Shown here piece after piece: positions 1 through 64,000 of a DNA stretch of 64,000 bases (its first letter is position 1; the number at the start of each line of letters is the position of its first letter). A program made the position numbers and the translations under genes. A model generated the notes under the pieces. It had not been told where the DNA came from, did not search any database, and worked only from the letters and a program-made list of their open reading frames with translations. The stretch spans positions 124,001 through 188,000 of the forward strand of contig NZ_QXFO01000008.1 of NCBI RefSeq assembly GCF_003584105.1. The letters are read 5' to 3'. The stretch is from Flagellimonas taeanensis. Lineage in GTDB: Bacteria > Bacteroidota > Bacteroidia > Flavobacteriales > Flavobacteriaceae.

Positions 1-847
1 ATGTGAAGATGAGATAAGTGGCAAGGTTTTCCGTTTTCAGCATGCGGTGGAGCGTGCTGTTCTGCTCCTGTCGGGTCAGCAACTGCACTTTGTCGCCCAA
101 AACGGCCTGAATGGAACTTTTCACTTCATCAATTTTTGATAGGTCGTTCAGTTTAAAATTGATGCCAGAAACCATGGTGCTGTCCTTTTCCAATAATTTC
201 TGGATAAGGGGGAGTTGGGCGAACACATATTTTTTGTCGAGGCCCTCTTCCACGGCATATACGCCACTGACCACCAACGGAAGTTCGTTGTAGGGTTTTG
301 AATTGGTGAGCCCCTGTTGCGTGAAAGAACCTTTTCCGGGCTTTGGGACAAGGACCATCATGGGCGTTCGGTTGTTCGTGGGGACGCCTAGCAGATTATA
401 GATGCCAATGCCAATGACCCCGTTGTACTCCATGTTGCCCCAATTACCAAATTGTAAGGTGCTGTCCACCCCGGTCACCGATCGGTATCGCTCATCCACT
501 CCTTTTATATAGGCAATGGTGCTTTTCTCCTTAAAGGTCAAATAGGCCCTTTCCTCCAGTTCCTTGGAAAAATTGGCCAACTCGGGAATGTCCTGCAAAG
601 CAGCTTCTTCACTGGGCATCAGGGAAAAATATTTCCCGGTTGTGGGCGTGGCCTTCAAGTCGGGATCAAAAGTATTGGAAAAAGACAGACTGAACGTTTT
701 TAGCCCAGCAAAGGCCGAAAGCACAATGAAAAGTGCCGCAGAACCAATCACGATGACCAAAAAAGTAACAAAATTGATGATGTTCACCGCATTTTGACTG
801 CTTTTGGACCGTAGATAGCGCTTGGCGATATAAAACGGGAAGTTCAA
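1..847 (-). CDS. FtsX/LolE-type ABC transporter permease, 3' part beyond window
   Basis: An open frame of 282 codons on the minus strand runs off the left edge. It starts at a TTG (847) only 2 bases after the rbfA stop, so the two genes are probably co-transcribed. The N-terminus reads LNFPFYIAKRYLRSK, followed by a membrane segment (about residues 22-46) rich in V, I and A and then a long periplasmic domain. This is the usual start of LolC/LolE/MacB-type permeases, which work with a LolD-like ATPase in lipoprotein or peptide export at the inner membrane. The three C-terminal membrane helices would lie outside the window. No ATG fits the start, so the TTG start is inferred from the family's usual N-terminus. 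Family assignment is solid; the substrate is unknown. Confidence 0.85.
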   Translation of the reverse strand, partial: MNFPFYIAKRYLRSKSSQNAVNIINFVTFLVIVIGSAALFIVLSAFAGLKTFSLSFSNTFDPDLKATPTTGKYFSLMPSEEAALQDIPELANFSKELEERAYLTFKEKSTIAYIKGVDERYRSVTGVDSTLQFGNWGNMEYNGVIGIGIYNLLGVPTNNRTPMMVLVPKPGKGSFTQQGLTNSKPYNELPLVVSGVYAVEEGLDKKYVFAQLPLIQKLLEKDSTMVSGINFKLNDLSKIDEVKSSIQAVLGDKVQLLTRQEQNSTLHRMLKTENLATYLIFT

Positions 848-849
848 GG

Positions 850-1245
850 TCAGGATTTCTTTCGTTTGTCGAGCAGGTCCCTGTTCTCTATGGGGTTTTC
901 CTCCCCTTTGAGCGATTGTTCAATTCTATCGATATATTCCAAGGAATCATCCAGATAAAAAACAAGCTCGGGCACTCTTCTCAACTGGTTTTTGGTACGA
1001 AGGGCCAGTTCATGGCGAATGGTCACTTGGCTGGCCTTGATCCCGGCCAACAACTCTTTGGCGTCCTTGTTGGGAAAAATGCTCACATAGACCTTGGCCA
1101 ATGACAGATCCACCGTTACAGATACTTTGGAAACAGAGATCAAAGTTCCCCTGAGCCCGCCATCAGTGGCCGCTCGTTGCAGGATGTCCGCCAGATCTTT
1201 TTGGATGATTCCTGCTATTTTCTTTTGCCGTTGTGTTTCCTCCAT
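850..1245 (-). CDS. rbfA: Ribosome-binding factor A
   Basis: This 131-residue protein has the normal RbfA length and KH-like pattern: an N-terminal helix with QRQKKIAGIIQKDLADIL, then LISVSKVSVTVDLSLAKVYVSIFP and a C-terminal RVPELVFYLDDSLEYIDRIEQ motif. RbfA binds the 30S subunit during late 16S rRNA maturation and cold adaptation. The gene is followed after 2 bases by the permease gene and is divergent from the epimerase gene at 1351, so the promoters for both directions should lie in 1246-1350. Nothing about it is unusual. Confidence 0.95.
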   Translation of the reverse strand: MEETQRQKKIAGIIQKDLADILQRAATDGGLRGTLISVSKVSVTVDLSLAKVYVSIFPNKDAKELLAGIKASQVTIRHELALRTKNQLRRVPELVFYLDDSLEYIDRIEQSLKGEENPIENRDLLDKRKKS

Positions 1246-1350
1246 GGTGCAAAAATAAAGGAAATCCTGACTAACCCCGCACTTTGAATGGATTACAGTC
1301 CGTAATTTTGGAAAAACCGTGCATTGCAGAACATAAAATCAGGTAGGTCC

Positions 1351-1767
1351 ATGGATAAAATTGAACACATCGGCATTGCCGTAAAGAATTTGGAAGCGTC
1401 CAACCAGTTATTCGCCAAATTGCTGGGAGTGCCCCCCTATAAAATGGAAGAGGTGGCCTCGGAAGGCGTGAGGACCTCTTTTTTTGAATCGGGACCCAAC
1501 AAAGTGGAATTGTTGGAAGCCACAAGTGCTGACAGCCCAATTGCGAAGTTTTTGGAAAAAAGGGGAGAGGGCATCCACCACATCGCCTTTGCTGTGGAGG
1601 ATATTGTTTCGGAGTTGGCCCGACTGAAGAAGGAAGGGTTCCAGCTATTGAACGAAATACCCAAAAAGGGGGCCGATAACAAACTGGTGGCATTCCTGCA
1701 CCCGAAGGGCACAAACGGTGTGCTGGTGGAGCTTTGCCAAGAAATAAAAGCAAAGGAGGGGCGTTAA
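1351..1767 (+). CDS. mce: Methylmalonyl-CoA epimerase
   Basis: The product is a 138-residue vicinal-oxygen-chelate (glyoxalase-fold) protein that interconverts (R)- and (S)-methylmalonyl-CoA in propionate metabolism. It starts MDKIEHIGIAVKNLEAS, with the metal-ligand His in the first beta strand; a second His pair is in GIHHIAFAVEDI, and the C-terminus has the family pattern HPKGTNGVLVELCQE. The frame stays open back to 1324, but the ATG at 1351 matches the family N-terminus, so that start was chosen. It lies directly upstream of the tRNA gene on the host side. Confidence 0.95.
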   Translation: MDKIEHIGIAVKNLEASNQLFAKLLGVPPYKMEEVASEGVRTSFFESGPNKVELLEATSADSPIAKFLEKRGEGIHHIAFAVEDIVSELARLKKEGFQLLNEIPKKGADNKLVAFLHPKGTNGVLVELCQEIKAKEGR

Positions 1768-1771
1768 AACC

Positions 1772-1802
1772 TTGCGGTGTAGAAAAATAAACACTAATAT
1801 TG
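1772..1802 (+). promoter_or_regulatory. Bacteroidota-type promoter for the tRNA
   Basis: A TTG at 1772-1774 is followed after 20 bases by TAATATTG at 1795-1802, close to the TTG-N19/20-TAnnTTTG consensus of Bacteroidota sigma-A promoters, with one mismatch in the -7 box. It ends 15 bases before the tRNA. Confidence 0.6.
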
Positions 1803-1817
1803 CATCCGCAAATTGCG

Positions 1818-1891
1818 GGTCCTATAGCTCAGTTGGTTAGAGCACCTGACTCATAATCAGGTGGTCCCTGGTTCGAGCCCAGGTGGGACCA
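1818..1891 (+). tRNA. tRNA with anticodon CAT (elongator Met or Ile2); integration target
   Basis: The 74-base cloverleaf is complete. Acceptor GGTCCTA pairs with TGGGACC, the D arm is GCTC/GAGC, the anticodon arm is CCTGA-CTCATAA-TCAGG with anticodon CAT, the T arm is CCTGG-TTCGAGC-CCAGG, and the discriminator base is A. CCA is not encoded. CAT tRNAs can be elongator Met or Ile2 (lysidine-modified), and I cannot decide between them by eye; initiator Met is unlikely because the C1-A72 mismatch is absent. The 3' half is duplicated at 50481-50523, which marks this gene as the integration site of the large element. Confidence 0.95.
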
Positions 1892-1892
1892 C
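1850..1892 (+). other. attL core
   Basis: These 43 bases begin in the anticodon loop (CTCATAATC...) and end one base past the discriminator A. They are identical to 50481-50523. The base before the repeat differs between the two ends (A at 1849, G at 50480), as does the base after it. Crossover near the anticodon loop is typical of tyrosine integrases that use tRNA genes. Confidence 0.93.
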
Positions 1893-1904
1893 TTCAACAA
1901 AGAT

Positions 1905-1937
1905 AAGCCTTTCAAGCAATTGGGAGGTTTTTCCTTT
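1905..1937 (+). terminator. Element-supplied terminator for the target tRNA
   Basis: A continuous 11 bp stem (1905-1915 with 1920-1930, allowing three G-T pairs) closes on a GCAA tetraloop and is followed by a T-rich run. It lies just inside the element, 14 bases after the tRNA, where the host terminator would have been. The tRNA's presumed original terminator is now at 50526-50567. Both hairpins share CCTTTCAA. Confidence 0.7.
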
Positions 1938-1943
1938 TTATGC

Positions 1944-1964
1944 GGGTACAACATAGGTACAACA
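1944..1964 (+). repeat. Left copy of 21 bp integrase arm-like repeat
   Basis: The unit contains GTACAACA twice with an 11-base period. An identical 21 bp copy in the same orientation is at 50345-50365. The two copies lie 52 and 116 bases inside the attL and attR cores. Paired short direct repeats flanking the core are the usual form of arm-type binding sites of tyrosine integrases. The binding role is inferred. Confidence 0.6.
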
Positions 1965-2003
1965 TTTTAAAAAAGATCATTATATCTATCATAAAAGGGT
2001 GTT

Positions 2004-5000
2004 TTATTTTATTAAGGCACTGGGAGACCGGCCAAATTGCTTTTTAAAACATTTGCTAAAATAAAAAGGGTCCTTAAAACCAACCATATCTGCCACTTCG
2101 GAAACATTGTAATTTCTTGTCCTTAACAAATGTGCGGATTTTTTCAACCGTATGGTCTTAATAAATTCATTTGGGGAAAGATCCGTAAGTTCAGTGATTT
2201 TACGATAAAGTTTAGAAGAACTTATGCCCAACTCCTTGCAAATGAAGCTAGAGGAAAGTTCTGCGTCATCAATATTCTTCTCGATTAGATTTTTGATTTT
2301 TGTAATCAATTCAATATCTATCTGTGAGTGGGCCAAAGTCAACACATCACTTTCTACCTCACCTGAAAATTTTTGTTTTAGATCGAAATGATTCTTAAGG
2401 ATATTGTCAATACGCGTCTTTAAAAGAGAAGGGTCAAAAGGCTTTACCAAATATCCGTCAACACCAAGCTTATATCCATTGATCCTGTTTTCATTCTCCG
2501 CTAGGGCCGTGAGTAGTATTACTGGAATATGGCTAAGGTTTTCATCCTTTTTCAGTTCTTTTACAAATTCAAAGCCATCCATTTTGGGCATCATCACATC
2601 CGCAACACAGAGGGTCGGCTTTATTTTTCTACAGATCTTTAAACCTTCTTTGCCATTTTCGGCTTCGTACACCTTATAAAAATCAGAAAGATATTCCACT
2701 ACATACTTTCTTAGTTCCGAATTGTCCTCAATAATCAATATCTTTTGTTTGACCTCAACATTGTTCTTGTTGGATGGAATGCTATTGAACGAAGCCTCCA
2801 GTTTTTTTATAGGGATTAAGGCATCATCGATAATATCCTTGTTTTGGGGAAAATCGCCCAACTCCTTCTTGGAAAAGGCCGATTTGTGCACGGGCAATAC
2901 CACTGTGAATATACTACCTTTCCCTGGCTGGCTCTCTACTTTTATCTCTCCTTTGTGAATTTCCACCAACGATTTTACCAGGGATAGGCCAATGCCGGTG
3001 CCCGTAGAGTTTCCCATGTTGTTCTGGACTTGGTAAAATCTGGAAAAGATACGCTCTTGGCTTTCCGAAGGTATCCCGATCCCGTCGTCACTTACTTCAA
3101 TGACCAATTTTTTGTTGGTCTCGTTTTCCTTGAATCCGATGAACAGATCAACATTTCCATATTCATTGGTAAATTTTAGGGCGTTTGACAATAGGTTGAA
3201 GAGAATCTTATTGTACTTGTCAATGTCTATCCAACATTTCATGGACTGCTCTTCAACATTAAGGTTCAAGGTGATGTTTTTGGCATGGGCCACTTCCACA
3301 AAGGAGTTCAATATGTTTTCCGTTCGGACCAGAATGTCTGTTTTGAAGACTTTTAGGGCCAATTCCCCTGTTTCTGCCCTTCTAAAGTCCAAGATCTGGT
3401 TCACCAAGCGAAGCAATCTTTCTGCATTTTGCTGGATAAGATTTCCCCTGCCTTTTGAATAGGGACTGAGCTCATCTTGCTCCAAGAGCTGTTTTACCGG
3501 TCCAAGGATCAAGGTCAGTGGCGTTCTTAGTTCATGGGATATGTTGGTGAAAAACCTCAATTTCTCATTGTTCAACTTTTCATCTCGTTCTCGCTGTACC
3601 TTTTCCATCAAAAGCTCCCTTTTCAATTTTAGACGAGAACGGATCTGCTTTCTGGCAAAGAAGATGATCAATCCCAGAGCCAGTGCTATCAATCCCAGAC
3701 CCTTGCCTGTCAACCAAAAAATAGGTGAGACCGTAATCTCATAGGTTGACGTTTCACTCCAGTTGCCATCACTGTTCCTTGAGCGTACCTCAAAGGTATA
3801 ATCCTTTGAAGGTAGGTTGGTGTATTGTACGGTCCTTGAATCACTAGTAGTCTCTATCCAATTTTCATCAAAACCTAAAAGTCTGTATTGGAATCTGTTC
3901 AATCTTTCATTGGTATATGATGGGGATGAGAATTGAAAGGAAATGTTTCTGTTCTTATAGTCCAAAACCATACGTTTGGAATAGTTCAGGTCCATTTTCA
4001 AAGGGACCTGCCCGTTGATGTCCAATCCCGGAAATACTTCATTATTCTGAATTTTAAAGCTCGTGATCACCGGAGGCGGCACATAGGTGTTTTCCTTGAT
4101 CTTATTTGGTTCAAAGTAAATAATCCCGTTTTGGGCACCCACATAAATCCGGGAATCATTGAATTCGAAAAAACCATTCATGCTAAAAACATCCAGCCTG
4201 TTTCCACTTTCGATATGGTAGAAATACACCTCATTGGAATGTGGTTCGTATCTGGCCAGACCATTATTGTTCATGTTGAGCCAAAACGTCCTTGAACTAT
4301 CGATTTCGATATCAGTAATCCACTTACCCAATAACTCTTCCGGTTGGGAGATCCTATCAAAATTGTCTTTCTCCGCATTGTATTTTGCAATTCCGTTGCG
4401 AGTGGAGACCCAAACACTGGATTCATCATCCACCAAAATATCGGTGATGTAATTATGGGGAAGCCCCTCATTGTTTTCGGCATCACTTCGGTACTGTTTG
4501 CTAATCCTTGTTTCCACATCATAATGGATCACACCATCCTTGGTGGATAGCCAAAGTGTATTTCCCTGTCGTTTGATTTTATCAATTTCGGCATCGGGCA
4601 GTATGGCCTTTGGTCCAATGGGTACCATTGTTTTGTCATCCAAAAATTGGACACCCTCACCAAAGGAACCAACAATCAGTGTGTTGAGGTCATATTTCAA
4701 GAAAGCCAGCACCGGGGAACTTATAAAGCCGATGTCCTTTATTGTTGAGCTATCGGTTACATAATCATAGATGAGCACCTTTCCGTTCCAAAGACCACAG
4801 TAGAAGATTTTTCCGTCGTCGGAATAAATACTGGTAATATTGTTCGTTTTATAGTGCAGGGGCACAAAATGTTCACCTTTTGAAATGAACAATCCATTAT
4901 TTTTGGTGGCCACTATAAGTCTGTTATCATAGGTTTTGGAAAATCCTTTGATGGTCGGCGCCTTATTGTCTATATACAAGGAAATGTCCTTGTTGATCTT

Positions 5001-6053
5001 GAACTGATTTTCATACGGATCATATTTGTCCAGACCATTTTCCGTTCCGATCCAGAGTACCCCGGAACCGTCAAAGTAAAGGGCGGAAATCAAGTTATCG
5101 ACCAAAGAGGTATCATCGGACAATATGGAAAAGTGTCGTTCAAAATCACCTTTGGCAATGTCCTCCAGATTATTGCACACAATAAGTCCGCCCAGTGTGC
5201 CAAGCCAGAACTTACCATCCGGAGCTCTTGCGATTGATAGAAAATAGGGGCCGAGATCTTCCCGGACCACATCATCTTCTATATACAGGTTCTCAAAAGT
5301 GTCCGACTGCCTGTCCAACTTGAAGAGGCCTTTTCGGGTCCCTGCAAAGATGTCCGACTTATGGTCTTGGTAAATAAAATGGATGTATGGGTATTTTTCA
5401 TCTGAATGGGGTACGGACAGGATATAATTGGTGTATTGTGAAATCGTCCCTTGGGTGTTCAAGATAATTTTGGCGATGGAAACGCCATTATAACTTCCGA
5501 TCCAAATATTGCCTTCATTATCTTCAAAAATTTCCTTAATGTAGTCATAGTTGGGAAGATCGACCTTTGTGAAAACTTTCTCCAAGGCATCGTATCTATA
5601 AAGCCCATTATATTTGGTACCTACCCATACCCTTTTATGGCGATCGATATGAACGGCTCGGATTTCCGCATAGGGAAAACTGTCCTGACCATTCTTATTC
5701 TGCAAAAAGTCAACAAGTTCATGGGTTGCAGTATTAAAACGTAATAGTCCCTTATTGGTACCTATCCACATATTGTTGGTGGTCGGGTCTAGCTCCATAC
5801 CAGTTACATCTGCTTTGTAAATGTCACTGTTCAAAGATGAAGACAATAGATCGGGCTTAAACTGGTACCCATCAAATCGATTCACCCCGGAAAAAGTGCC
5901 CAGCCACAAGAAACCTTGCTGATCTTGTATGATGTGTCGCACCGAATTATGGGACAGCCCATTTTTATCATTATAATGGTTGAATTTTAAATGCTGCGCA
6001 TCAAGATAAAAGAAGGAAACTAAAACAAGTATGATTGCGAAGTACGTTTTCAT
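2004..6053 (-). CDS. Hybrid two-component sensor/regulator (HTCS), AraC output
   Basis: This 1349-residue fused sensor-regulator should control the divergent SusC/SusD locus. Order: signal peptide (1-19); two-propeller periplasmic sensor with repeated [IV]W[IVL]G[ST] blades (about 25-690); Y_Y_Y domain (about 700-780); membrane segment (about 788-806); HisKA with phospho-acceptor His near 839 in NISHELRTPL; HATPase with N-box NLLSNALKFT near 958 and DDGIGI; receiver with Asp near 1151 in VADVMMPKMDG; and C-terminal AraC helix-turn-helix (about 1245-1349) ending in VGFKDPFYFSKCFKKQFGRSP. Every catalytic motif is intact. HTCS proteins usually bind an oligosaccharide released by the neighbouring enzymes; here a uronate-containing sugar is likely. 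It is the first gene inside attL. Confidence 0.96.
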   Translation of the reverse strand: MKTYFAIILVLVSFFYLDAQHLKFNHYNDKNGLSHNSVRHIIQDQQGFLWLGTFSGVNRFDGYQFKPDLLSSSLNSDIYKADVTGMELDPTTNNMWIGTNKGLLRFNTATHELVDFLQNKNGQDSFPYAEIRAVHIDRHKRVWVGTKYNGLYRYDALEKVFTKVDLPNYDYIKEIFEDNEGNIWIGSYNGVSIAKIILNTQGTISQYTNYILSVPHSDEKYPYIHFIYQDHKSDIFAGTRKGLFKLDRQSDTFENLYIEDDVVREDLGPYFLSIARAPDGKFWLGTLGGLIVCNNLEDIAKGDFERHFSILSDDTSLVDNLISALYFDGSGVLWIGTENGLDKYDPYENQFKINKDISLYIDNKAPTIKGFSKTYDNRLIVATKNNGLFISKGEHFVPLHYKTNNITSIYSDDGKIFYCGLWNGKVLIYDYVTDSSTIKDIGFISSPVLAFLKYDLNTLIVGSFGEGVQFLDDKTMVPIGPKAILPDAEIDKIKRQGNTLWLSTKDGVIHYDVETRISKQYRSDAENNEGLPHNYITDILVDDESSVWVSTRNGIAKYNAEKDNFDRISQPEELLGKWITDIEIDSSRTFWLNMNNNGLARYEPHSNEVYFYHIESGNRLDVFSMNGFFEFNDSRIYVGAQNGIIYFEPNKIKENTYVPPPVITSFKIQNNEVFPGLDINGQVPLKMDLNYSKRMVLDYKNRNISFQFSSPSYTNERLNRFQYRLLGFDENWIETTSDSRTVQYTNLPSKDYTFEVRSRNSDGNWSETSTYEITVSPIFWLTGKGLGLIALALGLIIFFARKQIRSRLKLKRELLMEKVQRERDEKLNNEKLRFFTNISHELRTPLTLILGPVKQLLEQDELSPYSKGRGNLIQQNAERLLRLVNQILDFRRAETGELALKVFKTDILVRTENILNSFVEVAHAKNITLNLNVEEQSMKCWIDIDKYNKILFNLLSNALKFTNEYGNVDLFIGFKENETNKKLVIEVSDDGIGIPSESQERIFSRFYQVQNNMGNSTGTGIGLSLVKSLVEIHKGEIKVESQPGKGSIFTVVLPVHKSAFSKKELGDFPQNKDIIDDALIPIKKLEASFNSIPSNKNNVEVKQKILIIEDNSELRKYVVEYLSDFYKVYEAENGKEGLKICRKIKPTLCVADVMMPKMDGFEFVKELKKDENLSHIPVILLTALAENENRINGYKLGVDGYLVKPFDPSLLKTRIDNILKNHFDLKQKFSGEVESDVLTLAHSQIDIELITKIKNLIEKNIDDAELSSSFICKELGISSSKLYRKITELTDLSPNEFIKTIRLKKSAHLLRTRNYNVSEVADMVGFKDPFYFSKCFKKQFGRSPSALIK

Positions 6054-6523
6054 TAATGCAGGATTTACAATAGGATACTTGTTTCAAATTACCAGAAACA
6101 CCCCAAACCTAAACGGACATGCCTTTGTCAAGAATCCTGATGTTATGCGCAAGCCCTTTGGCAAAGGAAAAGTGTTCAGTCAAATATATTTCTTTTGGCA
6201 GGCATTAAGGTAGTTTGGATGGGCCAATAGATGGAATATTTAACCAAATTCCTGTAAATAAGCTTCTAAATTTCGGTTTTTATTCTCCGACCAATGGGAT
6301 GTAATTCCTTGGGGGGGATGGTAATTGTTTCAAGCTCCATAATGAATCAAGGACCAGACAGACACTATCGTCACCACATTTAATTGGTTACATCCGCTTC
6401 ATCCCATTTAGTCAAAATTCAGGCATATAAGGTGAAAATTTACATGATTTTGATTGAAAATCACATTTTCATTAAGGGTAAAGAATTGTAAAATTGCTAG
6501 CAAATTAACCAAACAAACTTTAA
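6054..6523. promoter_or_regulatory. Divergent control region between HTCS and SusC, with nested dyad
   Basis: This 470 bp spacer holds no gene. Near its right end are nested inverted repeats: TGAAAAT (6433-6439) with ATTTTCA (6465-6471), and inside them TGATTTT (6445-6451) with AAAATCA (6457-6463). The dyad is about 50 bp upstream of the SusC start, where an AraC-type output domain would bind. TAAAATTG at 6489-6496 resembles a -7 box, but no well-placed TTG partner was found. Binding is inferred from symmetry and position only. Confidence 0.45.
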
Positions 6524-9523
6524 ATGAATAAGATTAAATTAGTTTTATCGACTTTCTTTCTGATTTTATCATTTACGACATGGGCACAATCCATAACTGT
6601 GTCCGGTGTTGTGTTGGACAACAACAATACACCTCTGCCAGGTGTAAATGTCCTTCAGAAAGCAACCACCAATGGTGTGGTGACCGATTTCGATGGAAAG
6701 TTCTCCATTGATGTACCAGAACAGAACGCCACTTTGGTATTTTCGTACATTGGATTCTTGACGCAGGAAATTGAAGTGGACGGAAATCAATCCAATTTGA
6801 AAATTCAAATGGTTGAAGATGCCGCCTTGTTGGATGAGGTCGTGATCATAGGATATGGTCAGGCCAAGAAAAGTGACCTCACAGGCGCCGTCGCATCCCT
6901 GAAATCTTCGGATATAGCAAGGGCCAACCCTGTTTCCGCCGCACAAGGTATCCAAGGTCAAATGGCAGGGGTGAACATCATTAAAAGAAACAATAGACCA
7001 GGTTCAGGTCTTGACATTAGGATCAGGGGACTTAGTTCCATCGATTTCAGCAATGAACCTTTGGTTGTTATTGATGGTATTCAAGGTGCCGATTTGAACA
7101 CGGTGAACCCCGCCGATATTGAAACCATCGATATTCTAAAAGATGCTTCTTCCACGGCCATTTATGGATCACGTGGTGCTAATGGTGTGGTCATTGTCAC
7201 CACCAAACGTGGTACCAAGGGAAAAATGTCCTTGACCTACAATGGATATTCCGGGCTCAAAATGCCATCCTATTTGCCAGAAATGCAAAATGCCCAACAA
7301 TTTTATCAGGCAAGCACTATTGCCAGGGAACAAAATGGGTACGCCGCCAAAACCTTTACATCCACCGAGATGGAAGTGTTGGCTTCCGGGAATGGCATTG
7401 ATTGGGTGGACGAAGTGACCCGTTCTGCTTTGCAGACCAGCCATAATGTTTCTTTGAGTGGAGGCAGCGATAATGTCAACTATTATTTTTCCCTTGGCTA
7501 CTTAAATGAAGGAGGTACCCTAAAAGACACTGATTTTAAGCGATACACCATCAATGGTGGATTGGATGGCGATGTCACGGACCATGTGAAGGTTGGGTTC
7601 ACCATGAACTACACCAATTCCCTGATCAATTTAGGTTCCAGGGAGTCGCTCCGCGGAGCGTATCGGGCACGACCCACGGGGGTAGTCTATTTTGATGAGA
7701 TACTTAATCCCAGCGAAAACAACGATGTGGAGCATGATGGATATGCCGTATGGATGGGCATCAATGACAAACAAGTGTTGAACCCAATAGTAGAGGCCGA
7801 TAGAAGAAATTTCCAGTTGGAGACGCTCAGTTCTGATTTTAGGGGCAACGCCTATATAGAAGTGACCCCTTTAGAAGGACTGAGTCTGAAATCATCCCTC
7901 TCTGCAAGAAAATATGATGCACGGGATGGAATGTACCGTGGTACTTTCACAAAAGATCAAAGGGCAAGTTTGCCTCCAAGGGCCAACAGCAGCAACCAAA
8001 TATTGACCAATTATACGCTTGATAACATCATCAACTACCAAAAAACATTTGGTAAAAGCAGTATAAATGCGACCGTGGCACAAAGTGCCTTCAAAGAAAG
8101 AGTGGAGGTAATGGGCCTCGATGTGGAAAATCTACCCTATGATTCATCGTGGTATGCCGTCAATACTGCTGGCACCATCAACTCGGTCAATTCCAATTTG
8201 ACCGAAAGGACCATTTCTTCCTATATGGGCAGGCTCGTATATGGGTTCAACGATAACCGGTATCTGCTGACCGTGACTGGAAGATGGGACGGTGCGTCGC
8301 AATTGGGTGACGGGAACAAATGGGATTTTTTCCCATCGGCAGCCTTGGCCTGGAAAATCAGCGATGAGAACTTCCTAAATGACAGCGAGACCATATCGAA
8401 CATGAAGATTCGGGTAAGTTATGGTACCGTGGGCAACAGCGCGGTTGACCCCTACAGTACCTTGACCAGATTGTTGCAGACACCATACGCCTTTGGCGAA
8501 GCTCCGGCATACGGTTTTGCCCCTGCCGCCTTGGTCGATAAGGATTTGGGATGGGAAAAAAGCAAGGAATTGAACATAGGGCTTGATCTCGCCCTGTTCA
8601 ATAATAGGATCTCTTCCACCATTGAGGTTTATGACAGGGAGACCGTGGACCTGATTTATAGGGAACGCATCCCGACCTCACAAGGCTTTGGAGAGTTCAT
8701 CACCAATATTGGTTCGGTATCCAATAAGGGAATCGAGGTGGCCCTCAACACCAGAAACATTGTAAAGGATAAAATTACTTGGTCCACTTCTGTAAATTTC
8801 GCCAAGAACATCAATGAAGTGTTGTCCATTGGCAATAATGGAACCCTTGAAGATATTGGGTCCAACCTTTTTGTGGGGCAACCCTTGAATTCCAATTATT
8901 TCTATGAGTTTGATGGCATTTGGCAATTGGATGAAGCCGAAGAAGCCGCAGTGTATGGACAGGTTCCCGGTTCTGTGAAAGTAGTGGACCAAAACCAGGA
9001 CGGCAAGATCTCATCGGCCCCAGGGGAGGATGATAGGATCATCTTGGGTTCCGAACAGCCCGACTGGACCATGGGTATCACCAACAAATTTACCTTTGGT
9101 AACATTGACCTTTCCTTTTTGGCCTATACCGTCCAGGGCGTCCAATTTAGAAACAACTTTTTAAGCGGTACTATGGGAGAAGTGGGTAACGGTAGGTACA
9201 ATGCCCTAAACCTGAACTATTGGACTCCGGACAACCCGACCAATGACTATTTCGGGGCTGGAGTACCCAATCCCTATAGACAGGCCATCCAATATCAGGA
9301 CGCTAGCTTCATACGTATTTCCGATATTACTTTGGGCTATACCCTACCGTCCGAATTGGCATCCGATGTATTGGGAGTCCAGAATTTGCGGATATACGCC
9401 CAAGTGATCAACCCATTCATTTTTCATGATTTTGATGGGATAGATCCTGAATTCAATTCCAGCGCCTATAACGATGATGTGTCCTCGACCACGATACTAT
9501 TGGGCGTGAAATGTACTTTTTAA
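6524..9523 (+). CDS. SusC/RagA family TonB-linked outer membrane transporter
   Basis: This 999-residue outer-membrane barrel imports oligosaccharides captured by its SusD partner, powered by TonB. It has a signal peptide ending near WAQS, a carboxypeptidase-regulatory-like domain (about 25-100; SVTGVV-like start with LPGVNV and F..D.DGKFSI), the plug with DEVVIIGYGQAKKSDLTGAV, the SusC signature IYGSRGANGVVIVTTKRG (about 216-233) and a long barrel ending in an aromatic residue (CTF). Length is normal. It is followed by SusD after 16 bases and precedes the degradative genes, so it is probably the first gene of a long transcript under control of the HTCS. Confidence 0.96.
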   Translation: MNKIKLVLSTFFLILSFTTWAQSITVSGVVLDNNNTPLPGVNVLQKATTNGVVTDFDGKFSIDVPEQNATLVFSYIGFLTQEIEVDGNQSNLKIQMVEDAALLDEVVIIGYGQAKKSDLTGAVASLKSSDIARANPVSAAQGIQGQMAGVNIIKRNNRPGSGLDIRIRGLSSIDFSNEPLVVIDGIQGADLNTVNPADIETIDILKDASSTAIYGSRGANGVVIVTTKRGTKGKMSLTYNGYSGLKMPSYLPEMQNAQQFYQASTIAREQNGYAAKTFTSTEMEVLASGNGIDWVDEVTRSALQTSHNVSLSGGSDNVNYYFSLGYLNEGGTLKDTDFKRYTINGGLDGDVTDHVKVGFTMNYTNSLINLGSRESLRGAYRARPTGVVYFDEILNPSENNDVEHDGYAVWMGINDKQVLNPIVEADRRNFQLETLSSDFRGNAYIEVTPLEGLSLKSSLSARKYDARDGMYRGTFTKDQRASLPPRANSSNQILTNYTLDNIINYQKTFGKSSINATVAQSAFKERVEVMGLDVENLPYDSSWYAVNTAGTINSVNSNLTERTISSYMGRLVYGFNDNRYLLTVTGRWDGASQLGDGNKWDFFPSAALAWKISDENFLNDSETISNMKIRVSYGTVGNSAVDPYSTLTRLLQTPYAFGEAPAYGFAPAALVDKDLGWEKSKELNIGLDLALFNNRISSTIEVYDRETVDLIYRERIPTSQGFGEFITNIGSVSNKGIEVALNTRNIVKDKITWSTSVNFAKNINEVLSIGNNGTLEDIGSNLFVGQPLNSNYFYEFDGIWQLDEAEEAAVYGQVPGSVKVVDQNQDGKISSAPGEDDRIILGSEQPDWTMGITNKFTFGNIDLSFLAYTVQGVQFRNNFLSGTMGEVGNGRYNALNLNYWTPDNPTNDYFGAGVPNPYRQAIQYQDASFIRISDITLGYTLPSELASDVLGVQNLRIYAQVINPFIFHDFDGIDPEFNSSAYNDDVSSTTILLGVKCTF

Positions 9524-9539
9524 TTTAAAATAACAAGAC

Positions 9540-11360
9540 ATGTTTAGCAATAACAAATGTTTGTTCGTAGCCGGTATTTTTTCTTTGATAGTAACATTGT
9601 CCGGTTGTAACGAAGACTTTTTGAATGAAAACACAGTTTCCATTCAAACCACCGACACCTATTATACCACGTCACAAGGATATGAAGACCTTGTAAAATC
9701 ATGCTATACCCTCCTAAGGGATATCCACCAGCAAAGGGAACTTGTACTTTCCGGTACCGACATCTTCACAAATGCAAATTGGACAGATGATGCGGGAGAC
9801 CCATTCAACACCTATGATGTAAGGCTAAATTCCTCCATGGTCGAACTCCAGGATTTATGGGATTTGTTGTATAGGGAGATTTATAGGACAAATACCGTTA
9901 TCTCCCGTCAGGAAAATGTAGAAGGCATCGACCCAGGAACATTGTCCATACGTGTGGCCGAAGCCAAATTTCTTCGGGCCTTAAGTTATTTCTATTTGGT
10001 GCAACAATGGGGCGATATACCCATGCCCATCGAAGAGGTTGTTACCTCATCCCGTGAGGTAATCAAAATAGGTTCCAGTGAAGTGTATGATCAGATCATT
10101 TCCGACTTGGAGGAAGCTGAATCGGTTTTGCCCCCAAGTAGTCTCGATTATGGACGTGCAACCAAAGGCGCTGCACAGTTTTTATTGGCCCGGGTCCATT
10201 TGACCAGAGGTTGGAATTTCAATAATGCACTGGGAGGTACTCCTACCGATTTTGAAAAGGCTCGGGAATATGCCGATCAGGTCATTTCCGCCTATCCCTT
10301 GGCAACAGAGTATTCCGATTTATTCCCACAACGATCGGAAAACCCTTTGTTCGAAACATTTCCGGCACAGGATGATCAAAATCCTGAAATTGTTTTTGCC
10401 GTGCAGTTCGTGGATGATCCCATCACCAATTTTGGAGACCCGTCAAATAGCGCTCGATTGGAAGGGAACGACTACCATTCCATATTCGGAGGATCTCCGG
10501 ATATCGTAGGTTCTGAAGGAAGGACAAGTACCTATAACAGATTTCTGCAAATACACTTGGCCACACCGACCATGTATCGATTATACGATCCAACCCTTGA
10601 CAGAAGGTACCACCATAATTTCGTGGATGTTCAATACGCCCTTGTGAACGTGAACAATTTTGTGCCAAATCCAGCCAACCCATCAGAGACCATCAACATT
10701 ATGAGAGGGGATTCCGTGCTCTATTTTAGACCATGGAACGACCCAGCCTCGCTTTCAGAAAAAGGGTTGGATGTTGGAGGGACCAAACCCTACGCCGTGC
10801 TGAATACCGATGAATACGGTGATAACGCCCTAACCCCTTTCCATGGTATGGATATTACACCATTGATGTGGAAGTTTTGGCAACCAGGCATTGAGTATGG
10901 CGATGCCTTCGGCACCTTCGATTTTGCTTTGTTCCGTTCGGCCGAAGCCTATCTCATTGCTTCGGAAGCCATCTTGAAAGGCGCATCCAACGGAAATTTA
11001 GGAGGAGCTGAAAATTATTACAACAGCATTGTGGACAGGGCCTTGGGGACCGATAGTGGCATGACTCCCTTGCAAGCTTTGCATCCAGAAGATGTCACCT
11101 CTCTGGAAACAGTCTCTTACCGTGCCGCGGGCAACCTAACCATAGATATGATCTTGGATGAAAGGGCTAGGGAACTGATGGGCGAATACTGTAGGTGGTT
11201 CGATCTTAAAAGGACCGGAAAACTCATTGAGAAAACCCAATTGAGAAATCCAATAGCACGTCGATCGGGAACCATGGATGAAAAGCACTACCTGCGCCCA
11301 TTTCCACAGGCGGAGATAGATCGTTCCGTGCCCAGGATCGACAATAACCCAGGGTATTGA
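9540..11360 (+). CDS. SusD/RagB family surface glycan-binding lipoprotein
   Basis: The 606-residue product has a lipoprotein signal with lipobox LSGC (Cys near 23), followed by NEDFLNENTVS and a TPR-rich SusD fold. Late motifs typical of the family are ILDERARELMGEYCRWFDLKRTG and, at the C-terminus, LRPFPQAEID. SusD caps the SusC barrel and captures the glycan at the cell surface. The pair is adjacent and co-directional. The ligand is not predictable from sequence; the downstream uronate genes suggest an acidic glycan. Confidence 0.95.
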   Translation: MFSNNKCLFVAGIFSLIVTLSGCNEDFLNENTVSIQTTDTYYTTSQGYEDLVKSCYTLLRDIHQQRELVLSGTDIFTNANWTDDAGDPFNTYDVRLNSSMVELQDLWDLLYREIYRTNTVISRQENVEGIDPGTLSIRVAEAKFLRALSYFYLVQQWGDIPMPIEEVVTSSREVIKIGSSEVYDQIISDLEEAESVLPPSSLDYGRATKGAAQFLLARVHLTRGWNFNNALGGTPTDFEKAREYADQVISAYPLATEYSDLFPQRSENPLFETFPAQDDQNPEIVFAVQFVDDPITNFGDPSNSARLEGNDYHSIFGGSPDIVGSEGRTSTYNRFLQIHLATPTMYRLYDPTLDRRYHHNFVDVQYALVNVNNFVPNPANPSETINIMRGDSVLYFRPWNDPASLSEKGLDVGGTKPYAVLNTDEYGDNALTPFHGMDITPLMWKFWQPGIEYGDAFGTFDFALFRSAEAYLIASEAILKGASNGNLGGAENYYNSIVDRALGTDSGMTPLQALHPEDVTSLETVSYRAAGNLTIDMILDERARELMGEYCRWFDLKRTGKLIEKTQLRNPIARRSGTMDEKHYLRPFPQAEIDRSVPRIDNNPGY

Positions 11361-11398
11361 GAAATCTGAGACACATCAGCCATAAACAATTCAAATCA

Positions 11399-13000
11399 AT
11401 GAAGAATAGAGTTGGAATCACCTTTTTTGTAGTACTGTTTCTGGGCATGAACTTGCTTTGGGCACAGGAGTATATGATCACCGATTTTGGTGCCAAACCT
11501 GATGGAACCACATTGAACACCAAGGCAATTCAATCGGCCATCGACAAAGTCAGTAAAAAAGGTGGGGGAAAGATCATTTTTCCAAGTGGGGAATTCCTTT
11601 CCGGATCCATCAGCCTGAAGAGCAATATAGAATTGCATCTTCAAAAAGGATCGGTCTTGTTGGGCAGCACCAACCCTGATGATTATGGCCAGGGTGATCC
11701 CAATGGGCCGGATCTTGATAAAATCAAAGTGACTCCCTCAAGAATGGCCCTCATCGTTGCAAATAACGTCAATAATATTGCGTTAACGGGCCAAGGTACC
11801 ATTGATGGACAGGGAATGGCTTTGGCCGTGACCATAGATAGTCTGCACCACTTGGGCGTTCGGCGGGTCCATAATTACAATTACCGAAGAATGCGTCCAA
11901 ATGAAGGTTCGCGGCCCATGCTCTTTGCATTTACCGAATCCAAGGAAATCACCGTAACGGGCCTGCATCTCAAAAATAGCGCCTGCTGGGGTCTGTTCTT
12001 TGAACGCTGCTCGGACATGGTGCTGGACAGTCTTAAGGTCACCAACCGTGCGTTTTGGAACAATGATGGAATGGACATCACCGACTGTAAAAATGTAAAG
12101 GTCACCAATTGTGACTTGGATACCGCTGACGATGGAATCTGTTTGAAATCCCATACGCCGGGCTATTTCAACGATAACATCTATGTGGCCAACTGCACCA
12201 TTCGAAGTAGTGCCAGTGCCGTCAAATTTGGCACGGCATCACATGGGGGATTCAAGAACATCACCATAAAGAACATCAAGGTCTTTGATACCTTTCGTTC
12301 GGCCATTGCCATTGAAAGCGTGGATGGAGGGGATATTGAGAATATACAAGTTTCCAACGTCATTGCAGAGAATACAGGGAATGCCATTTTTATACGACTG
12401 GGGCACCGTGCTGGAGAAAAGCCGGGGACCATCAAGAATGTGCATATCAAGGACGTAAAGGTGCAGATGCCCTTTGGAAGACCGGATATCGATTATGATC
12501 TCCGTGGTCCTGAAGTGGATTTTTTTCACAACCCATTTCCATCATCCATAGTCGGTATTCCAGGCCACAATGTCCAGGATGTGACCTTGGAGAATATCGA
12601 TATCAGTTTTCCGGGACGGGCTTCAAAAGCTATGGGCTATATCCCTTTGAACGACTTGGACCGAGTGCCGGAGAAAATCAATGATTATCCTGAATTTTCC
12701 ATGTTCGGCGAATTGCCCGCTTGGGGATTCTATGTTCGCCATGCTGAAGGAGTGACGTTTAAAAATGTGACCATCAATGCCCGGAATATTGATTTTCGTC
12801 CTGCCTATGTTTTTGACGATGTGCAAAATATTTCGATCACGGACAGTGATGTGGTCCCCGTATCCACCACAGACCAATTGGTCCTGAAGGATGCCAAAAA
12901 CATTTCGATTTCCAATGTAAAGGTAGATGGAAGATCCATTGCCAAAATACCGGTCTATGGGATCACCCTCGGTTTAGAGGGAATTGAACCCCTTGATTAA
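11399..13000 (+). CDS. Glycoside hydrolase family 28-like enzyme (right-handed beta-helix)
   Basis: This secreted 533-residue protein belongs to the polygalacturonase/rhamnogalacturonase clan. It has a signal peptide ending near LWAQ, the start MITDFGAKPDGTTLNTKAIQ and the family's catalytic region: N-N-D-G-M-D at 221-226, the Asp pair at 244-245 (ADDGICLKS) and S-H-G-G with His near 282, where classic members have NTD, DD and GHG. GH28 enzymes cleave alpha-linked uronic acids or neighbouring residues by inversion. The frame is open back to a TTG overlapping the SusD stop, but the ATG at 11399 starts a proper signal peptide. Substrate may be galacturonic acid or another uronate-containing glycan; the downstream pathway favours glucuronate. 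Confidence 0.85.
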   Translation: MKNRVGITFFVVLFLGMNLLWAQEYMITDFGAKPDGTTLNTKAIQSAIDKVSKKGGGKIIFPSGEFLSGSISLKSNIELHLQKGSVLLGSTNPDDYGQGDPNGPDLDKIKVTPSRMALIVANNVNNIALTGQGTIDGQGMALAVTIDSLHHLGVRRVHNYNYRRMRPNEGSRPMLFAFTESKEITVTGLHLKNSACWGLFFERCSDMVLDSLKVTNRAFWNNDGMDITDCKNVKVTNCDLDTADDGICLKSHTPGYFNDNIYVANCTIRSSASAVKFGTASHGGFKNITIKNIKVFDTFRSAIAIESVDGGDIENIQVSNVIAENTGNAIFIRLGHRAGEKPGTIKNVHIKDVKVQMPFGRPDIDYDLRGPEVDFFHNPFPSSIVGIPGHNVQDVTLENIDISFPGRASKAMGYIPLNDLDRVPEKINDYPEFSMFGELPAWGFYVRHAEGVTFKNVTINARNIDFRPAYVFDDVQNISITDSDVVPVSTTDQLVLKDAKNISISNVKVDGRSIAKIPVYGITLGLEGIEPLD

Positions 13001-13069
13001 ACACAAACAAATTGGCATTTTCAGACTTCATCGGTTGAAGAAGTGCACCAGAAAAGAGATTTCCAAAGA

Positions 13070-15397
13070 ATGAACAAATTAGGTAGTTTAAAACCCTTTT
13101 TCAGATTTTTTTTGATTGTACCATTCCTTGTTTCTGTTCAACTCGCAAAAGGGCAAAACAGCAAGGAAAAAACACCGGTAGATTTGGTGTATCCGCAATT
13201 GGATACGGAGAATTCCCGATGGTTTTTCTTCTCTTCTGCAAGCAGGCCTTTTGGAATGGTCAATTTGAGCCCCGATACGGAAACCGACGGTGCTTGGGGC
13301 AGTGGCTATCGTTACAAGGTTGATAGCATAAGGGGATTCAGTCATATCCACGCCTGGCAGCTTTCCGGGCTTTCGGTGATGCCCATCGATTTGGGGAAAA
13401 TCGATATGGCAAAGACGCAGAAAGATTATTCCTCTTCCTTTGACCATGCCAAAGAAAAAGTCTCCCCAGGATACCACAAACTCCATTTGGACCGGTACGA
13501 TATCGATGTGGAACTGACCAGCACCAAGAGGGTGGGATTCCATCAGTATGATTTCAATATGGAAGACGGAGCAGTCCTTATCAACCTGAGTGGCCAATTG
13601 GGGCCATCAAAAATAACGGATGGGTCATTGGAGCAAGTTGGGCCAGGGGTTTTTGAAGGAGAGCTCACCAATGCGCCGACCATTAGGAGGCCCAAACCCA
13701 CAAAGGTGTTTTTTAGGATTGTCTTGGACAGGGATGTCGAGGAAGTATCGAATCCATGGGGCAATGGTAAGTTCATCCTAAAACTTAAGGGAGGTACAGG
13801 AAAGGTAAAAATGAAAGTTGCCCTTTCCTACACTTCGAAGGAAAATGCAAAATTCAACCTTGAACACGAATTGCCACACTGGGATTTTGATCGGATCGTG
13901 CAAGATTCACGACTGGAGTGGAACCAATTATTGGGAAGGATAAAGATAGAAGGGGGTTCCGAAGAGCAACAACGTAGATTTTATACGGACCTATGGCATG
14001 CACTGCAAGGTCGCCGGACCATCAGCGATGCCAATGGCCAATATCCGGACAATACCGGGGATGTCTTTAAGATTGGACAGCTTCCCCTTTCCAAAAGTGG
14101 TAAGCCCCTGTTTGATCATTTCAACTCCGATTCCTTTTGGGGTGCACAATGGACCATAAATACCTTATGGCAACTTGCCTATCCGGAAATAGCGGAATCC
14201 TTTGTCAATTCCTTGCTCCAATATTACAAGGATGGAGGTTTGGTGCCGAGAGGACCCGCAGGTGGGAACTACACCTATGTGATGACCGGGGCGAGCAGCA
14301 CTCCTTTTATAGTAGGAGCGTACCAAAAAGGCATCCGTGGTTTTGATCTCGAAATGGCCTATGAAGCGCTCAAGAAGAACCATATGCCCGGTGGCATGAT
14401 GGACAAGGCCGGCTATGAGCACAATACTTCGCTTGGAGGTGGCCTGGCCCATTACACAAAGGATGGCTATGTGCCCTATCCGATACCAGAAGGTAATTTT
14501 GGCTATCATCAGAACGGTCCGACCCTGACTTTGGAGTATGCTTATCAGGATTGGTGCCTTGCACAGTTTGCCAAGGCATTGGACAAAAAGGAAGATCATG
14601 GGTATTTTATGGCCCGGTCCAAAAACTATCAAAACGTATTTGACACAGCCACTGGATGGGTCCGTCCCAAAAACAAAACTGGGGAATGGCTTGAACCGTA
14701 TGATCCCTTCAATCACGGAATCGGATTTTCTGAAGCCAATGGCGCACAGAACACATGGTTTGTGCCCCACGACTTAGAGGGACTCTCCGAACTCATGGGA
14801 GGAAAGGCCAAGGCGGTCGCCAAACTCAACCAACAGTTTGAGGAGGCCAAAAAACTGGGGTTCACCTCTGGCACCTCGCATGCCCAAGAGCTACATCCCG
14901 AATATTCACGAATCCCGATCAATTATGGGAACCAGCCTTCCATACAGACGGCATTCATATTCCAGCATTTGGGTAGACCTGATCTTACACAGTATTGGGC
15001 GAAAGAGGTCGCGAATACGGTGTACCAAGGATTGACCCCTGCCCGTGGATACAATGGGGATGAAGACCAAGGATTGATGGGCTCCCTTGCGGTTTTGATG
15101 AAAATTGGATTGTTTCAAATGACGGGCGGCACCGAAATGGAGCCGATGTATCAAATTACGGGACCCATCTTTGACAGGGTCGAGATTGAACTGAACCCTG
15201 ACTACTATGAAGGGAAATCAATCGTGATTCAGGCAGAAAACAACGAAAAACAAAATCCCTATATCAAAACGGCAAGTTTCAATGGAAAAAAGGTGAAGGA
15301 CTTCGCCTTGAGCCATGGCCTGCTGGTGCGTGGAGGTACACTTCAACTCAAGATGTCCCCTCAGCCGCCAAATCATAAAAATCATTCCAGTAATTAA
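13070..15397 (+). CDS. Glycoside hydrolase family 92 (exo-alpha-mannosidase type)
   Basis: This 775-residue secreted protein has signal peptide cleavage near AKGQ and a start PVDLVYPQLDTENSRWFFFSS that leads into the GH92 beta-sandwich (SRPFGMVNLSPDTETDGAWG). The (alpha/alpha)6 domain carries family landmarks: TDLWHALQGR, the general-acid Glu near 555 in GFSEANGAQNTWFVPHD, GNQPSIQTAFIFQHLGRPD and GYNGDEDQGLMGSLAVL. GH92 enzymes are calcium-dependent exo-alpha-mannosidases. The EGxxWQY stretch of well-studied members is altered to EANGAQN, so linkage or sugar preference may differ. With glucuronate catabolism next to it, a glucuronomannan-like substrate is possible but unproven. Start at 13070 gives the signal peptide; the frame is open to 13043. 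Confidence 0.88.
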   Translation: MNKLGSLKPFFRFFLIVPFLVSVQLAKGQNSKEKTPVDLVYPQLDTENSRWFFFSSASRPFGMVNLSPDTETDGAWGSGYRYKVDSIRGFSHIHAWQLSGLSVMPIDLGKIDMAKTQKDYSSSFDHAKEKVSPGYHKLHLDRYDIDVELTSTKRVGFHQYDFNMEDGAVLINLSGQLGPSKITDGSLEQVGPGVFEGELTNAPTIRRPKPTKVFFRIVLDRDVEEVSNPWGNGKFILKLKGGTGKVKMKVALSYTSKENAKFNLEHELPHWDFDRIVQDSRLEWNQLLGRIKIEGGSEEQQRRFYTDLWHALQGRRTISDANGQYPDNTGDVFKIGQLPLSKSGKPLFDHFNSDSFWGAQWTINTLWQLAYPEIAESFVNSLLQYYKDGGLVPRGPAGGNYTYVMTGASSTPFIVGAYQKGIRGFDLEMAYEALKKNHMPGGMMDKAGYEHNTSLGGGLAHYTKDGYVPYPIPEGNFGYHQNGPTLTLEYAYQDWCLAQFAKALDKKEDHGYFMARSKNYQNVFDTATGWVRPKNKTGEWLEPYDPFNHGIGFSEANGAQNTWFVPHDLEGLSELMGGKAKAVAKLNQQFEEAKKLGFTSGTSHAQELHPEYSRIPINYGNQPSIQTAFIFQHLGRPDLTQYWAKEVANTVYQGLTPARGYNGDEDQGLMGSLAVLMKIGLFQMTGGTEMEPMYQITGPIFDRVEIELNPDYYEGKSIVIQAENNEKQNPYIKTASFNGKKVKDFALSHGLLVRGGTLQLKMSPQPPNHKNHSSN

Positions 15398-15408
15398 AAA
15401 GGAACACA

Positions 15409-16737
15409 TTGAAAATAAGCAATCAAAGCATGTGGTCGTTTACGGCCTCACTGGCAGGGTTTTTATTCGGATTTGACACAGTGGTCATTTCCGGGGCCAA
15501 CCTGCCCATCAAAGAACTTTGGGACACTAGTCCCTGGTTCCACGGAACCTTCATCATGTCCATGGCACTTTGGGGTACGGTATTGGGATCCTTGTTGGGA
15601 GGAATCCCAAGTCAACGATTGGGGCGAAAGAAAACACTCATATGGATCGGGGCACTGTATTTTATTTCTGCACTTGGATCTGGGCTCGCCCCAGACCCGT
15701 ATTCCTTCTCATTTTTCAGGTTCATTGGAGGATTGGGAGTAGGTGCATCCACAGTGGCAGGACCGATGTACATATCGGAGATATCCACGGCAAAGAATAG
15801 GGGAAGGTTGGTAGCATTGTATCAATTCAATCTGGTTTTGGGTATTTTGATTGCTTTCTTTTCCAATTACCTGTTGAAGGGTTTTGATGGGGATAATGAT
15901 TGGCGTTGGATGATGGGCGTGGAAGGGATACCGGCAGCCATTTATTTCGTATCGGTCTTTTTCATACCCAATAGTCCGCGGTGGTTGGTCACGGAAAAAC
16001 AGAATAAAGATCGTGCGCGGGAAGTGTTGGAAAAGATGGGGGTCGATAATGTGGAAGAAGAGCTTCAAAGGATTGAGGATGCGGAATCCATCGAGGAAAA
16101 ACAGGAAGGGAGCATTTTTAAAAAGTATAGAAAATCTTTGCTGTTGGCCTTTCTTATCGCGTTCTTCAACCAACTGTCCGGAATCAATTTTGTGTTGTAC
16201 TATGCTCCGGAAATTTTAGAGATTGCCGGGCTAGCCACAAAGGAATCCCTCTTCAATTCGATTGCGATTGGGGGTATAAACTTGATATTCACTTTTGTTG
16301 GGATCAGCCTCATCGATCGCATTGGAAGGCGACAACTTCTGATCATCGGTTCAGTTGGCTACATTTCCAGTCTGTTGATGATAGCCTTTTCGTTTTATGC
16401 GGATCTCGGTGCAGGCGTGCTCTTGGCTTCCATCATGGCTTTCATTGCATCACATGCCATAGGCCAGGGTGCGGTCATTTGGGTGTTCATAGCCGAAATA
16501 TTTCCGAACCATGCCAGGGCATATGGCACCTCGTGGGGTACTGGGACACATTGGGTCTTTGCGGCCTTGATCACTTTGCTCGGCCCCGTGGTCATTGCTG
16601 TTTTCAAAGAAAACCCTTGGCCCATTTTTGTCATTTTCGCGGTCATGATGGTGTTCCAATTGCTGTTTGCCCTCTTCATGATGCCTGAGACCAAAGGGGT
16701 TTCCCTTGAGGATATTCAAAAAAAATTGGACATGTAA
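15409..16737 (+). CDS. MFS sugar porter family transporter
   Basis: This is a 442-residue, 12-helix inner-membrane symporter of the sugar porter family. Hallmarks are GFLFGFDTVVISGA in helix 1, RLGRKKTL after helix 2, PNSPRWLV before the central loop, DRIGRRQLL after helix 8 and the C-terminal PETKGVSLEDI. It probably carries the monosaccharide or uronate released by the GH28/GH92 enzymes. A second importer, the TRAP system at 22077, is in the same locus. The start is a TTG 12 bases after the GH92 stop; the next ATG (15430) would leave almost nothing before helix 1, so TTG is preferred. Confidence 0.92.
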   Translation: MKISNQSMWSFTASLAGFLFGFDTVVISGANLPIKELWDTSPWFHGTFIMSMALWGTVLGSLLGGIPSQRLGRKKTLIWIGALYFISALGSGLAPDPYSFSFFRFIGGLGVGASTVAGPMYISEISTAKNRGRLVALYQFNLVLGILIAFFSNYLLKGFDGDNDWRWMMGVEGIPAAIYFVSVFFIPNSPRWLVTEKQNKDRAREVLEKMGVDNVEEELQRIEDAESIEEKQEGSIFKKYRKSLLLAFLIAFFNQLSGINFVLYYAPEILEIAGLATKESLFNSIAIGGINLIFTFVGISLIDRIGRRQLLIIGSVGYISSLLMIAFSFYADLGAGVLLASIMAFIASHAIGQGAVIWVFIAEIFPNHARAYGTSWGTGTHWVFAALITLLGPVVIAVFKENPWPIFVIFAVMMVFQLLFALFMMPETKGVSLEDIQKKLDM

Positions 16738-16783
16738 GGGTCACAACCCCCAAACCCCTTAACAATATTCAAAAAAAACAAAA

Positions 16784-17638
16784 ATGAACAGTCCCAAATA
16801 TAAAGAGTTGAAAGACAAAGTTGTGGCCATAACGGGAGGTGGTGGCATTTTAGGCAGTACTCTAGGCGCTGCTTTTGCCAGTCAGGGCGCAAAAGTCTGC
16901 ATTCTGGATTTGAATATTGGATCAGCCCAAACTGTTTCGGAAAAAATCAATAATGATGGGGGCAGTGCGATGGCCTTCAAAGTGGATGTACTTGATCGGG
17001 AAAGCCTAGAAGAGGCCAAAAAGGAGATTACGAGAATATTTGGTCCTTGTGACATTTTGGTTAATGGTGCGGGGGGGAACCACCCTTTGGGGACCACTAG
17101 TGGTTCATATTTGCTTAAGGAAGACCTACTCCAAACAACAAAGGACTTTAAGACATTCTTTGACTTGGATATGGAGGGAATTCAATTTGTGTTCAATTTG
17201 AATTTCATAGGGACCCTTTTGCCTACACAGATTTTTTCAAGGGAAATGGTTGGGCGCACAGGGTGCAGTGTTTTAAATATTTCTTCAATGAACGCCTTTA
17301 CCCCACTTACGAAAATTCCGGCCTATAGCGGAGCAAAAGCAGCTGTATCAAATTTTACCCAATGGCTTGCCATACATTTTTCAAAAGTAGGCATTAGGGT
17401 CAATGCGTTGGCCCCTGGTTTTTTTCTGACCGAACAAAACCGAAATTTATTGACTAAACCTGAAGGAGGTTTGACCTCTAGGGGGGCCAAAATAATAGAT
17501 CAAACACCCATGGGCCGTTTCGGTGAACCAGAGGATTTGGTTGGCACGACATTGTGGTTGATCAGCGAACAGTCAAAATTTATAACCGGTATAGTGGTTC
17601 CCATAGATGGTGGGTTCAGTGCTTTCAGTGGTGTATAA
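16784..17638 (+). CDS. uxuB: SDR-type D-mannonate oxidoreductase (fructuronate reductase)
   Basis: This 284-residue short-chain dehydrogenase probably reduces D-fructuronate to D-mannonate with NAD(P)H. It shows the cofactor motif VVAITGGGGILGSTLG, the NGAGG motif near residue 92, and the catalytic Ser (ISSMNAF) and Tyr-x-x-x-Lys (YSGAK). The stretch NGAGGNHPLGTT and the long loop after it match the Bacillus YjmF-like mannonate oxidoreductases rather than the unrelated E. coli UxuB fold. The neighbours UxuA and UxaC support this role. A generic gluconate 5-dehydrogenase-like activity is the alternative. Confidence 0.85.
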   Translation: MNSPKYKELKDKVVAITGGGGILGSTLGAAFASQGAKVCILDLNIGSAQTVSEKINNDGGSAMAFKVDVLDRESLEEAKKEITRIFGPCDILVNGAGGNHPLGTTSGSYLLKEDLLQTTKDFKTFFDLDMEGIQFVFNLNFIGTLLPTQIFSREMVGRTGCSVLNISSMNAFTPLTKIPAYSGAKAAVSNFTQWLAIHFSKVGIRVNALAPGFFLTEQNRNLLTKPEGGLTSRGAKIIDQTPMGRFGEPEDLVGTTLWLISEQSKFITGIVVPIDGGFSAFSGV

Positions 17639-17666
17639 AAAATCAAGTAGAAATTAAAAAAAATAA

Positions 17667-18860
17667 ATGTTTATGGCCTTAGAACAAACATGGCGATGGT
17701 ATGGACCAAAAGACCCTGTCCCCCTTGCCGATATTAAGCAGACCGGGTCAACCGGCATTGTAACTGCATTGCATCATATTCCAAATGGAGCTGTTTGGAC
17801 CATATCGGAAATTGATAAAAGAAAAAGGGAAGTCGAAGCCTTTGGACTCACTTGGTCTGTAGTAGAGAGCATACCTGTGCATGAGGATATTAAAAGGAGA
17901 AAGGGGAAGTATGGAGAGTACATAGCGAATTACAAGCAGAGTATTGAAAACCTTGGGGCATGTGGGGTGGATACGGTATGTTATAACTTTATGCCCATCC
18001 TGGATTGGACCCGAACCGATTTGTCCTATAAAATGCCCGATGGTTCCTTTGCCCTCCGTTTTGATGCCATTGAATTTGCGGCCTTTGAACTTTTCATCCT
18101 GGGCCGGGAAAAAGCCTTTTCCCATTATCCTGATGTTGTGGTTGTGCAGGCTATGGACAAATTCAATACCATGGATGAAGAGGCCAAGGACAGCTTGGTC
18201 CGGAACATCATTGCTGGATTGCCTGGTGCCGAGGAGGGCTATACCTTGGAGCGGTTCCAGCAAGCTTTGGACAGCTATCGGGACATCGGTGAAGCGGAAC
18301 TCAGGCATAACCTGTACAGCTTTGTCAAGGACATAGGTGTGTCGGCGGAAAAGGCCGGGGTGTTTTTGGCAATCCATCCCGATGATCCCCCATACCCCAT
18401 TTTGGGATTACCGCGAGTGGTGAGTACAGAGGAAGATGCCAGGGAGCTACTGGCGGCATATGATAGCCCCCACAATGGACTGTGTTTTTGTACGGGTTCA
18501 TATGGCGTGAGGCCAGACAACGATTTGGTGGGGATGGTTGAGCGCTTGTCGGAAAGAATCAACTTCATACATCTGAGAAGTACCAAAAGGGATGCACTGG
18601 GTAATTTCTTTGAAGCCGACCATTTGGACGGCGATGTGGACATGTACGGTGTAATGCGCCAATTGCTCAAAGAACAATGGGTGCGTAAAGAAAATGATGC
18701 AAGGAATCAACGCATGCCAATGCGTCCAGATCATGGGCATCAAATGTTGGACGACATCCATAAGAAAACGAATCCAGGGTATTCTGCCATAGGACGACTT
18801 CGGGGGCTGGCCGAACTAAGGGGGCTGATGTATGGTATAGAAAAAACCGCAGGGCAATGA
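17667..18860 (+). CDS. uxuA: Mannonate dehydratase
   Basis: The 397-residue protein is UxuA, the metal-dependent (Fe/Mn) TIM-barrel dehydratase that converts D-mannonate to 2-keto-3-deoxygluconate (KDG). Recognizable stretches are [72 protein letters not shown] and MRPDHGHQM, which supply the His, Cys and Asp ligands. It is spaced 28 bases after the SDR gene and overlaps uxaC by 4 bases (ATGA), consistent with translational coupling. Two Met codons two residues apart could both start it. Confidence 0.97.
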
Positions 18861-20254
18861 CATTCATAAAAGAGCGTTTTTTGCTGGAGACCCCACAGGC
18901 GGAGGAATTGTACTATGGCTATGCCAAGGAAATGCCCATCATCGATTACCATAACCACCTGTCACCCGAGCATGTGGCCAAGGATCACCAGTTCAAAAAT
19001 CTCACCGAGGCTTGGTTAGCAGGCGATCACTATAAGTGGAGAGCCATGCGGGCTTGCGGTGTTGATGAGGCTTTTATAACAGGGGAGGCATCGGATGGAG
19101 AAAAGTTTCAAAAATGGGCCGAGACCGTTCCCCATACCCTCAGAAACCCCTTGTACCATTGGACCCATCTGGAGTTACTGCGTTACTTTGGGATCGAAGA
19201 TTTACTTACCGGATCCAACTCAGGCAGAATTTTCCAGTTGACCAAAGCACAATTGCAGGAAAAAAGCCATGGTGCCATTGGACTTTTACAACAATTCAAT
19301 GTGGAGGTGATCTGCACTACCGACGATCCCATAGATAATTTGGATCACCATCGTAGCATATCGGAAATGGCCATTTCGCCAAAAATGCTGCCGACCTTCC
19401 GTCCGGACAAGGTATATGCCATTGGGGACCATAACGCCTACAGGAAGTACTTGGAACGGTTGGGGGATGTTTCCGGAATCCAAATAGCAACTTATCAGGA
19501 TTTGATTATGGCCCTTAAGTCAAGAGTGGCTTATTTTCATGAAAATGGTTGCCGACTTGCCGATCATGGTCTGGAGCAATTGTACCATTTTCAGATGAAC
19601 ACCTATGATATCGAGACCCTTTTTCAAAAGGTGATGAAGGGAACACCCTTGGAAGCGGAAGAGATACGATACTTTACATTTGAGACCTTGGTCCATTTGT
19701 GCCGGGAATACCATGGACGGGAATGGGTGCAGCAATTCCATTTGGGTGCGCTGCGCAATACCAATGGGTCAAAATTGGTCCAGCTGGGACCTGATGCCGG
19801 ATATGACTCCATCGGAGATTTCCCGCAGGCCTGTACCCTTGCCCGATTTTTAGACACTTTGGAAAATACAGGACAACTTGGTAAGACGATCCTCTATAAC
19901 CTTAACCCTGCTTTAAACGAAATTTTTGCCACAATGGCGGGCAATTTCAGTGAGGGAGGTGTACGTGGAAAAATACAAATGGGTGCGGGATGGTGGTACA
20001 ATGATCAATTGGACGGCATGGAAAGACAACTGAACGCAGTATCGAACATGGGGCTGCTGAGCTGTTTTGTGGGCATGCTCACGGATTCCCGAAGTTTCCT
20101 CTCCTTTCCCAGGCACGAATACTTTAGGAGATTGTTGTGCAATATCCTGGGCAATGACCTAAAAAAAGGGTTGTTGCCAAACGATATCGACTTTATGGGC
20201 GGCTTGGTGCAGGACATCTGTTACCGCAATGCTAAGAATTATTTTAAAGTATAG
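18857..20254 (+). CDS. uxaC: Glucuronate isomerase
   Basis: This 465-residue UxaC protein isomerizes D-glucuronate to D-fructuronate (and galacturonate to tagaturonate). It belongs to the amidohydrolase fold and shows the N-terminal metal site [15 protein letters not shown], then [21 protein letters not shown] and the C-terminal [20 protein letters not shown]. The 4 bp overlap with uxuA and the 1-base gap to kdgK show a tight operon. No tagaturonate reductase or altronate dehydratase is present, so within this locus it serves the glucuronate branch. Confidence 0.97.
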
Positions 20255-20255
20255 G

Positions 20256-21320
20256 ATGACTAAAAATAACAGTCTGAAAAGAGTGGTAACGTTCGGGGAG
20301 ATCATGCTGCGCCTTTCGCCAGAAGGCTTCTTGCGCTTCTCCCAGGCCAACAGTTTTGAAGTGGTCTATGGAGGGGGGGAGTCCAATGTGGCGGTCTCCC
20401 TGGCCAATTATGGGGTCCCGGTGGACTTTGTGACCCGCCTTCCGAAGAACGACATCGGGGAATGCGCCCTGATGGAGCTGCGCAAGCGGGGAGTGGGCAC
20501 GGACAAGATTATCTATGGCGGCGACCGTTTGGGCATCTACTTTTTGGAGACCGGGGCAGTGAGCCGCGGCAGCAAAGTGGTCTATGACCGGGCACACTCT
20601 GCCATGGCGGAGATCGGCCCGGGCATGGTGGACTGGGACAAGGTATTCGAAGGGGCCGGATGGTTCCACTGGACGGGGATCACCCCCGCGATATCCCAAG
20701 GAGCTGCGGATGCCTGCCTGGAAGCCGTGAAGGCGGCCAGCCAGAAGGGGATTACCATCTCCACGGACCTGAACTACCGGGCCAAGCTCTGGAAGTACTG
20801 CAACGATGCGAAGCGAGAAGAAATCATGTCGGAGCTTACCTCGTACTGCGATGTGATACTGGGCAACGAGGAAGATGCGGAGAAACACTTTGGCATCAAG
20901 CCGGAAGGGCTTGATATCACCACCCAAGGGGAACATGTGGAAGCAGCGGCGTTCCTATCGGTCTGCAAGCAGATGATGGAAAAATTTCCCAAGGCAAAGA
21001 AGGTAATCACCACCCTGAGGGGTTCCATAAGTGCCTCGCACAACACTTGGGCAGGCGTACTGTACGATGGCAAGAAGATGTACGAGACCCGTCAGTACCA
21101 GATCACGGACATCGTGGACCGTGTGGGCGGAGGGGACAGCTTCATGGGCGGCCTCATCTATGGGTTGATGAAATACGAAGGGGACGACCAAAAGGCACTC
21201 GACTTTGCCGTGGCTGCCTCTTGCCTGAAGCATACCATCAAGGGGGATGCGAACCTTGTAACGGTGGACGAAGTCGAAAAATTGATGGGAGGGGATGCCT
21301 CGGGAAGAGTGGCAAGATGA
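20256..21320 (+). CDS. kdgK: 2-keto-3-deoxygluconate kinase (PfkB family)
   Basis: The 354-residue sugar kinase should phosphorylate KDG to KDPG. It has the PfkB N-terminal signature around VVYGGGESNVAVSLANYG and the C-terminal signature DRVGGGDSFMGGLIYG with catalytic Asp near 294. The frame is open to 20229, but the ATG at 20256 is one base after the uxaC stop and gives the family N-terminus. By eye it reaches about 60% G+C (20400-20520), with a codon choice unlike the neighbouring eda gene (about 40% in places). This suggests separate origin or replacement of this one gene. Confidence 0.93.
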   Translation: MTKNNSLKRVVTFGEIMLRLSPEGFLRFSQANSFEVVYGGGESNVAVSLANYGVPVDFVTRLPKNDIGECALMELRKRGVGTDKIIYGGDRLGIYFLETGAVSRGSKVVYDRAHSAMAEIGPGMVDWDKVFEGAGWFHWTGITPAISQGAADACLEAVKAASQKGITISTDLNYRAKLWKYCNDAKREEIMSELTSYCDVILGNEEDAEKHFGIKPEGLDITTQGEHVEAAAFLSVCKQMMEKFPKAKKVITTLRGSISASHNTWAGVLYDGKKMYETRQYQITDIVDRVGGGDSFMGGLIYGLMKYEGDDQKALDFAVAASCLKHTIKGDANLVTVDEVEKLMGGDASGRVAR

Positions 21321-21402
21321 AAAAAATAGGTTGTTCAGTTAGTTTTTTAATTGGTGCCAGGGCGGGAAATTTCCTTGTCCTGGTGCCTAAAAAAAGTAAA
21401 GT

Positions 21403-22080
21403 ATGGCACAATATTCAAGAATTGAAGTGCTGAACACAATGATCAGTACCGGAATGGTACCCTTGTTCTATAATAAAGACATTGATTTGGGCAAAAAAGT
21501 AATCAAAGCTTGTTATGAAGGGGGAGCACGGCTTATGGAGTTTACGGCCAGGGGAGATTTTGCTTTTGAGGTTTTTTCAGAACTAAACAAATATGCTGTC
21601 AAAGAACTACCTGGAATGATCATGGGGGTTGGGTCGATAACCGATGCGGGTGCCGCAAGTCTTTTTATGCAGATGGGAGCAAATTTTATAGTTACACCTT
21701 CATTACGGGAAGACATTGCAAGGGTCTGTAACCGCAGAAAAATATTATGGTCCCCAGGTTGTGGCTCTTTGACTGAAATCAATAGAGCGGAAGAATTGGG
21801 ATGTGAAGTGATCAAACTATTTCCAGGCGACACATATGGGCCAGGATTTGTCAAGGCCATTAAGGGTCCCCAACCTTGGACCAGTATCATGCCGACTGGT
21901 GGGGTGGGAATCGATGAACCAAACCTGAAAATGTGGTTTGATGCCGGTGTCACCTGTGTCGGTATGGGCTCCAAATTGATTTCCAAAGAAGTTTTGGAGC
22001 AAAAGGATTTTGGAGGTTTACGGCAAAGTGTGGCTGACATACTGAAATTGATAGCAACAATAAGGAAAGAACGACAATGA
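21403..22080 (+). CDS. eda: KDPG/KHG aldolase
   Basis: This 225-residue class I aldolase splits KDPG to pyruvate and glyceraldehyde-3-phosphate, the last step of the uronate route. The Schiff-base Lys is near 138 in CEVIKLFPGDTYGPG; the phosphate site appears as MPTGGVGI; and ME-F-T-A-R-G-D near residue 45 holds the catalytic Glu region. It overlaps the TRAP binding-protein gene by 4 bases (ATGA). The 82-base gap from kdgK is the longest break in this gene block and coincides with the G+C change. Confidence 0.95.
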   Translation: MAQYSRIEVLNTMISTGMVPLFYNKDIDLGKKVIKACYEGGARLMEFTARGDFAFEVFSELNKYAVKELPGMIMGVGSITDAGAASLFMQMGANFIVTPSLREDIARVCNRRKILWSPGCGSLTEINRAEELGCEVIKLFPGDTYGPGFVKAIKGPQPWTSIMPTGGVGIDEPNLKMWFDAGVTCVGMGSKLISKEVLEQKDFGGLRQSVADILKLIATIRKERQ

Positions 22081-23057
22081 GGAAGACCCCTATCATTTTT
22101 GTATGGTGGGCCTTGCTTTTTTCAATGGGCTGTAACCAGGAGAGTGGAGTAAAGACCATCCGGTTGGCCCACGGTCTGGATGTGAACCACTCCGTACACA
22201 GGGCCATGGTGCAAATGGGCGAGGACCTCAACAATCTCTCAAACGGAAAGCTGCGAATCGAAATTTATCCCAATCAACAACTCGGCACCGAACGCGAGAT
22301 TTTGGAACTGATACAGTTGGGTAGCCTAGATATGACCAAAGTATCGGTGGCCACTTTGGAGAATTTCGCGCCAAAAACTCGGATTTTGGGACTTCCCTAT
22401 CTGTTTGAAAACAGGAAACATGCCTTTGAGGTGTTGGACGGCCCCATCGGTCAATCACTTTTGGATAATGCAAAGCAGTTTCGATTGAAAGGACTTGGGT
22501 ATTATGATGCCGGTTTCCGAAGTTTTTATACCGAACATGAACCCATAAAAAGCCCTGATGACTTAAAAGGTCTAAAAGTTAGGGTGATGGAAAGCATTAC
22601 CGCCATGGATATGGTCAAGAGTTTGGGCGGTTCCCCGACTCCAATTTCGTGGGGAGAGCTTTATACATCACTCCAGCAAGGCGTTGTGGATGGCGCCGAG
22701 AACAATCCCCCCAGTTTTTACCTTTCAAGACATTATGAAGTCTGTCCATACTACTCATTGGACGAGCATACGTTTTCTCCTGATGTGTTGATTGTGGGTA
22801 CCCAGTTTTGGGACAAATTGTCCGAAGAAGAACAAGGTTGGGTCGACGAAGCGGTTAAAAAATCATTGAAACATCAACGGGAGTTATGGGCCGAGTCGGA
22901 GGCGGAAGCTTTGGAGGAGGTGAAAAAGGCAGGTGTGGAGATTTCGTACCCAGACAAAAAACCTTTCAAGGAGCTGACAAAGGATATGTACAAAGCATAT
23001 GAAGATGATCCTGAGATGAACAAAATGATACAACAAATCAAATCCCTTGCAAACTGA
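22077..23057 (+). CDS. dctP: TRAP transporter substrate-binding protein, lipoprotein (DctP type)
   Basis: The 326-residue DctP-family binding protein feeds substrate to the DctQM permease. It carries a lipoprotein signal with Cys 19 (FSMGCNQES), so it is membrane-tethered rather than free, as is common in Bacteroidota. Family traits are IRLAHGLDVNHSVHRA, LRIEIYPNQQLG, the carboxylate-binding Arg in LKVRVMES and DGAENNPPSFY. TRAP binding proteins recognize organic acids, so glucuronate or an unsaturated uronate is the likely ligand here. It overlaps eda by 4 bases and dctQ by 1 base. Confidence 0.93.
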   Translation: MRKTPIIFVWWALLFSMGCNQESGVKTIRLAHGLDVNHSVHRAMVQMGEDLNNLSNGKLRIEIYPNQQLGTEREILELIQLGSLDMTKVSVATLENFAPKTRILGLPYLFENRKHAFEVLDGPIGQSLLDNAKQFRLKGLGYYDAGFRSFYTEHEPIKSPDDLKGLKVRVMESITAMDMVKSLGGSPTPISWGELYTSLQQGVVDGAENNPPSFYLSRHYEVCPYYSLDEHTFSPDVLIVGTQFWDKLSEEEQGWVDEAVKKSLKHQRELWAESEAEALEEVKKAGVEISYPDKKPFKELTKDMYKAYEDDPEMNKMIQQIKSLAN

Positions 23058-23515
23058 TGGAACTCAAGAAAAAAGTGGATACCGTTTTGGGGCACATCCT
23101 TGTGCTGTTGATGAGCCTTATGGTATTGAATGTGCTATGGCAAGTGTTCAGCAGATATGTTTTGGGACAGCCAAGCGCATTCACCGATGAGTTGGCAAGA
23201 TATCTTATGATATGGTTGGGACTGCTTGGCGCGGCCTACGTATCCGGGAAAAGTGGCCATGTTGCCATCGATATTCTCGCCAAACGCTCCAGTGATAAAA
23301 GGCAGAAGTTATTGAAAAGAATAGTCTGTAGCTGTATCATTCTTTTTTGCCTAACGGCAATGGTCATTGGAGGCAGCTGGTTGGTATTTACCACCTATGA
23401 ATTGAAACAACTTTCACCGGCTTTGGGACTACCTCTTGCATACGTGTACATGGTGATTCCGATCAGTGGGCTTTTGGTGATGTACAACAAAACATGGGAA
23501 ATATTGGAAGCATGA
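23057..23515 (+). CDS. dctQ: TRAP transporter small membrane subunit (DctQ)
   Basis: The 152-residue protein has four predicted membrane helices and the DctQ pattern: VLNVLWQVFSRYVLGQPSAFTDELARYLMIWLGLLGAAYV early, and a late LPLAYVYMVIPISGLL. It forms the small scaffold subunit of the tripartite sodium-driven transporter. Its start codon shares a base with the dctP stop, and its stop overlaps the dctM start by 4 bases. Confidence 0.93.
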   Translation: MELKKKVDTVLGHILVLLMSLMVLNVLWQVFSRYVLGQPSAFTDELARYLMIWLGLLGAAYVSGKSGHVAIDILAKRSSDKRQKLLKRIVCSCIILFCLTAMVIGGSWLVFTTYELKQLSPALGLPLAYVYMVIPISGLLVMYNKTWEILEA

Positions 23516-24816
23516 GCATTATGGAATACATACCACTCCTTGTTTTGATCATCAGTTTTATCGGGCTCTTGGCTATGGGAACCCCAGTGGCCTGGAGTAT
23601 TGCCATTTCATCCTTGTTGACCTTGTTGGTCAGCGTGCCGATGCTACCTGCATTTGCCACAATTTCACAACGTATGGCTACGGGATTGGACAGTTTTGCC
23701 CTCCTGGCCATACCATTCTTTGTGTTGTCGGGTGAATTGATGAACCAAGGCGGTATTGCCCACCGTTTGATTGCCTTTGCAAAGACCTTGGTGGGAGCCC
23801 TGCCAGGAGGTCTTGCCTTGATCAATGTGATATCTGCCATGCTCATGGGGGCCATTGCAGGTTCTGCCTTGGCATCTGCATCGGCCATGGGAAGCATCCT
23901 TGGCCCTGAAATGGAAAAAGAAGGCTATAGTAAAGAGTTTGGTGCCGCCGTCAATATCACTTCGGCAACCACGGGGTTGGTCATTCCACCCAGCAATATT
24001 TTGATTGTGTATTCCTTGGCAAGTGGAGGTGCATCCATAGCGGCACTTTTTTTGGCGGGATATATCCCCGGGTTACTCACTGGTCTGTTACTGATGGTGG
24101 TCGCTATGCTATGGGCCAAGAAAAAGGGCTATGGCAAGGGAGAGCGTAGCACTCCAAAGCAAGTTTTAAAGACCTTTATTGATGCTGTTCCCAGCCTGTT
24201 TCTATTGGTCTTGGTCATTGGGGGCATTGTGGCCGGTATTTTTACGGCTACAGAGGCTTCAGCCATTGCAGTGCTCTATAGCCTGCTCTTGGGATCTATA
24301 TATAAACAAATTACCTTCAATAAACTTCCCAACATCTTTTTGAATGCATCGGCAACCACTGCTATTGTCATGTTATTGATCGGGGCCTCAATGAGCATGT
24401 CCTGGGTATTATCCTTTGAACATATTCCCCAAGAGATCAGTTCTGGACTTTTGTCCATCACCGATAACAAAATAGCGCTGTTGCTCATCATAAACCTGAT
24501 ATTGTTATTTGTGGGTATCTTTATGGATATCACCCCCGCGGTGCTCATATTCACCCCCATATTTTTACCCATTGTTACAAAATTGGGAATAGATCCGGTT
24601 CATTTTGGGATCATCATGATCTTGAACCTTTGTATTGGGTTGTGCACACCTCCGGTGGGTTCTGTGCTTTTTGTTGGAGTAGGCATTGCGAGGACGTCCA
24701 TTGAAAAGGTCATAAAGCCCCTTTTACCGCTGTTCGTGGCCATGATCGTGGCGTTGTTTCTGATTACCTACATCCCCGAATTGGCCCTTTGGCTCCCAAG
24801 GTTGTTCGGATTATAA
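23512..24816 (+). CDS. dctM: TRAP transporter large permease (DctM)
   Basis: The 434-residue DctM subunit has about 12 hydrophobic helices and two characteristic re-entrant stretches: SGSALASASAMGSILGPEM-like GSALASASAMG with ITSATTGLVIPPSN, and the second-half counterpart GLCTPPVGSVLFVGVGIA. It conducts substrate with sodium. The ATG at 23512 overlaps the dctQ stop (ATGA), so it is preferred to the upstream in-frame ATG at 23494, which would overlap dctQ further. Confidence 0.94.
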   Translation: MSIMEYIPLLVLIISFIGLLAMGTPVAWSIAISSLLTLLVSVPMLPAFATISQRMATGLDSFALLAIPFFVLSGELMNQGGIAHRLIAFAKTLVGALPGGLALINVISAMLMGAIAGSALASASAMGSILGPEMEKEGYSKEFGAAVNITSATTGLVIPPSNILIVYSLASGGASIAALFLAGYIPGLLTGLLLMVVAMLWAKKKGYGKGERSTPKQVLKTFIDAVPSLFLLVLVIGGIVAGIFTATEASAIAVLYSLLLGSIYKQITFNKLPNIFLNASATTAIVMLLIGASMSMSWVLSFEHIPQEISSGLLSITDNKIALLLIINLILLFVGIFMDITPAVLIFTPIFLPIVTKLGIDPVHFGIIMILNLCIGLCTPPVGSVLFVGVGIARTSIEKVIKPLLPLFVAMIVALFLITYIPELALWLPRLFGL

Positions 24817-24843
24817 TCGATATAAAATGATAAAAATTAACCA

Positions 24844-26216
24844 ATGATTTATAAAATGAAAAACTTAAAATATGGCATTGTAGCCCTTCTTCTCGGATGG
24901 GCCTGTACCGATGCTCCCAAGGATGACACCCCTTGGATTGATTTATTCGACGGAACGCTTAATGGATGGACGCAAAAAGGAGGGGAGGCCAATTACACCA
25001 TTAAAGAGGATATGATCGTGGGCTCAACCGTACACGACACCCCGAATTCCTTTTTGACCACGGATAAAATGTATGATGACTTTATTCTGGAGTTGGATTA
25101 CAAAGTGGATCCCACCATGAACTCTGGCATCCAGATTCGGAGCAATAGCTTTCCGTACTACCAAAATGGTAGGGTACATGGCTATCAGATTGAGATTGAT
25201 CCTTCGGACAGGGCTTGGAGTGCCGGGATTTACGAGGAGGCCAAAAGGGGATGGTTGGTTCCTTTGACCAATAACAAAAGGGCGCAAGAGGCCTTTATGC
25301 AAAATGAATGGAACCATTATCGCATTGAAGCCATTGGCGATACCTTAAAAACATGGATCAATGGTGTTCCGGCATCGTACTTGATCGACGAAGGGGCGGA
25401 TTCCGGTTTCATCGCCTTGCAAGTGCACAGTATTGGTGACGAACAAAAAGAAGGCACCGAAATTGCTTGGAAAAACATCAAGATTTTGACCGATAGCCTG
25501 CAAAAATATACTACGGAAATGTCCTTGGAACCGGTGATTACAAAGAACAACCTCACCCAACATGAAAAAGAAGAAGGTTGGAAACTACTTTGGGATGGCG
25601 AAACTACGGAAGGTTGGCGCGGTGCCCGTTTGGATGAGTTTCCGGATAAAGGCTGGGAAATGGAAGATGGTGTACTCACCGTTCTATCCACCGGAGGTGA
25701 AGAATCAGCAGCTGGGGGAGATATTGTGACCACCGAGCAATATGGCGATTTTGAACTAAAAGTGGACTTTAAATTGACGGAAGGAGCCAACAGCGGCATC
25801 AAATACTACGTAAACACCGATTTGAACAAAGGACCCGGCTCATCCATTGGACTGGAATACCAAATCCTGGATGATGCCGTCCATCCCGATGCAAAATTGG
25901 GGAATCATGAAGGTAGTCGTACCGTGGCATCTTTGTACGATTTGATTCAAGCTGATATCACAATAAGCCCATCAATCCGATTGGAGAATGGAACACCGCC
26001 CGTATCGTGTCCAAGGACAATCATGTGGAGCATTGGCTCAACGGTATGAAGGTTTTGGAATACGAAAGAGGGAGCGGGGAATACAAAAAACTGGTATTCG
26101 AAAGCAAGTATAAGGTATGGCCCAATTTTGGAGAAGCGGCTACCGGCCCAATCTTATTGCAAGACCACGGGGACAGGGTAAGCTTTAAGAACATCAAGAT
26201 AAAACCATTGGATTAA
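24844..26216 (+). pseudogene. DUF1080 (3-keto-disaccharide hydrolase) lipoprotein, frameshifted
   Basis: Two DUF1080 lectin-like domains are encoded. Domain 1 is at about residues 25-215 (WIDLFDGTLNGW..., NSGIQIRS, HGYQIEI). Domain 2 starts near 245 (WKLLWDGETTEGWRG..., NSGIKYYV, GLEYQILDD). A lipobox is near GWACTD. The first frame stops at 26049, but the true C-terminus ([21 protein letters not shown]..., [10 protein letters not shown]) is read in the -1 frame to 26216. The break lies near 25950-25965, just after SLYDLIQAD, and fits a single missing base. It is either a pseudogene or a sequencing error. DUF1080 proteins act on 3-keto-glycosides or bind glycans, often next to Gfo/Idh/MocA oxidoreductases, as here. 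Confidence 0.85.
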
Positions 26217-26226
26217 ATATAAATAT

Positions 26227-27567
26227 ATGGGAGCGCGAAGAGACTTTATCAAGAAAACAACGATCGCTGCCATTGGCGTGGGACTACCCGGTAGTATCAA
26301 TGCCATGACGGCCAAGAGTTACAACAGTATTTTAGGAGCAAATGATAGGATTCATGTGGCCATTCAGGGTTTGGGCAGGCGCTATGGGGCCTATATCCCT
26401 TCTATAGCGGCCAAGCAGAACAATGTGCGCTTGGACTATCTATGCGATGTTCGGGACAGCCAATTGGAAAAGGCAGTACAACATGTGTCCAAACAAATAA
26501 CGTATGATCCCAAACAGGAAAAAGACATCAGAAAGATTTTGGAGGACAAGGATGTGGATGCGATTTTTATGGCCACGCCAGACCATTGGCACACGCCCGG
26601 AGCCTGTATGGCCATGGAGGCAGGGAAGCATGTTTATTTGGAAAAACCATGCAGCCATAATCCCCATGAAAATGAAATCGTGGTCGCGTGTCAAAAGAAA
26701 TATGATAAGGTGGTCCAAATGGGGAATCAGCAACGATCCTCTCCACAAAGTATCGAAATCATCAACGATATCCACAACGGCATTATCGGGAAGGCCTATA
26801 AAGCAATAGCTTTCTATACTAACGGAAGGGGAGAAGTGCCACTTCCCGTACAAACTACACCACCAGAGGACTTGGATTGGGAACTGTTCCAAGGGCCGGC
26901 CCCAAGAAAAGCATATGAACACGATATCTGGGACTATAACTGGCATTGGTACGGTTGGGATTATGGAACTGCTGAAATGGGCAACAATGCAACACATGAA
27001 CTGGATATGGCCCGATGGGCATTGGACGTGAATTATCCAGAATACGTGGATGTCTTGGCGGGAAAACACCAGTTTGTAGATGATGGTTGGGAAATGTATG
27101 ACACCATGGAGGCAACCTTTAAATTTGCCGATGATAAGGTTATTAAATGGGACGGTAGTAGCCGGAACGCTTATTCTAAGTATGGACGAGACCGAGGGAC
27201 CCTTATTTATGGTTCCGAAGCGGCGGTAATGGTGGACAGGGACGGATATGAACTGTATGACAAAAAAGGAAAATTGATCAAGGAGGAAAAATCTGGGGGC
27301 AACGAAGGAGGAACAGCTTTAGGAGGCGGAGGCGATTTGTCAACGATGCATGCAGTAAATTTCTTAAATGCCATTAGGGGGGAAGAGGATTTGACCTCAC
27401 CCATAGAGATTGGGGCTGTTTCACAAATGCTGACACATTATGCCAATATATCCTATAGGATTAACAAAGGTTTCAATGTGGATGGGAATACAGGTAGGAC
27501 ATTTGATAGAGAAGCAATGGAGCATTGGAAGAGGGATTACGAGCCAGGGTGGGAACCTAAACTTTAA
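26227..27567 (+). CDS. Gfo/Idh/MocA family oxidoreductase, Tat-exported
   Basis: The 446-residue protein has a twin-arginine-like leader (MGARRDFIKKTTIAAIG, residues 1-17), then a Rossmann NAD(P) domain (IHVAIQGLGRRYGAY; normally GxGxxG, here GLGRRYG) and the family motif EKPCSHN with the catalytic-region Lys. The C-terminal substrate domain includes HELDMARWAL. Periplasmic members oxidize sugars to 3-keto sugars or act on glycosides with tightly bound NAD. It follows the broken DUF1080 gene by 10 bases and closes the carbohydrate locus. Confidence 0.9.
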   Translation: MGARRDFIKKTTIAAIGVGLPGSINAMTAKSYNSILGANDRIHVAIQGLGRRYGAYIPSIAAKQNNVRLDYLCDVRDSQLEKAVQHVSKQITYDPKQEKDIRKILEDKDVDAIFMATPDHWHTPGACMAMEAGKHVYLEKPCSHNPHENEIVVACQKKYDKVVQMGNQQRSSPQSIEIINDIHNGIIGKAYKAIAFYTNGRGEVPLPVQTTPPEDLDWELFQGPAPRKAYEHDIWDYNWHWYGWDYGTAEMGNNATHELDMARWALDVNYPEYVDVLAGKHQFVDDGWEMYDTMEATFKFADDKVIKWDGSSRNAYSKYGRDRGTLIYGSEAAVMVDRDGYELYDKKGKLIKEEKSGGNEGGTALGGGGDLSTMHAVNFLNAIRGEEDLTSPIEIGAVSQMLTHYANISYRINKGFNVDGNTGRTFDREAMEHWKRDYEPGWEPKL

Positions 27568-27790
27568 GCATAATTGGATGTTGGACCTGAAATTAAATCT
27601 ACGCCTCATTGGCTAATTCAGCATTTGCTTTTAAGTCTTTATTATATTTTAAGAATCTTTTTCTTTCAGTTCCCTATCTGATTAAGAGTCTTTTTATTAC
27701 GTCCGAAAAAGATATAATGATTACAAGTATGTATATTGGGTCTGGAGGTACAACTTCACCGAATCAGTAGTTTTATTCCTATCTTGGGAC

Positions 27791-28471
27791 ATGGAAAAAT
27801 TGGGCAACATATTGGCAATCTGGTTTCATCGTCAAAGGTCCATGTTTAAAAAGATGAATTCTAAGTTGGGCCATCTTTCTCTTAACCAGCTTTCATTCTT
27901 AATTATAATCCTTTTTGGGTTATTACCACTGACCACCTTTTTTATCATTGCCCATGATAATTTTTATTGGACACAGGTTGTGGCAAGCTATCTTTTAGTA
28001 GTACTGCTTTTTGTCTTAGTCCTTGTGGTAGTAATTGGGTGGTTCAAGGCCAAAGAAATGGCGAATGCAGATGTAGAAGGCTTCTCATTTGTAAGACTAT
28101 CGTTTAAGAAGGTAGACAAGGAATATTTTGGATTTGATGACTCCGATATGGAAAATGTAGAGCTTTTGACAACCCTTTTGCCTTCCAAAGAAAAGATAGT
28201 CATTAGGGAAGTGCCAAAGAACAAGCAATCGGGTAATCTTAGGTTTCTTTTTTCGTTTTTGGACCATATTATTGAAGGGGGCATTCAAGGACTTGGAAAA
28301 GAATCGAGAGACTCACTTTCCAGTTTAGTTCAAAAAAGATTTTCCTTCGATGGCTCCGAAATCAACCAAAATACTTTTGCATCAAGTTACTCAAAATGGT
28401 CACAGAAGACCAAAGAAGGGGATTATGATGATACCCGAAAAGCTATAACCAAAGCCCTGGGCCTCTCCTAA
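27791..28471 (+). CDS. Unknown membrane protein at head of mobilization module
   Basis: I do not recognize this 226-residue protein. Two adjacent membrane helices are clear (about residues 35-56 and 61-82: LSFLIIILFGLLPLTTFFII and VVASYLLVVLLFVLVLVVVI). The C-terminal 140 residues are soluble and hydrophilic. It ends 156 bases before the excisionase-like gene and is on the same strand, so it may belong with the mobilization genes. The 27568-27790 spacer before it holds nothing identifiable. Confidence 0.6.
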   Translation: MEKLGNILAIWFHRQRSMFKKMNSKLGHLSLNQLSFLIIILFGLLPLTTFFIIAHDNFYWTQVVASYLLVVLLFVLVLVVVIGWFKAKEMANADVEGFSFVRLSFKKVDKEYFGFDDSDMENVELLTTLLPSKEKIVIREVPKNKQSGNLRFLFSFLDHIIEGGIQGLGKESRDSLSSLVQKRFSFDGSEINQNTFASSYSKWSQKTKEGDYDDTRKAITKALGLS

Positions 28472-28627
28472 GTACTATAGAATTTTATCCTAACTCCGAA
28501 AACAAAGGGCAATTAAAGCGCAATCTTCATTTCTCTATTTTTCACTTGCATCAGGTGATATATGTTTGTCCCGTACAAAAAAGTAGGCGGCCGTTTACAT
28601 ATTCTCAAATTCCAAAAATCAGAAGTT

Positions 28628-28921
28628 ATGGAAGAACAACAGAATGTGTTGACATTATTGAAAGAAATCAAAACCATCCTTGGCCATCAGAAGAAGGTCA
28701 TGAACGTGGAAGATCTTGCCGCATACACAGGACTTTCCAAAAGCAAGATTTACAAGCTTACTTCCTTAAAGCTCATCCCTATGAGCAATAATAAACATAT
28801 CCGTCAAATATTTTTTGATAAGGATACCATCGACAAATGGTTGATGGGCGATCCAAACCTATCCGATGAGTTTCTTGAAGAGAAGTTCAACCAACAGCTT
28901 CAAAGGAACAAAAACCGTTGA
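28628..28921 (+). CDS. Helix-turn-helix DNA-binding protein, excisionase-like
   Basis: The product is 97 residues. The middle reads VMNVEDLAAYTGLSKSKIYKLTSLKLIPMS, a winged helix-turn-helix of the HTH_17/excisionase type, followed by FDKDTIDKWLM, the usual strand-and-helix end. Such genes accompany mobilization and integrase genes in Bacteroidota elements and act as recombination directionality factors or regulators. The upstream in-frame extension to 28562 is not family-like, so ATG 28628 was chosen. It is far (20 kb) from the integrase but next to the mobilization genes. Confidence 0.8.
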   Translation: MEEQQNVLTLLKEIKTILGHQKKVMNVEDLAAYTGLSKSKIYKLTSLKLIPMSNNKHIRQIFFDKDTIDKWLMGDPNLSDEFLEEKFNQQLQRNKNR

Positions 28922-29206
28922 GTTTATTGATGCCCTTTACTTCAAAGAATAGTATTTCGGTTTTCACGCTTGCGTGAAAAAAGGAATAGCAAGAGGGTGA
29001 TGCGCAAAATGCGCCATCACGGTTGCTTTCGGGTCTTCAACAAGTTGAAAACCAGTGAATTGAAATGATTTTGGAATACTGTGCAAAATCAGGGTATACT
29101 GTAGACTTTTCCGAAATCTACAGTAAACCCTTTGGGAAGCCCTGTAAACACTGGAGATTTTTGACGAAAAAATTGACCCAATTTCACTAAAAAACAAAAT
29201 CGACCT
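28922..29206 (+). other. Candidate oriT region with two stem-loops
   Basis: This 285 bp gap precedes the mobilization genes. TTTTCACGC-TT-GCGTGAAAA at 28961-28980 is a perfect 9 bp inverted repeat. At 28997-29020, GTGATGCGCA pairs with TGCGCCATCAC with one bulged base. Adjacent hairpins directly upstream of the BfmA-like gene are typical of an origin of transfer. The nick site was not identified. The words CACGCTT and ATGCGCAAAA recur in the same order after the relaxase (30860 and 30901). Confidence 0.5.
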
Positions 29207-29791
29207 ATGGAAAAGCAAGAAAGCAATAATAGAACAAAGAAAGGAAGCGGTGGTTATTCCAACATCACGGTAAAGAAGGAAACGGCCACACGCTTTCGCA
29301 GTTATTCAAAGAAGTTCAACAAATCCCATAGTGAGGTATTGGATGGAATGATGCAATACTTCAAGGAGAACAACCTTGACCCTTTTGGTGAGGGAACAAA
29401 GATCATTCTTGAAAGTATCAAAAAGTTGGAGGTGAAGATTATGAAAAAATTCGATAGGCTCATCGCCATTATCAAGAACATGGAAAAGACCAGTATCCGG
29501 CCCACCTATGAAATGATGTTGATACTTTACGAGGCCTATGTAAAGGATGGGAGGAGACCGAGAAGAGAGCCAATCCAAATACAGGAAGAGCGGAAGGACT
29601 TTTTGGAGCCTAGGAATACCGTTCCGAAAACAGAGCACGATAGAATACTAAAAGAATTTGAAAGCTATAAAAAACGTTGCAATGAAATCCTCCATAATGT
29701 GGAGAAGGTAGAACCCATGATGGGAAAGCCGTATTTAAAGATCAATATGGGCATCGGGGATTTTGAAAGTTTGAAATACCAATTAAAATAA
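29207..29791 (+). CDS. Mobilization accessory protein, BfmA/BtgA-like
   Basis: The 194-residue protein starts with GYSNITVKKETATRFRSYSKKFNKS, a ribbon-helix-helix-like DNA-binding segment, followed by SHSEVLDGMMQYFKENN and a basic, coiled-coil-prone C-terminal part. Proteins of this type (BfmA, BtgA) bind oriT and assist the relaxase in mobilizable Bacteroides elements. It ends 5 bases before the relaxase gene. Assignment rests on the N-terminal pattern and on the partner gene. Confidence 0.78.
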   Translation: MEKQESNNRTKKGSGGYSNITVKKETATRFRSYSKKFNKSHSEVLDGMMQYFKENNLDPFGEGTKIILESIKKLEVKIMKKFDRLIAIIKNMEKTSIRPTYEMMLILYEAYVKDGRRPRREPIQIQEERKDFLEPRNTVPKTEHDRILKEFESYKKRCNEILHNVEKVEPMMGKPYLKINMGIGDFESLKYQLK

Positions 29792-29796
29792 CGCTC

Positions 29797-30819
29797 ATGT
29801 ACCTTACCATATCAGCACAGAAAATGGGCAGTACCTATAACTCCAGTGTAGGGAACTATGTGGACTATCTGGAAAAAGAGAACGAGGACAGATTGCCCGA
29901 ACAAAGGGAGGAATTCTTTGACCAAGAGAACGACAACATAAGCCCTCAAACGGTCATCGATGAAATAGATGCCAACACCGCCAAACTGAGACAGAAAGAC
30001 CCGAAATTCTATTCCATAGTGGTCAGTCCCAACCAAAGGGAACTGAAGTCCATCGGCAATGACCCCAATATGCTAAGGGAATACACTAGGAAACTCATGG
30101 AGGACTATGCCAAGAGTTTCCATCGCAACCAAGAGATTAAGGCCGAGAACCTGAAGTATTATGCCAAGATAGAGCATGAGAGAACCTATCGGGGCTTTGA
30201 CATGCAGGTTCAGGAGAATGCCCCCTATCGAGGAGAAATAGCAAGGCTGAGGAACGAGATACGGAAAGTGGAAAGGGGCGAATCCATCGGAAATGTCAAA
30301 GAGCTTGAAAAAAGAATCAAAGAGCAAGAAAGATTGGCCCCACACAAACAGAACGGACAATTGGTGGCAGCCGGAATGCAAAAGGAGGGGCCACAGACCC
30401 ATATCCATATCATAGTCAGCAGAAGGGACGTAACGAACACCTACACACTTTCACCAATGGCCAAGCACAAGGCATCCGAAGTGGAACTAAACGGAAAAAT
30501 GGTCAAAAGAGGGTTTGATCGGGACAGCTTTTACCAAGCAGCAGAGAAGACCTTTGACAGGACAACGGGCTTTAAAAGGAACTATGTGGAATCCTATGTA
30601 GGGAGAAAGGCGCATGCCAAGGAACCGGGGAAGTTCTTTGCCAAGGTGATGGGATTGCCCACCAAGGAAAAGGACATGGCTTTTAAACTACTTAAGACAA
30701 TGGGGGTCAAGGCCCCCAGTATACCGGCCAATAAAGTGCAGATGGCTGTCAAGATCATAAAGGCTCTTGGGAGGGGTATCGATAAAGCAAGGGGCACAGG
30801 TGAGGATATGGGCTACTGA
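29797..30819 (+). CDS. Mobilization relaxase-like protein, BfmB/BtgB (DUF5712) type
   Basis: The 340-residue protein begins MYLTISAQKMGSTYNSSVGNYVDYLEKE and carries FYSIVVSPNQRELKSIG, a Tyr-bearing YYAKIEHERTYRG and GPQTHIHIIVSRRD. The last is the paired-His (H-x-H) metal site expected of a relaxase. This layout fits the BfmB/BtgB mobilization family of Bacteroidota. Such a protein nicks oriT and pilots DNA through a helper element's conjugation pore. No type IV coupling protein or mating-pair genes are in the window. Confidence 0.8.
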   Translation: MYLTISAQKMGSTYNSSVGNYVDYLEKENEDRLPEQREEFFDQENDNISPQTVIDEIDANTAKLRQKDPKFYSIVVSPNQRELKSIGNDPNMLREYTRKLMEDYAKSFHRNQEIKAENLKYYAKIEHERTYRGFDMQVQENAPYRGEIARLRNEIRKVERGESIGNVKELEKRIKEQERLAPHKQNGQLVAAGMQKEGPQTHIHIIVSRRDVTNTYTLSPMAKHKASEVELNGKMVKRGFDRDSFYQAAEKTFDRTTGFKRNYVESYVGRKAHAKEPGKFFAKVMGLPTKEKDMAFKLLKTMGVKAPSIPANKVQMAVKIIKALGRGIDKARGTGEDMGY

Positions 30820-31053
30820 AATCCAAAAAGTAGGTTGCGCCCTATCGTGTTTTTGCTTCACGCTTATCTACCGGAACACTACAAAAACCCGATAGGATCC
30901 ATGCGCAAAAGTTGGGGGTAAGGATTTGGGACTTTCTGGCAAATTGGATTATAAGTTTATCATGAAGGGATTGTTAAACCTATGCAAGTTGCAAGTATCT
31001 TACTTTATAAGTACATTTAAAATTTATGTTTTTCGGCAAATTTTAAATACCAT
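30820..31053 (+). repeat. Large inverted repeat after the relaxase gene
   Basis: CCTATCGTGTTTTTG (30841-30855) pairs with CAAAAACCCGATAGG (30882-30896) over 15 bp with one mismatch, enclosing 26 bases. It could be a terminator or a transfer/recombination site. The loop contains TTCACGCTT, and ATGCGCAAAA follows at 30901, both echoed in the candidate oriT at 28961-29020. The rest of the gap is AT-rich and marks the change to the low-G+C cassette. Confidence 0.55.
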
Positions 31054-32181
31054 ATGCCAAGTACTGAGATTAGATTAGAAAATAAATTGGGAGGGTGGAA
31101 AAGTAGCGTAGTTTCTACAGAATGTACCTTACACCAACTTTCACCATATATTGGAAAAATGAAATCTTCGATGGCCAAGGGATTGGTTGAAAATTTTTCA
31201 CATTATGGAGACACAGTTTATGATCCATTTGCTGGCTGTGGAACAATTGCCTTGGAAAGTTGGATTCTCGGCAGAAAAGTCATAGCTAACGACTTAAGCC
31301 CTTACGCGCATATTCTAACTATGGGCAAAATGAACCCGCTTAATACAGAAAATAAAATTTTAGAGACTATTGAAGAACTATCCAACGAGATTAAGGAGGA
31401 AGGATTAAAAACCGATTTAAGGCAAATTCCGGATTGGGTAAAAGAGTTTTTTGATGAGAGAACTTTACATGAAATCATTGTTTGGAAGGATAAACTTACT
31501 TCAAAAAATCAATGGTTTCTTCTCTCTTGCTTAATGGGGATATTACATCACCAAAGACCAGGATTCTTATCCTATCCATGCAGCCACACAGTTCCTTATT
31601 TGAGGACTAAGAAATTTCCCCCAAAAGACTTTCCGGACCTTTATAAATATAGGCCACTAGAACCTCGATTGCAAAGCAAAGCTCTCCGTGCAATAAGACG
31701 ATTACCTAAATTGGATTATGGATTGGCAAGAAACTGTTTTCAGAATAATTCTGAGCACTTAACTCCCCCTGTTAAAGTTAACTCTATCATTTCCAGCCCT
31801 CCTTATATGAGACGCCTTGATTATGGTAGGGACAATAGGCTTCGGTTATGGCTATTGGGAGAAAATAATTGGAAAGAATTGGACAATGTAATTTCCCCTA
31901 GTGAAAGTAACTTTTTGGATAGTATGAGAATTTGTTTTAGAACATGGTTGGACGTTTTGGTTGAGAATGGTAAGTGTGTGCTAGTCTTGGATGATAGCTA
32001 TAGTAAAAAATACGAATTATCATTAATTGATACTATTATCAAGATTGCATGTGAAGAAGTAGGAGGATATAGGCATCTAGGCAATTTTGAAGACAAAATT
32101 CCAAATGAAAGAAGAGTCCGAAGAAACCATTCAGGAAGTAAATCGGAAATAATTGTTGTCCTCGAAAAGGAAAAAATATAA
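31054..32181 (+). CDS. Site-specific DNA methyltransferase (N6-adenine or N4-cytosine)
   Basis: This 375-residue S-adenosylmethionine-dependent methylase has motif I DPFAGCGTIALES (about residues 56-68) and the catalytic motif IV as SSPPYM (about 247-252), the S-P-P-Y form of amino-methylases. The roughly 190 residues between them may be a target-recognition region, as in alpha-type order. No restriction endonuclease is adjacent. The next gene, a kinase-ATPase, starts 15 bases later, and all three genes of this block share low G+C, so the methylase probably marks self DNA for the cassette. Target sequence unknown. Confidence 0.88.
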   Translation: MPSTEIRLENKLGGWKSSVVSTECTLHQLSPYIGKMKSSMAKGLVENFSHYGDTVYDPFAGCGTIALESWILGRKVIANDLSPYAHILTMGKMNPLNTENKILETIEELSNEIKEEGLKTDLRQIPDWVKEFFDERTLHEIIVWKDKLTSKNQWFLLSCLMGILHHQRPGFLSYPCSHTVPYLRTKKFPPKDFPDLYKYRPLEPRLQSKALRAIRRLPKLDYGLARNCFQNNSEHLTPPVKVNSIISSPPYMRRLDYGRDNRLRLWLLGENNWKELDNVISPSESNFLDSMRICFRTWLDVLVENGKCVLVLDDSYSKKYELSLIDTIIKIACEEVGGYRHLGNFEDKIPNERRVRRNHSGSKSEIIVVLEKEKI

Positions 32182-32195
32182 CTTTTAAAATTAAG

Positions 32196-34700
32196 ATGAC
32201 AGCAGACAATTCAGACTATAATATAGGAATAAGCCCATGGAAAGATTATGTGCTGACTGAGTATAAAGGAAAAGGCAAAACAGGAAGAGTTTACAAAGCT
32301 GTTCGAAAAGGAGATAGTCAAGATATTTTAGCGTGTAAAATAATATCTCCTAAAAAACTAAGGCCTGGATGGGAAAATGAGTTAGAAAAACTTTCAAAGC
32401 TTAGAGGAGTTCCTAATGTAGTGCCATACTTCCACCACGGAGAATGTAAAAATCAAAATGACGAGCCAGTAGTTTTTATACTTTATCAATTCATAGATGG
32501 GTGGAATTTAAAAGAGTATGTAAAAATACATGGAGATCTTGAGCTTGTATTGATTGAACAAATTATCAAAACTGTGGCATCGGTTTTATATGCTTGCAAT
32601 GGTGTAAATATTGAGCATGGAGATTTACATGAGGGAAATATCATGATTAGCAGGCCCGATATTAGAATGATAGGCAACCCGCCGATTATTTGGATAACAG
32701 ATTTTGGATATGGAGGCTCTCATAATGACCTGAAGCCCAAAAATGATTTCAAACAGCTTTTTACAATTTTCACTGCACTTTTAAAAGGAATAGAAAGAAG
32801 CAGTCTAAACCCAAGAGATCGTATAGTTTTTGATAAAATGATTGAATTCAAAAACACAAAGGTCCTGGAATATGATCCAACTCAGGGAAGATTTGCGGGT
32901 CTAGAAGCGTTGGTGAACGAAATCGACGAAATTGGTAGAAATGCTGAAATAGAGGTTGCGATTGAAAAAAGGGGCGAAACTTCCATGGCCCCAGGGGATT
33001 ATCTATATGCGGAGGCTTTAGGTATAGATAAGAACGAATGGCAAATATTATTTGTTCCCGAAATACTGGGTTCAAAGAACTTACTAAGTAAGAATATAAC
33101 TATACTTACAGGAGCGAGAGGATGCGGGAAAACAATGACCTTTAGAAGGCTTACAGCATTTATGGATGGTCTAATCGGTCAAAGTTCCGGCGTTGAGGGG
33201 TCAGAACAGTTTGTTGGGTTTTATGTTAACTGCCGAGATTTGGTTGAAGCATTTCCTTATATTCCGTTTAAGACAAAGGTGCCAATCGATGATCAAATTA
33301 TTCATTTTTTTCATCTATTATGGTTTGCAGAATTATGCAAGTCACTTGCTATACAGAGAAAAAAAGAAGATTCATTTAAATGGTTAGATGATTTTACTTC
33401 TAAAATATTCCCGGACTACGAAACCCCTCCTAAAGGAACTGATATTTTGTCCTATGTTAGAACACATATTGAAGAGGCCAAAGAGAATTGCCGTTTAGTT
33501 AGGCTAGGGTTAAAAGATGGGTTTGAAAACTGGCCGGCATCTCGAATGGATTTTCTAGATTTAATGGTTCAAGAAACTCAAAAGAATGTTATTTGGATTA
33601 CAAAAAGACCTTTTTACTTTTTTTTAGACGATTACACCCTGCCTCTTATAAGTGGTCAAACACAGAGAATCTTGAATCCAATTCTTTTCAAAAGAAGGAG
33701 CACTCTTTTTTTTAAAATTTCTACCGAGTCTTCAAATAGCTTCGACATAACGGGTGTAAGAGGCAAACCATTGGAATTAACTCAAGATTTTGAGTTAATT
33801 GATATGGCAAATGAAAGCCTTCATCTTTCTAAATCTAGTAAGAGGGAATTATTAAACAAAATTTTTATTCCAAGAATAAAAAGACACCATTTACTGAAAG
33901 AAGAAAATTTCAGTTTAGACGACATACTTGGTAAAACCCCCTTATCAAATAACGAGTTGTCAAAAAAAATGAGGGAGGCTTCACAGGAAGGAAAGCAGCG
34001 TAAAATTTTATATCAGGGTGTAGACACATTTGTAGGGATGTGGTCAAGCGATACAAGAACTATGATTCAAATGTTTGTCGACATTCTCAAAGAAGCTGAA
34101 AACGATGTAGCTTTGGAGGCTACTTTAACACCTATTAAACCATCCATCCAAGATAGGGTATTTAGGTCTGCAGGCGGAGAATTTTTAAAATTTATGGAGG
34201 CCGTTACTGACCCGATGGACTGGGAAGATACGAAAGCAACAAAATTTAATAATGGAAAGTTTGGTATACATCTTAAAGATATAGTTGAAGCTTTTGTTAA
34301 TGTTTCAAGATTTGAGATGACCCAGGGGCCTTTGATTTCAAATCAAGGGCGACAGCATCCTAAACAAGCATTTAGAATTGAAATATTGGATAAATTTGAA
34401 TTATCTCCGGAAAGTAAGATGTTTTATAATGGCTTGACAAGGTGGCATATTTTTCTCCAAGATTGGAGAGGTAAAAGTGTTCGTGGAATGCTTACCCCAA
34501 GACTTTTTATAAATCGCCTGTTAATTCCCTATACAAATCTTTCTTTTTCCTCTCATGACAGTATCTCTTTGAACAATGAAGAGTTTATGAGTTTGCTGAC
34601 AAATCCTAAGGGGTTCTATATCTATTGGAAAGATAAGAAAAAGGATAAACTAGCGGATCCAAAGCAAACTAACCTATTTGAAAAAAATGAATTTACCTAA
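32196..34700 (+). CDS. Protein kinase fused to P-loop ATPase, candidate defence protein
   Basis: The 834-residue protein has a eukaryotic-like Ser/Thr kinase domain at about 15-250. It shows a Gly-loop (EYKGKGKTGRVYKAV), a VAIK-type Lys (ILACKII), a catalytic loop HGDLHEGNI at 141-149 with Asp 143, and DFGYG from Asp 169. A P-loop NTPase follows, with Walker A GARGCGKT at 306-313 and a Walker B-like YFFLDDYT near 473-480. The remaining 350 residues match nothing I know. Kinase-ATPase fusions beside a methylase recall phage-sensing defence systems (PglW-like, Stk-like), but the exact combination is not one I can name. The gene overlaps the next by 23 bases. Confidence 0.8.
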   Translation: MTADNSDYNIGISPWKDYVLTEYKGKGKTGRVYKAVRKGDSQDILACKIISPKKLRPGWENELEKLSKLRGVPNVVPYFHHGECKNQNDEPVVFILYQFIDGWNLKEYVKIHGDLELVLIEQIIKTVASVLYACNGVNIEHGDLHEGNIMISRPDIRMIGNPPIIWITDFGYGGSHNDLKPKNDFKQLFTIFTALLKGIERSSLNPRDRIVFDKMIEFKNTKVLEYDPTQGRFAGLEALVNEIDEIGRNAEIEVAIEKRGETSMAPGDYLYAEALGIDKNEWQILFVPEILGSKNLLSKNITILTGARGCGKTMTFRRLTAFMDGLIGQSSGVEGSEQFVGFYVNCRDLVEAFPYIPFKTKVPIDDQIIHFFHLLWFAELCKSLAIQRKKEDSFKWLDDFTSKIFPDYETPPKGTDILSYVRTHIEEAKENCRLVRLGLKDGFENWPASRMDFLDLMVQETQKNVIWITKRPFYFFLDDYTLPLISGQTQRILNPILFKRRSTLFFKISTESSNSFDITGVRGKPLELTQDFELIDMANESLHLSKSSKRELLNKIFIPRIKRHHLLKEENFSLDDILGKTPLSNNELSKKMREASQEGKQRKILYQGVDTFVGMWSSDTRTMIQMFVDILKEAENDVALEATLTPIKPSIQDRVFRSAGGEFLKFMEAVTDPMDWEDTKATKFNNGKFGIHLKDIVEAFVNVSRFEMTQGPLISNQGRQHPKQAFRIEILDKFELSPESKMFYNGLTRWHIFLQDWRGKSVRGMLTPRLFINRLLIPYTNLSFSSHDSISLNNEEFMSLLTNPKGFYIYWKDKKKDKLADPKQTNLFEKNEFT

Positions 34701-35715
34701 TTTACAAAGGGCGGAAAAATTAATAGCCTTAAAAAAAAGGTTATTCATTGGCGCATATGGATTTGAAGATAGAACAATAGGATGGTTACAATATCAATCT
34801 GAATTGACAAAGGGAGCGATATTAGATTCGGCCCTTATGTTTAATTATGATTTAAGTAATGATTTGCACCCAAGCCCGAATAAAACGACGCTAATACAAA
34901 CATTACTTAAACGATTGGGTTGTATTAACGGTATACAAGAAATAGGATATAATTGGGAAATGCCAAATAATATTGAGGATGAAATCGAAGATTTTTTTTC
35001 AAGGAAACTTAAATCTTATGAAGAAATCATAGTCGACATTTCAACTATGAGCAAGTATCTAATCTTGATATGTCTTCTTAAGTTAACGGAGTATAATGGC
35101 AGTATACGGATTGTTTATTCAGAAGCATCTAAATATAGCCCCTCTTATAAGGAATATTTGAAATCAAAAGACAACATGGCCTTTCTCGCAAAATATCCAA
35201 GTCAAGGGGTCGCGGCAATAGCTAGAGCACGTTGTCTTAGTAGTATTCGTATGCAGGGTCAACCAGTTACTTTAATAGCTTTCACATCATTTAATGAACA
35301 GCTTGTAAGACATCTTTTAGGAACTATGAATCCTCATAGATTGATTTTAATTAATGGACGACCTCCAGATCCTAAATTGAAATGGAGGGAAAGCGCCACT
35401 CAGGAAATACATAAAAAACTAATAGAAACTTTTTCTATATATAATCCTCTTGACAAGGACAATTTTATGACCAACAGTATCAGCACTCTTGATTATAAGG
35501 AAACAATAGATGTTGTAAATAAAATTTATAATGAAGTTGGTAATTATGAAAGAATTATTTGCGGGGTGACAGGAAGTAAAATGCAAACCGTAGGATTATA
35601 CTTCAGCAAGATTCTTCATCCCGATATTCATTTGGAGTATCCAACTCCTAGTAGTTACTACGTTGAAGGTCTTAGTCAAGGGGTAAAGAAAATACATGAA
35701 TTGATTATAAATTAA
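34678..35715 (+). CDS. Unknown protein with two CARF-like repeats, third gene of cassette
   Basis: I do not recognize this 345-residue protein by family. It seems built from two Rossmann-like halves. Each half has a hydrophobic strand ending in a small-residue loop with Lys and then a helix: EEIIVDISTMSKYLILICL (from about 115) and ERIICGVTGSKMQTVGLYF (from about 291). These resemble the (D/G)-x-[ST]-G-[ST]-K loop of CARF-type nucleotide sensors. A strand IRIVYSEASKY or IHLEYPTPSSYY follows each. The start overlaps the kinase-ATPase gene by 23 bases, so the two are coupled. A role as sensor or effector of the cassette is inferred only. Confidence 0.6.
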   Translation: MKKMNLPNLQRAEKLIALKKRLFIGAYGFEDRTIGWLQYQSELTKGAILDSALMFNYDLSNDLHPSPNKTTLIQTLLKRLGCINGIQEIGYNWEMPNNIEDEIEDFFSRKLKSYEEIIVDISTMSKYLILICLLKLTEYNGSIRIVYSEASKYSPSYKEYLKSKDNMAFLAKYPSQGVAAIARARCLSSIRMQGQPVTLIAFTSFNEQLVRHLLGTMNPHRLILINGRPPDPKLKWRESATQEIHKKLIETFSIYNPLDKDNFMTNSISTLDYKETIDVVNKIYNEVGNYERIICGVTGSKMQTVGLYFSKILHPDIHLEYPTPSSYYVEGLSQGVKKIHELIIN

Positions 35716-35798
35716 TTTGGCCTAGTGTAGATACCCCAAAAATTAGGGCAGGATTTCTACAGATCTAACATATTGATTTAAGTCTTGATGCTAGTTGT

Positions 35799-36044
35799 CT
35801 ATATTGGATTATCAGGCATAAAATCCTTCATACTACATTCAAGGTATTTCGCCAGTTCGTTCAACTGATCAAAAGAATACATGCTAGGCGAACTATCCAT
35901 TTCGATTTGACCAATGTAGCCACGTGTGACCCCGAATAGTTCACCAATATCTGATTGACTACGATTTAATTTATTCCTTCTAGCCTTCACAAGCCTCACA
36001 ATCTTCAATTCTATTTTTGTCTTTGGAGTAACTTTTTTTGCCAT
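35799..36044 (-). CDS. XRE-family transcriptional regulator
   Basis: The 81-residue protein is a single helix-turn-helix: LVKARRNKLNRSQSDIGELFGVTRGYIGQIE, then a C-terminal helix LNELAKYLECSMKDFM. It is convergent with the methylase-kinase cassette and ends 83 bases after its last gene. Small XRE proteins near methylases often act as controller proteins; here that role is only suggested by position. An inverted repeat 27 bases upstream of the start (36071-36116) is a likely operator. ATG 36044 gives the natural N-terminus (MAKKVTPKTK). Confidence 0.85.
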   Translation of the reverse strand: MAKKVTPKTKIELKIVRLVKARRNKLNRSQSDIGELFGVTRGYIGQIEMDSSPSMYSFDQLNELAKYLECSMKDFMPDNPI

Positions 36045-36070
36045 TCTTAAAAAAATATTCAAAAACATTT

Positions 36071-36116
36071 GCTTAGTTATCGCTAACACATTATGTTTGC
36101 ATAGTCATAACTAAGC
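36071..36116 (-). promoter_or_regulatory. Putative operator upstream of XRE regulator
   Basis: GCTTAGTTAT at 36071-36080 and ATAACTAAGC at 36107-36116 are exact 10 bp inverted copies separated by 26 bases. They lie just upstream of the regulator's start, in the position expected for autoregulation. No binding evidence beyond symmetry. Confidence 0.5.
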
Positions 36117-37140
36117 ATTTGTTGTGCTGTTCAACTTGACTATTACATCTATCAAATAGATTGTGAGTTTAATGAGCCTCAGCGTCCGAAGCTAGCATTT
36201 CGACACAACACGAGGCGGTAGAGTTAAACCCACGTCTAAAGCTATTATGTATCTTTACATAATTCTTTAGGCTGGGTTCTACTGAAAACCGTGTTGTAGG
36301 CTTGCTAGCGCCTGGACAAAGGTTGGATGTGGAATTCCAGCCTTTTCGCTTTTTAAACTCGTTCATCATAAGCTACTAGGGTATATGAAAACGAGTAGAG
36401 CAAATCCATTAAAGCACCTCCGCAGCAAATCATTTGCAGCTAATATCTCTATTTGCGGTAACAAACAGGTGCAATCCCAATCCCTTCAATTTAATCTTAA
36501 AAACATCAAATGCGCCTCGAATGAGCACCAAAAACTTCTAGCACCAAAAGCAAGGACGTGGCTCCATGCAGGCCAAGGGGGCAAACCCTTTGACTACTGT
36601 CCGCCAATACAAACCCCATGCCCACAGAAAATATGGGTTTACCGAGCTAAAGGCGGTTTTATTTTTTCAACATCAATTACAATGACTATAAAAGTAGCTT
36701 CTTTTCCTTTAACTGCAAATGGACATAGCGGGCTGTTTTTGAAATCTGATTTTCTTTGACCATTTATGACCAACTAAAACTCTAAAATAATGCTTTACTA
36801 TTTAAGGAATGTTCCAATAACTACATTTCATCTATTATTTAGGAAGAAGCCTAGAAACCCAATCTAATCCAAAGACTAAAGCTATGGGATAGACGCAACA
36901 TTTTCCGGTTCACGATATCATCTTTTGTCCCTTGGCTGATACATACACTTTTGGGGTATCCGGCCCTAGGACATTTTCATAGTCATTATTCATTAAGGAA
37001 CCCTATTTCCAACTGCATTTGGTACTTGGACGGGATGGCCTATGTCCGAACCTTGATGTCCTTCTTGGAGTTTTGCCTTTATGCTGACTTTTTGGACAGT
37101 GGAATACAAACTAACGCTTTACTCAAACGAACTCAACATT
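36117..37140. other. Non-coding region with 134 bp imperfect hairpin
   Basis: No convincing gene lies here. From 36184 to 36317 the sequence folds on itself around a TCTT loop (36252-36255). Successive arms are ATTATGTA/TACATAAT, CTAAAG/CTTTAG, AACCCA/TGGGTT, GTAG/CTAC, ACAACACG/CGTGTTGT, GCTAGCA/TGCTAGC and GTCC/GGAC, separated by small internal loops. GTTGGAT at 36322 fits the GTTRRRY box of an integron attC site, but the left partner is only GTTTAAT (36167). A second branched hairpin (36601-36656: CCGCC/GGCGG around AAACCCCAT/ATGGGTTT) ends in a T run. The rest, up to the SusC start, shows nothing identifiable. Confidence 0.6.
36601..36667 (+). terminator. Branched hairpin followed by T run
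   Basis: CCGCC (36601-36605) pairs with GGCGG (36652-36656). Inside it AAACCCCAT (36611-36619) pairs with ATGGGTTT (36633-36640), and TTTTATTTTTT follows. It could end a transcript that contains the 36184-36317 hairpin. Confidence 0.4.
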
Positions 37141-40100
37141 ATGAATAAATCACCAAAATGCTTTTGCAGGACATCATGGTTCCTGCTACTATATATCTTT
37201 TTAGTGCCCCTTTTCACACACAAAATGCAGGCGGGCCATATCTTGGAACCACCACAGTCCACCATTTCCGGCACCGTGACCGATACTTCGGGGAATCTCC
37301 TGGCCGGGGTGAACCTTGTGGTGGAGTCCAAGCATATCGGGACTATATCCGCCTTGGACGGTTCCTTTGCAATAAATGCGGGTCCTGACGATGTGCTTGT
37401 CTTTTCCATGGTCGGCTTCAAGACACTTTCCGTGCCCATTTCGGGTAGGGACGAAATTGCTGTCATGCTGAAGGAGGATGTGACCCAGTTGGGGGAAGTG
37501 GTGCTCAATGCGGGCTACTATACCGTTACCGAAAAGGAACGTACGGGGAACATCAGCAAGGTAACGGCTTCCGAATTCGAAAAACAGCCTGTCTCCAATC
37601 CACTGGCCGCCCTACAGGGACGGATGCCAGGGGTAAGCGTCACCCAGACCTCGGGCCTGCCAGGGGCAGGGTTCGACATACAGATCAGGGGACGGAACAG
37701 TATCGGTGCAGGAAACGACCCGCTCTATATTGTGGATGGGGTGCCCTTTGCCTCGGATCCCATCAATTACTCCCAGACCTCGGGTATACTTGGAGGGACC
37801 ATTAGCCCGCTCAACGGCATCAACCCCGCGGATATAGAAAAGATCGAGGTGCTGAAGGATGCCGATGCCACGGCCATCTATGGATCCCGTGGCGCCAACG
37901 GGGTGGTGCTGGTCACCACAAAGAAGGGCCGGTCGGGCAAGGCGGAGCTCAACATCCATCTCAATACCAGTCTAGGCAGGGTCACCCGGTTCATGGACCT
38001 GTTGAGCACACCACAGTACTTGGAGATGAGAAGGGAGGCCTTTGCCAATGATGGCATTGGGGACTACCCCGCCAATGTCTATGATGTGAACGGGACTTGG
38101 GATCAGGACCGGTACACCGATTGGCAAAAGGAACTGATCGGGGGAACCGTGCACAGGACCATGGCACAGGCATCCGTATCCGGTGGCAGCAATGGTACCC
38201 GTTACCTGATGAGCGGGACTTACCAAAAGGAGAATACCGTATTTCCCGGTGAATCAGGATATCAAAAGGGAAGTGTATCGTTGAACCTGGACCATGTTTC
38301 GGAGGATGGACGTTTCAAACTCCACTTCTCTGGAAACTACGTTGTCGACCACAACAATCTCCCCGCAGCAGATCTTACCCGTATTTCAAGAAGCTTGGCA
38401 CCCAATGCCCCTGCCCTTTATGACGACGATGGGGAACTGAACTGGGCCGACAATACCTGGAACAATCCGCTTGCCGATCTGGAGAGCCGTTTTTCCTCCA
38501 ATTCCAAGACCCTGACCACAAATGGGACCGCTTCCTATGCTGTCTTCCAACGGATCACCGCCAAGGTAAACCTGGGTTATACGGATACACGTGTGAACGA
38601 TAGTAGGATCCTGCCCTCGACAAGATACAACCCCGCCTTTGGTGCCGATAGCAGATACTCCTCGATTTACAGTGGAACATCGTCCCGTAGCTCATGGATC
38701 GTGGAGCCCCAATTGCAATGGCAAGGGGATATGGGCCCATTACAATTGGATGTATTGTTGGGAAGTACTTTCCAACAACAGGATCAGCAGCAATTGGGGC
38801 TTTATGCCCAAGGTTTTCCAAGCAACGAACTCCTTGGGGACATATCAGCGGCCACCACCCTGAACATTAATTTGGATTCCGGGACGGAGTATAGGTACCA
38901 GGCCATTTTTGGCAGGATCAATCTGAACTATCAACAAAAATATATCCTTAACCTAACGGCCAGACGGGACGGTTCCTCCCGGTTTGGTCCAGGAAACCAG
39001 TTTGCCAACTTTGGGGCCGTTGGGGCCGCTTGGCTGTTCTCTGAGGAGGATTTTATAAAAGAGGCCCTTCCGGTGATCAGCTATGGTAAATTGAGGGGAA
39101 GCTACGGCACCACGGGGAACGATCAGATCGGGGACTATCAATTTTGGGAGACCTATAGTTTGGGAGGCACCAATTATGATGGGGTCAGTGTCCTACAGCC
39201 TACCCGTCTGTTCAATCCCGATTTTGGATGGGAACGCAACGATAAATTGGAGGTCGGTCTGGAATTCGGTCTCTGGAAGGACCGCATCCTGTTGGCGGGC
39301 AATTATTATCGCAACCGATCCTCCAATCAACTGGTGGGTATTCCCATGCCGGGAACTTCAGGTTTCACCAGTCTTCAGGCCAATTTGGATGCCATTGTCC
39401 AGAACAAGGGGGTGGAGCTGGAAGTCACTTCCCGTTTGGTACATACCCCAAGGGTAAAGTGGCAGCTCTCCCTGAACCTGAGTCTTCCCGAGAACGAATT
39501 GATTTCCTTTCCGGGACTGGAGGCCTCTTCCTACGCCAATAGTCTTGTGGTGGGAAAATCCCTTGGGATACGTAAACTGTATTACAGTACGGGTGTGGAC
39601 CCCACCACGGGAGTGTATCAATTCAGAGATTTTGACGGGGACGGTGTTATTTCATCGCCCAACGACCAACAATGGACAGTGGATATGGATCCTGATCTTT
39701 ATGGGGGTTTGGCGAACAATATCGGCATTGGCCGATTTGAATTGGATTTTCTATTCCAGTTCACCAAGCAAAGACAGTGGAACTATCTCTACAATGGTGG
39801 TTTCCCTGGTTCGATGATGAACCAGCCAGTGGATGTTCTGGATCGATGGAGGCAGGCAGGTGATAGTGCGAACGAACAACGGTATACCACGGGAAACAAT
39901 GCTGATGCCGTATCTGCCTTTTACCGATACAGTAGCAGTAACAGGGCTGTGTCCGATGCTTCTTTTGTACGGTTGAAAACGGCCTCGATCAGTTATAGGA
40001 TCCCTGCCAAGTTGACCAAGGGTATGGACTGTAGGGTCTACCTCCAGGGACAGAACCTATGGACATGGACCTCCTATAGGTGGGGCGATCCCGAATTCAT

Positions 40101-40161
40101 CGGGGTGGGGCGGTTGCCCCCGCTACGGCAGATCACATTGGGCGCACAACTTACTTTCTAA
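37141..40161 (+). CDS. SusC/RagA family TonB-linked transporter, second copy
   Basis: The product is 1006 residues: signal peptide ending near KMQA, carboxypeptidase-regulatory-like domain (ISGTVTDTSGNLLAGVNLVV), then a plug with the sequence AGYYTVTEKERTGNISKV in place of the usual GYG motif. The SusC signature IYGSRGANGVVLVTTKKG and a barrel with C-terminal LTF follow. The ERTGN and QGRMPGVSVTQTSGLPGAGFDIQIRGRNSI forms suggest to me the SusC branch found beside peptidases and thioredoxin- or MauE-like proteins rather than polysaccharide loci. It is unlike the copy at 6524. The frame is open to 37081; ATG 37141 gives the signal peptide. It is followed by SusD and an S9 peptidase. Confidence 0.94.
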   Translation: MNKSPKCFCRTSWFLLLYIFLVPLFTHKMQAGHILEPPQSTISGTVTDTSGNLLAGVNLVVESKHIGTISALDGSFAINAGPDDVLVFSMVGFKTLSVPISGRDEIAVMLKEDVTQLGEVVLNAGYYTVTEKERTGNISKVTASEFEKQPVSNPLAALQGRMPGVSVTQTSGLPGAGFDIQIRGRNSIGAGNDPLYIVDGVPFASDPINYSQTSGILGGTISPLNGINPADIEKIEVLKDADATAIYGSRGANGVVLVTTKKGRSGKAELNIHLNTSLGRVTRFMDLLSTPQYLEMRREAFANDGIGDYPANVYDVNGTWDQDRYTDWQKELIGGTVHRTMAQASVSGGSNGTRYLMSGTYQKENTVFPGESGYQKGSVSLNLDHVSEDGRFKLHFSGNYVVDHNNLPAADLTRISRSLAPNAPALYDDDGELNWADNTWNNPLADLESRFSSNSKTLTTNGTASYAVFQRITAKVNLGYTDTRVNDSRILPSTRYNPAFGADSRYSSIYSGTSSRSSWIVEPQLQWQGDMGPLQLDVLLGSTFQQQDQQQLGLYAQGFPSNELLGDISAATTLNINLDSGTEYRYQAIFGRINLNYQQKYILNLTARRDGSSRFGPGNQFANFGAVGAAWLFSEEDFIKEALPVISYGKLRGSYGTTGNDQIGDYQFWETYSLGGTNYDGVSVLQPTRLFNPDFGWERNDKLEVGLEFGLWKDRILLAGNYYRNRSSNQLVGIPMPGTSGFTSLQANLDAIVQNKGVELEVTSRLVHTPRVKWQLSLNLSLPENELISFPGLEASSYANSLVVGKSLGIRKLYYSTGVDPTTGVYQFRDFDGDGVISSPNDQQWTVDMDPDLYGGLANNIGIGRFELDFLFQFTKQRQWNYLYNGGFPGSMMNQPVDVLDRWRQAGDSANEQRYTTGNNADAVSAFYRYSSSNRAVSDASFVRLKTASISYRIPAKLTKGMDCRVYLQGQNLWTWTSYRWGDPEFIGVGRLPPLRQITLGAQLTF

Positions 40162-40178
40162 TTCAAAATAGCATTCAG

Positions 40179-41567
40179 ATGAAAATACAACGAATAGTAT
40201 ATCAACTTTATCTTTTGGTGTGGTCATTGCTGATACCGGGCTGCACGGATTTTGTGGAAACGGACCTGCCACCCTCCCAGTTGACGGGTGGGGCCGTATT
40301 TACCGATAGGGCCACGGCAACGGCGGCCTTGGCCAACATCTACGCAGGACTGCGAAATCAGACCCTGATCACGGGTGGTTCCCGGGGCATCGGAAATCTC
40401 TTGGGACATTACGCGGATGAACTGGACTATTATGGTGACGGCATTGGAACGATCTACAATTTTAACATCCATTCCGTATTGGCCACGGAACTGGAGCTGG
40501 CTACGTTATGGAACAAAAGTTACAACCTTATCTATGCCTGTAATTCTATTTTGGAAGGCTTGGAAGGGAATACCATTCTTACTGAATTGGATAGGGAACA
40601 ACTACAGGGAGAAGCCCTTTTTCTAAGAGGTTTTATTCATTTTTACCTGTCCCAACTTTTTGGGGACATACCCTATGTGACCCGAACGGATTATCGTGAT
40701 AATGCCCAGATTGGGAAATTGGGAGGTTCCGAGACCTATGAACAGTTGGTCGCGGATCTGGAAAGGGCCATTGATCTGCTCCCAGAATTGTATGTGACGC
40801 CAGATAGGGTCAGGGTGAACCGATATGTGACCATGGCCTTTTTGGCCAGGGTGGCCCTATATTCTGGTGATTGGGAAAGGGCACTGACCCTTTCAAATGA
40901 TGTACTGGACAGGACAGATCTTTATTCGTGGGAGGAAGATCTGGGCCAAGTTTTTTTGAAAGGGAGCAAGGGAACCTTATGGCAGTTGAAACCAGTATCG
41001 TCCGGAGGGAATACCCTGGAGGCCCAGACCTTTGTTTTTGAATCGGGACCTCCCATCAACCAAGGTGCCCTTACCCGATCCTTTATGGACGGGTTCGCTC
41101 CCGGAGATCAACGGGCCGTTCATTGGACCAGAGGCATAGCAAATGGTACCACGGTTTGGTACCATCCCTACAAATACAAGGCCAATGCACCTACTGGAAG
41201 CTCCGTGGAGCACTCGGTGGTATTGCGATTGGGGGAACTTTATTTGATCAGGGCAGAGGCCAGGATGCAATTGGGAGATCTTGATGGGGCCATGGCGGAC
41301 CTGAACAAGATCCGCGGCCGTGCAGGCCTTTCGGATCTGGAAGGTCTCGATAGGATGGATCTGGAGGTTGCCCTTTTGAAAGAAAGGAGGTACGAATTCT
41401 TTACCGAGTTCGGCCATCGATGGTTCGATCTGAAACGCTTTCAAAAAGCAGGGGAGGTACTTGGACCGCTAAAGCCGAACTGGCAGGAGTACCATCTGCT
41501 GTTCCCCATACCACAATCCGAGCTTTTGGCCAACCCGAACCTAAACCCCCAAAACGATGGTTATTAG
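40179..41567 (+). CDS. SusD/RagB family lipoprotein, second copy
   Basis: This 462-residue SusD homologue is shorter than the first copy (606). It has a lipobox PGCTDF (Cys near 22), then QLTGGAVFTDRATATAALANIYAG, FLRGFIHFYLSQLFGDIPYVT (the TPR core), YLIRAEARMQLGDLDGAMADLNKIRGRAGL and the end LLFPIPQSELLANPNLNPQNDGY. It starts 17 bases after SusC. Its stop overlaps the S9 peptidase start by 11 bases, so the three genes form one unit. A peptide or small-molecule ligand is likely given the peptidase. Confidence 0.94.
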   Translation: MKIQRIVYQLYLLVWSLLIPGCTDFVETDLPPSQLTGGAVFTDRATATAALANIYAGLRNQTLITGGSRGIGNLLGHYADELDYYGDGIGTIYNFNIHSVLATELELATLWNKSYNLIYACNSILEGLEGNTILTELDREQLQGEALFLRGFIHFYLSQLFGDIPYVTRTDYRDNAQIGKLGGSETYEQLVADLERAIDLLPELYVTPDRVRVNRYVTMAFLARVALYSGDWERALTLSNDVLDRTDLYSWEEDLGQVFLKGSKGTLWQLKPVSSGGNTLEAQTFVFESGPPINQGALTRSFMDGFAPGDQRAVHWTRGIANGTTVWYHPYKYKANAPTGSSVEHSVVLRLGELYLIRAEARMQLGDLDGAMADLNKIRGRAGLSDLEGLDRMDLEVALLKERRYEFFTEFGHRWFDLKRFQKAGEVLGPLKPNWQEYHLLFPIPQSELLANPNLNPQNDGY

Positions 41568-44250
41568 AACAGAGCAAAACAAGGGAATATTGACTCTTAT
41601 TCCAGGAAACGGAGAAAGGGAACCAAAGGTAAACCGAGAGGTTTTGTTTTCATTTATTTTATTGATGTTAGCCGCCTGCCCCTTATGGGGGCAGGTAACC
41701 TCGAAAAAGTCCCTGACCCCAAAGGACTACCATCGGTGGAGCACCCTTTTCCTGCCCCAAATTTCCGATAATGGCCAATGGGTCTCCTACACAAAGCAGT
41801 ACGATTATGGGCAGGATACCCTTTTTATCCAATCTACGGAAGGAGATACCCAGTATGTCCATCCGGGCGGGGGACAATTGGAATTCACGGCCGATGGCGA
41901 TAAAGCGGTCATATCCAAGGAAGGGGCATTACAATTACAGAATCTCGGCAATGGGGATGTAGAGGACATTGGCACCATATTGGGACATGAAATGGTATTG
42001 AATGGTACGGGGCTCCTGATAAATAAAATGGGAGCAGAAAAAGGCGGATATGATCTTGAATTCAGGTCCCTGAAAACAGAAAGGACATTTGATCTAAAGG
42101 AAGTGGATTACCATCTTATTTCCCCTAAGGGAGACAAGCTCCTTTATATCACAAGGGAAAAAGGAACATATGCACTTCAACTTTTGGATTTGGGACCCGG
42201 TGAATGGAAACCCGTTGAATTACGGGAATCCAGATTTCCCTTTCAACGATTGGTGTGGGGTCCTTCCGGCAACAGTATTGCATTCCTTCAGAAGGATGGT
42301 GAAACCAAAGATGGCCTAGGACTTTATTTCCTTATCATTGGTTCCAAAATGAATTGGTTCCGGTTGGATGGCGAGCAATTCTTAGGTAAGGTGGAACTGC
42401 AATTGGCCGATCATCGTATGCTGGTAGCCCCCGACGATTCCAAGGTTTTATTTGGACTGGAGCCCCAAAAAGGCTCCTTGGACTCCAAAGGACCAACCTA
42501 TGGCGAAATAGTGGAACTCTGGCACGCCCAGGATCCATTGATCTACCCACGGAGACAACTGTTGGGGTTGTTCCCGGACAAAGCTCGTGTTTGGGCATGG
42601 TGGCCTAAGACCCAGAAAACATTGCAACTGTCCACATCAGAGCATCCCTATGCGATTCCCACCCCAAAGTTTGATCATGCCCTGATATATAATTCGTGGG
42701 ACAATGAGCCACAATTCAAACGGGATGCCGATAAGGACTTTTACCTAAAGGAACTGGCCACCGGAGAACAGCAACTGTTGCAAGAAAAGCTGCCCTATTG
42801 GGGCAAGTATGTGGGCATGTCGGAGGACGGGAGCTACCTCAAGTATTTCAAGAACGGGGATTGGTGGGTGTACCATGTTAAAAAGGGAGTCCATGTCAAC
42901 CTCACCGAAAACCTGAAATCGGAATGGTCTTTTTTGGACTATGGGCGGGAGGAGGATGAAGTGCCCTACGGCAGTCCCGGATGGGACAAGGAAGGGAACA
43001 TGATTTTGGTCTATGACCGATTTGACATTTGGCAGATTTCGCCTGATGGCAAACGACACAAACGGCTGACTCGGGGAAAGGAAAAAAGCATACAATATCG
43101 GATTGATAGGAATGCCTCCTTCGAACATGACAACACATATTATTTTTCCAACTTTATGGACGGTATTTTTGATGGAGGAGAAGGGTTGATCTTGAAAGGG
43201 TCTGGGGATGACCTGGGTTCCGGTTATTTTTTTTGGAACAAGAAAAAGGGCCTGCAGACCTTGGTTTACAAACCAAAGCGGATATATGGATTGAAAAAGG
43301 CAAAGGATACCCAGGATTATATTTATCTTGAAGAAACTTTTGAAGACCCGACCCGACTGGTTCACTTAAAAATAGGCCAAAATCCCAAGATCTTGGTTGA
43401 CCCCAATGCCTTTCAATCGGACTATAAATGGGGCAGGTCTTCATTGATCGGTTATAAGAACAAGGAGGGTGAAGAAATTGAAGGGGTATTGGTGTATCCT
43501 TCGGGTTATGAACCAGGGAAAAGATACCCCATGATGGTGCACATCTATGAGGAGCAACAGTATAGATTCAATGAGGCAGTGCCTCCATCGGAGTATCAAA
43601 TAATGAATACTTCGGCCCTTGCCTCCAATGGGTATTTGGTGCTCTACCCGGATATCCGGTACAAGATCGGCGAGCCTGGGGAGAGTGCGTTGGATTGTGT
43701 GGTCTCTGCCGTCAATAAGGTGGTTGATATGGGCCTTGCCGACCCTGAAAGGATCGGATTGTATGGGGCATCCTTCGGTGGTTTTGAGACCACCTATATT
43801 ATTTCCCAAACGGACATTTTTGCAACAGCCATTGCAGGGGTTGCGATTACCGATCTGGTCAGTAGTTACCTTTCCATTGGCGAGGCGAGAGGACTTGATG
43901 AGGCATGGCGGTACGAGCACCATCAATTACGGATGGGTGATAGCTTTACGGATAACTTTCAAGGTTTTATCGAGAACTCTCCGGTTTACCAAGCTCATTC
44001 CATCAACACACCCTTGTTGGGATGGGTCGGGAAGGATGATCGTAATGTACATTGGACACAGAGTGTGGAACTCTATTTGGCATTGAGACGTTTGAAAAAG
44101 GACCATGTGCTTTTGGTCTATCCCGGGGAAAAACATGCTATACGGAACAAGGAAAAGCGAAAAGATCTCAGTAGTCGCATCAATGCATGGATAGGCCATT
44201 ATCTAAAGGACCAACCCAAAGGGGAATGGATGCTCAAAGAAGAGCCATAA
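41557..44250 (+). CDS. S9 family (prolyl oligopeptidase-type) peptidase, exported
   Basis: The 897-residue peptidase begins with a signal peptide placed unusually far in (hydrophobic EVLFSFILLMLAACPLWGQ at about residues 29-47), so a later start is possible. A propeller-like region follows (about 60-600), then the alpha/beta-hydrolase domain with Ser near 739 in GASFGG, Asp 827/828 in GKDDRNVHW and His near 860 in GEKHAIRNKEK. S9 enzymes cut oligopeptides, often after Pro. It overlaps the SusD gene by 11 bases, which implies co-expression with the transporter and processing of the imported or captured peptide. Confidence 0.92.
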   Translation: MVIRTEQNKGILTLIPGNGEREPKVNREVLFSFILLMLAACPLWGQVTSKKSLTPKDYHRWSTLFLPQISDNGQWVSYTKQYDYGQDTLFIQSTEGDTQYVHPGGGQLEFTADGDKAVISKEGALQLQNLGNGDVEDIGTILGHEMVLNGTGLLINKMGAEKGGYDLEFRSLKTERTFDLKEVDYHLISPKGDKLLYITREKGTYALQLLDLGPGEWKPVELRESRFPFQRLVWGPSGNSIAFLQKDGETKDGLGLYFLIIGSKMNWFRLDGEQFLGKVELQLADHRMLVAPDDSKVLFGLEPQKGSLDSKGPTYGEIVELWHAQDPLIYPRRQLLGLFPDKARVWAWWPKTQKTLQLSTSEHPYAIPTPKFDHALIYNSWDNEPQFKRDADKDFYLKELATGEQQLLQEKLPYWGKYVGMSEDGSYLKYFKNGDWWVYHVKKGVHVNLTENLKSEWSFLDYGREEDEVPYGSPGWDKEGNMILVYDRFDIWQISPDGKRHKRLTRGKEKSIQYRIDRNASFEHDNTYYFSNFMDGIFDGGEGLILKGSGDDLGSGYFFWNKKKGLQTLVYKPKRIYGLKKAKDTQDYIYLEETFEDPTRLVHLKIGQNPKILVDPNAFQSDYKWGRSSLIGYKNKEGEEIEGVLVYPSGYEPGKRYPMMVHIYEEQQYRFNEAVPPSEYQIMNTSALASNGYLVLYPDIRYKIGEPGESALDCVVSAVNKVVDMGLADPERIGLYGASFGGFETTYIISQTDIFATAIAGVAITDLVSSYLSIGEARGLDEAWRYEHHQLRMGDSFTDNFQGFIENSPVYQAHSINTPLLGWVGKDDRNVHWTQSVELYLALRRLKKDHVLLVYPGEKHAIRNKEKRKDLSSRINAWIGHYLKDQPKGEWMLKEEP

Positions 44251-44264
44251 AATGCTTGCAAAAA

Positions 44265-44290
44265 GGGAGCACCGATTTCCCGGTGCTCCC
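44265..44290. terminator. Bidirectional terminator between convergent S9 and DUF6520 genes
   Basis: GGGAGCACCG (44265-44274) and CGGTGCTCCC (44281-44290) form a perfect 10 bp stem with a 6-base loop, preceded by an A run for the minus strand. Confidence 0.75.
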
Positions 44291-44324
44291 CTACTGCACA
44301 GCCAAATTACCAGTTCATAGCTGT

Positions 44325-44597
44325 TTAATCCCTATAGAGATTTACACTACAACTGGTCACATCATCTTCATTCGCCAATCCAAAGGCCTGTTGTCCTTGG
44401 TAGGTACAAATGTTGGCTTTCAATGATGTGTCACATTGGATAGGGGTGCTCTGACAAGGTTGCCCTGGCCCCATGGGGATGTACGCATCCACAAGGGCGG
44501 AACTGCTTTCAGTCTTTGCCTGTGTGGCAAAGGCGGCCGCCACGGCAAAAACGATTGCTATAGCGGGCATGATTGTTTTTAAAAGATTTTTTCTCAT
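44325..44597 (-). CDS. Small secreted four-cysteine protein, DUF6520-like
   Basis: The 90-residue product has a Lys-rich start and strong signal peptide (MRKNLLKTIMPAIAIVFAVA, cleavage near ATQA at about 27), leaving about 63 residues. The mature part holds four Cys (48, 55, 64, 83) in the pattern C-x6-C-x8-C-x18-C and ends in SCSVNLYRD. This matches the Bacteroidota DUF6520 family of short exported proteins, similar in form to NVEALA peptides, whose function is unknown. Its neighbours are a MauE redox protein, an S9 peptidase and a SusC/SusD pair. Two disulfides are plausible. Confidence 0.82.
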   Translation of the reverse strand: MRKNLLKTIMPAIAIVFAVAAAFATQAKTESSSALVDAYIPMGPGQPCQSTPIQCDTSLKANICTYQGQQAFGLANEDDVTSCSVNLYRD

Positions 44598-44739
44598 AAT
44601 AATAGAATTAAAAATTAAGACCCATGCTTTTGTTCAGCTCCAACAACAAGGTGATAGGCCTTGGACCTTGATGCGGAGCATCCGGATATTTTTACCCGAC
44701 ACTTTGGGTTGTCTGCCCGAGCTGTGCCGGTTTTTCTGT

Positions 44740-46338
44740 CTAATCCTGCATTATTGCAAGTGTATCGTTTTGGGCATTTGCCCTTATGTTATCAAAAGGC
44801 GGCCCTTCCAGTTTATAGGTGACCAAGGTCTGGTCAAAGATCCCGATGAAATTTCCCTCGGAGACCAAGAAATCCTTAAGGGGTTCGCCCCGTATATGGT
44901 GCACATAAAAACTTAGGACATAACTTGAGTCCATTAGGTCGTACACGTCTATGACCGAGGCCCTTTTCCACATATATTTGGATTCGTTCCTGCCCAGAAG
45001 ATTTCCTTGGACAAAAAGAAGGCCGTTGTTGACCGCGGCCCTTTTGTTGACGATCAAGGGAGGGGCCGCCATTTTTCGTTCATTGCTCTTTTGAAGCGCG
45101 GCCACTTTTATCTGGGGAAAGCTGATGGTGTCGATGGTCCGGCCATAGCGTGTTCTTTGCAATAGGGTATCGGCCAAAATGATTTTGTTATGATAATAAT
45201 GCACATATACCACTTGGTTCGATACCGGGTCGTGCAACAATACCCCATCAGTATCAAAGACGCCGTCAACCTGTTTTTGTAGGAGGTCGGGTTTCAACGA
45301 TAATGGGATGCTGTCCCCCAACCGGACCAACCCAAGTTCATTTTCGTTGTTTTGGGTACTGCGTACCCGTATGGCAAAAGTGTTGGGGGACAGGGGAACC
45401 GCCAATGAAAAATAGGCTTTGCCCCTTAATTTGGGATTGGCGGCCCATGTATCGGTCCTGCCCCTGAATATGATGGGTACCGTGCCGTCCATGAAATAGA
45501 AATAGGGAGGGTGTACAATGGTCTTGATGGACCGAAAACCTATGTTTTCATGGGGGATGTTCATTTGGATGTGTAGCGTGTCTCTTAATGTGGTATCACT
45601 GGCCACCATATGGAGCGGGGAAGTGGGATTGGCCAAAAATATCCTACCCTGGCCAGCTCCGGCCAGATAATAGGAATTGAAGCCCAGATCCAGTTCATGG
45701 GTACGTTTTATGGGGTGGTGGGGATAACGTCGGGTGAAATTGTTCCGATGGTGGACCATATTCTCGCTCCATAGAAATAGGCCCGTCACCAGGGCCATAC
45801 TTCCCAAGGCAAGTGCCCCTATGATTACAAGCGGTTTGCCCATCAATTTTTTTGGTTCCGAAGGATGGTTCCGCTGTTGGTTTTGGGTCCCCTTGTCCTT
45901 GACCTGTATATTCAATAAAAGGATTCCGATGAGTGCCAAAAGCACATAAAGGAGATTGAAGACCAAATGTTCGGTCCATCCCAAATCCTCCAGAACACCA
46001 CCACAGGAGCAGGGGATGAAGTCGGTAAAGTTTAGGATAATGACAATATAGGTGGTGAACATGACCATTAAAAAAAAGGCGGCATTCAGCCCCCAAAACC
46101 GTAGCCGAGGGACAAAAAGCATTCCTGCCACGATCAGTTCTGAAAGGGGAACCGTCCAGGCCACCCAATCTGCATGTGCGGTAAGAAGGGGGGATTGGGC
46201 CAATTGAATGCGAAAACTTTCAAAATCCAACAGTTTGCTGACAGCGGCATAAGCAAAAAGGAGGATGTACAACAGACATATGATCTCCAAAATAATCCTG
46301 CTATGTTTTGCGCTCCATTTCATTTTATTTGTAACCAT
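44740..46338 (-). CDS. MauE/DoxX-type redox membrane protein fused to propeller-like domain
   Basis: The 532-residue protein has an N-terminal MauE domain (about 1-150; four helices, with FIPCSCGGVLEDLGWTEH around residue 108-122 carrying a C-S-C motif), one further helix (about 172-192: LVIIGALALGSMALVTGLFLW) and a 330-residue exported C-terminal part. The latter has repeated short beta-rich blocks and may be a six-bladed propeller. MauE proteins are thought to support disulfide formation in exported partners. Here the four-Cys DUF6520 protein lies 142 bases downstream on the same strand. The fused C-terminal domain is unusual for a MauE protein and its fold is inferred. Confidence 0.82.
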   Translation of the reverse strand: MVTNKMKWSAKHSRIILEIICLLYILLFAYAAVSKLLDFESFRIQLAQSPLLTAHADWVAWTVPLSELIVAGMLFVPRLRFWGLNAAFFLMVMFTTYIVIILNFTDFIPCSCGGVLEDLGWTEHLVFNLLYVLLALIGILLLNIQVKDKGTQNQQRNHPSEPKKLMGKPLVIIGALALGSMALVTGLFLWSENMVHHRNNFTRRYPHHPIKRTHELDLGFNSYYLAGAGQGRIFLANPTSPLHMVASDTTLRDTLHIQMNIPHENIGFRSIKTIVHPPYFYFMDGTVPIIFRGRTDTWAANPKLRGKAYFSLAVPLSPNTFAIRVRSTQNNENELGLVRLGDSIPLSLKPDLLQKQVDGVFDTDGVLLHDPVSNQVVYVHYYHNKIILADTLLQRTRYGRTIDTISFPQIKVAALQKSNERKMAAPPLIVNKRAAVNNGLLFVQGNLLGRNESKYMWKRASVIDVYDLMDSSYVLSFYVHHIRGEPLKDFLVSEGNFIGIFDQTLVTYKLEGPPFDNIRANAQNDTLAIMQD

Positions 46339-46650
46339 TTGATTTACAATGGTAAATTTAAATAGGATGATGGATCTGTAAGGGATTACTTTGTATCTGA
46401 GAAGGATTATTTGTTGACTGAGAGGGAGTATTTTCGCTTTTTTTCTTAAAAAAATGTGAAAATCTTTGTGCTTCTACATCAGCAATTAGAAATGTGACCC
46501 TTTTTATTATACTTTTTTGCCAGGAAATTTAACCCTTGTTATAGTTGGTAGCTGAAGCTGATTTATCAGTGTTGTTGATCAACTCGCCCCAAGTAAATGA
46601 GTATACTTCTCTTGATTGGCAGATTATTATGTATTCGGATAAATCAAGGT

Positions 46651-46824
46651 TTAGTATTTTTTTGAGGAAATCACCTTTTTTTGGGGATAAACTCGAATTT
46701 TAACTAAGAAATTTTGCCAGAGTTGAATTATATGGCTTTGATACATAAATATCTCATACGGTGTCTTTCCCTTAAATGCTCCATGCCGTCTGTAAAAGTT
46801 ATAAATTCCCATTGCTTTGTTGCC
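46651..46824 (-). pseudogene. Transposase (rve DDE integrase) C-terminal remnant
   Basis: The minus-strand frame reads GIYNFYRRHGAFKGKTPYEI and then about 35 residues to a stop at 46651. The Y-N-F-Y-R-R-H-G-A-F-x-G-K-T-P-Y-E pattern is the C-terminal signature of IS3/IS481-type transposases. An in-frame stop at 46825 ends it upstream, so only the last 50 residues or so survive. It shows that an insertion sequence once lay at this junction of the element. Confidence 0.7.
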
Positions 46825-46935
46825 TTATCCTTTATGCTTTGAAATCAGCAATTTCAATAGATAGAGAACCAAAACAAAATTCTTATTTGGAAATTTCTGC
46901 TTTAGAAATGTCTAAGAAAATGTCTAGGAATAGGT

Positions 46936-47110
46936 TTAGACATTTTCCATGAGACTCGATTTTTCTTTGTTTCCCCAATGCCTAAAGGTTGTTCTTTTAT
47001 TGTCTTGTTTTTGAGCAATGTTTAAAACATCGGGAAGTTTGTCTAAAAGGATGTTTTCAAAATCAGCTCTTTTTCCCTCCTCAGGCTTTTTAAATAATCC
47101 AAAAGAACGT
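46936..47110 (-). pseudogene. Protein-like C-terminal remnant of unknown gene
   Basis: The minus-strand frame gives a plausible protein end (SFGLFKKPEEGKRADFENI..., then RTTFRHWGNKEKS) with a stop at 46936 and an in-frame stop just upstream of 47110. It has no start codon or family I can name. The composition is protein-like rather than random, so it is probably the tail of a deleted gene. Confidence 0.45.
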
Positions 47111-47176
47111 CAATCTAGTGATAATAATATTAACCTATAAAAGTTGCTTTTTTGGTACAATAAGCATAACTTCGCA

Positions 47177-47202
47177 TCGTTATCTCATATATGAGATAAC
47201 GA
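47177..47202. promoter_or_regulatory. Upstream palindromic operator of the AbiE-like module
   Basis: A perfect 26 bp palindrome with centre TATCTCATATATGAGATA. It shares the inner TCATATATGA with the second palindrome at 47284-47311. AbiEi proteins bind inverted repeats in their own promoter, so both are probably its sites. Confidence 0.7.
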
Positions 47203-47250
47203 ATAAAACTTCACGTTTTTCTATTCCGAGCTTCTACAAAACAAACAACA

Positions 47251-47311
47251 TTTGACTTTTTCAAAAAAAATGCATACCTTTGTAGCATAGTATCATATAT
47301 GATACTATGCT
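47251..47311 (+). promoter_or_regulatory. abiEi-like promoter overlapped by second palindrome
   Basis: TTTG at 47251-47254 and TACCTTTG at 47275-47282 are separated by 20 bases, an exact match to the Bacteroidota -33/-7 consensus. A perfect 28 bp palindrome (47284-47311, centre GTATCATATATGATAC) begins one base after the -7 box, covers the expected transcription start and reaches the first possible ATG. Repression by occlusion is the obvious reading. Confidence 0.75.
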
Positions 47312-47321
47312 TTTGAATAAT

Positions 47322-48215
47322 ATGCCAAAGGAATCATTTGACAGAGCGGCTTCCGATATTGCTACTTTCTTTGAAAAACACCCTTTCAAGGCTTATACAA
47401 CTCATGACATCCAACAGATATTTGATTCAGAAAAAGATAAATGGAGAATAGCTAATTATCGCAACTACAAACACTTCATCACTTTCTTGAACGATCGTAA
47501 AATACTATTGTTGGATGTTCAAAATCATGAGGGCCATACCTCTGAAAAACGAATCTTAAGGAAGAAAGAGGCAACACCTTTCCATGTGGGTTTGACCGTT
47601 AAAAAGGATGGATACTTAAGCTATTATTCTGCCATGCAAATCCACCAACTTACCCTTCAGTTACCAAAAACAGTTTATGTCAGTGAGGAAAAATATGAGG
47701 ATGCCTATGCATTGAAACCAGAAAATGTCGAGTTGGAGCAGGATGCGGTAGATAGGGCATTTTCCAAACCACAGCGTGTGGCGAGGGAATCCTATAAATC
47801 AACTTTTGATGGCTTTCGCTATGTCTATCTTCAGCGAAAGCATACGTCTATCAATATCGGGATAACAAAAAGACAGAATTTGACCGTCACAGATCTTGAA
47901 CGTACTTTAATTGACATTGCCGTCCGTCCCGTGTATTCCGGCGGAGCCTTTGAGGTGCTTGAAGCATTCAAAAATGCAAAGTCAAATATTGATGTGACAA
48001 AACTGAACGAATATCTTATTCAACTGGACTATATATATCCTTACCACCAACTCATTGGATTTTACTTGGACCTAATAGGTTTTTCAAAAAAAGACCTACA
48101 ATTATTTTTGGATAAAAAGACAAATATCAACTTCTATCAGGCCTATAATCTATCCAATAAAAAGCTGAATGAAAAATGGGGCATATATCACCCTATCGGG
48201 ATTGAAGCTCTTTGA
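47322..48215 (+). CDS. AbiEi-like antitoxin/transcriptional regulator
   Basis: The product is 297 residues from ATG 47322; an ATG five codons earlier (47307) lies inside the operator palindrome. The N-terminal part (FFEKHPFKAYTTHDIQQIF) fits a winged-helix domain. The middle (DGYLSYYSAMQIHQLTLQLPKTVYVSEEK) and the LTVTDLERTLIDIAVRPVYSGG segment fit AbiEi-type antitoxins of type IV systems. Such proteins repress their own promoter and counter the AbiEii nucleotidyltransferase. The partner is on the opposite strand and the two stop ends overlap by 23 bases, unlike the usual tandem operon. Confidence 0.82.
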   Translation: MPKESFDRAASDIATFFEKHPFKAYTTHDIQQIFDSEKDKWRIANYRNYKHFITFLNDRKILLLDVQNHEGHTSEKRILRKKEATPFHVGLTVKKDGYLSYYSAMQIHQLTLQLPKTVYVSEEKYEDAYALKPENVELEQDAVDRAFSKPQRVARESYKSTFDGFRYVYLQRKHTSINIGITKRQNLTVTDLERTLIDIAVRPVYSGGAFEVLEAFKNAKSNIDVTKLNEYLIQLDYIYPYHQLIGFYLDLIGFSKKDLQLFLDKKTNINFYQAYNLSNKKLNEKWGIYHPIGIEAL

Positions 48216-49041
48216 TTCGTTCCTGTACGAAATCAAAGTAAAAATCATACTCCTCACTTTTAGCAGTGATGGTATCCTTTACATTTATCCAGTCTTGGGC
48301 GTGGGTATCTTTATATTTTTCTATTAAATCCAAAAACTTTAATGGCACCTTCTTCGCATCGAAGATATGTTGAAGCATTTCTTTATTTTCAGAAGAGGTA
48401 CAATCAATCTGAAAATTTTGAAACAAGTTCCAAATGTCATAAAAATCCCGTGGCCTAAGCTTCATTTTGGCAGTGGGAACAATATCCCTGTACTCGGGCA
48501 TTGACTGACATAGCGCCCTCAATTTCTCAAATACAATCATTTCTGGGGTATACACATAAAAAATGGTACCTTCTACATCCACCAACCTTTTAGGTTCTGT
48601 ATATTCATAGGAACTGATGTCGACCGTAAAAACTGTAGAATTATTTTCTAGGATTACATGAGCCTCCCTTCTATTCTTATCCTTGTCTTCAGGATTGTAG
48701 TTTTCGTAATCGATTACTTTGAAAGCTAGCTGATATCCCTTCCATTCCTTCACCTTGTTCTGCCTTGGCTTTTCGTAAAATTTTACATCAAAAACCACCA
48801 AATCGTGTTTTTCAAATTCCTGGGTCAATAGTCCCTGCATTTTGCCATTGATTCTTTTGTATTCCTCATTGGTGAAATCTCCGGAAATTGAAAAGTCCAC
48901 GTCTTTGGAAGCTCTGTCCGTTATCTTATAAGCCAACTCCAAAGCGTTTCCACCTTTAAGGACAAGACCGTACATGAGTTCTTCATCACTTACTAAAGCG
49001 CGAAGGGTCAACATTTTTATAGTTTCGAGAATGGAACCCAT
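48193..49041 (-). CDS. AbiEii-like nucleotidyltransferase toxin
   Basis: The 282-residue protein has the nucleotidyltransferase start LVLKGGNALELAYKITDRASKDVDFSISGDF: a G-G-x-x-L helix, then S-K-D-V-D-F with the metal-binding Asp pair. Further AbiEii-type motifs are TPEMIVFEKLRALCQ and RPRDFYDIWNLFQ. AbiEii toxins block growth through nucleotide transfer, probably to tRNA or related targets, and give abortive phage resistance. It is encoded convergently with the antitoxin-like gene; the 3' ends overlap (48193-48215). Transcription must come from the 49042-49117 gap after the integrase stop or from integrase read-through, not from the palindrome-controlled promoter. Confidence 0.85.
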   Translation of the reverse strand: MGSILETIKMLTLRALVSDEELMYGLVLKGGNALELAYKITDRASKDVDFSISGDFTNEEYKRINGKMQGLLTQEFEKHDLVVFDVKFYEKPRQNKVKEWKGYQLAFKVIDYENYNPEDKDKNRREAHVILENNSTVFTVDISSYEYTEPKRLVDVEGTIFYVYTPEMIVFEKLRALCQSMPEYRDIVPTAKMKLRPRDFYDIWNLFQNFQIDCTSSENKEMLQHIFDAKKVPLKFLDLIEKYKDTHAQDWINVKDTITAKSEEYDFYFDFVQERIKELQSR

Positions 49042-49117
49042 AATTTAAAAAGTAGTCGTTTTGCCTTGAAAAAAATTAAAATAAAGATATTTATTGAGAA
49101 ACGAAATGTGATTCACA

Positions 49118-50329
49118 TTATAAAAGAACTTCTATGGCTTTATCAACAACAGATGTATCCAATTCCTTCAAATAGGCCTGGGTTATGGCCATATTTTGAT
49201 GGCCCAATGATTCGCTGATCACATCTGTCGCAACACCTTTTTGCTTAAGGCAATTGGCAAAGCTGTGACGTGCCACATAACTTGTCACCGATTTTTCGAT
49301 TTCAGCTAATTGGGCGATGGTTCTCAAGTCTATGTTATAATTTTTTAGCACTTTGGTCTTGCGGTTTTCTATCTGGTTTGGGGTAAGCTCATTATGGAGC
49401 AAAATCGGAAAGACATATTTCGTGCCCAATGAATTTTTACGATAATGATCCAAGATTTTCTGAACCGGGGGCAGGATTTTAATAGTAAAGTTTCCCTTGG
49501 TCTTGGACCGGGTATAGTAAATGTTTCCCCCTATGATATCCTTCCATTTCAATTTCATCATATCGGCAAAGTTCATTCCTCGGGTGTAGAAGCTGAAAAC
49601 AAAATAGTTCTTGCTGTTCAAAAGCTCAGGATTTTCAGAAAGGTCAACGTTGATAATTTGCTTTACCTCTTCAAAGGTAAGTGCCCTTTTGGCTCCCCTT
49701 CCTTTTAATCTGGACACTTTGTATGTCCGAAAGGGATATAGGGATTCTTTTACGATATTCCTTCTGATGGCCTGGTTGTAGAGAGCCCTTATGGATCGCA
49801 TCCTTACACCAATACCTCCATCTGTTCCACCACGTGAGCGCAGATAGGCCTCATACTTTTCAAGAAAGGCAGGGGTAATGTCCGTAAAGGAAAGGTCTTT
49901 GTCAAATTTTAAATATCTCTGGACGGATTTACTGGTATCGTTGTGAAAACGGGCATTGCCCATTCTGCCAGCGAGCTTCAATTCCTCAATTATTTCATCC
50001 CAAAAGTCAAAAACGTTTCTTCTGATCGGATTGAAAGCTAGTCTAAAATTATGTTCGAATTCCCTCAAAGAGAAATCGTCTTTCTCCATTTCCAACTCTG
50101 CAATCACTTTTAAAGCCCTGTCCCTAAACTTTAATAACAACCGGTTGTCCTGAATAAAATTGCTATGGTTTTTATTAAAGGAGCCAGTACGTTCATCCCA
50201 CTCCTTTGGAAATGCATTGTAAATGGTCTTGAAGTATTTAGATCGCCTATCTTTGGTTACACGAAGGCACACCGGATAACTTCCATCGGAAAGCTGTTTT
50301 TTTCTTAAAACCGTTCGTACATTGATCAT
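49118..50329 (-). CDS. Tyrosine recombinase/integrase of the element
   Basis: The 403-residue site-specific integrase has the Bacteroidota arm-binding start MINVRTVLRKKQLSDGSYPVCLRVTKDRRSKYF, a SAM-like core-binding domain, and a catalytic domain with the first Arg in FSFYTRGMNFADMMKLKW (about 249), the H-x-x-R box as ARHSFANCLKQKG (about 353-365), the second His in LGHQNMAITQAYLKEL and the nucleophile Tyr near 386. All catalytic residues are present. ATG 50329 fits the family start; the frame is open to 50374 but would run through the arm-like repeat. The gene lies 151 bases inside attR. Confidence 0.95.
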   Translation of the reverse strand: MINVRTVLRKKQLSDGSYPVCLRVTKDRRSKYFKTIYNAFPKEWDERTGSFNKNHSNFIQDNRLLLKFRDRALKVIAELEMEKDDFSLREFEHNFRLAFNPIRRNVFDFWDEIIEELKLAGRMGNARFHNDTSKSVQRYLKFDKDLSFTDITPAFLEKYEAYLRSRGGTDGGIGVRMRSIRALYNQAIRRNIVKESLYPFRTYKVSRLKGRGAKRALTFEEVKQIINVDLSENPELLNSKNYFVFSFYTRGMNFADMMKLKWKDIIGGNIYYTRSKTKGNFTIKILPPVQKILDHYRKNSLGTKYVFPILLHNELTPNQIENRKTKVLKNYNIDLRTIAQLAEIEKSVTSYVARHSFANCLKQKGVATDVISESLGHQNMAITQAYLKELDTSVVDKAIEVLL

Positions 50330-50344
50330 TTTCAGCGGTGTTTT

Positions 50345-50365
50345 GGGTACAACATAGGTACAACA
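50345..50365 (+). repeat. Right copy of 21 bp integrase arm-like repeat
   Basis: Identical to 1944-1964, with two GTACAACA units at an 11-base period. It lies 16 bases upstream of the preferred integrase start (minus strand), so integrase binding here could also repress its own gene. Confidence 0.6.
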
Positions 50366-50480
50366 AATGGTCATTTAAAGGTAGTATTGATGCTTCTAAA
50401 TGAAAAATAAAATTTCATAAAACATTGATAATCAACACAAAAGAAGCCAAATGAAAATTTATGACAACTAAAAAAAGCTG

Positions 50481-50523
50481 CTCATAATCAGGTGGTCCCT
50501 GGTTCGAGCCCAGGTGGGACCAC
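50481..50523 (+). other. attR core, 3' half of the target tRNA
   Basis: An exact 43 bp copy of 1850-1892. It lacks the acceptor 5' strand, D arm and most of the anticodon stem, so it is not a functional tRNA. It marks the right boundary of the element. Confidence 0.93.
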
Positions 50524-50525
50524 AG

Positions 50526-50567
50526 AAAACCCTTTCAAGTCACAAATTTGGAAGGGTTTTGAATTTT
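50526..50567 (+). terminator. Displaced original terminator of the tRNA gene
   Basis: AAAACCCTTTCAA (50526-50538) pairs with TTGGAAGGGTTTT (50548-50560) over 13 bp with one G-T pair, then a T-rich tract. It follows the attR core by 2 bases, the place a tRNA terminator would take before insertion. The remaining 50568-50755 spacer holds nothing identified beyond upstream sequence of the GMC gene. Confidence 0.7.
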
Positions 50568-50755
50568 AACATAAAACATTATAAGTGTTGGAACAACCCT
50601 TATATCCCTTCAAATCCCTACTCCCAACAAGGCTTTCATAAATTCTTTTCACCCCTCCCCATTTAATTTTTACGGATAAAGGTTTGTTATTCAGCGAAAC
50701 ATCGCTCAAGCATTAATTATTTATTGGTAAATTGAGCCAACTAAGAATATACTAA

Positions 50756-52474
50756 ATGAGCAAATTTTATTTCAACGAGGAACAGGAATCCTATGATGCT
50801 ATCGTGGTGGGCACGGGCATCAGTGGCGGTTGGGCAGCCAAGGAACTCTGCGAGAAAGGTCTCAAGACCTTGGTCTTGGAACGTGGCCCTATGAAAAAAC
50901 ACCGCGAGGATTACCCAACAGCCAATTTGGATCCTTGGGACCTTCCACATCGCGGACAATTGACCAGGGAACAAAAAGCCAGACAAGAAAAACAATTACG
51001 AACTGGCTATTTGGGCAACTCAGCCCATAACTTCTGGTTCGTGGACGATGTGGACCACCCCTACAACGAAACCAAGCGTTTCGATTGGCAGCGGGGTTAT
51101 CACGTAGGAGGCCGTTCCATCATGTGGGGCCGCCAAAGCTATCGCTGGAGCGACATCGATTTCAGTGCCAACAAAAATGATGGGATTGCAGTGGACTGGC
51201 CCGTGCGTTATAAAGATATTGCCCCTTGGTATGATAAGGTGGAAAGCTATATCGGCGTTTCCGGTGAAGCCTTGGGACTTCCCCAGTTGCCGGATGGTAT
51301 TTTTGAGCCCATGATGGAGCTCAATTGCGTGGAGCAACATTTCCGCGAAAAAGTGGCCGAAAATTTTGATGGCCGTGTGGTCACCGCAGGACGTACGGCA
51401 CACATCAACAGTGATAAAAAATTTGAGGGTGATGGCCGTGTGCGTTGCCAATATAGGAACCGTTGTATCCGAGGGTGTCCTTTCGGGGCCTACTTTAGCA
51501 GTTTGTCATCTACCTTGCCCGCAGCGGAGAAAACAGGAAACCTTACCCTAAGACCGGACAGTATCGTACACGAGGTCATCTACGACCCCAACACCCAAAA
51601 GGCAACGGGTGTAAAGGTGATCGACAGGGAAACCAAAGAGGAGTTCGAGTTCAAGGCCAAGGTCATCTTCCTTTGTGCCTCGGCGATAGCTTCGACCTCC
51701 ATCTTGATGCAGTCCAGATCCGATAGGTTCCCCAACGGTCTTGGAAACGATTCGGACCAATTGGGAAGAAACATCATGGACCATCACCTTGGTGTTGGGG
51801 CCAGTGGCAAGTTCGACGGCTACGAGGACAAATACTACAAGGGAAGAAAGCCCAATGGTATTTATATCCCAAGGTTCAGGAATTTGGGCGATGGTTCCAA
51901 TTCCGACAAGTTCATCCGTGGTTATGGATACCAAGGAGGTGCCGGAAGAGGCAACTGGGAACAGACTGTAGCGGAACTTTCACATGGAAAGGAATATAAG
52001 GACGCCATGCTGAATGCTGGTGGTTGGACTTTTGGAATGGGAGGTTTTGGCGAGGTTCTTCCTTATGAGGACAACCGAATGACCCTTGATTATGACAAAA
52101 AAGACCAATGGGGACTTCCCACCGTCACTTTCGATGCCGAATTCAGGGACAACGAATGGAAGATGAGGGAAGATATGAAGGAACAGGCCGTTCAAATGCT
52201 TACCAAAGCAGGGTTGAGGGATGTTCAGCCGTTTGACAATCCAGGGGCACTCGGCTTGGGGATCCACGAGATGGGTACGGCGCGGATGGGCCTAGACCCG
52301 AAAACCTCCGTGGTCAACGGAAACAACCAAGTTCACACCTGCAAGAACGTGTATGTGACCGATGGCGCCTTTATGGCCTCAGCCAGTTGTGTAAACCCCT
52401 CGCTCACCTACATGGCATTCACCGCAAGGGCTGCCGACCATGCTGCCCAAGAACTTAAAAAAGGAAACATATAA
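50756..52474 (+). CDS. GMC family FAD-dependent oxidoreductase
   Basis: The 572-residue flavoprotein has an ADP-binding start YDAIVVGTGISGGWAAKELCEKG, GRSIMWGRQSYRW near residue 122, a Cys cluster CQYRNRCIRGCPFGA (about 231-245) and the GMC C-terminal signature VTDGAFMASASCVNPSLTYMAFT. It resembles the large subunit of gluconate 2-dehydrogenase-type complexes that oxidize sugars or sugar acids and donate electrons to a cytochrome. Its stop shares a base with the next gene, the small-subunit partner. It is the first host gene after attR. Confidence 0.92.
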   Translation: MSKFYFNEEQESYDAIVVGTGISGGWAAKELCEKGLKTLVLERGPMKKHREDYPTANLDPWDLPHRGQLTREQKARQEKQLRTGYLGNSAHNFWFVDDVDHPYNETKRFDWQRGYHVGGRSIMWGRQSYRWSDIDFSANKNDGIAVDWPVRYKDIAPWYDKVESYIGVSGEALGLPQLPDGIFEPMMELNCVEQHFREKVAENFDGRVVTAGRTAHINSDKKFEGDGRVRCQYRNRCIRGCPFGAYFSSLSSTLPAAEKTGNLTLRPDSIVHEVIYDPNTQKATGVKVIDRETKEEFEFKAKVIFLCASAIASTSILMQSRSDRFPNGLGNDSDQLGRNIMDHHLGVGASGKFDGYEDKYYKGRKPNGIYIPRFRNLGDGSNSDKFIRGYGYQGGAGRGNWEQTVAELSHGKEYKDAMLNAGGWTFGMGGFGEVLPYEDNRMTLDYDKKDQWGLPTVTFDAEFRDNEWKMREDMKEQAVQMLTKAGLRDVQPFDNPGALGLGIHEMGTARMGLDPKTSVVNGNNQVHTCKNVYVTDGAFMASASCVNPSLTYMAFTARAADHAAQELKKGNI

Positions 52475-53127
52475 TGGAAAGAAGATCAGCACTCAAGAAC
52501 ATGGGGATGGCCTTCGGCTATGCCGTGGCGACCCCTACACTGTTAAGTCTGCTCCAAAGCTGTAAGGACAAGCCATCCTATGCCGAATGGGTCCCCAGCT
52601 TTCTTAGCAAGGAACAAGGTCAGGCCTTGGCCCTGACCTTGGACGTAATCCTTCCCAAGACCGATACACCATCGGCTACAGAGGTAAACGTGCACACCTT
52701 TATCGATTCCTACATGGATGAGGTGATGCCCTTGGAACAAAGGGAATTCACCATGATGAAGATGGAGAAGTTCTACGACAAGATACTGGAGAGCTCTGGC
52801 AAGGAGAACCTAGCAGACCTGGAAGTGGAGGACATCGACCCCGTACTGACGACGTATCTTAGGAAGCGCACCGACGAAGAAGAGGATGCGCACAGGGAAG
52901 CCGTGATGAACTATTTTCAGACCATACAGCAAGGTGGCGAGGCCACTCTGGATTCGGAAGTGGCTTGCTATACTTTTGCCAACGAACTTAGGGATTTGGC
53001 CATATGGGCCTACAAGTCATCCGAGATGGTCGGTGAAGAAGTGCTGGCCTATCTGCCCATCCCCGGGGAATTTGTTCCCTGTGGTGATCTGCAGGAACTC
53101 ACAGGCGGAAAGGCTTGGTCCGAATAG
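52474..53127 (+). CDS. Gluconate 2-dehydrogenase subunit 3 family protein
   Basis: The 217-residue protein has a twin-arginine-like leader (MERRSALKNMGMAFGYAV) that ends near a Cys (LLQSCKD), so it may be an exported lipoprotein. The body has the subunit-3 pattern: ALALTLDVILPKTDTPSATEVNVHTFIDSYMDEV and a C-terminal AYLPIPGEFVPCGDL. It probably escorts the GMC subunit through the Tat route and tethers it. It overlaps the GMC stop by one base. Confidence 0.9.
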   Translation: MERRSALKNMGMAFGYAVATPTLLSLLQSCKDKPSYAEWVPSFLSKEQGQALALTLDVILPKTDTPSATEVNVHTFIDSYMDEVMPLEQREFTMMKMEKFYDKILESSGKENLADLEVEDIDPVLTTYLRKRTDEEEDAHREAVMNYFQTIQQGGEATLDSEVACYTFANELRDLAIWAYKSSEMVGEEVLAYLPIPGEFVPCGDLQELTGGKAWSE

Positions 53128-53149
53128 ACCTGGCCAGATAACAATAAAA

Positions 53150-53175
53150 GGGCCTCCTGTTCGGGAGGCTCTTTG
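53150..53175 (+). terminator. Terminator after GMC-subunit 3 operon
   Basis: GGGCCTCC (53150-53157) pairs with GGAGGCTC (53164-53171; one G-T pair) around a 6-base loop, followed by TTTG. Confidence 0.75.
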
Positions 53176-53283
53176 CATTTAACCCATCAAAAAAAGCGAG
53201 GGTATGGGGAATTCAAACTACAATCGTTCAATTTCCTCCCTACAAATCCTTAATTTTCAACAAAATTCAAACTAATTCAAAAA

Positions 53284-55899
53284 ATGATATCAAAAAGCAA
53301 GATGCCAAAAGCACTGTTGGCCGCAGTACTTTTTCTAGCCTGCGCTTCTTTGGCCATGGCGCAGAAAGTCCCATCCCCCAAAGATGTGTATGGATTTAGG
53401 GTGGGAGACGATTACAAACTGGCGGATTATGCCCAGATAGAAGATTACCTGACCCAATTGGACAATACCTCCAACCGTGTCAAAAAAATCGAAATAGGGG
53501 AAACTGTTCTGGGGCGAAAAATGTACCTGTTGTTCATTTCCTCCGAGAAAAACCTTGCCCAATTGGACAAGTGGAAGGACATCAGCACCAAATTGGCCAG
53601 GGCATCGGTGAGCGACCAAGAGGCCGCAAGACTCTCGCAAGAAGGAAAAGCCATTGTTTGGATCGATGGAGGAATGCACTCCACCGAACTCGCACATGGA
53701 CAGATGACCTCCGAACTGGCCTATACTTTGGCCACTTCAGAAACTGCGGAAATGAAGAACATCCGTGAAAATGTGATCACATTACTTATGCCCGTGATGA
53801 ATCCCGATGGTTTGGACATTGTGGTGGACTGGTACCGAAAGAACATGGGCACACCCTATGAAACCTCCCGCCCCCCGGTACTGTACCATTACTATATGGG
53901 GCACGACAACAATAGGGACTGGTTCATGAACAATATGCCGGAAACCTACAATGTCACCAAAATCCTCTACAACGAATGGTACCCACAGATTGTGTACAAC
54001 CATCACCAATCTTCCCCAGCTTGGACGAAGATTTCCCTTCCGCCCTATGCAGACCCGGTAAACCCCAAGATACACCCGGCGGTCACTGCTGCAGTAAGCG
54101 AGGTGGGTTCGGCGATGACCAAGCGTTTTTCATTGGAAAACATGCCAGGGGCCATTGCGGACAATGTGTACACCATGTTCTGGAATGGGGGTGGACGCAC
54201 CGTTCCCTATTACCACAACATGATCGGAATCCTCACCGAAACCGGACACACCACTCCCACACCAAGGTTTTACGACCCAGAAAAATTGCCCAAGACCGTT
54301 GCCGGAGGCACCCCCACGGACGGTACGGACATTATGTACCCAGACCCATGGAAGGGCGGTGAGTCGCACTTCAGGGATGCCGTGGACTATATGTTGACAG
54401 CCACTTGGGCCACGTTGGACCTGGCTGCGGACCGAAAAGAGAATTACCTGCACAACATCTATAAAATGGGCAAATCCGCTATTGAGAAAAGCAAGACGGA
54501 GGGCCCCTTTGCCTATATCATCGACAAGAACCAATGGGACTCCTTTGAGGCCGTAAATTTGGTGAACGTGTTGTTGCGTGGGGGTATCGAAATCGAAAAG
54601 GCCACCAAAGATTTCACGGTAAATGGCAAAAAATATGAAAAAGGCACCTATGTGATCTATGCAGGCCAAGCCTTCAGACCTTATCTTTTGGATCTGATGG
54701 AAAAGCAGGACTACCCAACACGCTTCCAATATCCTGGAGGGCCTCCGGACACCCCTTATGATTTGGCCGGATGGACCTTGCCCATGCAGATGGGGGTCGA
54801 TGTGGACAAGATCAAGGAAGCCTTCGAGGCCCCGACAGAAAAGATTTCTACCCCACAAGTCGACCACTATGAAGGAAGTATTTCAAAGAGCGGCTCCTTC
54901 GGATATGCCCTTAGCGTGAACACCAACGCCTCAGTGGCCGCTACCAATAAAATACTGAAAGCAGGGGGAACGGCCTTCAAGGCCATGACCGAGTTCAAGG
55001 CTGGGAAATTGACATTCCCGGCAGGGTCTTTTGTCGTTTCTGGGGATGATGTGCTAGTGGAGTCCCTTGCCAAAGAATATGGTCTGGAGTTTACCGGATT
55101 GGCTGCCAGACCAGAGGTCCAGTTGACCAAGATCCATCTGCCCAAAGTAGGGCTCTACAAATCTTGGGTGTCCAATATGGATGAAGGGTGGACCCGCTTT
55201 GTCATGGATGAATACGCCTTTGACATGGACACCTTGCATGATGTTGATATCAAGACCGTAGATCTGTCCAAATATGACGCCATCATTTTACCGTCCCAAC
55301 GACCTAAATCCATGCTCCATGGGAACAGTGTTTTGGACATGCCCGAAAAATTTACGGGAGGAATGGGCTTGGATGGCTCCATGGCCCTGAGCAATTATGT
55401 GAAGGACGGGGGCACCCTGATCGCTTTTGACGAGGCCAGTGATTTTGTCATCGAGCAGTTTGGACTGCCCTTGCGGGATGCCACGGAAGGTGCAGATAGC
55501 AAGGATTTCTTTATTCCGGGATCGCTCATCAAAACGGGGATAGACACGTCGCATCCCATTGCTTTTGGCATGAAGGACACTGTTGCCGTTTCTTTTAATA
55601 GGAGTAGGGCATTTACCATAGACAAGCAAAGCAAGACCGGTGAAGGAGGAAAAGAGGACATCAAGGATGCCCCGGCCCCCGAAGTCGAGGTGATCGCCAC
55701 CTATGCCGCCAAGGACCTGCTCATGAGCGGATGGGCCTTGGGAGAACAAAGGTACATTGCGAAAAAGCCAGCCTTGGTGAAGACCAAATATGGCAAGGGC
55801 TCTTGTGTGCTGTTTGCCTTCAGGCCGCAGTTTAGGGCACAACCCCGTGGTACGTACAAGCTCATTTTCAATGCGATTTACGAAGCTGCTTCGGAATAA
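53284..55899 (+). CDS. M14 family zinc carboxypeptidase, secreted
   Basis: The 871-residue secreted peptidase has a signal peptide ending near AMAQ. The zinc site H-x-x-E is in GGMHSTELAHG (about residues 133-143), the third ligand is in YNHHQSS (about 239) and the catalytic Glu is in GILTETGHTT. NNRDWFMNN supplies substrate-binding Asn/Arg. The long C-terminal part (about 400-871) ends with a GATase1-like region (DAIILPSQRPKSML, DGGTLIAFDEASDF), common in this Bacteroidota subgroup. It stands alone, with 156 bases upstream and an intergenic repeat downstream. Confidence 0.93.
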   Translation: MISKSKMPKALLAAVLFLACASLAMAQKVPSPKDVYGFRVGDDYKLADYAQIEDYLTQLDNTSNRVKKIEIGETVLGRKMYLLFISSEKNLAQLDKWKDISTKLARASVSDQEAARLSQEGKAIVWIDGGMHSTELAHGQMTSELAYTLATSETAEMKNIRENVITLLMPVMNPDGLDIVVDWYRKNMGTPYETSRPPVLYHYYMGHDNNRDWFMNNMPETYNVTKILYNEWYPQIVYNHHQSSPAWTKISLPPYADPVNPKIHPAVTAAVSEVGSAMTKRFSLENMPGAIADNVYTMFWNGGGRTVPYYHNMIGILTETGHTTPTPRFYDPEKLPKTVAGGTPTDGTDIMYPDPWKGGESHFRDAVDYMLTATWATLDLAADRKENYLHNIYKMGKSAIEKSKTEGPFAYIIDKNQWDSFEAVNLVNVLLRGGIEIEKATKDFTVNGKKYEKGTYVIYAGQAFRPYLLDLMEKQDYPTRFQYPGGPPDTPYDLAGWTLPMQMGVDVDKIKEAFEAPTEKISTPQVDHYEGSISKSGSFGYALSVNTNASVAATNKILKAGGTAFKAMTEFKAGKLTFPAGSFVVSGDDVLVESLAKEYGLEFTGLAARPEVQLTKIHLPKVGLYKSWVSNMDEGWTRFVMDEYAFDMDTLHDVDIKTVDLSKYDAIILPSQRPKSMLHGNSVLDMPEKFTGGMGLDGSMALSNYVKDGGTLIAFDEASDFVIEQFGLPLRDATEGADSKDFFIPGSLIKTGIDTSHPIAFGMKDTVAVSFNRSRAFTIDKQSKTGEGGKEDIKDAPAPEVEVIATYAAKDLLMSGWALGEQRYIAKKPALVKTKYGKGSCVLFAFRPQFRAQPRGTYKLIFNAIYEAASE

Positions 55900-55920
55900 G
55901 GAAAAGAAACCCAAAAGGTA

Positions 55921-56064
55921 AAGGCTGTCCAAAAAGTGATCGAATTGTCATTTTGAGCTGTTACCCTGAGCGAAGTCGAAGGGCCAGTCGAAAATCTTAA
56001 TTGATGAATGTCGAATAGCTAAAAGATTCTTCATTACATTCAGAATGACATTTTGGACAGCCTT
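55921..56064. repeat. Palindrome-bounded intergenic repeat, 144 bp
   Basis: The ends are perfect 14 bp inverted copies (AAGGCTGTCCAAAA and TTTTGGACAGCCTT). Inside are GTCATTTTGAGC and CCCTGAGCGAAGTCGAAGGG, and AGAATGACA near the right end. The CCTGAGCGAAGTCGAAGG core is a widespread dispersed intergenic sequence in flavobacterial genomes, to my knowledge. It lies between two convergent genes and may also end transcription from both. Confidence 0.75.
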
Positions 56065-56079
56065 TTTTATAATTGAAGA

Positions 56080-56835
56080 TTACCTAAAAAGAATTGCTAT
56101 GGCACCAATTGCCGTCACCACCAAAATAAATCGCTTGTAATTTTTTTCGTTGATTTTTTTCACCAGGAAAACACCTAGAAAAAGCCCAACAAAAATGGCG
56201 GGGAGCAATTTTAGGTTGATCAATAGGCTTTCCGCGGAAATGGTGTTCCAGACGAAAATGTGAAAGGGCAGCTTAAATAGGTTGGTGATGAAAAACAGCC
56301 AGGCCGCAGTGCCCACAAATTCGTTCTTGGGCAGGCGCATTGCCAAAAAGAAAATATTGGTAAAGGCCCCTGCGAGATTTCCGATCATGGTGCAAATACC
56401 CGCCATAACCCCCATGGAGCCTGCAAACACCCAGTGGGAAGGTACGCTTTCAGACTTTCGCCTGTCCCACCACAACAACAGGCCCAAACTGAGGAAAATG
56501 ACCACCACCATGCCCCATTTGAATTCCCTTTCGGGCAAATCCTTTCCGATAAGCACCCCGATGAGGATGCCCGCGATCATCCAGGGAATGAATTTAAGGA
56601 TGTATTTCCATTGCGTGTGCCGGTTGTAATAGACCACGGCAAACATATCGCCCACAATGAGCAAAGGAATAAAAAGACCTGTAGATGCCCTAGATCCAAA
56701 AGCAAGGGCCATTAGTGTCACATTGAAGATGGACATGCCCTTGAGCCCTGCTTTGGAAATACCCATCAGGAAAACGGCTGTGGCGGCCATGACCCAAGCG
56801 GCCACGGAAATTTCGGTGAAAGCGGAAAGAAACAT
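56080..56835 (-). CDS. TauE/SafE (TSUP) family membrane permease
   Basis: This is a 251-residue protein with eight predicted helices in two similar halves. GISKAGLKGMSIFNVTLMALAFG in the first half and GNLAGAFTNIFFLAMRLPKNEFVGTAAWLFFITNLFKLP in the second are typical of TSUP transporters, which export sulfite, sulfoacetate or related organosulfur anions. ATG 56835 (MFLSAFTEISV) gives a natural first helix; the frame extends to 56877. The substrate cannot be told from the sequence. Confidence 0.88.
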   Translation of the reverse strand: MFLSAFTEISVAAWVMAATAVFLMGISKAGLKGMSIFNVTLMALAFGSRASTGLFIPLLIVGDMFAVVYYNRHTQWKYILKFIPWMIAGILIGVLIGKDLPEREFKWGMVVVIFLSLGLLLWWDRRKSESVPSHWVFAGSMGVMAGICTMIGNLAGAFTNIFFLAMRLPKNEFVGTAAWLFFITNLFKLPFHIFVWNTISAESLLINLKLLPAIFVGLFLGVFLVKKINEKNYKRFILVVTAIGAIAILFR

Positions 56836-56993
56836 GCAGATTTTTTGATCGTTCACAAAAGTAACCCAAAAAAACAAGTCGTGATTCCATCTACATTTTG
56901 AAGACTTCTTGGGTCAAAACCGTCAGTTCGAGTGAAATTCCAGACAGTCGGCCGAGGGAATGATAGGTGATGGGATTGGGAAAAGAGCCCCGA

Positions 56994-57584
56994 TCAATTT
57001 CGAAGTTCCAGAAGCCTCGCCACATATTTGCCCACCACATCAAACTCCAGGTTCACGGTGGTACCTACTTTATAGGTATGGAACCGGGTGTGTTCATATG
57101 TATAAGGAATGATGGCCACACTGAAATGGTCTTTCTCGGAATCCACCACGGTAAGGCTCACGCCATCCACGGTTATGGATCCTTTTTCAATGGTGACGTT
57201 GTTCAATTTGGGGTCATATTGAAAGGTGAATACCCAGCTGCCGTCCTTCTGATCGATAGAAGTGCACACAGCGGTCTGGTCCACATGGCCCTGGACGATA
57301 TGGCCGTCCAAACGGGCGCCGAGCACCATGGCGCGTTCCAAGTTCACCTCATTTTCCAAGGTAAGTTCCTCAAGATTGGTCTTGTTCAGGGTCTCCTCTA
57401 TGGCCGTCACCGTATATTGGTCGTTGTTAAGGGAAACCACGGTCAAGCACACCCCGTTATGGGACACGCTCTGGTCTATTTTCAGTTCCGATGTAATATC
57501 CGAAGAAATGGTGAGGTGCAAATTGCCCCCTTCTTTTTCAAGCTTTTCAACTTTCCCCAAAGTCTCTATGATCCCTGTGAACAT
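56994..57584 (-). CDS. ribE: Riboflavin synthase, alpha subunit
   Basis: The 196-residue protein has two lumazine-binding barrels. It starts MFTGIIETLGKVEKLEKEGG, repeats the SVSHNGVCLTVV motif as SITVDGVSLTVV, and has GHVDQTA between them. It forms riboflavin from two molecules of 6,7-dimethyl-8-ribityllumazine. ATG 57584 is the invariant start of the family; the upstream extension to 57635 is not. It is divergent from pdxA across 58 bases. Confidence 0.96.
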   Translation of the reverse strand: MFTGIIETLGKVEKLEKEGGNLHLTISSDITSELKIDQSVSHNGVCLTVVSLNNDQYTVTAIEETLNKTNLEELTLENEVNLERAMVLGARLDGHIVQGHVDQTAVCTSIDQKDGSWVFTFQYDPKLNNVTIEKGSITVDGVSLTVVDSEKDHFSVAIIPYTYEHTRFHTYKVGTTVNLEFDVVGKYVARLLELRN

Positions 57585-57642
57585 GTGTCTTATTAATTGA
57601 CTAGTTTTGTAATGCAAAAATAGCCATAACGGCAATGATTTT

Positions 57643-58695
57643 ATGGAAGAAAGTCAAAAAATAAGATTGGGGATCTCCATTGGGGACATCAACGGAATTG
57701 GATGCGAAGTGGTGTTGAAAACCTTTGAGGATGCAAGGATGTTGGATTTTTGCACCCCGATCATATTCGCGTCGAACAAGACCATAACCCAGCAAAAGAA
57801 CGATTTGGGGATAGACCTTACCTTCAACGGGGTAAGGGATGCCTCGCAGGCCGTAGAGGGAAAGATCAACATTGTGAACGTGTGGAAGGAAATCCCCCAG
57901 ATCGAATATGGCCAGGCCACCAAAGAAGGGGGCGCCTACGCCATACAATCGCTGAGGGCCGCTGTGCAGGCGCTGAAAGAGGACGCCATAGATGTTTTGG
58001 TGACGGCCCCTATCAACAAGAACAACATCCAGGCCGAGGACTTCAAGTTTCCCGGCCATACCGATTTTTTGGCCCAAGAGCTCAAAGGCGAGAGTCTGAT
58101 GTTCATGGTGGCCGATTCGCTGCGCGTAGGATTGTTGACGGACCATATAGCAGTGAAGGATGTGGCGCAGGCCATAACCCCAAAATTGATCCGCAATAAA
58201 GTGGTGACCATGGAAAAATCCCTAAAGATGGATTTTGGCATCCGAAGACCCAAGATTGCACTATTGGGCATCAACCCACATAGTGGCGACAATGGCACCA
58301 TTGGGGAAGAGGACGACAAGATCCTGAAACCGGCCATCCAAGAACTGTTCAACAAGGGTACGCTGGTCTATGGGCCCTATTCCGCGGACAGTTTCTTTGG
58401 CTCCAACACCCATAGGAACTTTGATGCGATCTTGGCCGCGTACCACGATCAAGGGTTGATCCCGTTCAAGACCCTTTCCTTTGGAAAAGGGGTCAATTAC
58501 ACGGCAGGACTTGACAAGGTACGCACATCGCCCGACCACGGGACCGCCTATGAAATTGCAGGAAAGGGACAGGCCGACGAGAGTTCGTTCAAGGAAGCCG
58601 TGTTCACCGCGATACAGGTATTCAGGAACAGGACCGAATATCTGGAATTGACCAAAAACCCATTGCAAAAGCAAAAGACAAGACGGGCAAGCTAA
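57643..58695 (+). CDS. pdxA: 4-hydroxythreonine-4-phosphate dehydrogenase
   Basis: The 350-residue enzyme of pyridoxal-phosphate synthesis shows the family start IRLGISIGDINGIGCEVVLKT, then VTAPINKNNIQ, FPGHTDFLAQEL, LLTDHIAVKDVAQ with the metal-binding His, LGINPHSGDNGTIG, AAYHDQGLIPFKTL and TSPDHGTAYEIAGKGQADE. The metal ligands His and His/Asp are all present. It is the first gene of the conserved host row leading to DUF177 and rpmF. Confidence 0.96.
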   Translation: MEESQKIRLGISIGDINGIGCEVVLKTFEDARMLDFCTPIIFASNKTITQQKNDLGIDLTFNGVRDASQAVEGKINIVNVWKEIPQIEYGQATKEGGAYAIQSLRAAVQALKEDAIDVLVTAPINKNNIQAEDFKFPGHTDFLAQELKGESLMFMVADSLRVGLLTDHIAVKDVAQAITPKLIRNKVVTMEKSLKMDFGIRRPKIALLGINPHSGDNGTIGEEDDKILKPAIQELFNKGTLVYGPYSADSFFGSNTHRNFDAILAAYHDQGLIPFKTLSFGKGVNYTAGLDKVRTSPDHGTAYEIAGKGQADESSFKEAVFTAIQVFRNRTEYLELTKNPLQKQKTRRAS

Positions 58696-58732
58696 AAAGT
58701 TGGCCCTGAAGTGATATTTGTTTGCTATGGAA

Positions 58733-58762
58733 TTGCAGTTTTGCAAATAAGTAGTATCTTTG
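58733..58762 (+). promoter_or_regulatory. Promoter of the DUF177-rpmF operon
   Basis: TTG at 58733-58735 is followed after 19 bases by TATCTTTG at 58755-58762, an exact TAnnTTTG -7 box. The gene starts about 42 bases further. Confidence 0.75.
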
Positions 58763-58804
58763 CACCCGCCTTTAGAGGCTGGTACACAAACCTTAAGTGT
58801 AGAA

Positions 58805-59338
58805 ATGATGAAGCTGAAAGAGTTTAATATCCCTTTTTCAGGTCTGAAGCTGGGAAAACATGAATTTGTGTACGAGATTGAAAATGCGTTCTTTGAATCT
58901 TTTGACTACCAAGAGTTTAACGGAGCTTCAATCCAGGTAAAAGCCATCTTGGAAAAGATGAGCACCATGATGGAGCTCAAGATCAAGGCCAAGGGAACGG
59001 TGAATGTGGATTGCGACCTGACGGGAGAGCCCTATGACCAGCCCATCAGCTCAGATTTGCACCTCGTTGTCAAGTTTGGGGAAGAATATAATGATGAGGA
59101 CGATGAAATCCTGATCATACCCCATGGAGAATACCAGATCAATGTTGCACAGTATATCTATGAAATGTTGGTTTTGGCCGTTCCACAGAAACGGGTACAT
59201 CCCGGTATTGTGGATGGAACGTTGAAGTCTGACATCTTGGAAAAGCTCGAAGAGCTGCAGCCAAAAGAGAAAAAAGAACCAACGGACAAAACAGATCCCA
59301 GATGGGACGATTTAAAAAAGTTACTAACGGACAAATAG
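58805..59338 (+). CDS. DUF177 (YceD-like) protein
   Basis: The product is 177 residues. [31 protein letters not shown] leads to the DUF177 core with [31 protein letters not shown] and [33 protein letters not shown]. Homologues are needed for normal 23S rRNA accumulation and always sit upstream of rpmF, as here (7-base gap). The C-x-L-T/C pattern of metal-binding relatives is partly kept (one Cys). ATG 58805 or 58808 may be used; the longer TTG frame from 58760 overlaps the promoter and is rejected. Confidence 0.93.
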
Positions 59339-59345
59339 GTTTATA

Positions 59346-59546
59346 ATGGCACATCCTAAAAGAAAAACATCGAAGACCAGAAGGGACAAGAGAAGAACCC
59401 ACTACAAAGCAGTGGCACCGACCATCGCCAAAGATTCTGTAACAGGTGAAATGCACTTGTACCACAGAGCCCACTGGCATGAGGGCAAATTGTACTACAG
59501 AGGTCAGGTATTGATTGACAAAACGGAGGAAGAAACTGCGGCCTAA
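59346..59546 (+). CDS. rpmF: Ribosomal protein bL32
   Basis: This 66-residue large-subunit protein starts [21 protein letters not shown] and continues with [17 protein letters not shown], the Bacteroidota form of L32 without the zinc-binding Cys residues. It forms an operon with the DUF177 gene and is followed by a strong terminator. Confidence 0.97.
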
Positions 59547-59569
59547 TCGCAAACTCCACCAAATAAACC

Positions 59570-59602
59570 AACTCCCGTTTCAAGACAGCGGGAGTTTTTT
59601 TA
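59570..59602 (+). terminator. Terminator after rpmF
   Basis: AACTCCCG (59570-59577) pairs with CGGGAGTT (59589-59596), followed by a run of T. It separates rpmF from fabH, which therefore needs its own promoter. Confidence 0.85.
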
Positions 59603-59720
59603 TGGTCCATTATTAACACCAAAAACGGGGCATTTTTGACGGGAAAGTCATATAAAATGACTAATTTTCACCGCTTTTGGGTCAAATACCATTGTTTTTG
59701 ACAAAAAAAGAGAGGCTACA

Positions 59721-60716
59721 ATGAAAAAAACAACAGCAGCAATTACAGCTGTAGGAGGATATGTTCCAGAATTCGTTCTTTCCAATAAAGTGTTGGAAAC
59801 CATGGTAGATACCAACGATGAATGGATCACTACGAGAACAGGGATCAAAGAGAGGAGAATCTTAAAAGAGGAGAATGCAGGCACATCGTACATGGCCATC
59901 AAGGCCGCGGAAGATCTGCTCCAAAAAAGGGGGATAGATGCGTCCGAGATTGATTTTGTACTGGTGGCAACGGCAACTCCCGATCTTCCGGTCGCGTCCA
60001 CGGCAGCATATGTGGCCTCGGAGATAGGAGCGGTAAACGCTTTCGCCTACGACCTGCAAGCGGCCTGCTCCAGTTTTTTGTACGGAATGTCAACAGCGGC
60101 CAGTTATATCGAGTCCGGCAGGTATAAAAAAGTATTGGTGATAGGGGCGGACAAAATGTCCTCCATTATTGATTATACGGACCGTACCACCTGTATCATT
60201 TTTGGGGACGGTGCGGGCGCAGCACTTTTTGAACCCAATGAAGAAGGTTTGGGCCTTCAGGACGAATACCTTCGTTCGGACGGGATAGGACGACAGTTTT
60301 TGAAGATAGATGCAGGCGGTTCCATATTGCCAGCTTCCGAAGAGACCGTGAAGAACAAACAACATTATGTGTACCAGGACGGAAAGTCCGTTTTCAAGTT
60401 TGCCGTTTCCAACATGGCCGATGTTTCCGCATTGATCATGGAGCGCAACAACTTAACCCACGAAGATGTGCAATGGTTGGTGCCGCACCAGGCCAATAAG
60501 AGGATCATAGATGCCACGGCCAATAGGATGGGTGTTGAGCCCAAAAAGGTCATGATCAACATTGACCGTTATGGAAACACGACATCGGCCACCCTGCCCT
60601 TGTTGCTGTATGATTACGAAAAGCAATTAAAAAAAGGGGACAACCTTATATTTGCCGCCTTTGGAGGAGGATTCACTTGGGGATCCATTTATTTGAAATG
60701 GGCCTATAATTCATAA
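59721..60716 (+). CDS. fabH: 3-oxoacyl-ACP synthase III
   Basis: The 331-residue KAS III begins fatty-acid elongation by condensing an acyl-CoA with malonyl-ACP. The active-site Cys is at 116 (LQAACSSFLYGM), His at 256 (WLVPHQANKRI) and Asn at 286 (RYGNTTSAT). The start TAAITAVGGYVPEFVLSN and TNDEWITTRTGIKERR are typical. In the flavobacterial order it precedes accB by 27 bases and is probably transcribed with accB and accC as one lipid-synthesis unit. Confidence 0.97.
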   Translation: MKKTTAAITAVGGYVPEFVLSNKVLETMVDTNDEWITTRTGIKERRILKEENAGTSYMAIKAAEDLLQKRGIDASEIDFVLVATATPDLPVASTAAYVASEIGAVNAFAYDLQAACSSFLYGMSTAASYIESGRYKKVLVIGADKMSSIIDYTDRTTCIIFGDGAGAALFEPNEEGLGLQDEYLRSDGIGRQFLKIDAGGSILPASEETVKNKQHYVYQDGKSVFKFAVSNMADVSALIMERNNLTHEDVQWLVPHQANKRIIDATANRMGVEPKKVMINIDRYGNTTSATLPLLLYDYEKQLKKGDNLIFAAFGGGFTWGSIYLKWAYNS

Positions 60717-60743
60717 ATCACGCAACTAACAAATTCATATTCG

Positions 60744-61232
60744 ATGGACATTAAGGAAATTCAGAATTTAATCAAGTTTGTGGCCAAATCGGGTGCCAGT
60801 GAGGTAAAGTTGGAAATGGAAGATTTTAAGATCACCATCCGCACCGGAGGAGACTCAAATTATCCCGAAACCACCATTGTACAGCAAATTCCAATGGCAC
60901 AGGCCCCAGCAGCAGCTCCAATGGCCGCAGCCCCTGCGGCAAGTACTCCAGCCCCCGCTTCGGAAGCCGCACCCAAGTCAGATGATTCAAAATACATTAC
61001 CATAAAATCCCCCATCATAGGGACCTTCTATAGAAAACCATCCCCTGATAAACCTGCTTTCGTTGAGGTAGGTACATCCATTAAAAAGGGAGATGTGCTT
61101 TGTGTCATCGAGGCCATGAAACTCTTCAATGATATTGAATCCGAGGTTTCAGGTAAGATTGTCAAAATATTGGTTGATGATTCTTCCCCAGTGGAGTTTG
61201 ACCAACCATTGTTCCTAGTGGACCCATCATAG
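60744..61232 (+). CDS. accB: Biotin carboxyl carrier protein of acetyl-CoA carboxylase
   Basis: The 162-residue BCCP has an N-terminal dimer segment, a flexible Ala/Pro linker (about residues 50-80, rich in APAAAP) and the biotinyl domain with biotin-attachment Lys 126 in [35 protein letters not shown] is the bacterial thumb region. It carries CO2 between the biotin carboxylase and the carboxyltransferase. An 80 bp AT-rich gap precedes accC. Confidence 0.97.
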
Positions 61233-61321
61233 ATAATTTTAAATGCTAAATTTTAAGTGACTAATTGTTAGTTATTTAAAACCATTTAAAATTTAGAATC
61301 CAGAATTTAAAATTGTATTCT

Positions 61322-62680
61322 ATGTTCAAGAAAATATTGATTGCAAACAGGGGGGAAATAGCACTACGGATCATACGTACCTGCAAGGAAATGGGCATCA
61401 AGACCGTGGCGGTATATTCCAAGGCCGATGAGGAGAGCCTTCATGTGCGCTTTGCGGATGAGGCCGTATGCATCGGTCCCGCGCCAAGTAGCGAGTCCTA
61501 TTTGAAGATCCCCAACATTATAGCTGCAGCGGAAATCACCAATGCCGATGCCATCCACCCGGGATATGGCTTCCTTTCCGAAAACTCCAAGTTCTCCAAG
61601 ATCTGTGCCGAGCACGATATCAAGTTCATCGGGGCATCTGGAGAGCAGATAGACAAAATGGGCGACAAGGCCACGGCCAAGGAAACCATGAAAAAAGCCG
61701 GTGTACCCACCGTACCAGGCTCCCAAGGACTGCTGAAAGATGTGGACCATGCCAAGAAAGAGGCCAAAAAAATGGGATACCCCGTAATGATCAAGGCCAC
61801 TGCCGGCGGTGGAGGAAAAGGAATGCGTGCCATTTGGTCTGAGGACGAAATGGAGAAAAACTTCGAGAGTGCCGTAAAAGAAGCCACTGCTGCCTTTGGC
61901 AATGGGGGCATGTACATGGAAAAACTCATCGAAGAACCCAGACACATCGAGATTCAAGTGGTGGGAGACCAGTACGGAAAAGCATGTCATTTGTCCGAAA
62001 GGGACTGTTCCGTACAGCGTAGGCACCAAAAATTGACCGAGGAGACCCCTTCACCCTTTATGACCGATTCCCTAAGGGAAGAAATGGGAAAAGCAGCAGT
62101 AAAGGCCGCGGAATACATCAAATATGAAGGTGCGGGAACCATTGAGTTCTTGGTGGACAAACATCGGAACTTCTACTTTATGGAGATGAACACCCGTATC
62201 CAAGTAGAGCACCCGATCACAGAGCAAGTTGTGGACTATGATTTGATCCGGGAGCAGATCTTGGTAGCGGGAGGTGTGCCGATTTCAGGAAAAAATTACT
62301 ATCCAAAATTGCATTCCATCGAGTGTAGGATCAATGCGGAGGATCCCTATAACGACTTTAGGCCATCCCCGGGAAAAATCACGACCCTACACACTCCAGG
62401 TGGGCATGGGGTACGTTTGGACACCCACGTATATAGCGGTTATATGATTCCGCCCAACTACGATTCCATGATCGCCAAGTTGATTACCACGGCCCAAACT
62501 AGGGAAGAGGCCATCAACAAGATGCGCAGGGCCCTGGACGAGTTTGTGATAGAAGGGATAAAGACCACGATTCCGTTCCATCGCCAGTTGATGGACCACC
62601 CGGATTATTTGGCGGGTAATTACACCACCAAATTCATGGAAGGGTTCAAGATGGATCCAAAATATCAAGACAATCATTAA
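61322..62680 (+). CDS. accC: Biotin carboxylase subunit of acetyl-CoA carboxylase
   Basis: The 452-residue ATP-grasp enzyme starts [21 protein letters not shown] and has [15 protein letters not shown] (Gly-rich ATP loop), [36 protein letters not shown], the metal-binding Glu in [28 protein letters not shown] and the C-terminal domain with [16 protein letters not shown]. It carboxylates the biotin of AccB. ATG 61322 follows an upstream TTG frame that is not family-like. A terminator follows at 62690. Confidence 0.98.
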
Positions 62681-62689
62681 TAATACAAG

Positions 62690-62714
62690 CCCCGATCTGA
62701 TCGGGGTTTTTACT
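62690..62714 (+). terminator. Terminator after accC
   Basis: CCCCGATC (62690-62697) and GATCGGGG (62699-62706) form a compact hairpin; the real loop probably opens the inner pairs. TTTTTACTTT follows. The next gene starts 3 bases later, so this hairpin lies inside its leader. Confidence 0.8.
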
Positions 62715-62716
62715 TT

Positions 62717-63835
62717 ATGGAACTGAGCTATTGGGAATATAAGACCTGGTTCTCCAATGTGGATTTCACCATCATTGGTAGTGGCATCGTCGGCCTGAGC
62801 TGTGCCCTTCAACTCAAGGAAAAATACCCCAAGAGCAAGATTTTGGTGTTGGAAAAGGGCAGTTTGCCCCAAGGGGCAAGTACCAAAAATGCAGGGTTTG
62901 CCTGTTTCGGGAGCATTTCCGAAGTATTGTCCGACCTGAGGTCACATTCCAAGGAAGAGGTGGTGAACCTCGTACAGAAACGCTGGGAGGGCATTCATAA
63001 CCTTCGGCAACTTTTGGGAGATAAGACCATCGGTTTCGAGCAAAGGGGAGGGCATGAACTTTTTGCGGAAAACAATCCTGAACTCTACGAAAACTGTTTG
63101 GAACAAATGGAGCATTTGAACCGACTGCTCCAACCCGTTTTTGGGAAAAACCCGTTTGTGGTCACTGGGAATATCTTTGGATTTGGGCATATTCGCGAAA
63201 AATATATCACCCATCAGTTTGAGGGACAATTGGATACGGGCAAGATGATGCATGCACTCATCCAAAAGTGCCTTTCCAAAGGGATTCCCATTTTAAATGG
63301 GATACAAGTGGAGGAGTTGTTGGAACAGGGCAATGGAGCCACTCTTGTAACCCCCGATTTTCAGTTCACGACCAGAAAGGTTTTTGTGGCCACCAATGGT
63401 TTTGCTTCCAAATTGTTGAAGACCGAAACCGTAAGGCCGGCACGTGCCCAAGTTTTGATCACGGAACCGATCAAAGATCTAAAGATCAAGGGTACGTTCC
63501 ATTTTGACGAAGGGTACTACTACTTTAGGAACATTGATGACCGGGTTCTCTTTGGTGGGGGCCGCAACCTCGATTTCAAAACGGAAGAAACCATGGAATT
63601 TGGACAGACCCAGACCATTCAGGCCAAACTGGAGGAACTGCTCCACAACATGATTTTGCCCCATCAGCCGGTAAAAATAGACCGCAGATGGAGCGGCATC
63701 ATGGGAGTTGGGGGCCACAAGACCCCAATAGTCAAGCAAATTTCCAATTCCGTTTTCTGCGGGGTGCGTCTTGGCGGCATGGGAGTGGCCCTGGGTAGCC
63801 TTGTGGGCAAGGAACTGGCTGATTTGGCTCGGTAA
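62717..63835 (+). CDS. DAO-type FAD-dependent oxidoreductase
   Basis: The 372-residue soluble flavoprotein has the dinucleotide-binding FTIIGSGIVGLSCALQLKEKYP near residue 15, GASTKNAGFACFGSISE and a C-terminal FAD contact GVRLGGMGVALGSLVGKELADL. DAO-family enzymes oxidize amino acids, amines or sugar-amino compounds; the substrate cannot be assigned. It has its own transcript start after the accC terminator or reads through it. It is convergent with the ABC ATPase at the window edge. Confidence 0.88.
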   Translation: MELSYWEYKTWFSNVDFTIIGSGIVGLSCALQLKEKYPKSKILVLEKGSLPQGASTKNAGFACFGSISEVLSDLRSHSKEEVVNLVQKRWEGIHNLRQLLGDKTIGFEQRGGHELFAENNPELYENCLEQMEHLNRLLQPVFGKNPFVVTGNIFGFGHIREKYITHQFEGQLDTGKMMHALIQKCLSKGIPILNGIQVEELLEQGNGATLVTPDFQFTTRKVFVATNGFASKLLKTETVRPARAQVLITEPIKDLKIKGTFHFDEGYYYFRNIDDRVLFGGGRNLDFKTEETMEFGQTQTIQAKLEELLHNMILPHQPVKIDRRWSGIMGVGGHKTPIVKQISNSVFCGVRLGGMGVALGSLVGKELADLAR

Positions 63836-63880
63836 GTTCAAGTCCAAAAATCAATGCCCTTTTTTGAACTTGAACTTTTT
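63834..63880. terminator. Bidirectional terminator at window edge
   Basis: AAGTTCAAGT (63834-63843) and ACTTGAACTT (63868-63877) form a 10 bp stem with T-rich flanks between two convergent genes; the left arm overlaps the last two stop-codon bases. Confidence 0.65.
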
Positions 63881-63883
63881 TAA

Positions 63884-64000
63884 TCAAATCATCCTTCCAT
63901 CCAAAAGATTGATGACCCTGCTGCCATATTCCGCATTTTTCTCCGAGTGGGTCACTTGGATTATGGTCACCCCGTCATCGTTCAATTGCTTGAAGATGTC
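63884..64000 (-). CDS. ABC transporter ATP-binding protein, C-terminal end only
   Basis: The last 38 codons of a minus-strand gene that continues beyond the window: IFKQLNDDGVTIIQVTHSEKNAEYGSRVINLLDGRMI. The switch-region His (VTHS) and the LLDGRM ending identify a LolD/MacB-type ATPase of the inner membrane. Its permease partner is not visible here; the permease at 1-847 is 63 kb away and need not be related. Confidence 0.85.
   Translation of the reverse strand, partial: DIFKQLNDDGVTIIQVTHSEKNAEYGSRVINLLDGRMI

Follow-up and report, generated by a model that had tools for sequence, protein, structure and literature searches.

What do three tightly coupled genes in the genome of Flagellimonas taeanensis do together, and is their combination new? 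The original prediction took them for an undescribed phage-defense cassette. We analyzed a window of 64,000 nucleotides, in which the three genes form intact open reading frames on the plus strand. Gene 1 (31054–32181, +) encodes a DNA methyltransferase of 375 residues (Pfam N6_N4_Mtase, 1.9e-10; PADLOC MTase_II, 9.3e-18) whose motifs, DPFAGCGT from residue 57 and SPPY from residue 248, are of the amino-methyltransferase type and probably denote N4-cytosine or N6-adenine specificity. Gene 2 (32196–34700, +) encodes an 834-residue fusion of a Ser/Thr-type kinase (approximately residues 15–180; Pfam Pkinase, 2.7e-12) with an ORC/CDC6-like AAA+ ATPase (from approximately residue 280; Pfam ORC-CDC6-like, 4e-21), the P-loop of which, GARGCGKT, has an Arg inside. 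Gene 3 (34687–35715, +) encodes a tandem-CARF-like protein of 342 residues (PADLOC CARF6, about 5.1e-13 to 5.4e-13). The residues singled out in the original prediction, namely the HGD Asp143 of the kinase, the Walker (P-loop) Lys312 and the methylase SPPY, are all correctly placed. The tight coupling also stands, with its distances corrected: genes 1 and 2 are separated by 14 bases (32182–32195) and not 15, and alignment with relatives points to ATG 34687, not TTG 34678, as the probable start of gene 3, whose overlap with gene 2 would then be 14 bases, not 23.

The trio probably sits in a mobile island. Its genes have a distinctly lower G+C content (36.3, 35.6 and 32.8%) than the whole window (44.7%), as had been claimed, and genes for a BfmA/BtgA-type mobilization protein (29207–29791, +; NCBIfam mob_BfmA_Nterm, 1.9e-21) and a MobB relaxase (29797–30819, +; NCBIfam MobB_relaxase, 6.6e-111) lie directly upstream; DNA similarity to five compared congeners stops at 27567–27569. 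The assertion that the trio lies inside a mobile element is thus partly supported, by its neighbors and by the loss of similarity but not by two other marks: the two sides of the low-GC tract share no exact 14-base repeat, and no recombinase was recognized among the proteins scanned from it. On the left side of this tract, a protein encoded at 27791–28471 has no family match above cut-off. The XRE-type HTH regulator reported next to the trio is real (35799–36089, −; Pfam HTH_3, 4.9e-8). We rejected it as a part of the core because tblastn (E up to 0.01) found no relatives of it in the 10 other loci that contain core genes, and it probably lies outside the conserved unit. In one of those loci, L070, an HTH gene is found 3.7 kb upstream of the methylase.

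The assignment of gene 3 draws on a profile and a predicted fold. Its AlphaFold model, built from 6 sequences (pLDDT 81.9, pTM 0.86), consists of two Rossmann-like units, and Foldseek matched this model to 15 PDB entries at E ≤0.001, 10 of them CARF proteins as judged by their titles and 5 of them other proteins. The CARF matches include Csm6, Csa3, Cam1, Card1 and 6sce, which we take to be Can1; TM scores are low: among the 50 matches listed, 6sce scores highest, at 0.50 of the query. The GFExR and GSK motifs are present in all nine aligned CARF sequences. In the first CARF motif, Lys is replaced by Arg in L068, which counts against the defense reading. With a CARF-type Rossmann fold in the model and the characteristic motif, gene 3 fits the CARF superfamily by profile and predicted fold, and the CARF-like label originally given to it is borne out. 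A reading of gene 3 as GMP_synt_C was dropped, its match (0.031) being under the family cut-off. Some CARF proteins are reported to bind cyclic oligonucleotides. The CARF effectors of type III CRISPR systems (Csm6, Csa3, Cam1, Card1, Can1) resemble gene 3 in its predicted fold and differ from it in that gene 3 has no recognized nuclease domain.

In gene 2 and its relatives, all eight aligned kinase parts retain the Lys of the ATP site and the Asp of catalysis, and the P-loop of the ATPase reads xRGCGKT in nine of nine aligned sequences; the kinase DFG motif drifts in distant members, to DLG in L016 and to DFS in L074, the latter outside the eight-sequence alignment, a further point against the defense reading. 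The predicted model of the kinase-ATPase is poor (pLDDT 51.5) and unusable, so the proposal that the ATPase binds DNA comes from its family membership.

Much of this architecture has been seen before. Makarova et al. described in 2014 a family in which a Zn ribbon, a kinase, an AAA domain and a CARF domain are fused (PMC4012209, section 7); they remarked on the Arg in its P-loop, placed a wHTH after CARF and proposed a role in kinase-mediated signaling, and neither section 7 nor the other passages covered name a methylase partner for it. The PADLOC model CARF6--CARF_STK_AAA (PDLC01925), which, from its matching domain order, we infer to represent this family, matches L016 from end to end (1473.5 bits) and window genes 2 (9e-20) and 3 (7.3e-6) in part. 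The window has the same order of kinase, ORC/CDC6-like ATPase with the P-loop Arg, and CARF. It differs from the modeled family in several respects: (i) its core is split in two, with CARF in a separate gene, whereas CARF is fused in L016 and L074; (ii) it lacks the N-terminal Zn ribbon, the Cys-pair pattern in the first 60 residues being present in only two of nine proteins, those of L016 and L064; (iii) its match to the model is only partial and weak; (iv) it has an amino-methylase partner; and (v) gene 3 is predicted to comprise two Rossmann-like units, in contrast to the wHTH that follows CARF in the passages on the 2014 family. The kinase-ATPase-CARF core belongs to this fused family, known since 2014, as a split and diverged version of it.

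Half of the label “undescribed” therefore holds: a description of the core exists, and one of its methylase partnership was not found in print. Among the literature matches listed, no title or opening of an abstract except that of the 2014 paper names the trio or its core. The portions of the CoCoNuT paper covered (PMC11090510) give contexts that combine CARF and kinases, and the present trio was not found there; a search of the literature apart from the main CARF classification of Makarova et al. 2020 turned up no description of the methylase pairing, the split forms or the exchange of methylases. These three features are what may be new here.

Does the unit recur elsewhere? We read core genes in 11 loci, nine of which have a readable upstream side, those of L002 and L003 being cut by contig ends; a methylase lies upstream in eight of the nine. 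A methylase of the same family accompanies kinase, ATPase and CARF in seven loci (the window, L004, L006, L015, L068, L070 and L074), which span several phyla, a Bradyrhizobium plasmid and two viral contigs. The eighth, L016, has a cytosine-C5 (m5C) methylase instead, and one gene for a 407-residue protein stands between it and the fused core; in L064, tblastn with four methylases detected nothing related upstream, as far as that side can be read, and the downstream side is cut. Both count against the defense reading, L064 since no methylase is visible upstream and L016 since the methylase is different and a gene is added. The m5C methylase and the 407-residue protein of L016, which has no Pfam or PADLOC match, occupy 326–2652, before the fused core. 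In L064, a Zn ribbon-kinase-ATPase gene (7515–10085) lies at the end of a viral contig that also has an rve-type integrase gene, with neither CARF nor methylase in the part readable up to the contig end.

The way in which the core is divided among genes varies. Kinase and ATPase are fused and CARF is separate in the window, L004, L015, L068 and L070; L006 has three separate genes, and a single protein unites all three parts in L016 and L074. The last was found by the PADLOC kinase-ATPase-CARF model alone and has, directly upstream, a same-family methylase 40% identical to that of the window. Scans of viral contigs with profiles of genes 3, 2 and 1 gave 2, 3 and 6 loci, respectively, the same two contigs appearing in all three; an earlier scan with a narrower, 4-row profile of gene 3 gave none. 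L068 has genes for a major head protein and for a minor tail protein upstream. Gene 3 matched one plasmid record and the ATPase one, the same plasmid, and the methylase matched 17, of which four had their surroundings examined; gene 3 had no match in phage records. Recurrence of the unit in such distant genomes is beyond chance. The co-occurrence of the three families, proposed at the outset as a check, is present in six loci besides the window, and such a spread over phyla, a plasmid and viral contigs makes a phage-defense cassette plausible, as originally suggested.

The setting next to MobB, on a plasmid or on viral contigs, where head and tail genes of a phage precede one copy, could also be expected of an addiction or maintenance module, in which the methylase would protect against the core and stabilize its island, plasmid or phage, phage defense being secondary. 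We consider this very unlikely: L004 and L015 lie on large bacterial contigs with no mobility gene evident by eye in their lists of open reading frames, and the neighbors in L003 are defense-like. There (1425–9180), the CARF gene is followed by genes for a DUF1156 methylase, AAA_21, a DUF4276-like protein (below cut-off) and SNF2. Separately, in L006 an Mrr-type restriction endonuclease gene (1889–2926) precedes the Bradyrhizobium methylase by two genes.

The system is rare and patchy across phyla, and its rarity weighs against the defense reading. CARF matches were obtained in 1 of 59 relatives and 1 of 395 class members, in 2 of 288 genomes from the phylum of L004 (Verrucomicrobiota), 2 of 297 from that of L003 and 1 of 4 from that of L002, each count taking in a genome already known to carry the CARF gene; one of the two matches in the phylum of L003 is the weak match that led to L016. 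The PADLOC core model at 1e-15 reported 1 of 297 and 1 of 296 genomes and did not report that of the window, so the split form is beyond its reach at that setting. In the Verrucomicrobiota draw (288 genomes), the methylase matched 17 genomes at 1e-20, and the only two with matches below 1e-100 are the two that have the CARF gene, the next match being 4.9e-40; because the methylase model contained both top sequences, the draw was centered on one of the two genomes and no more than 6 candidates per genome were scored, this co-occurrence is weak support. An ORC/CDC6-like ATPase would suit a regulatory role outside defense that is coupled to methylation, for example in the control of replication or transcription. 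Such a role is highly improbable, given that the unit is rare and scattered patchily over phyla and mobile DNA and that the Pfam scan recognized no HTH domain in the trio proteins.

The methylase and the core have probably not always traveled together. Over six complete sets, which leave out L016 and L074, pairwise identities of ATPase and CARF are closely correlated (r 0.95), those of methylase and CARF less so (0.71) and those of methylase and ATPase least (0.54). The methylase tree joins L015 and L068 (98/98) and disfavors a group of L006, L068 and L070 (AU p 0.013); the CARF tree groups L015 with the window group (98/99) and rejects L015 with L068 (p 0.0006). Since the clades were chosen after the identity table had been seen, these p values are only indicative, and both trees contain long branches. 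The conflict between the trees makes at least one exchange likely, and the sequences thus suggest that the methylase has probably been exchanged at least once. A single clade of the six trio methylases was neither recovered nor rejected (AU p 0.13), which counts against the defense reading.

Exchange of this kind recalls restriction-modification systems and raises the prospect of classical restriction, in which the core, or a nuclease hidden in it (for instance in the gene 3 product or in the C-terminal region of the ATPase), would cut unmethylated DNA. Precedent could be sought in BREX, in which ORC/CDC6-like ATPases occur and the nuclease long went unrecognized, according to the passages covered of PMC12839542. 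We nevertheless rate classical restriction as clearly unlikely: among the matches listed for the three proteins with Pfam, NCBIfam and PADLOC, at most 25 of them from PADLOC, there is no nuclease family, and the predicted fold of gene 3 is that of two Rossmann-like units.

Nor does the trio coincide with the named methylation-based systems compared here. Type 2 BREX/Pgl brings together the methylase PglX, the kinase PglW and the ORC-Cdc6 ATPase BrxD (PMC12839542, published in 2026, in the passages covered), a likeness to the window in all three respects; the difference is the tandem CARF of the trio, and in the text covered of that paper CARF occurs only in the reference list. Membership in BREX was rejected because no PglZ, helicase or BrxC-type gene was found among the eight locus proteins scanned. 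Gene 1, which qualifies as a DNA methylase, matches the PADLOC MTase_II models and thereby resembles the methylase of type II restriction-modification; a plain type II system was rejected, no restriction endonuclease having been recognized in the trio or the scanned neighbors. The trio shares a methylation theme and a protein kinase with MADS, and the kinase part of gene 2 weakly matches MAD6; MADS was likewise rejected, as this match scores 34.9 bits where the cut-off is 460, and the HTH gene at 28562 scores 31.3 where MAD1 requires 80.

We posit, tentatively and at somewhat less than an even chance, that the trio is a compact restriction-like defense system carried on mobile DNA, in which the methylase provides the self mark and the core responds. 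In this scheme, the methylase would mark the DNA of the host, and the kinase-ATPase and the tandem-CARF protein would act as one conserved core that reacts to the entry of foreign DNA lacking the mark. Assembly on DNA would probably fall to the ORC/CDC6-like ATPase, a small ligand of nucleotide type could bind the tandem CARF and switch the complex, and the kinase might then phosphorylate host or phage proteins to stop infection. From defense itself to self-marking, DNA binding, the ligand, the order of signaling and the kinase as effector, these are steps that we infer. The trio contains no nuclease or other proven effector, which makes the choice of the kinase a guess, and the source of a CARF ligand was not found: the genome has no match to the one Cas10 family searched, TIGR02578, which 7 of 14 control genomes match, and none to CD-NTase (SMODS, PF18144), which 3 of the 14 match, 2 of them over the cut-off. 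CBASS was rejected on the latter ground.

The CARF-like fold, the conserved GSK and GFExR motifs and the existence of fused kinase-ATPase-CARF relatives, for which kinase-mediated signaling was proposed in 2014 (PMC4012209, in the passages covered), could alternatively point to abortive signaling, in which CARF senses a nucleotide produced upon infection and switches on the kinase, the cell is arrested, and the methylase is a layer of control rather than a self mark. This alternative is unlikely, if well short of negligible; a methylase upstream in eight of nine readable core loci is more than a control layer alone needs, and the genome encodes no synthase of the two families tested.

A broader reading, which we regard as possible though rather doubtful, is that immunity of this kind is modular, methylation-gated signaling: an exchangeable methylase would define self, and the response arm, instead of a nuclease, would combine a kinase with an ATPase that assembles on DNA and a sensor of the tandem CARF type. 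If one family of methylases serves several mutually unrelated response arms, “restriction” would be a general socket and not a fixed pair of methylase and nuclease. Were this so, the trio would offer a small, three-gene route to how the methylation status of DNA becomes a phosphorylation or nucleotide signal and a genomic setting for the CARF-kinase family described in 2014, and its naturally exchanged methylases would allow one to test how self-marking separates from the response arm.

The methylase family does keep other company. It is found beside ParA and SIR2 in L007, L065, L066 and L067, a three-gene set that occurs on viral contigs and a Salmonella plasmid and appears to be a further system based on this family. 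The methylase nearest that of the window by identity (~53%) lies outside a trio, in L069 (7935–10827), before GmrSD-N and HEPN-type proteins, and distant relatives (28–29% identity) are near HerA/DUF87 genes in L008 and L009. Within the window, a second low-GC island (47307–50374) contains an AbiEii-type toxin gene (PADLOC, 9.9e-19), a neighboring gene that has no family match and a tyrosine recombinase.
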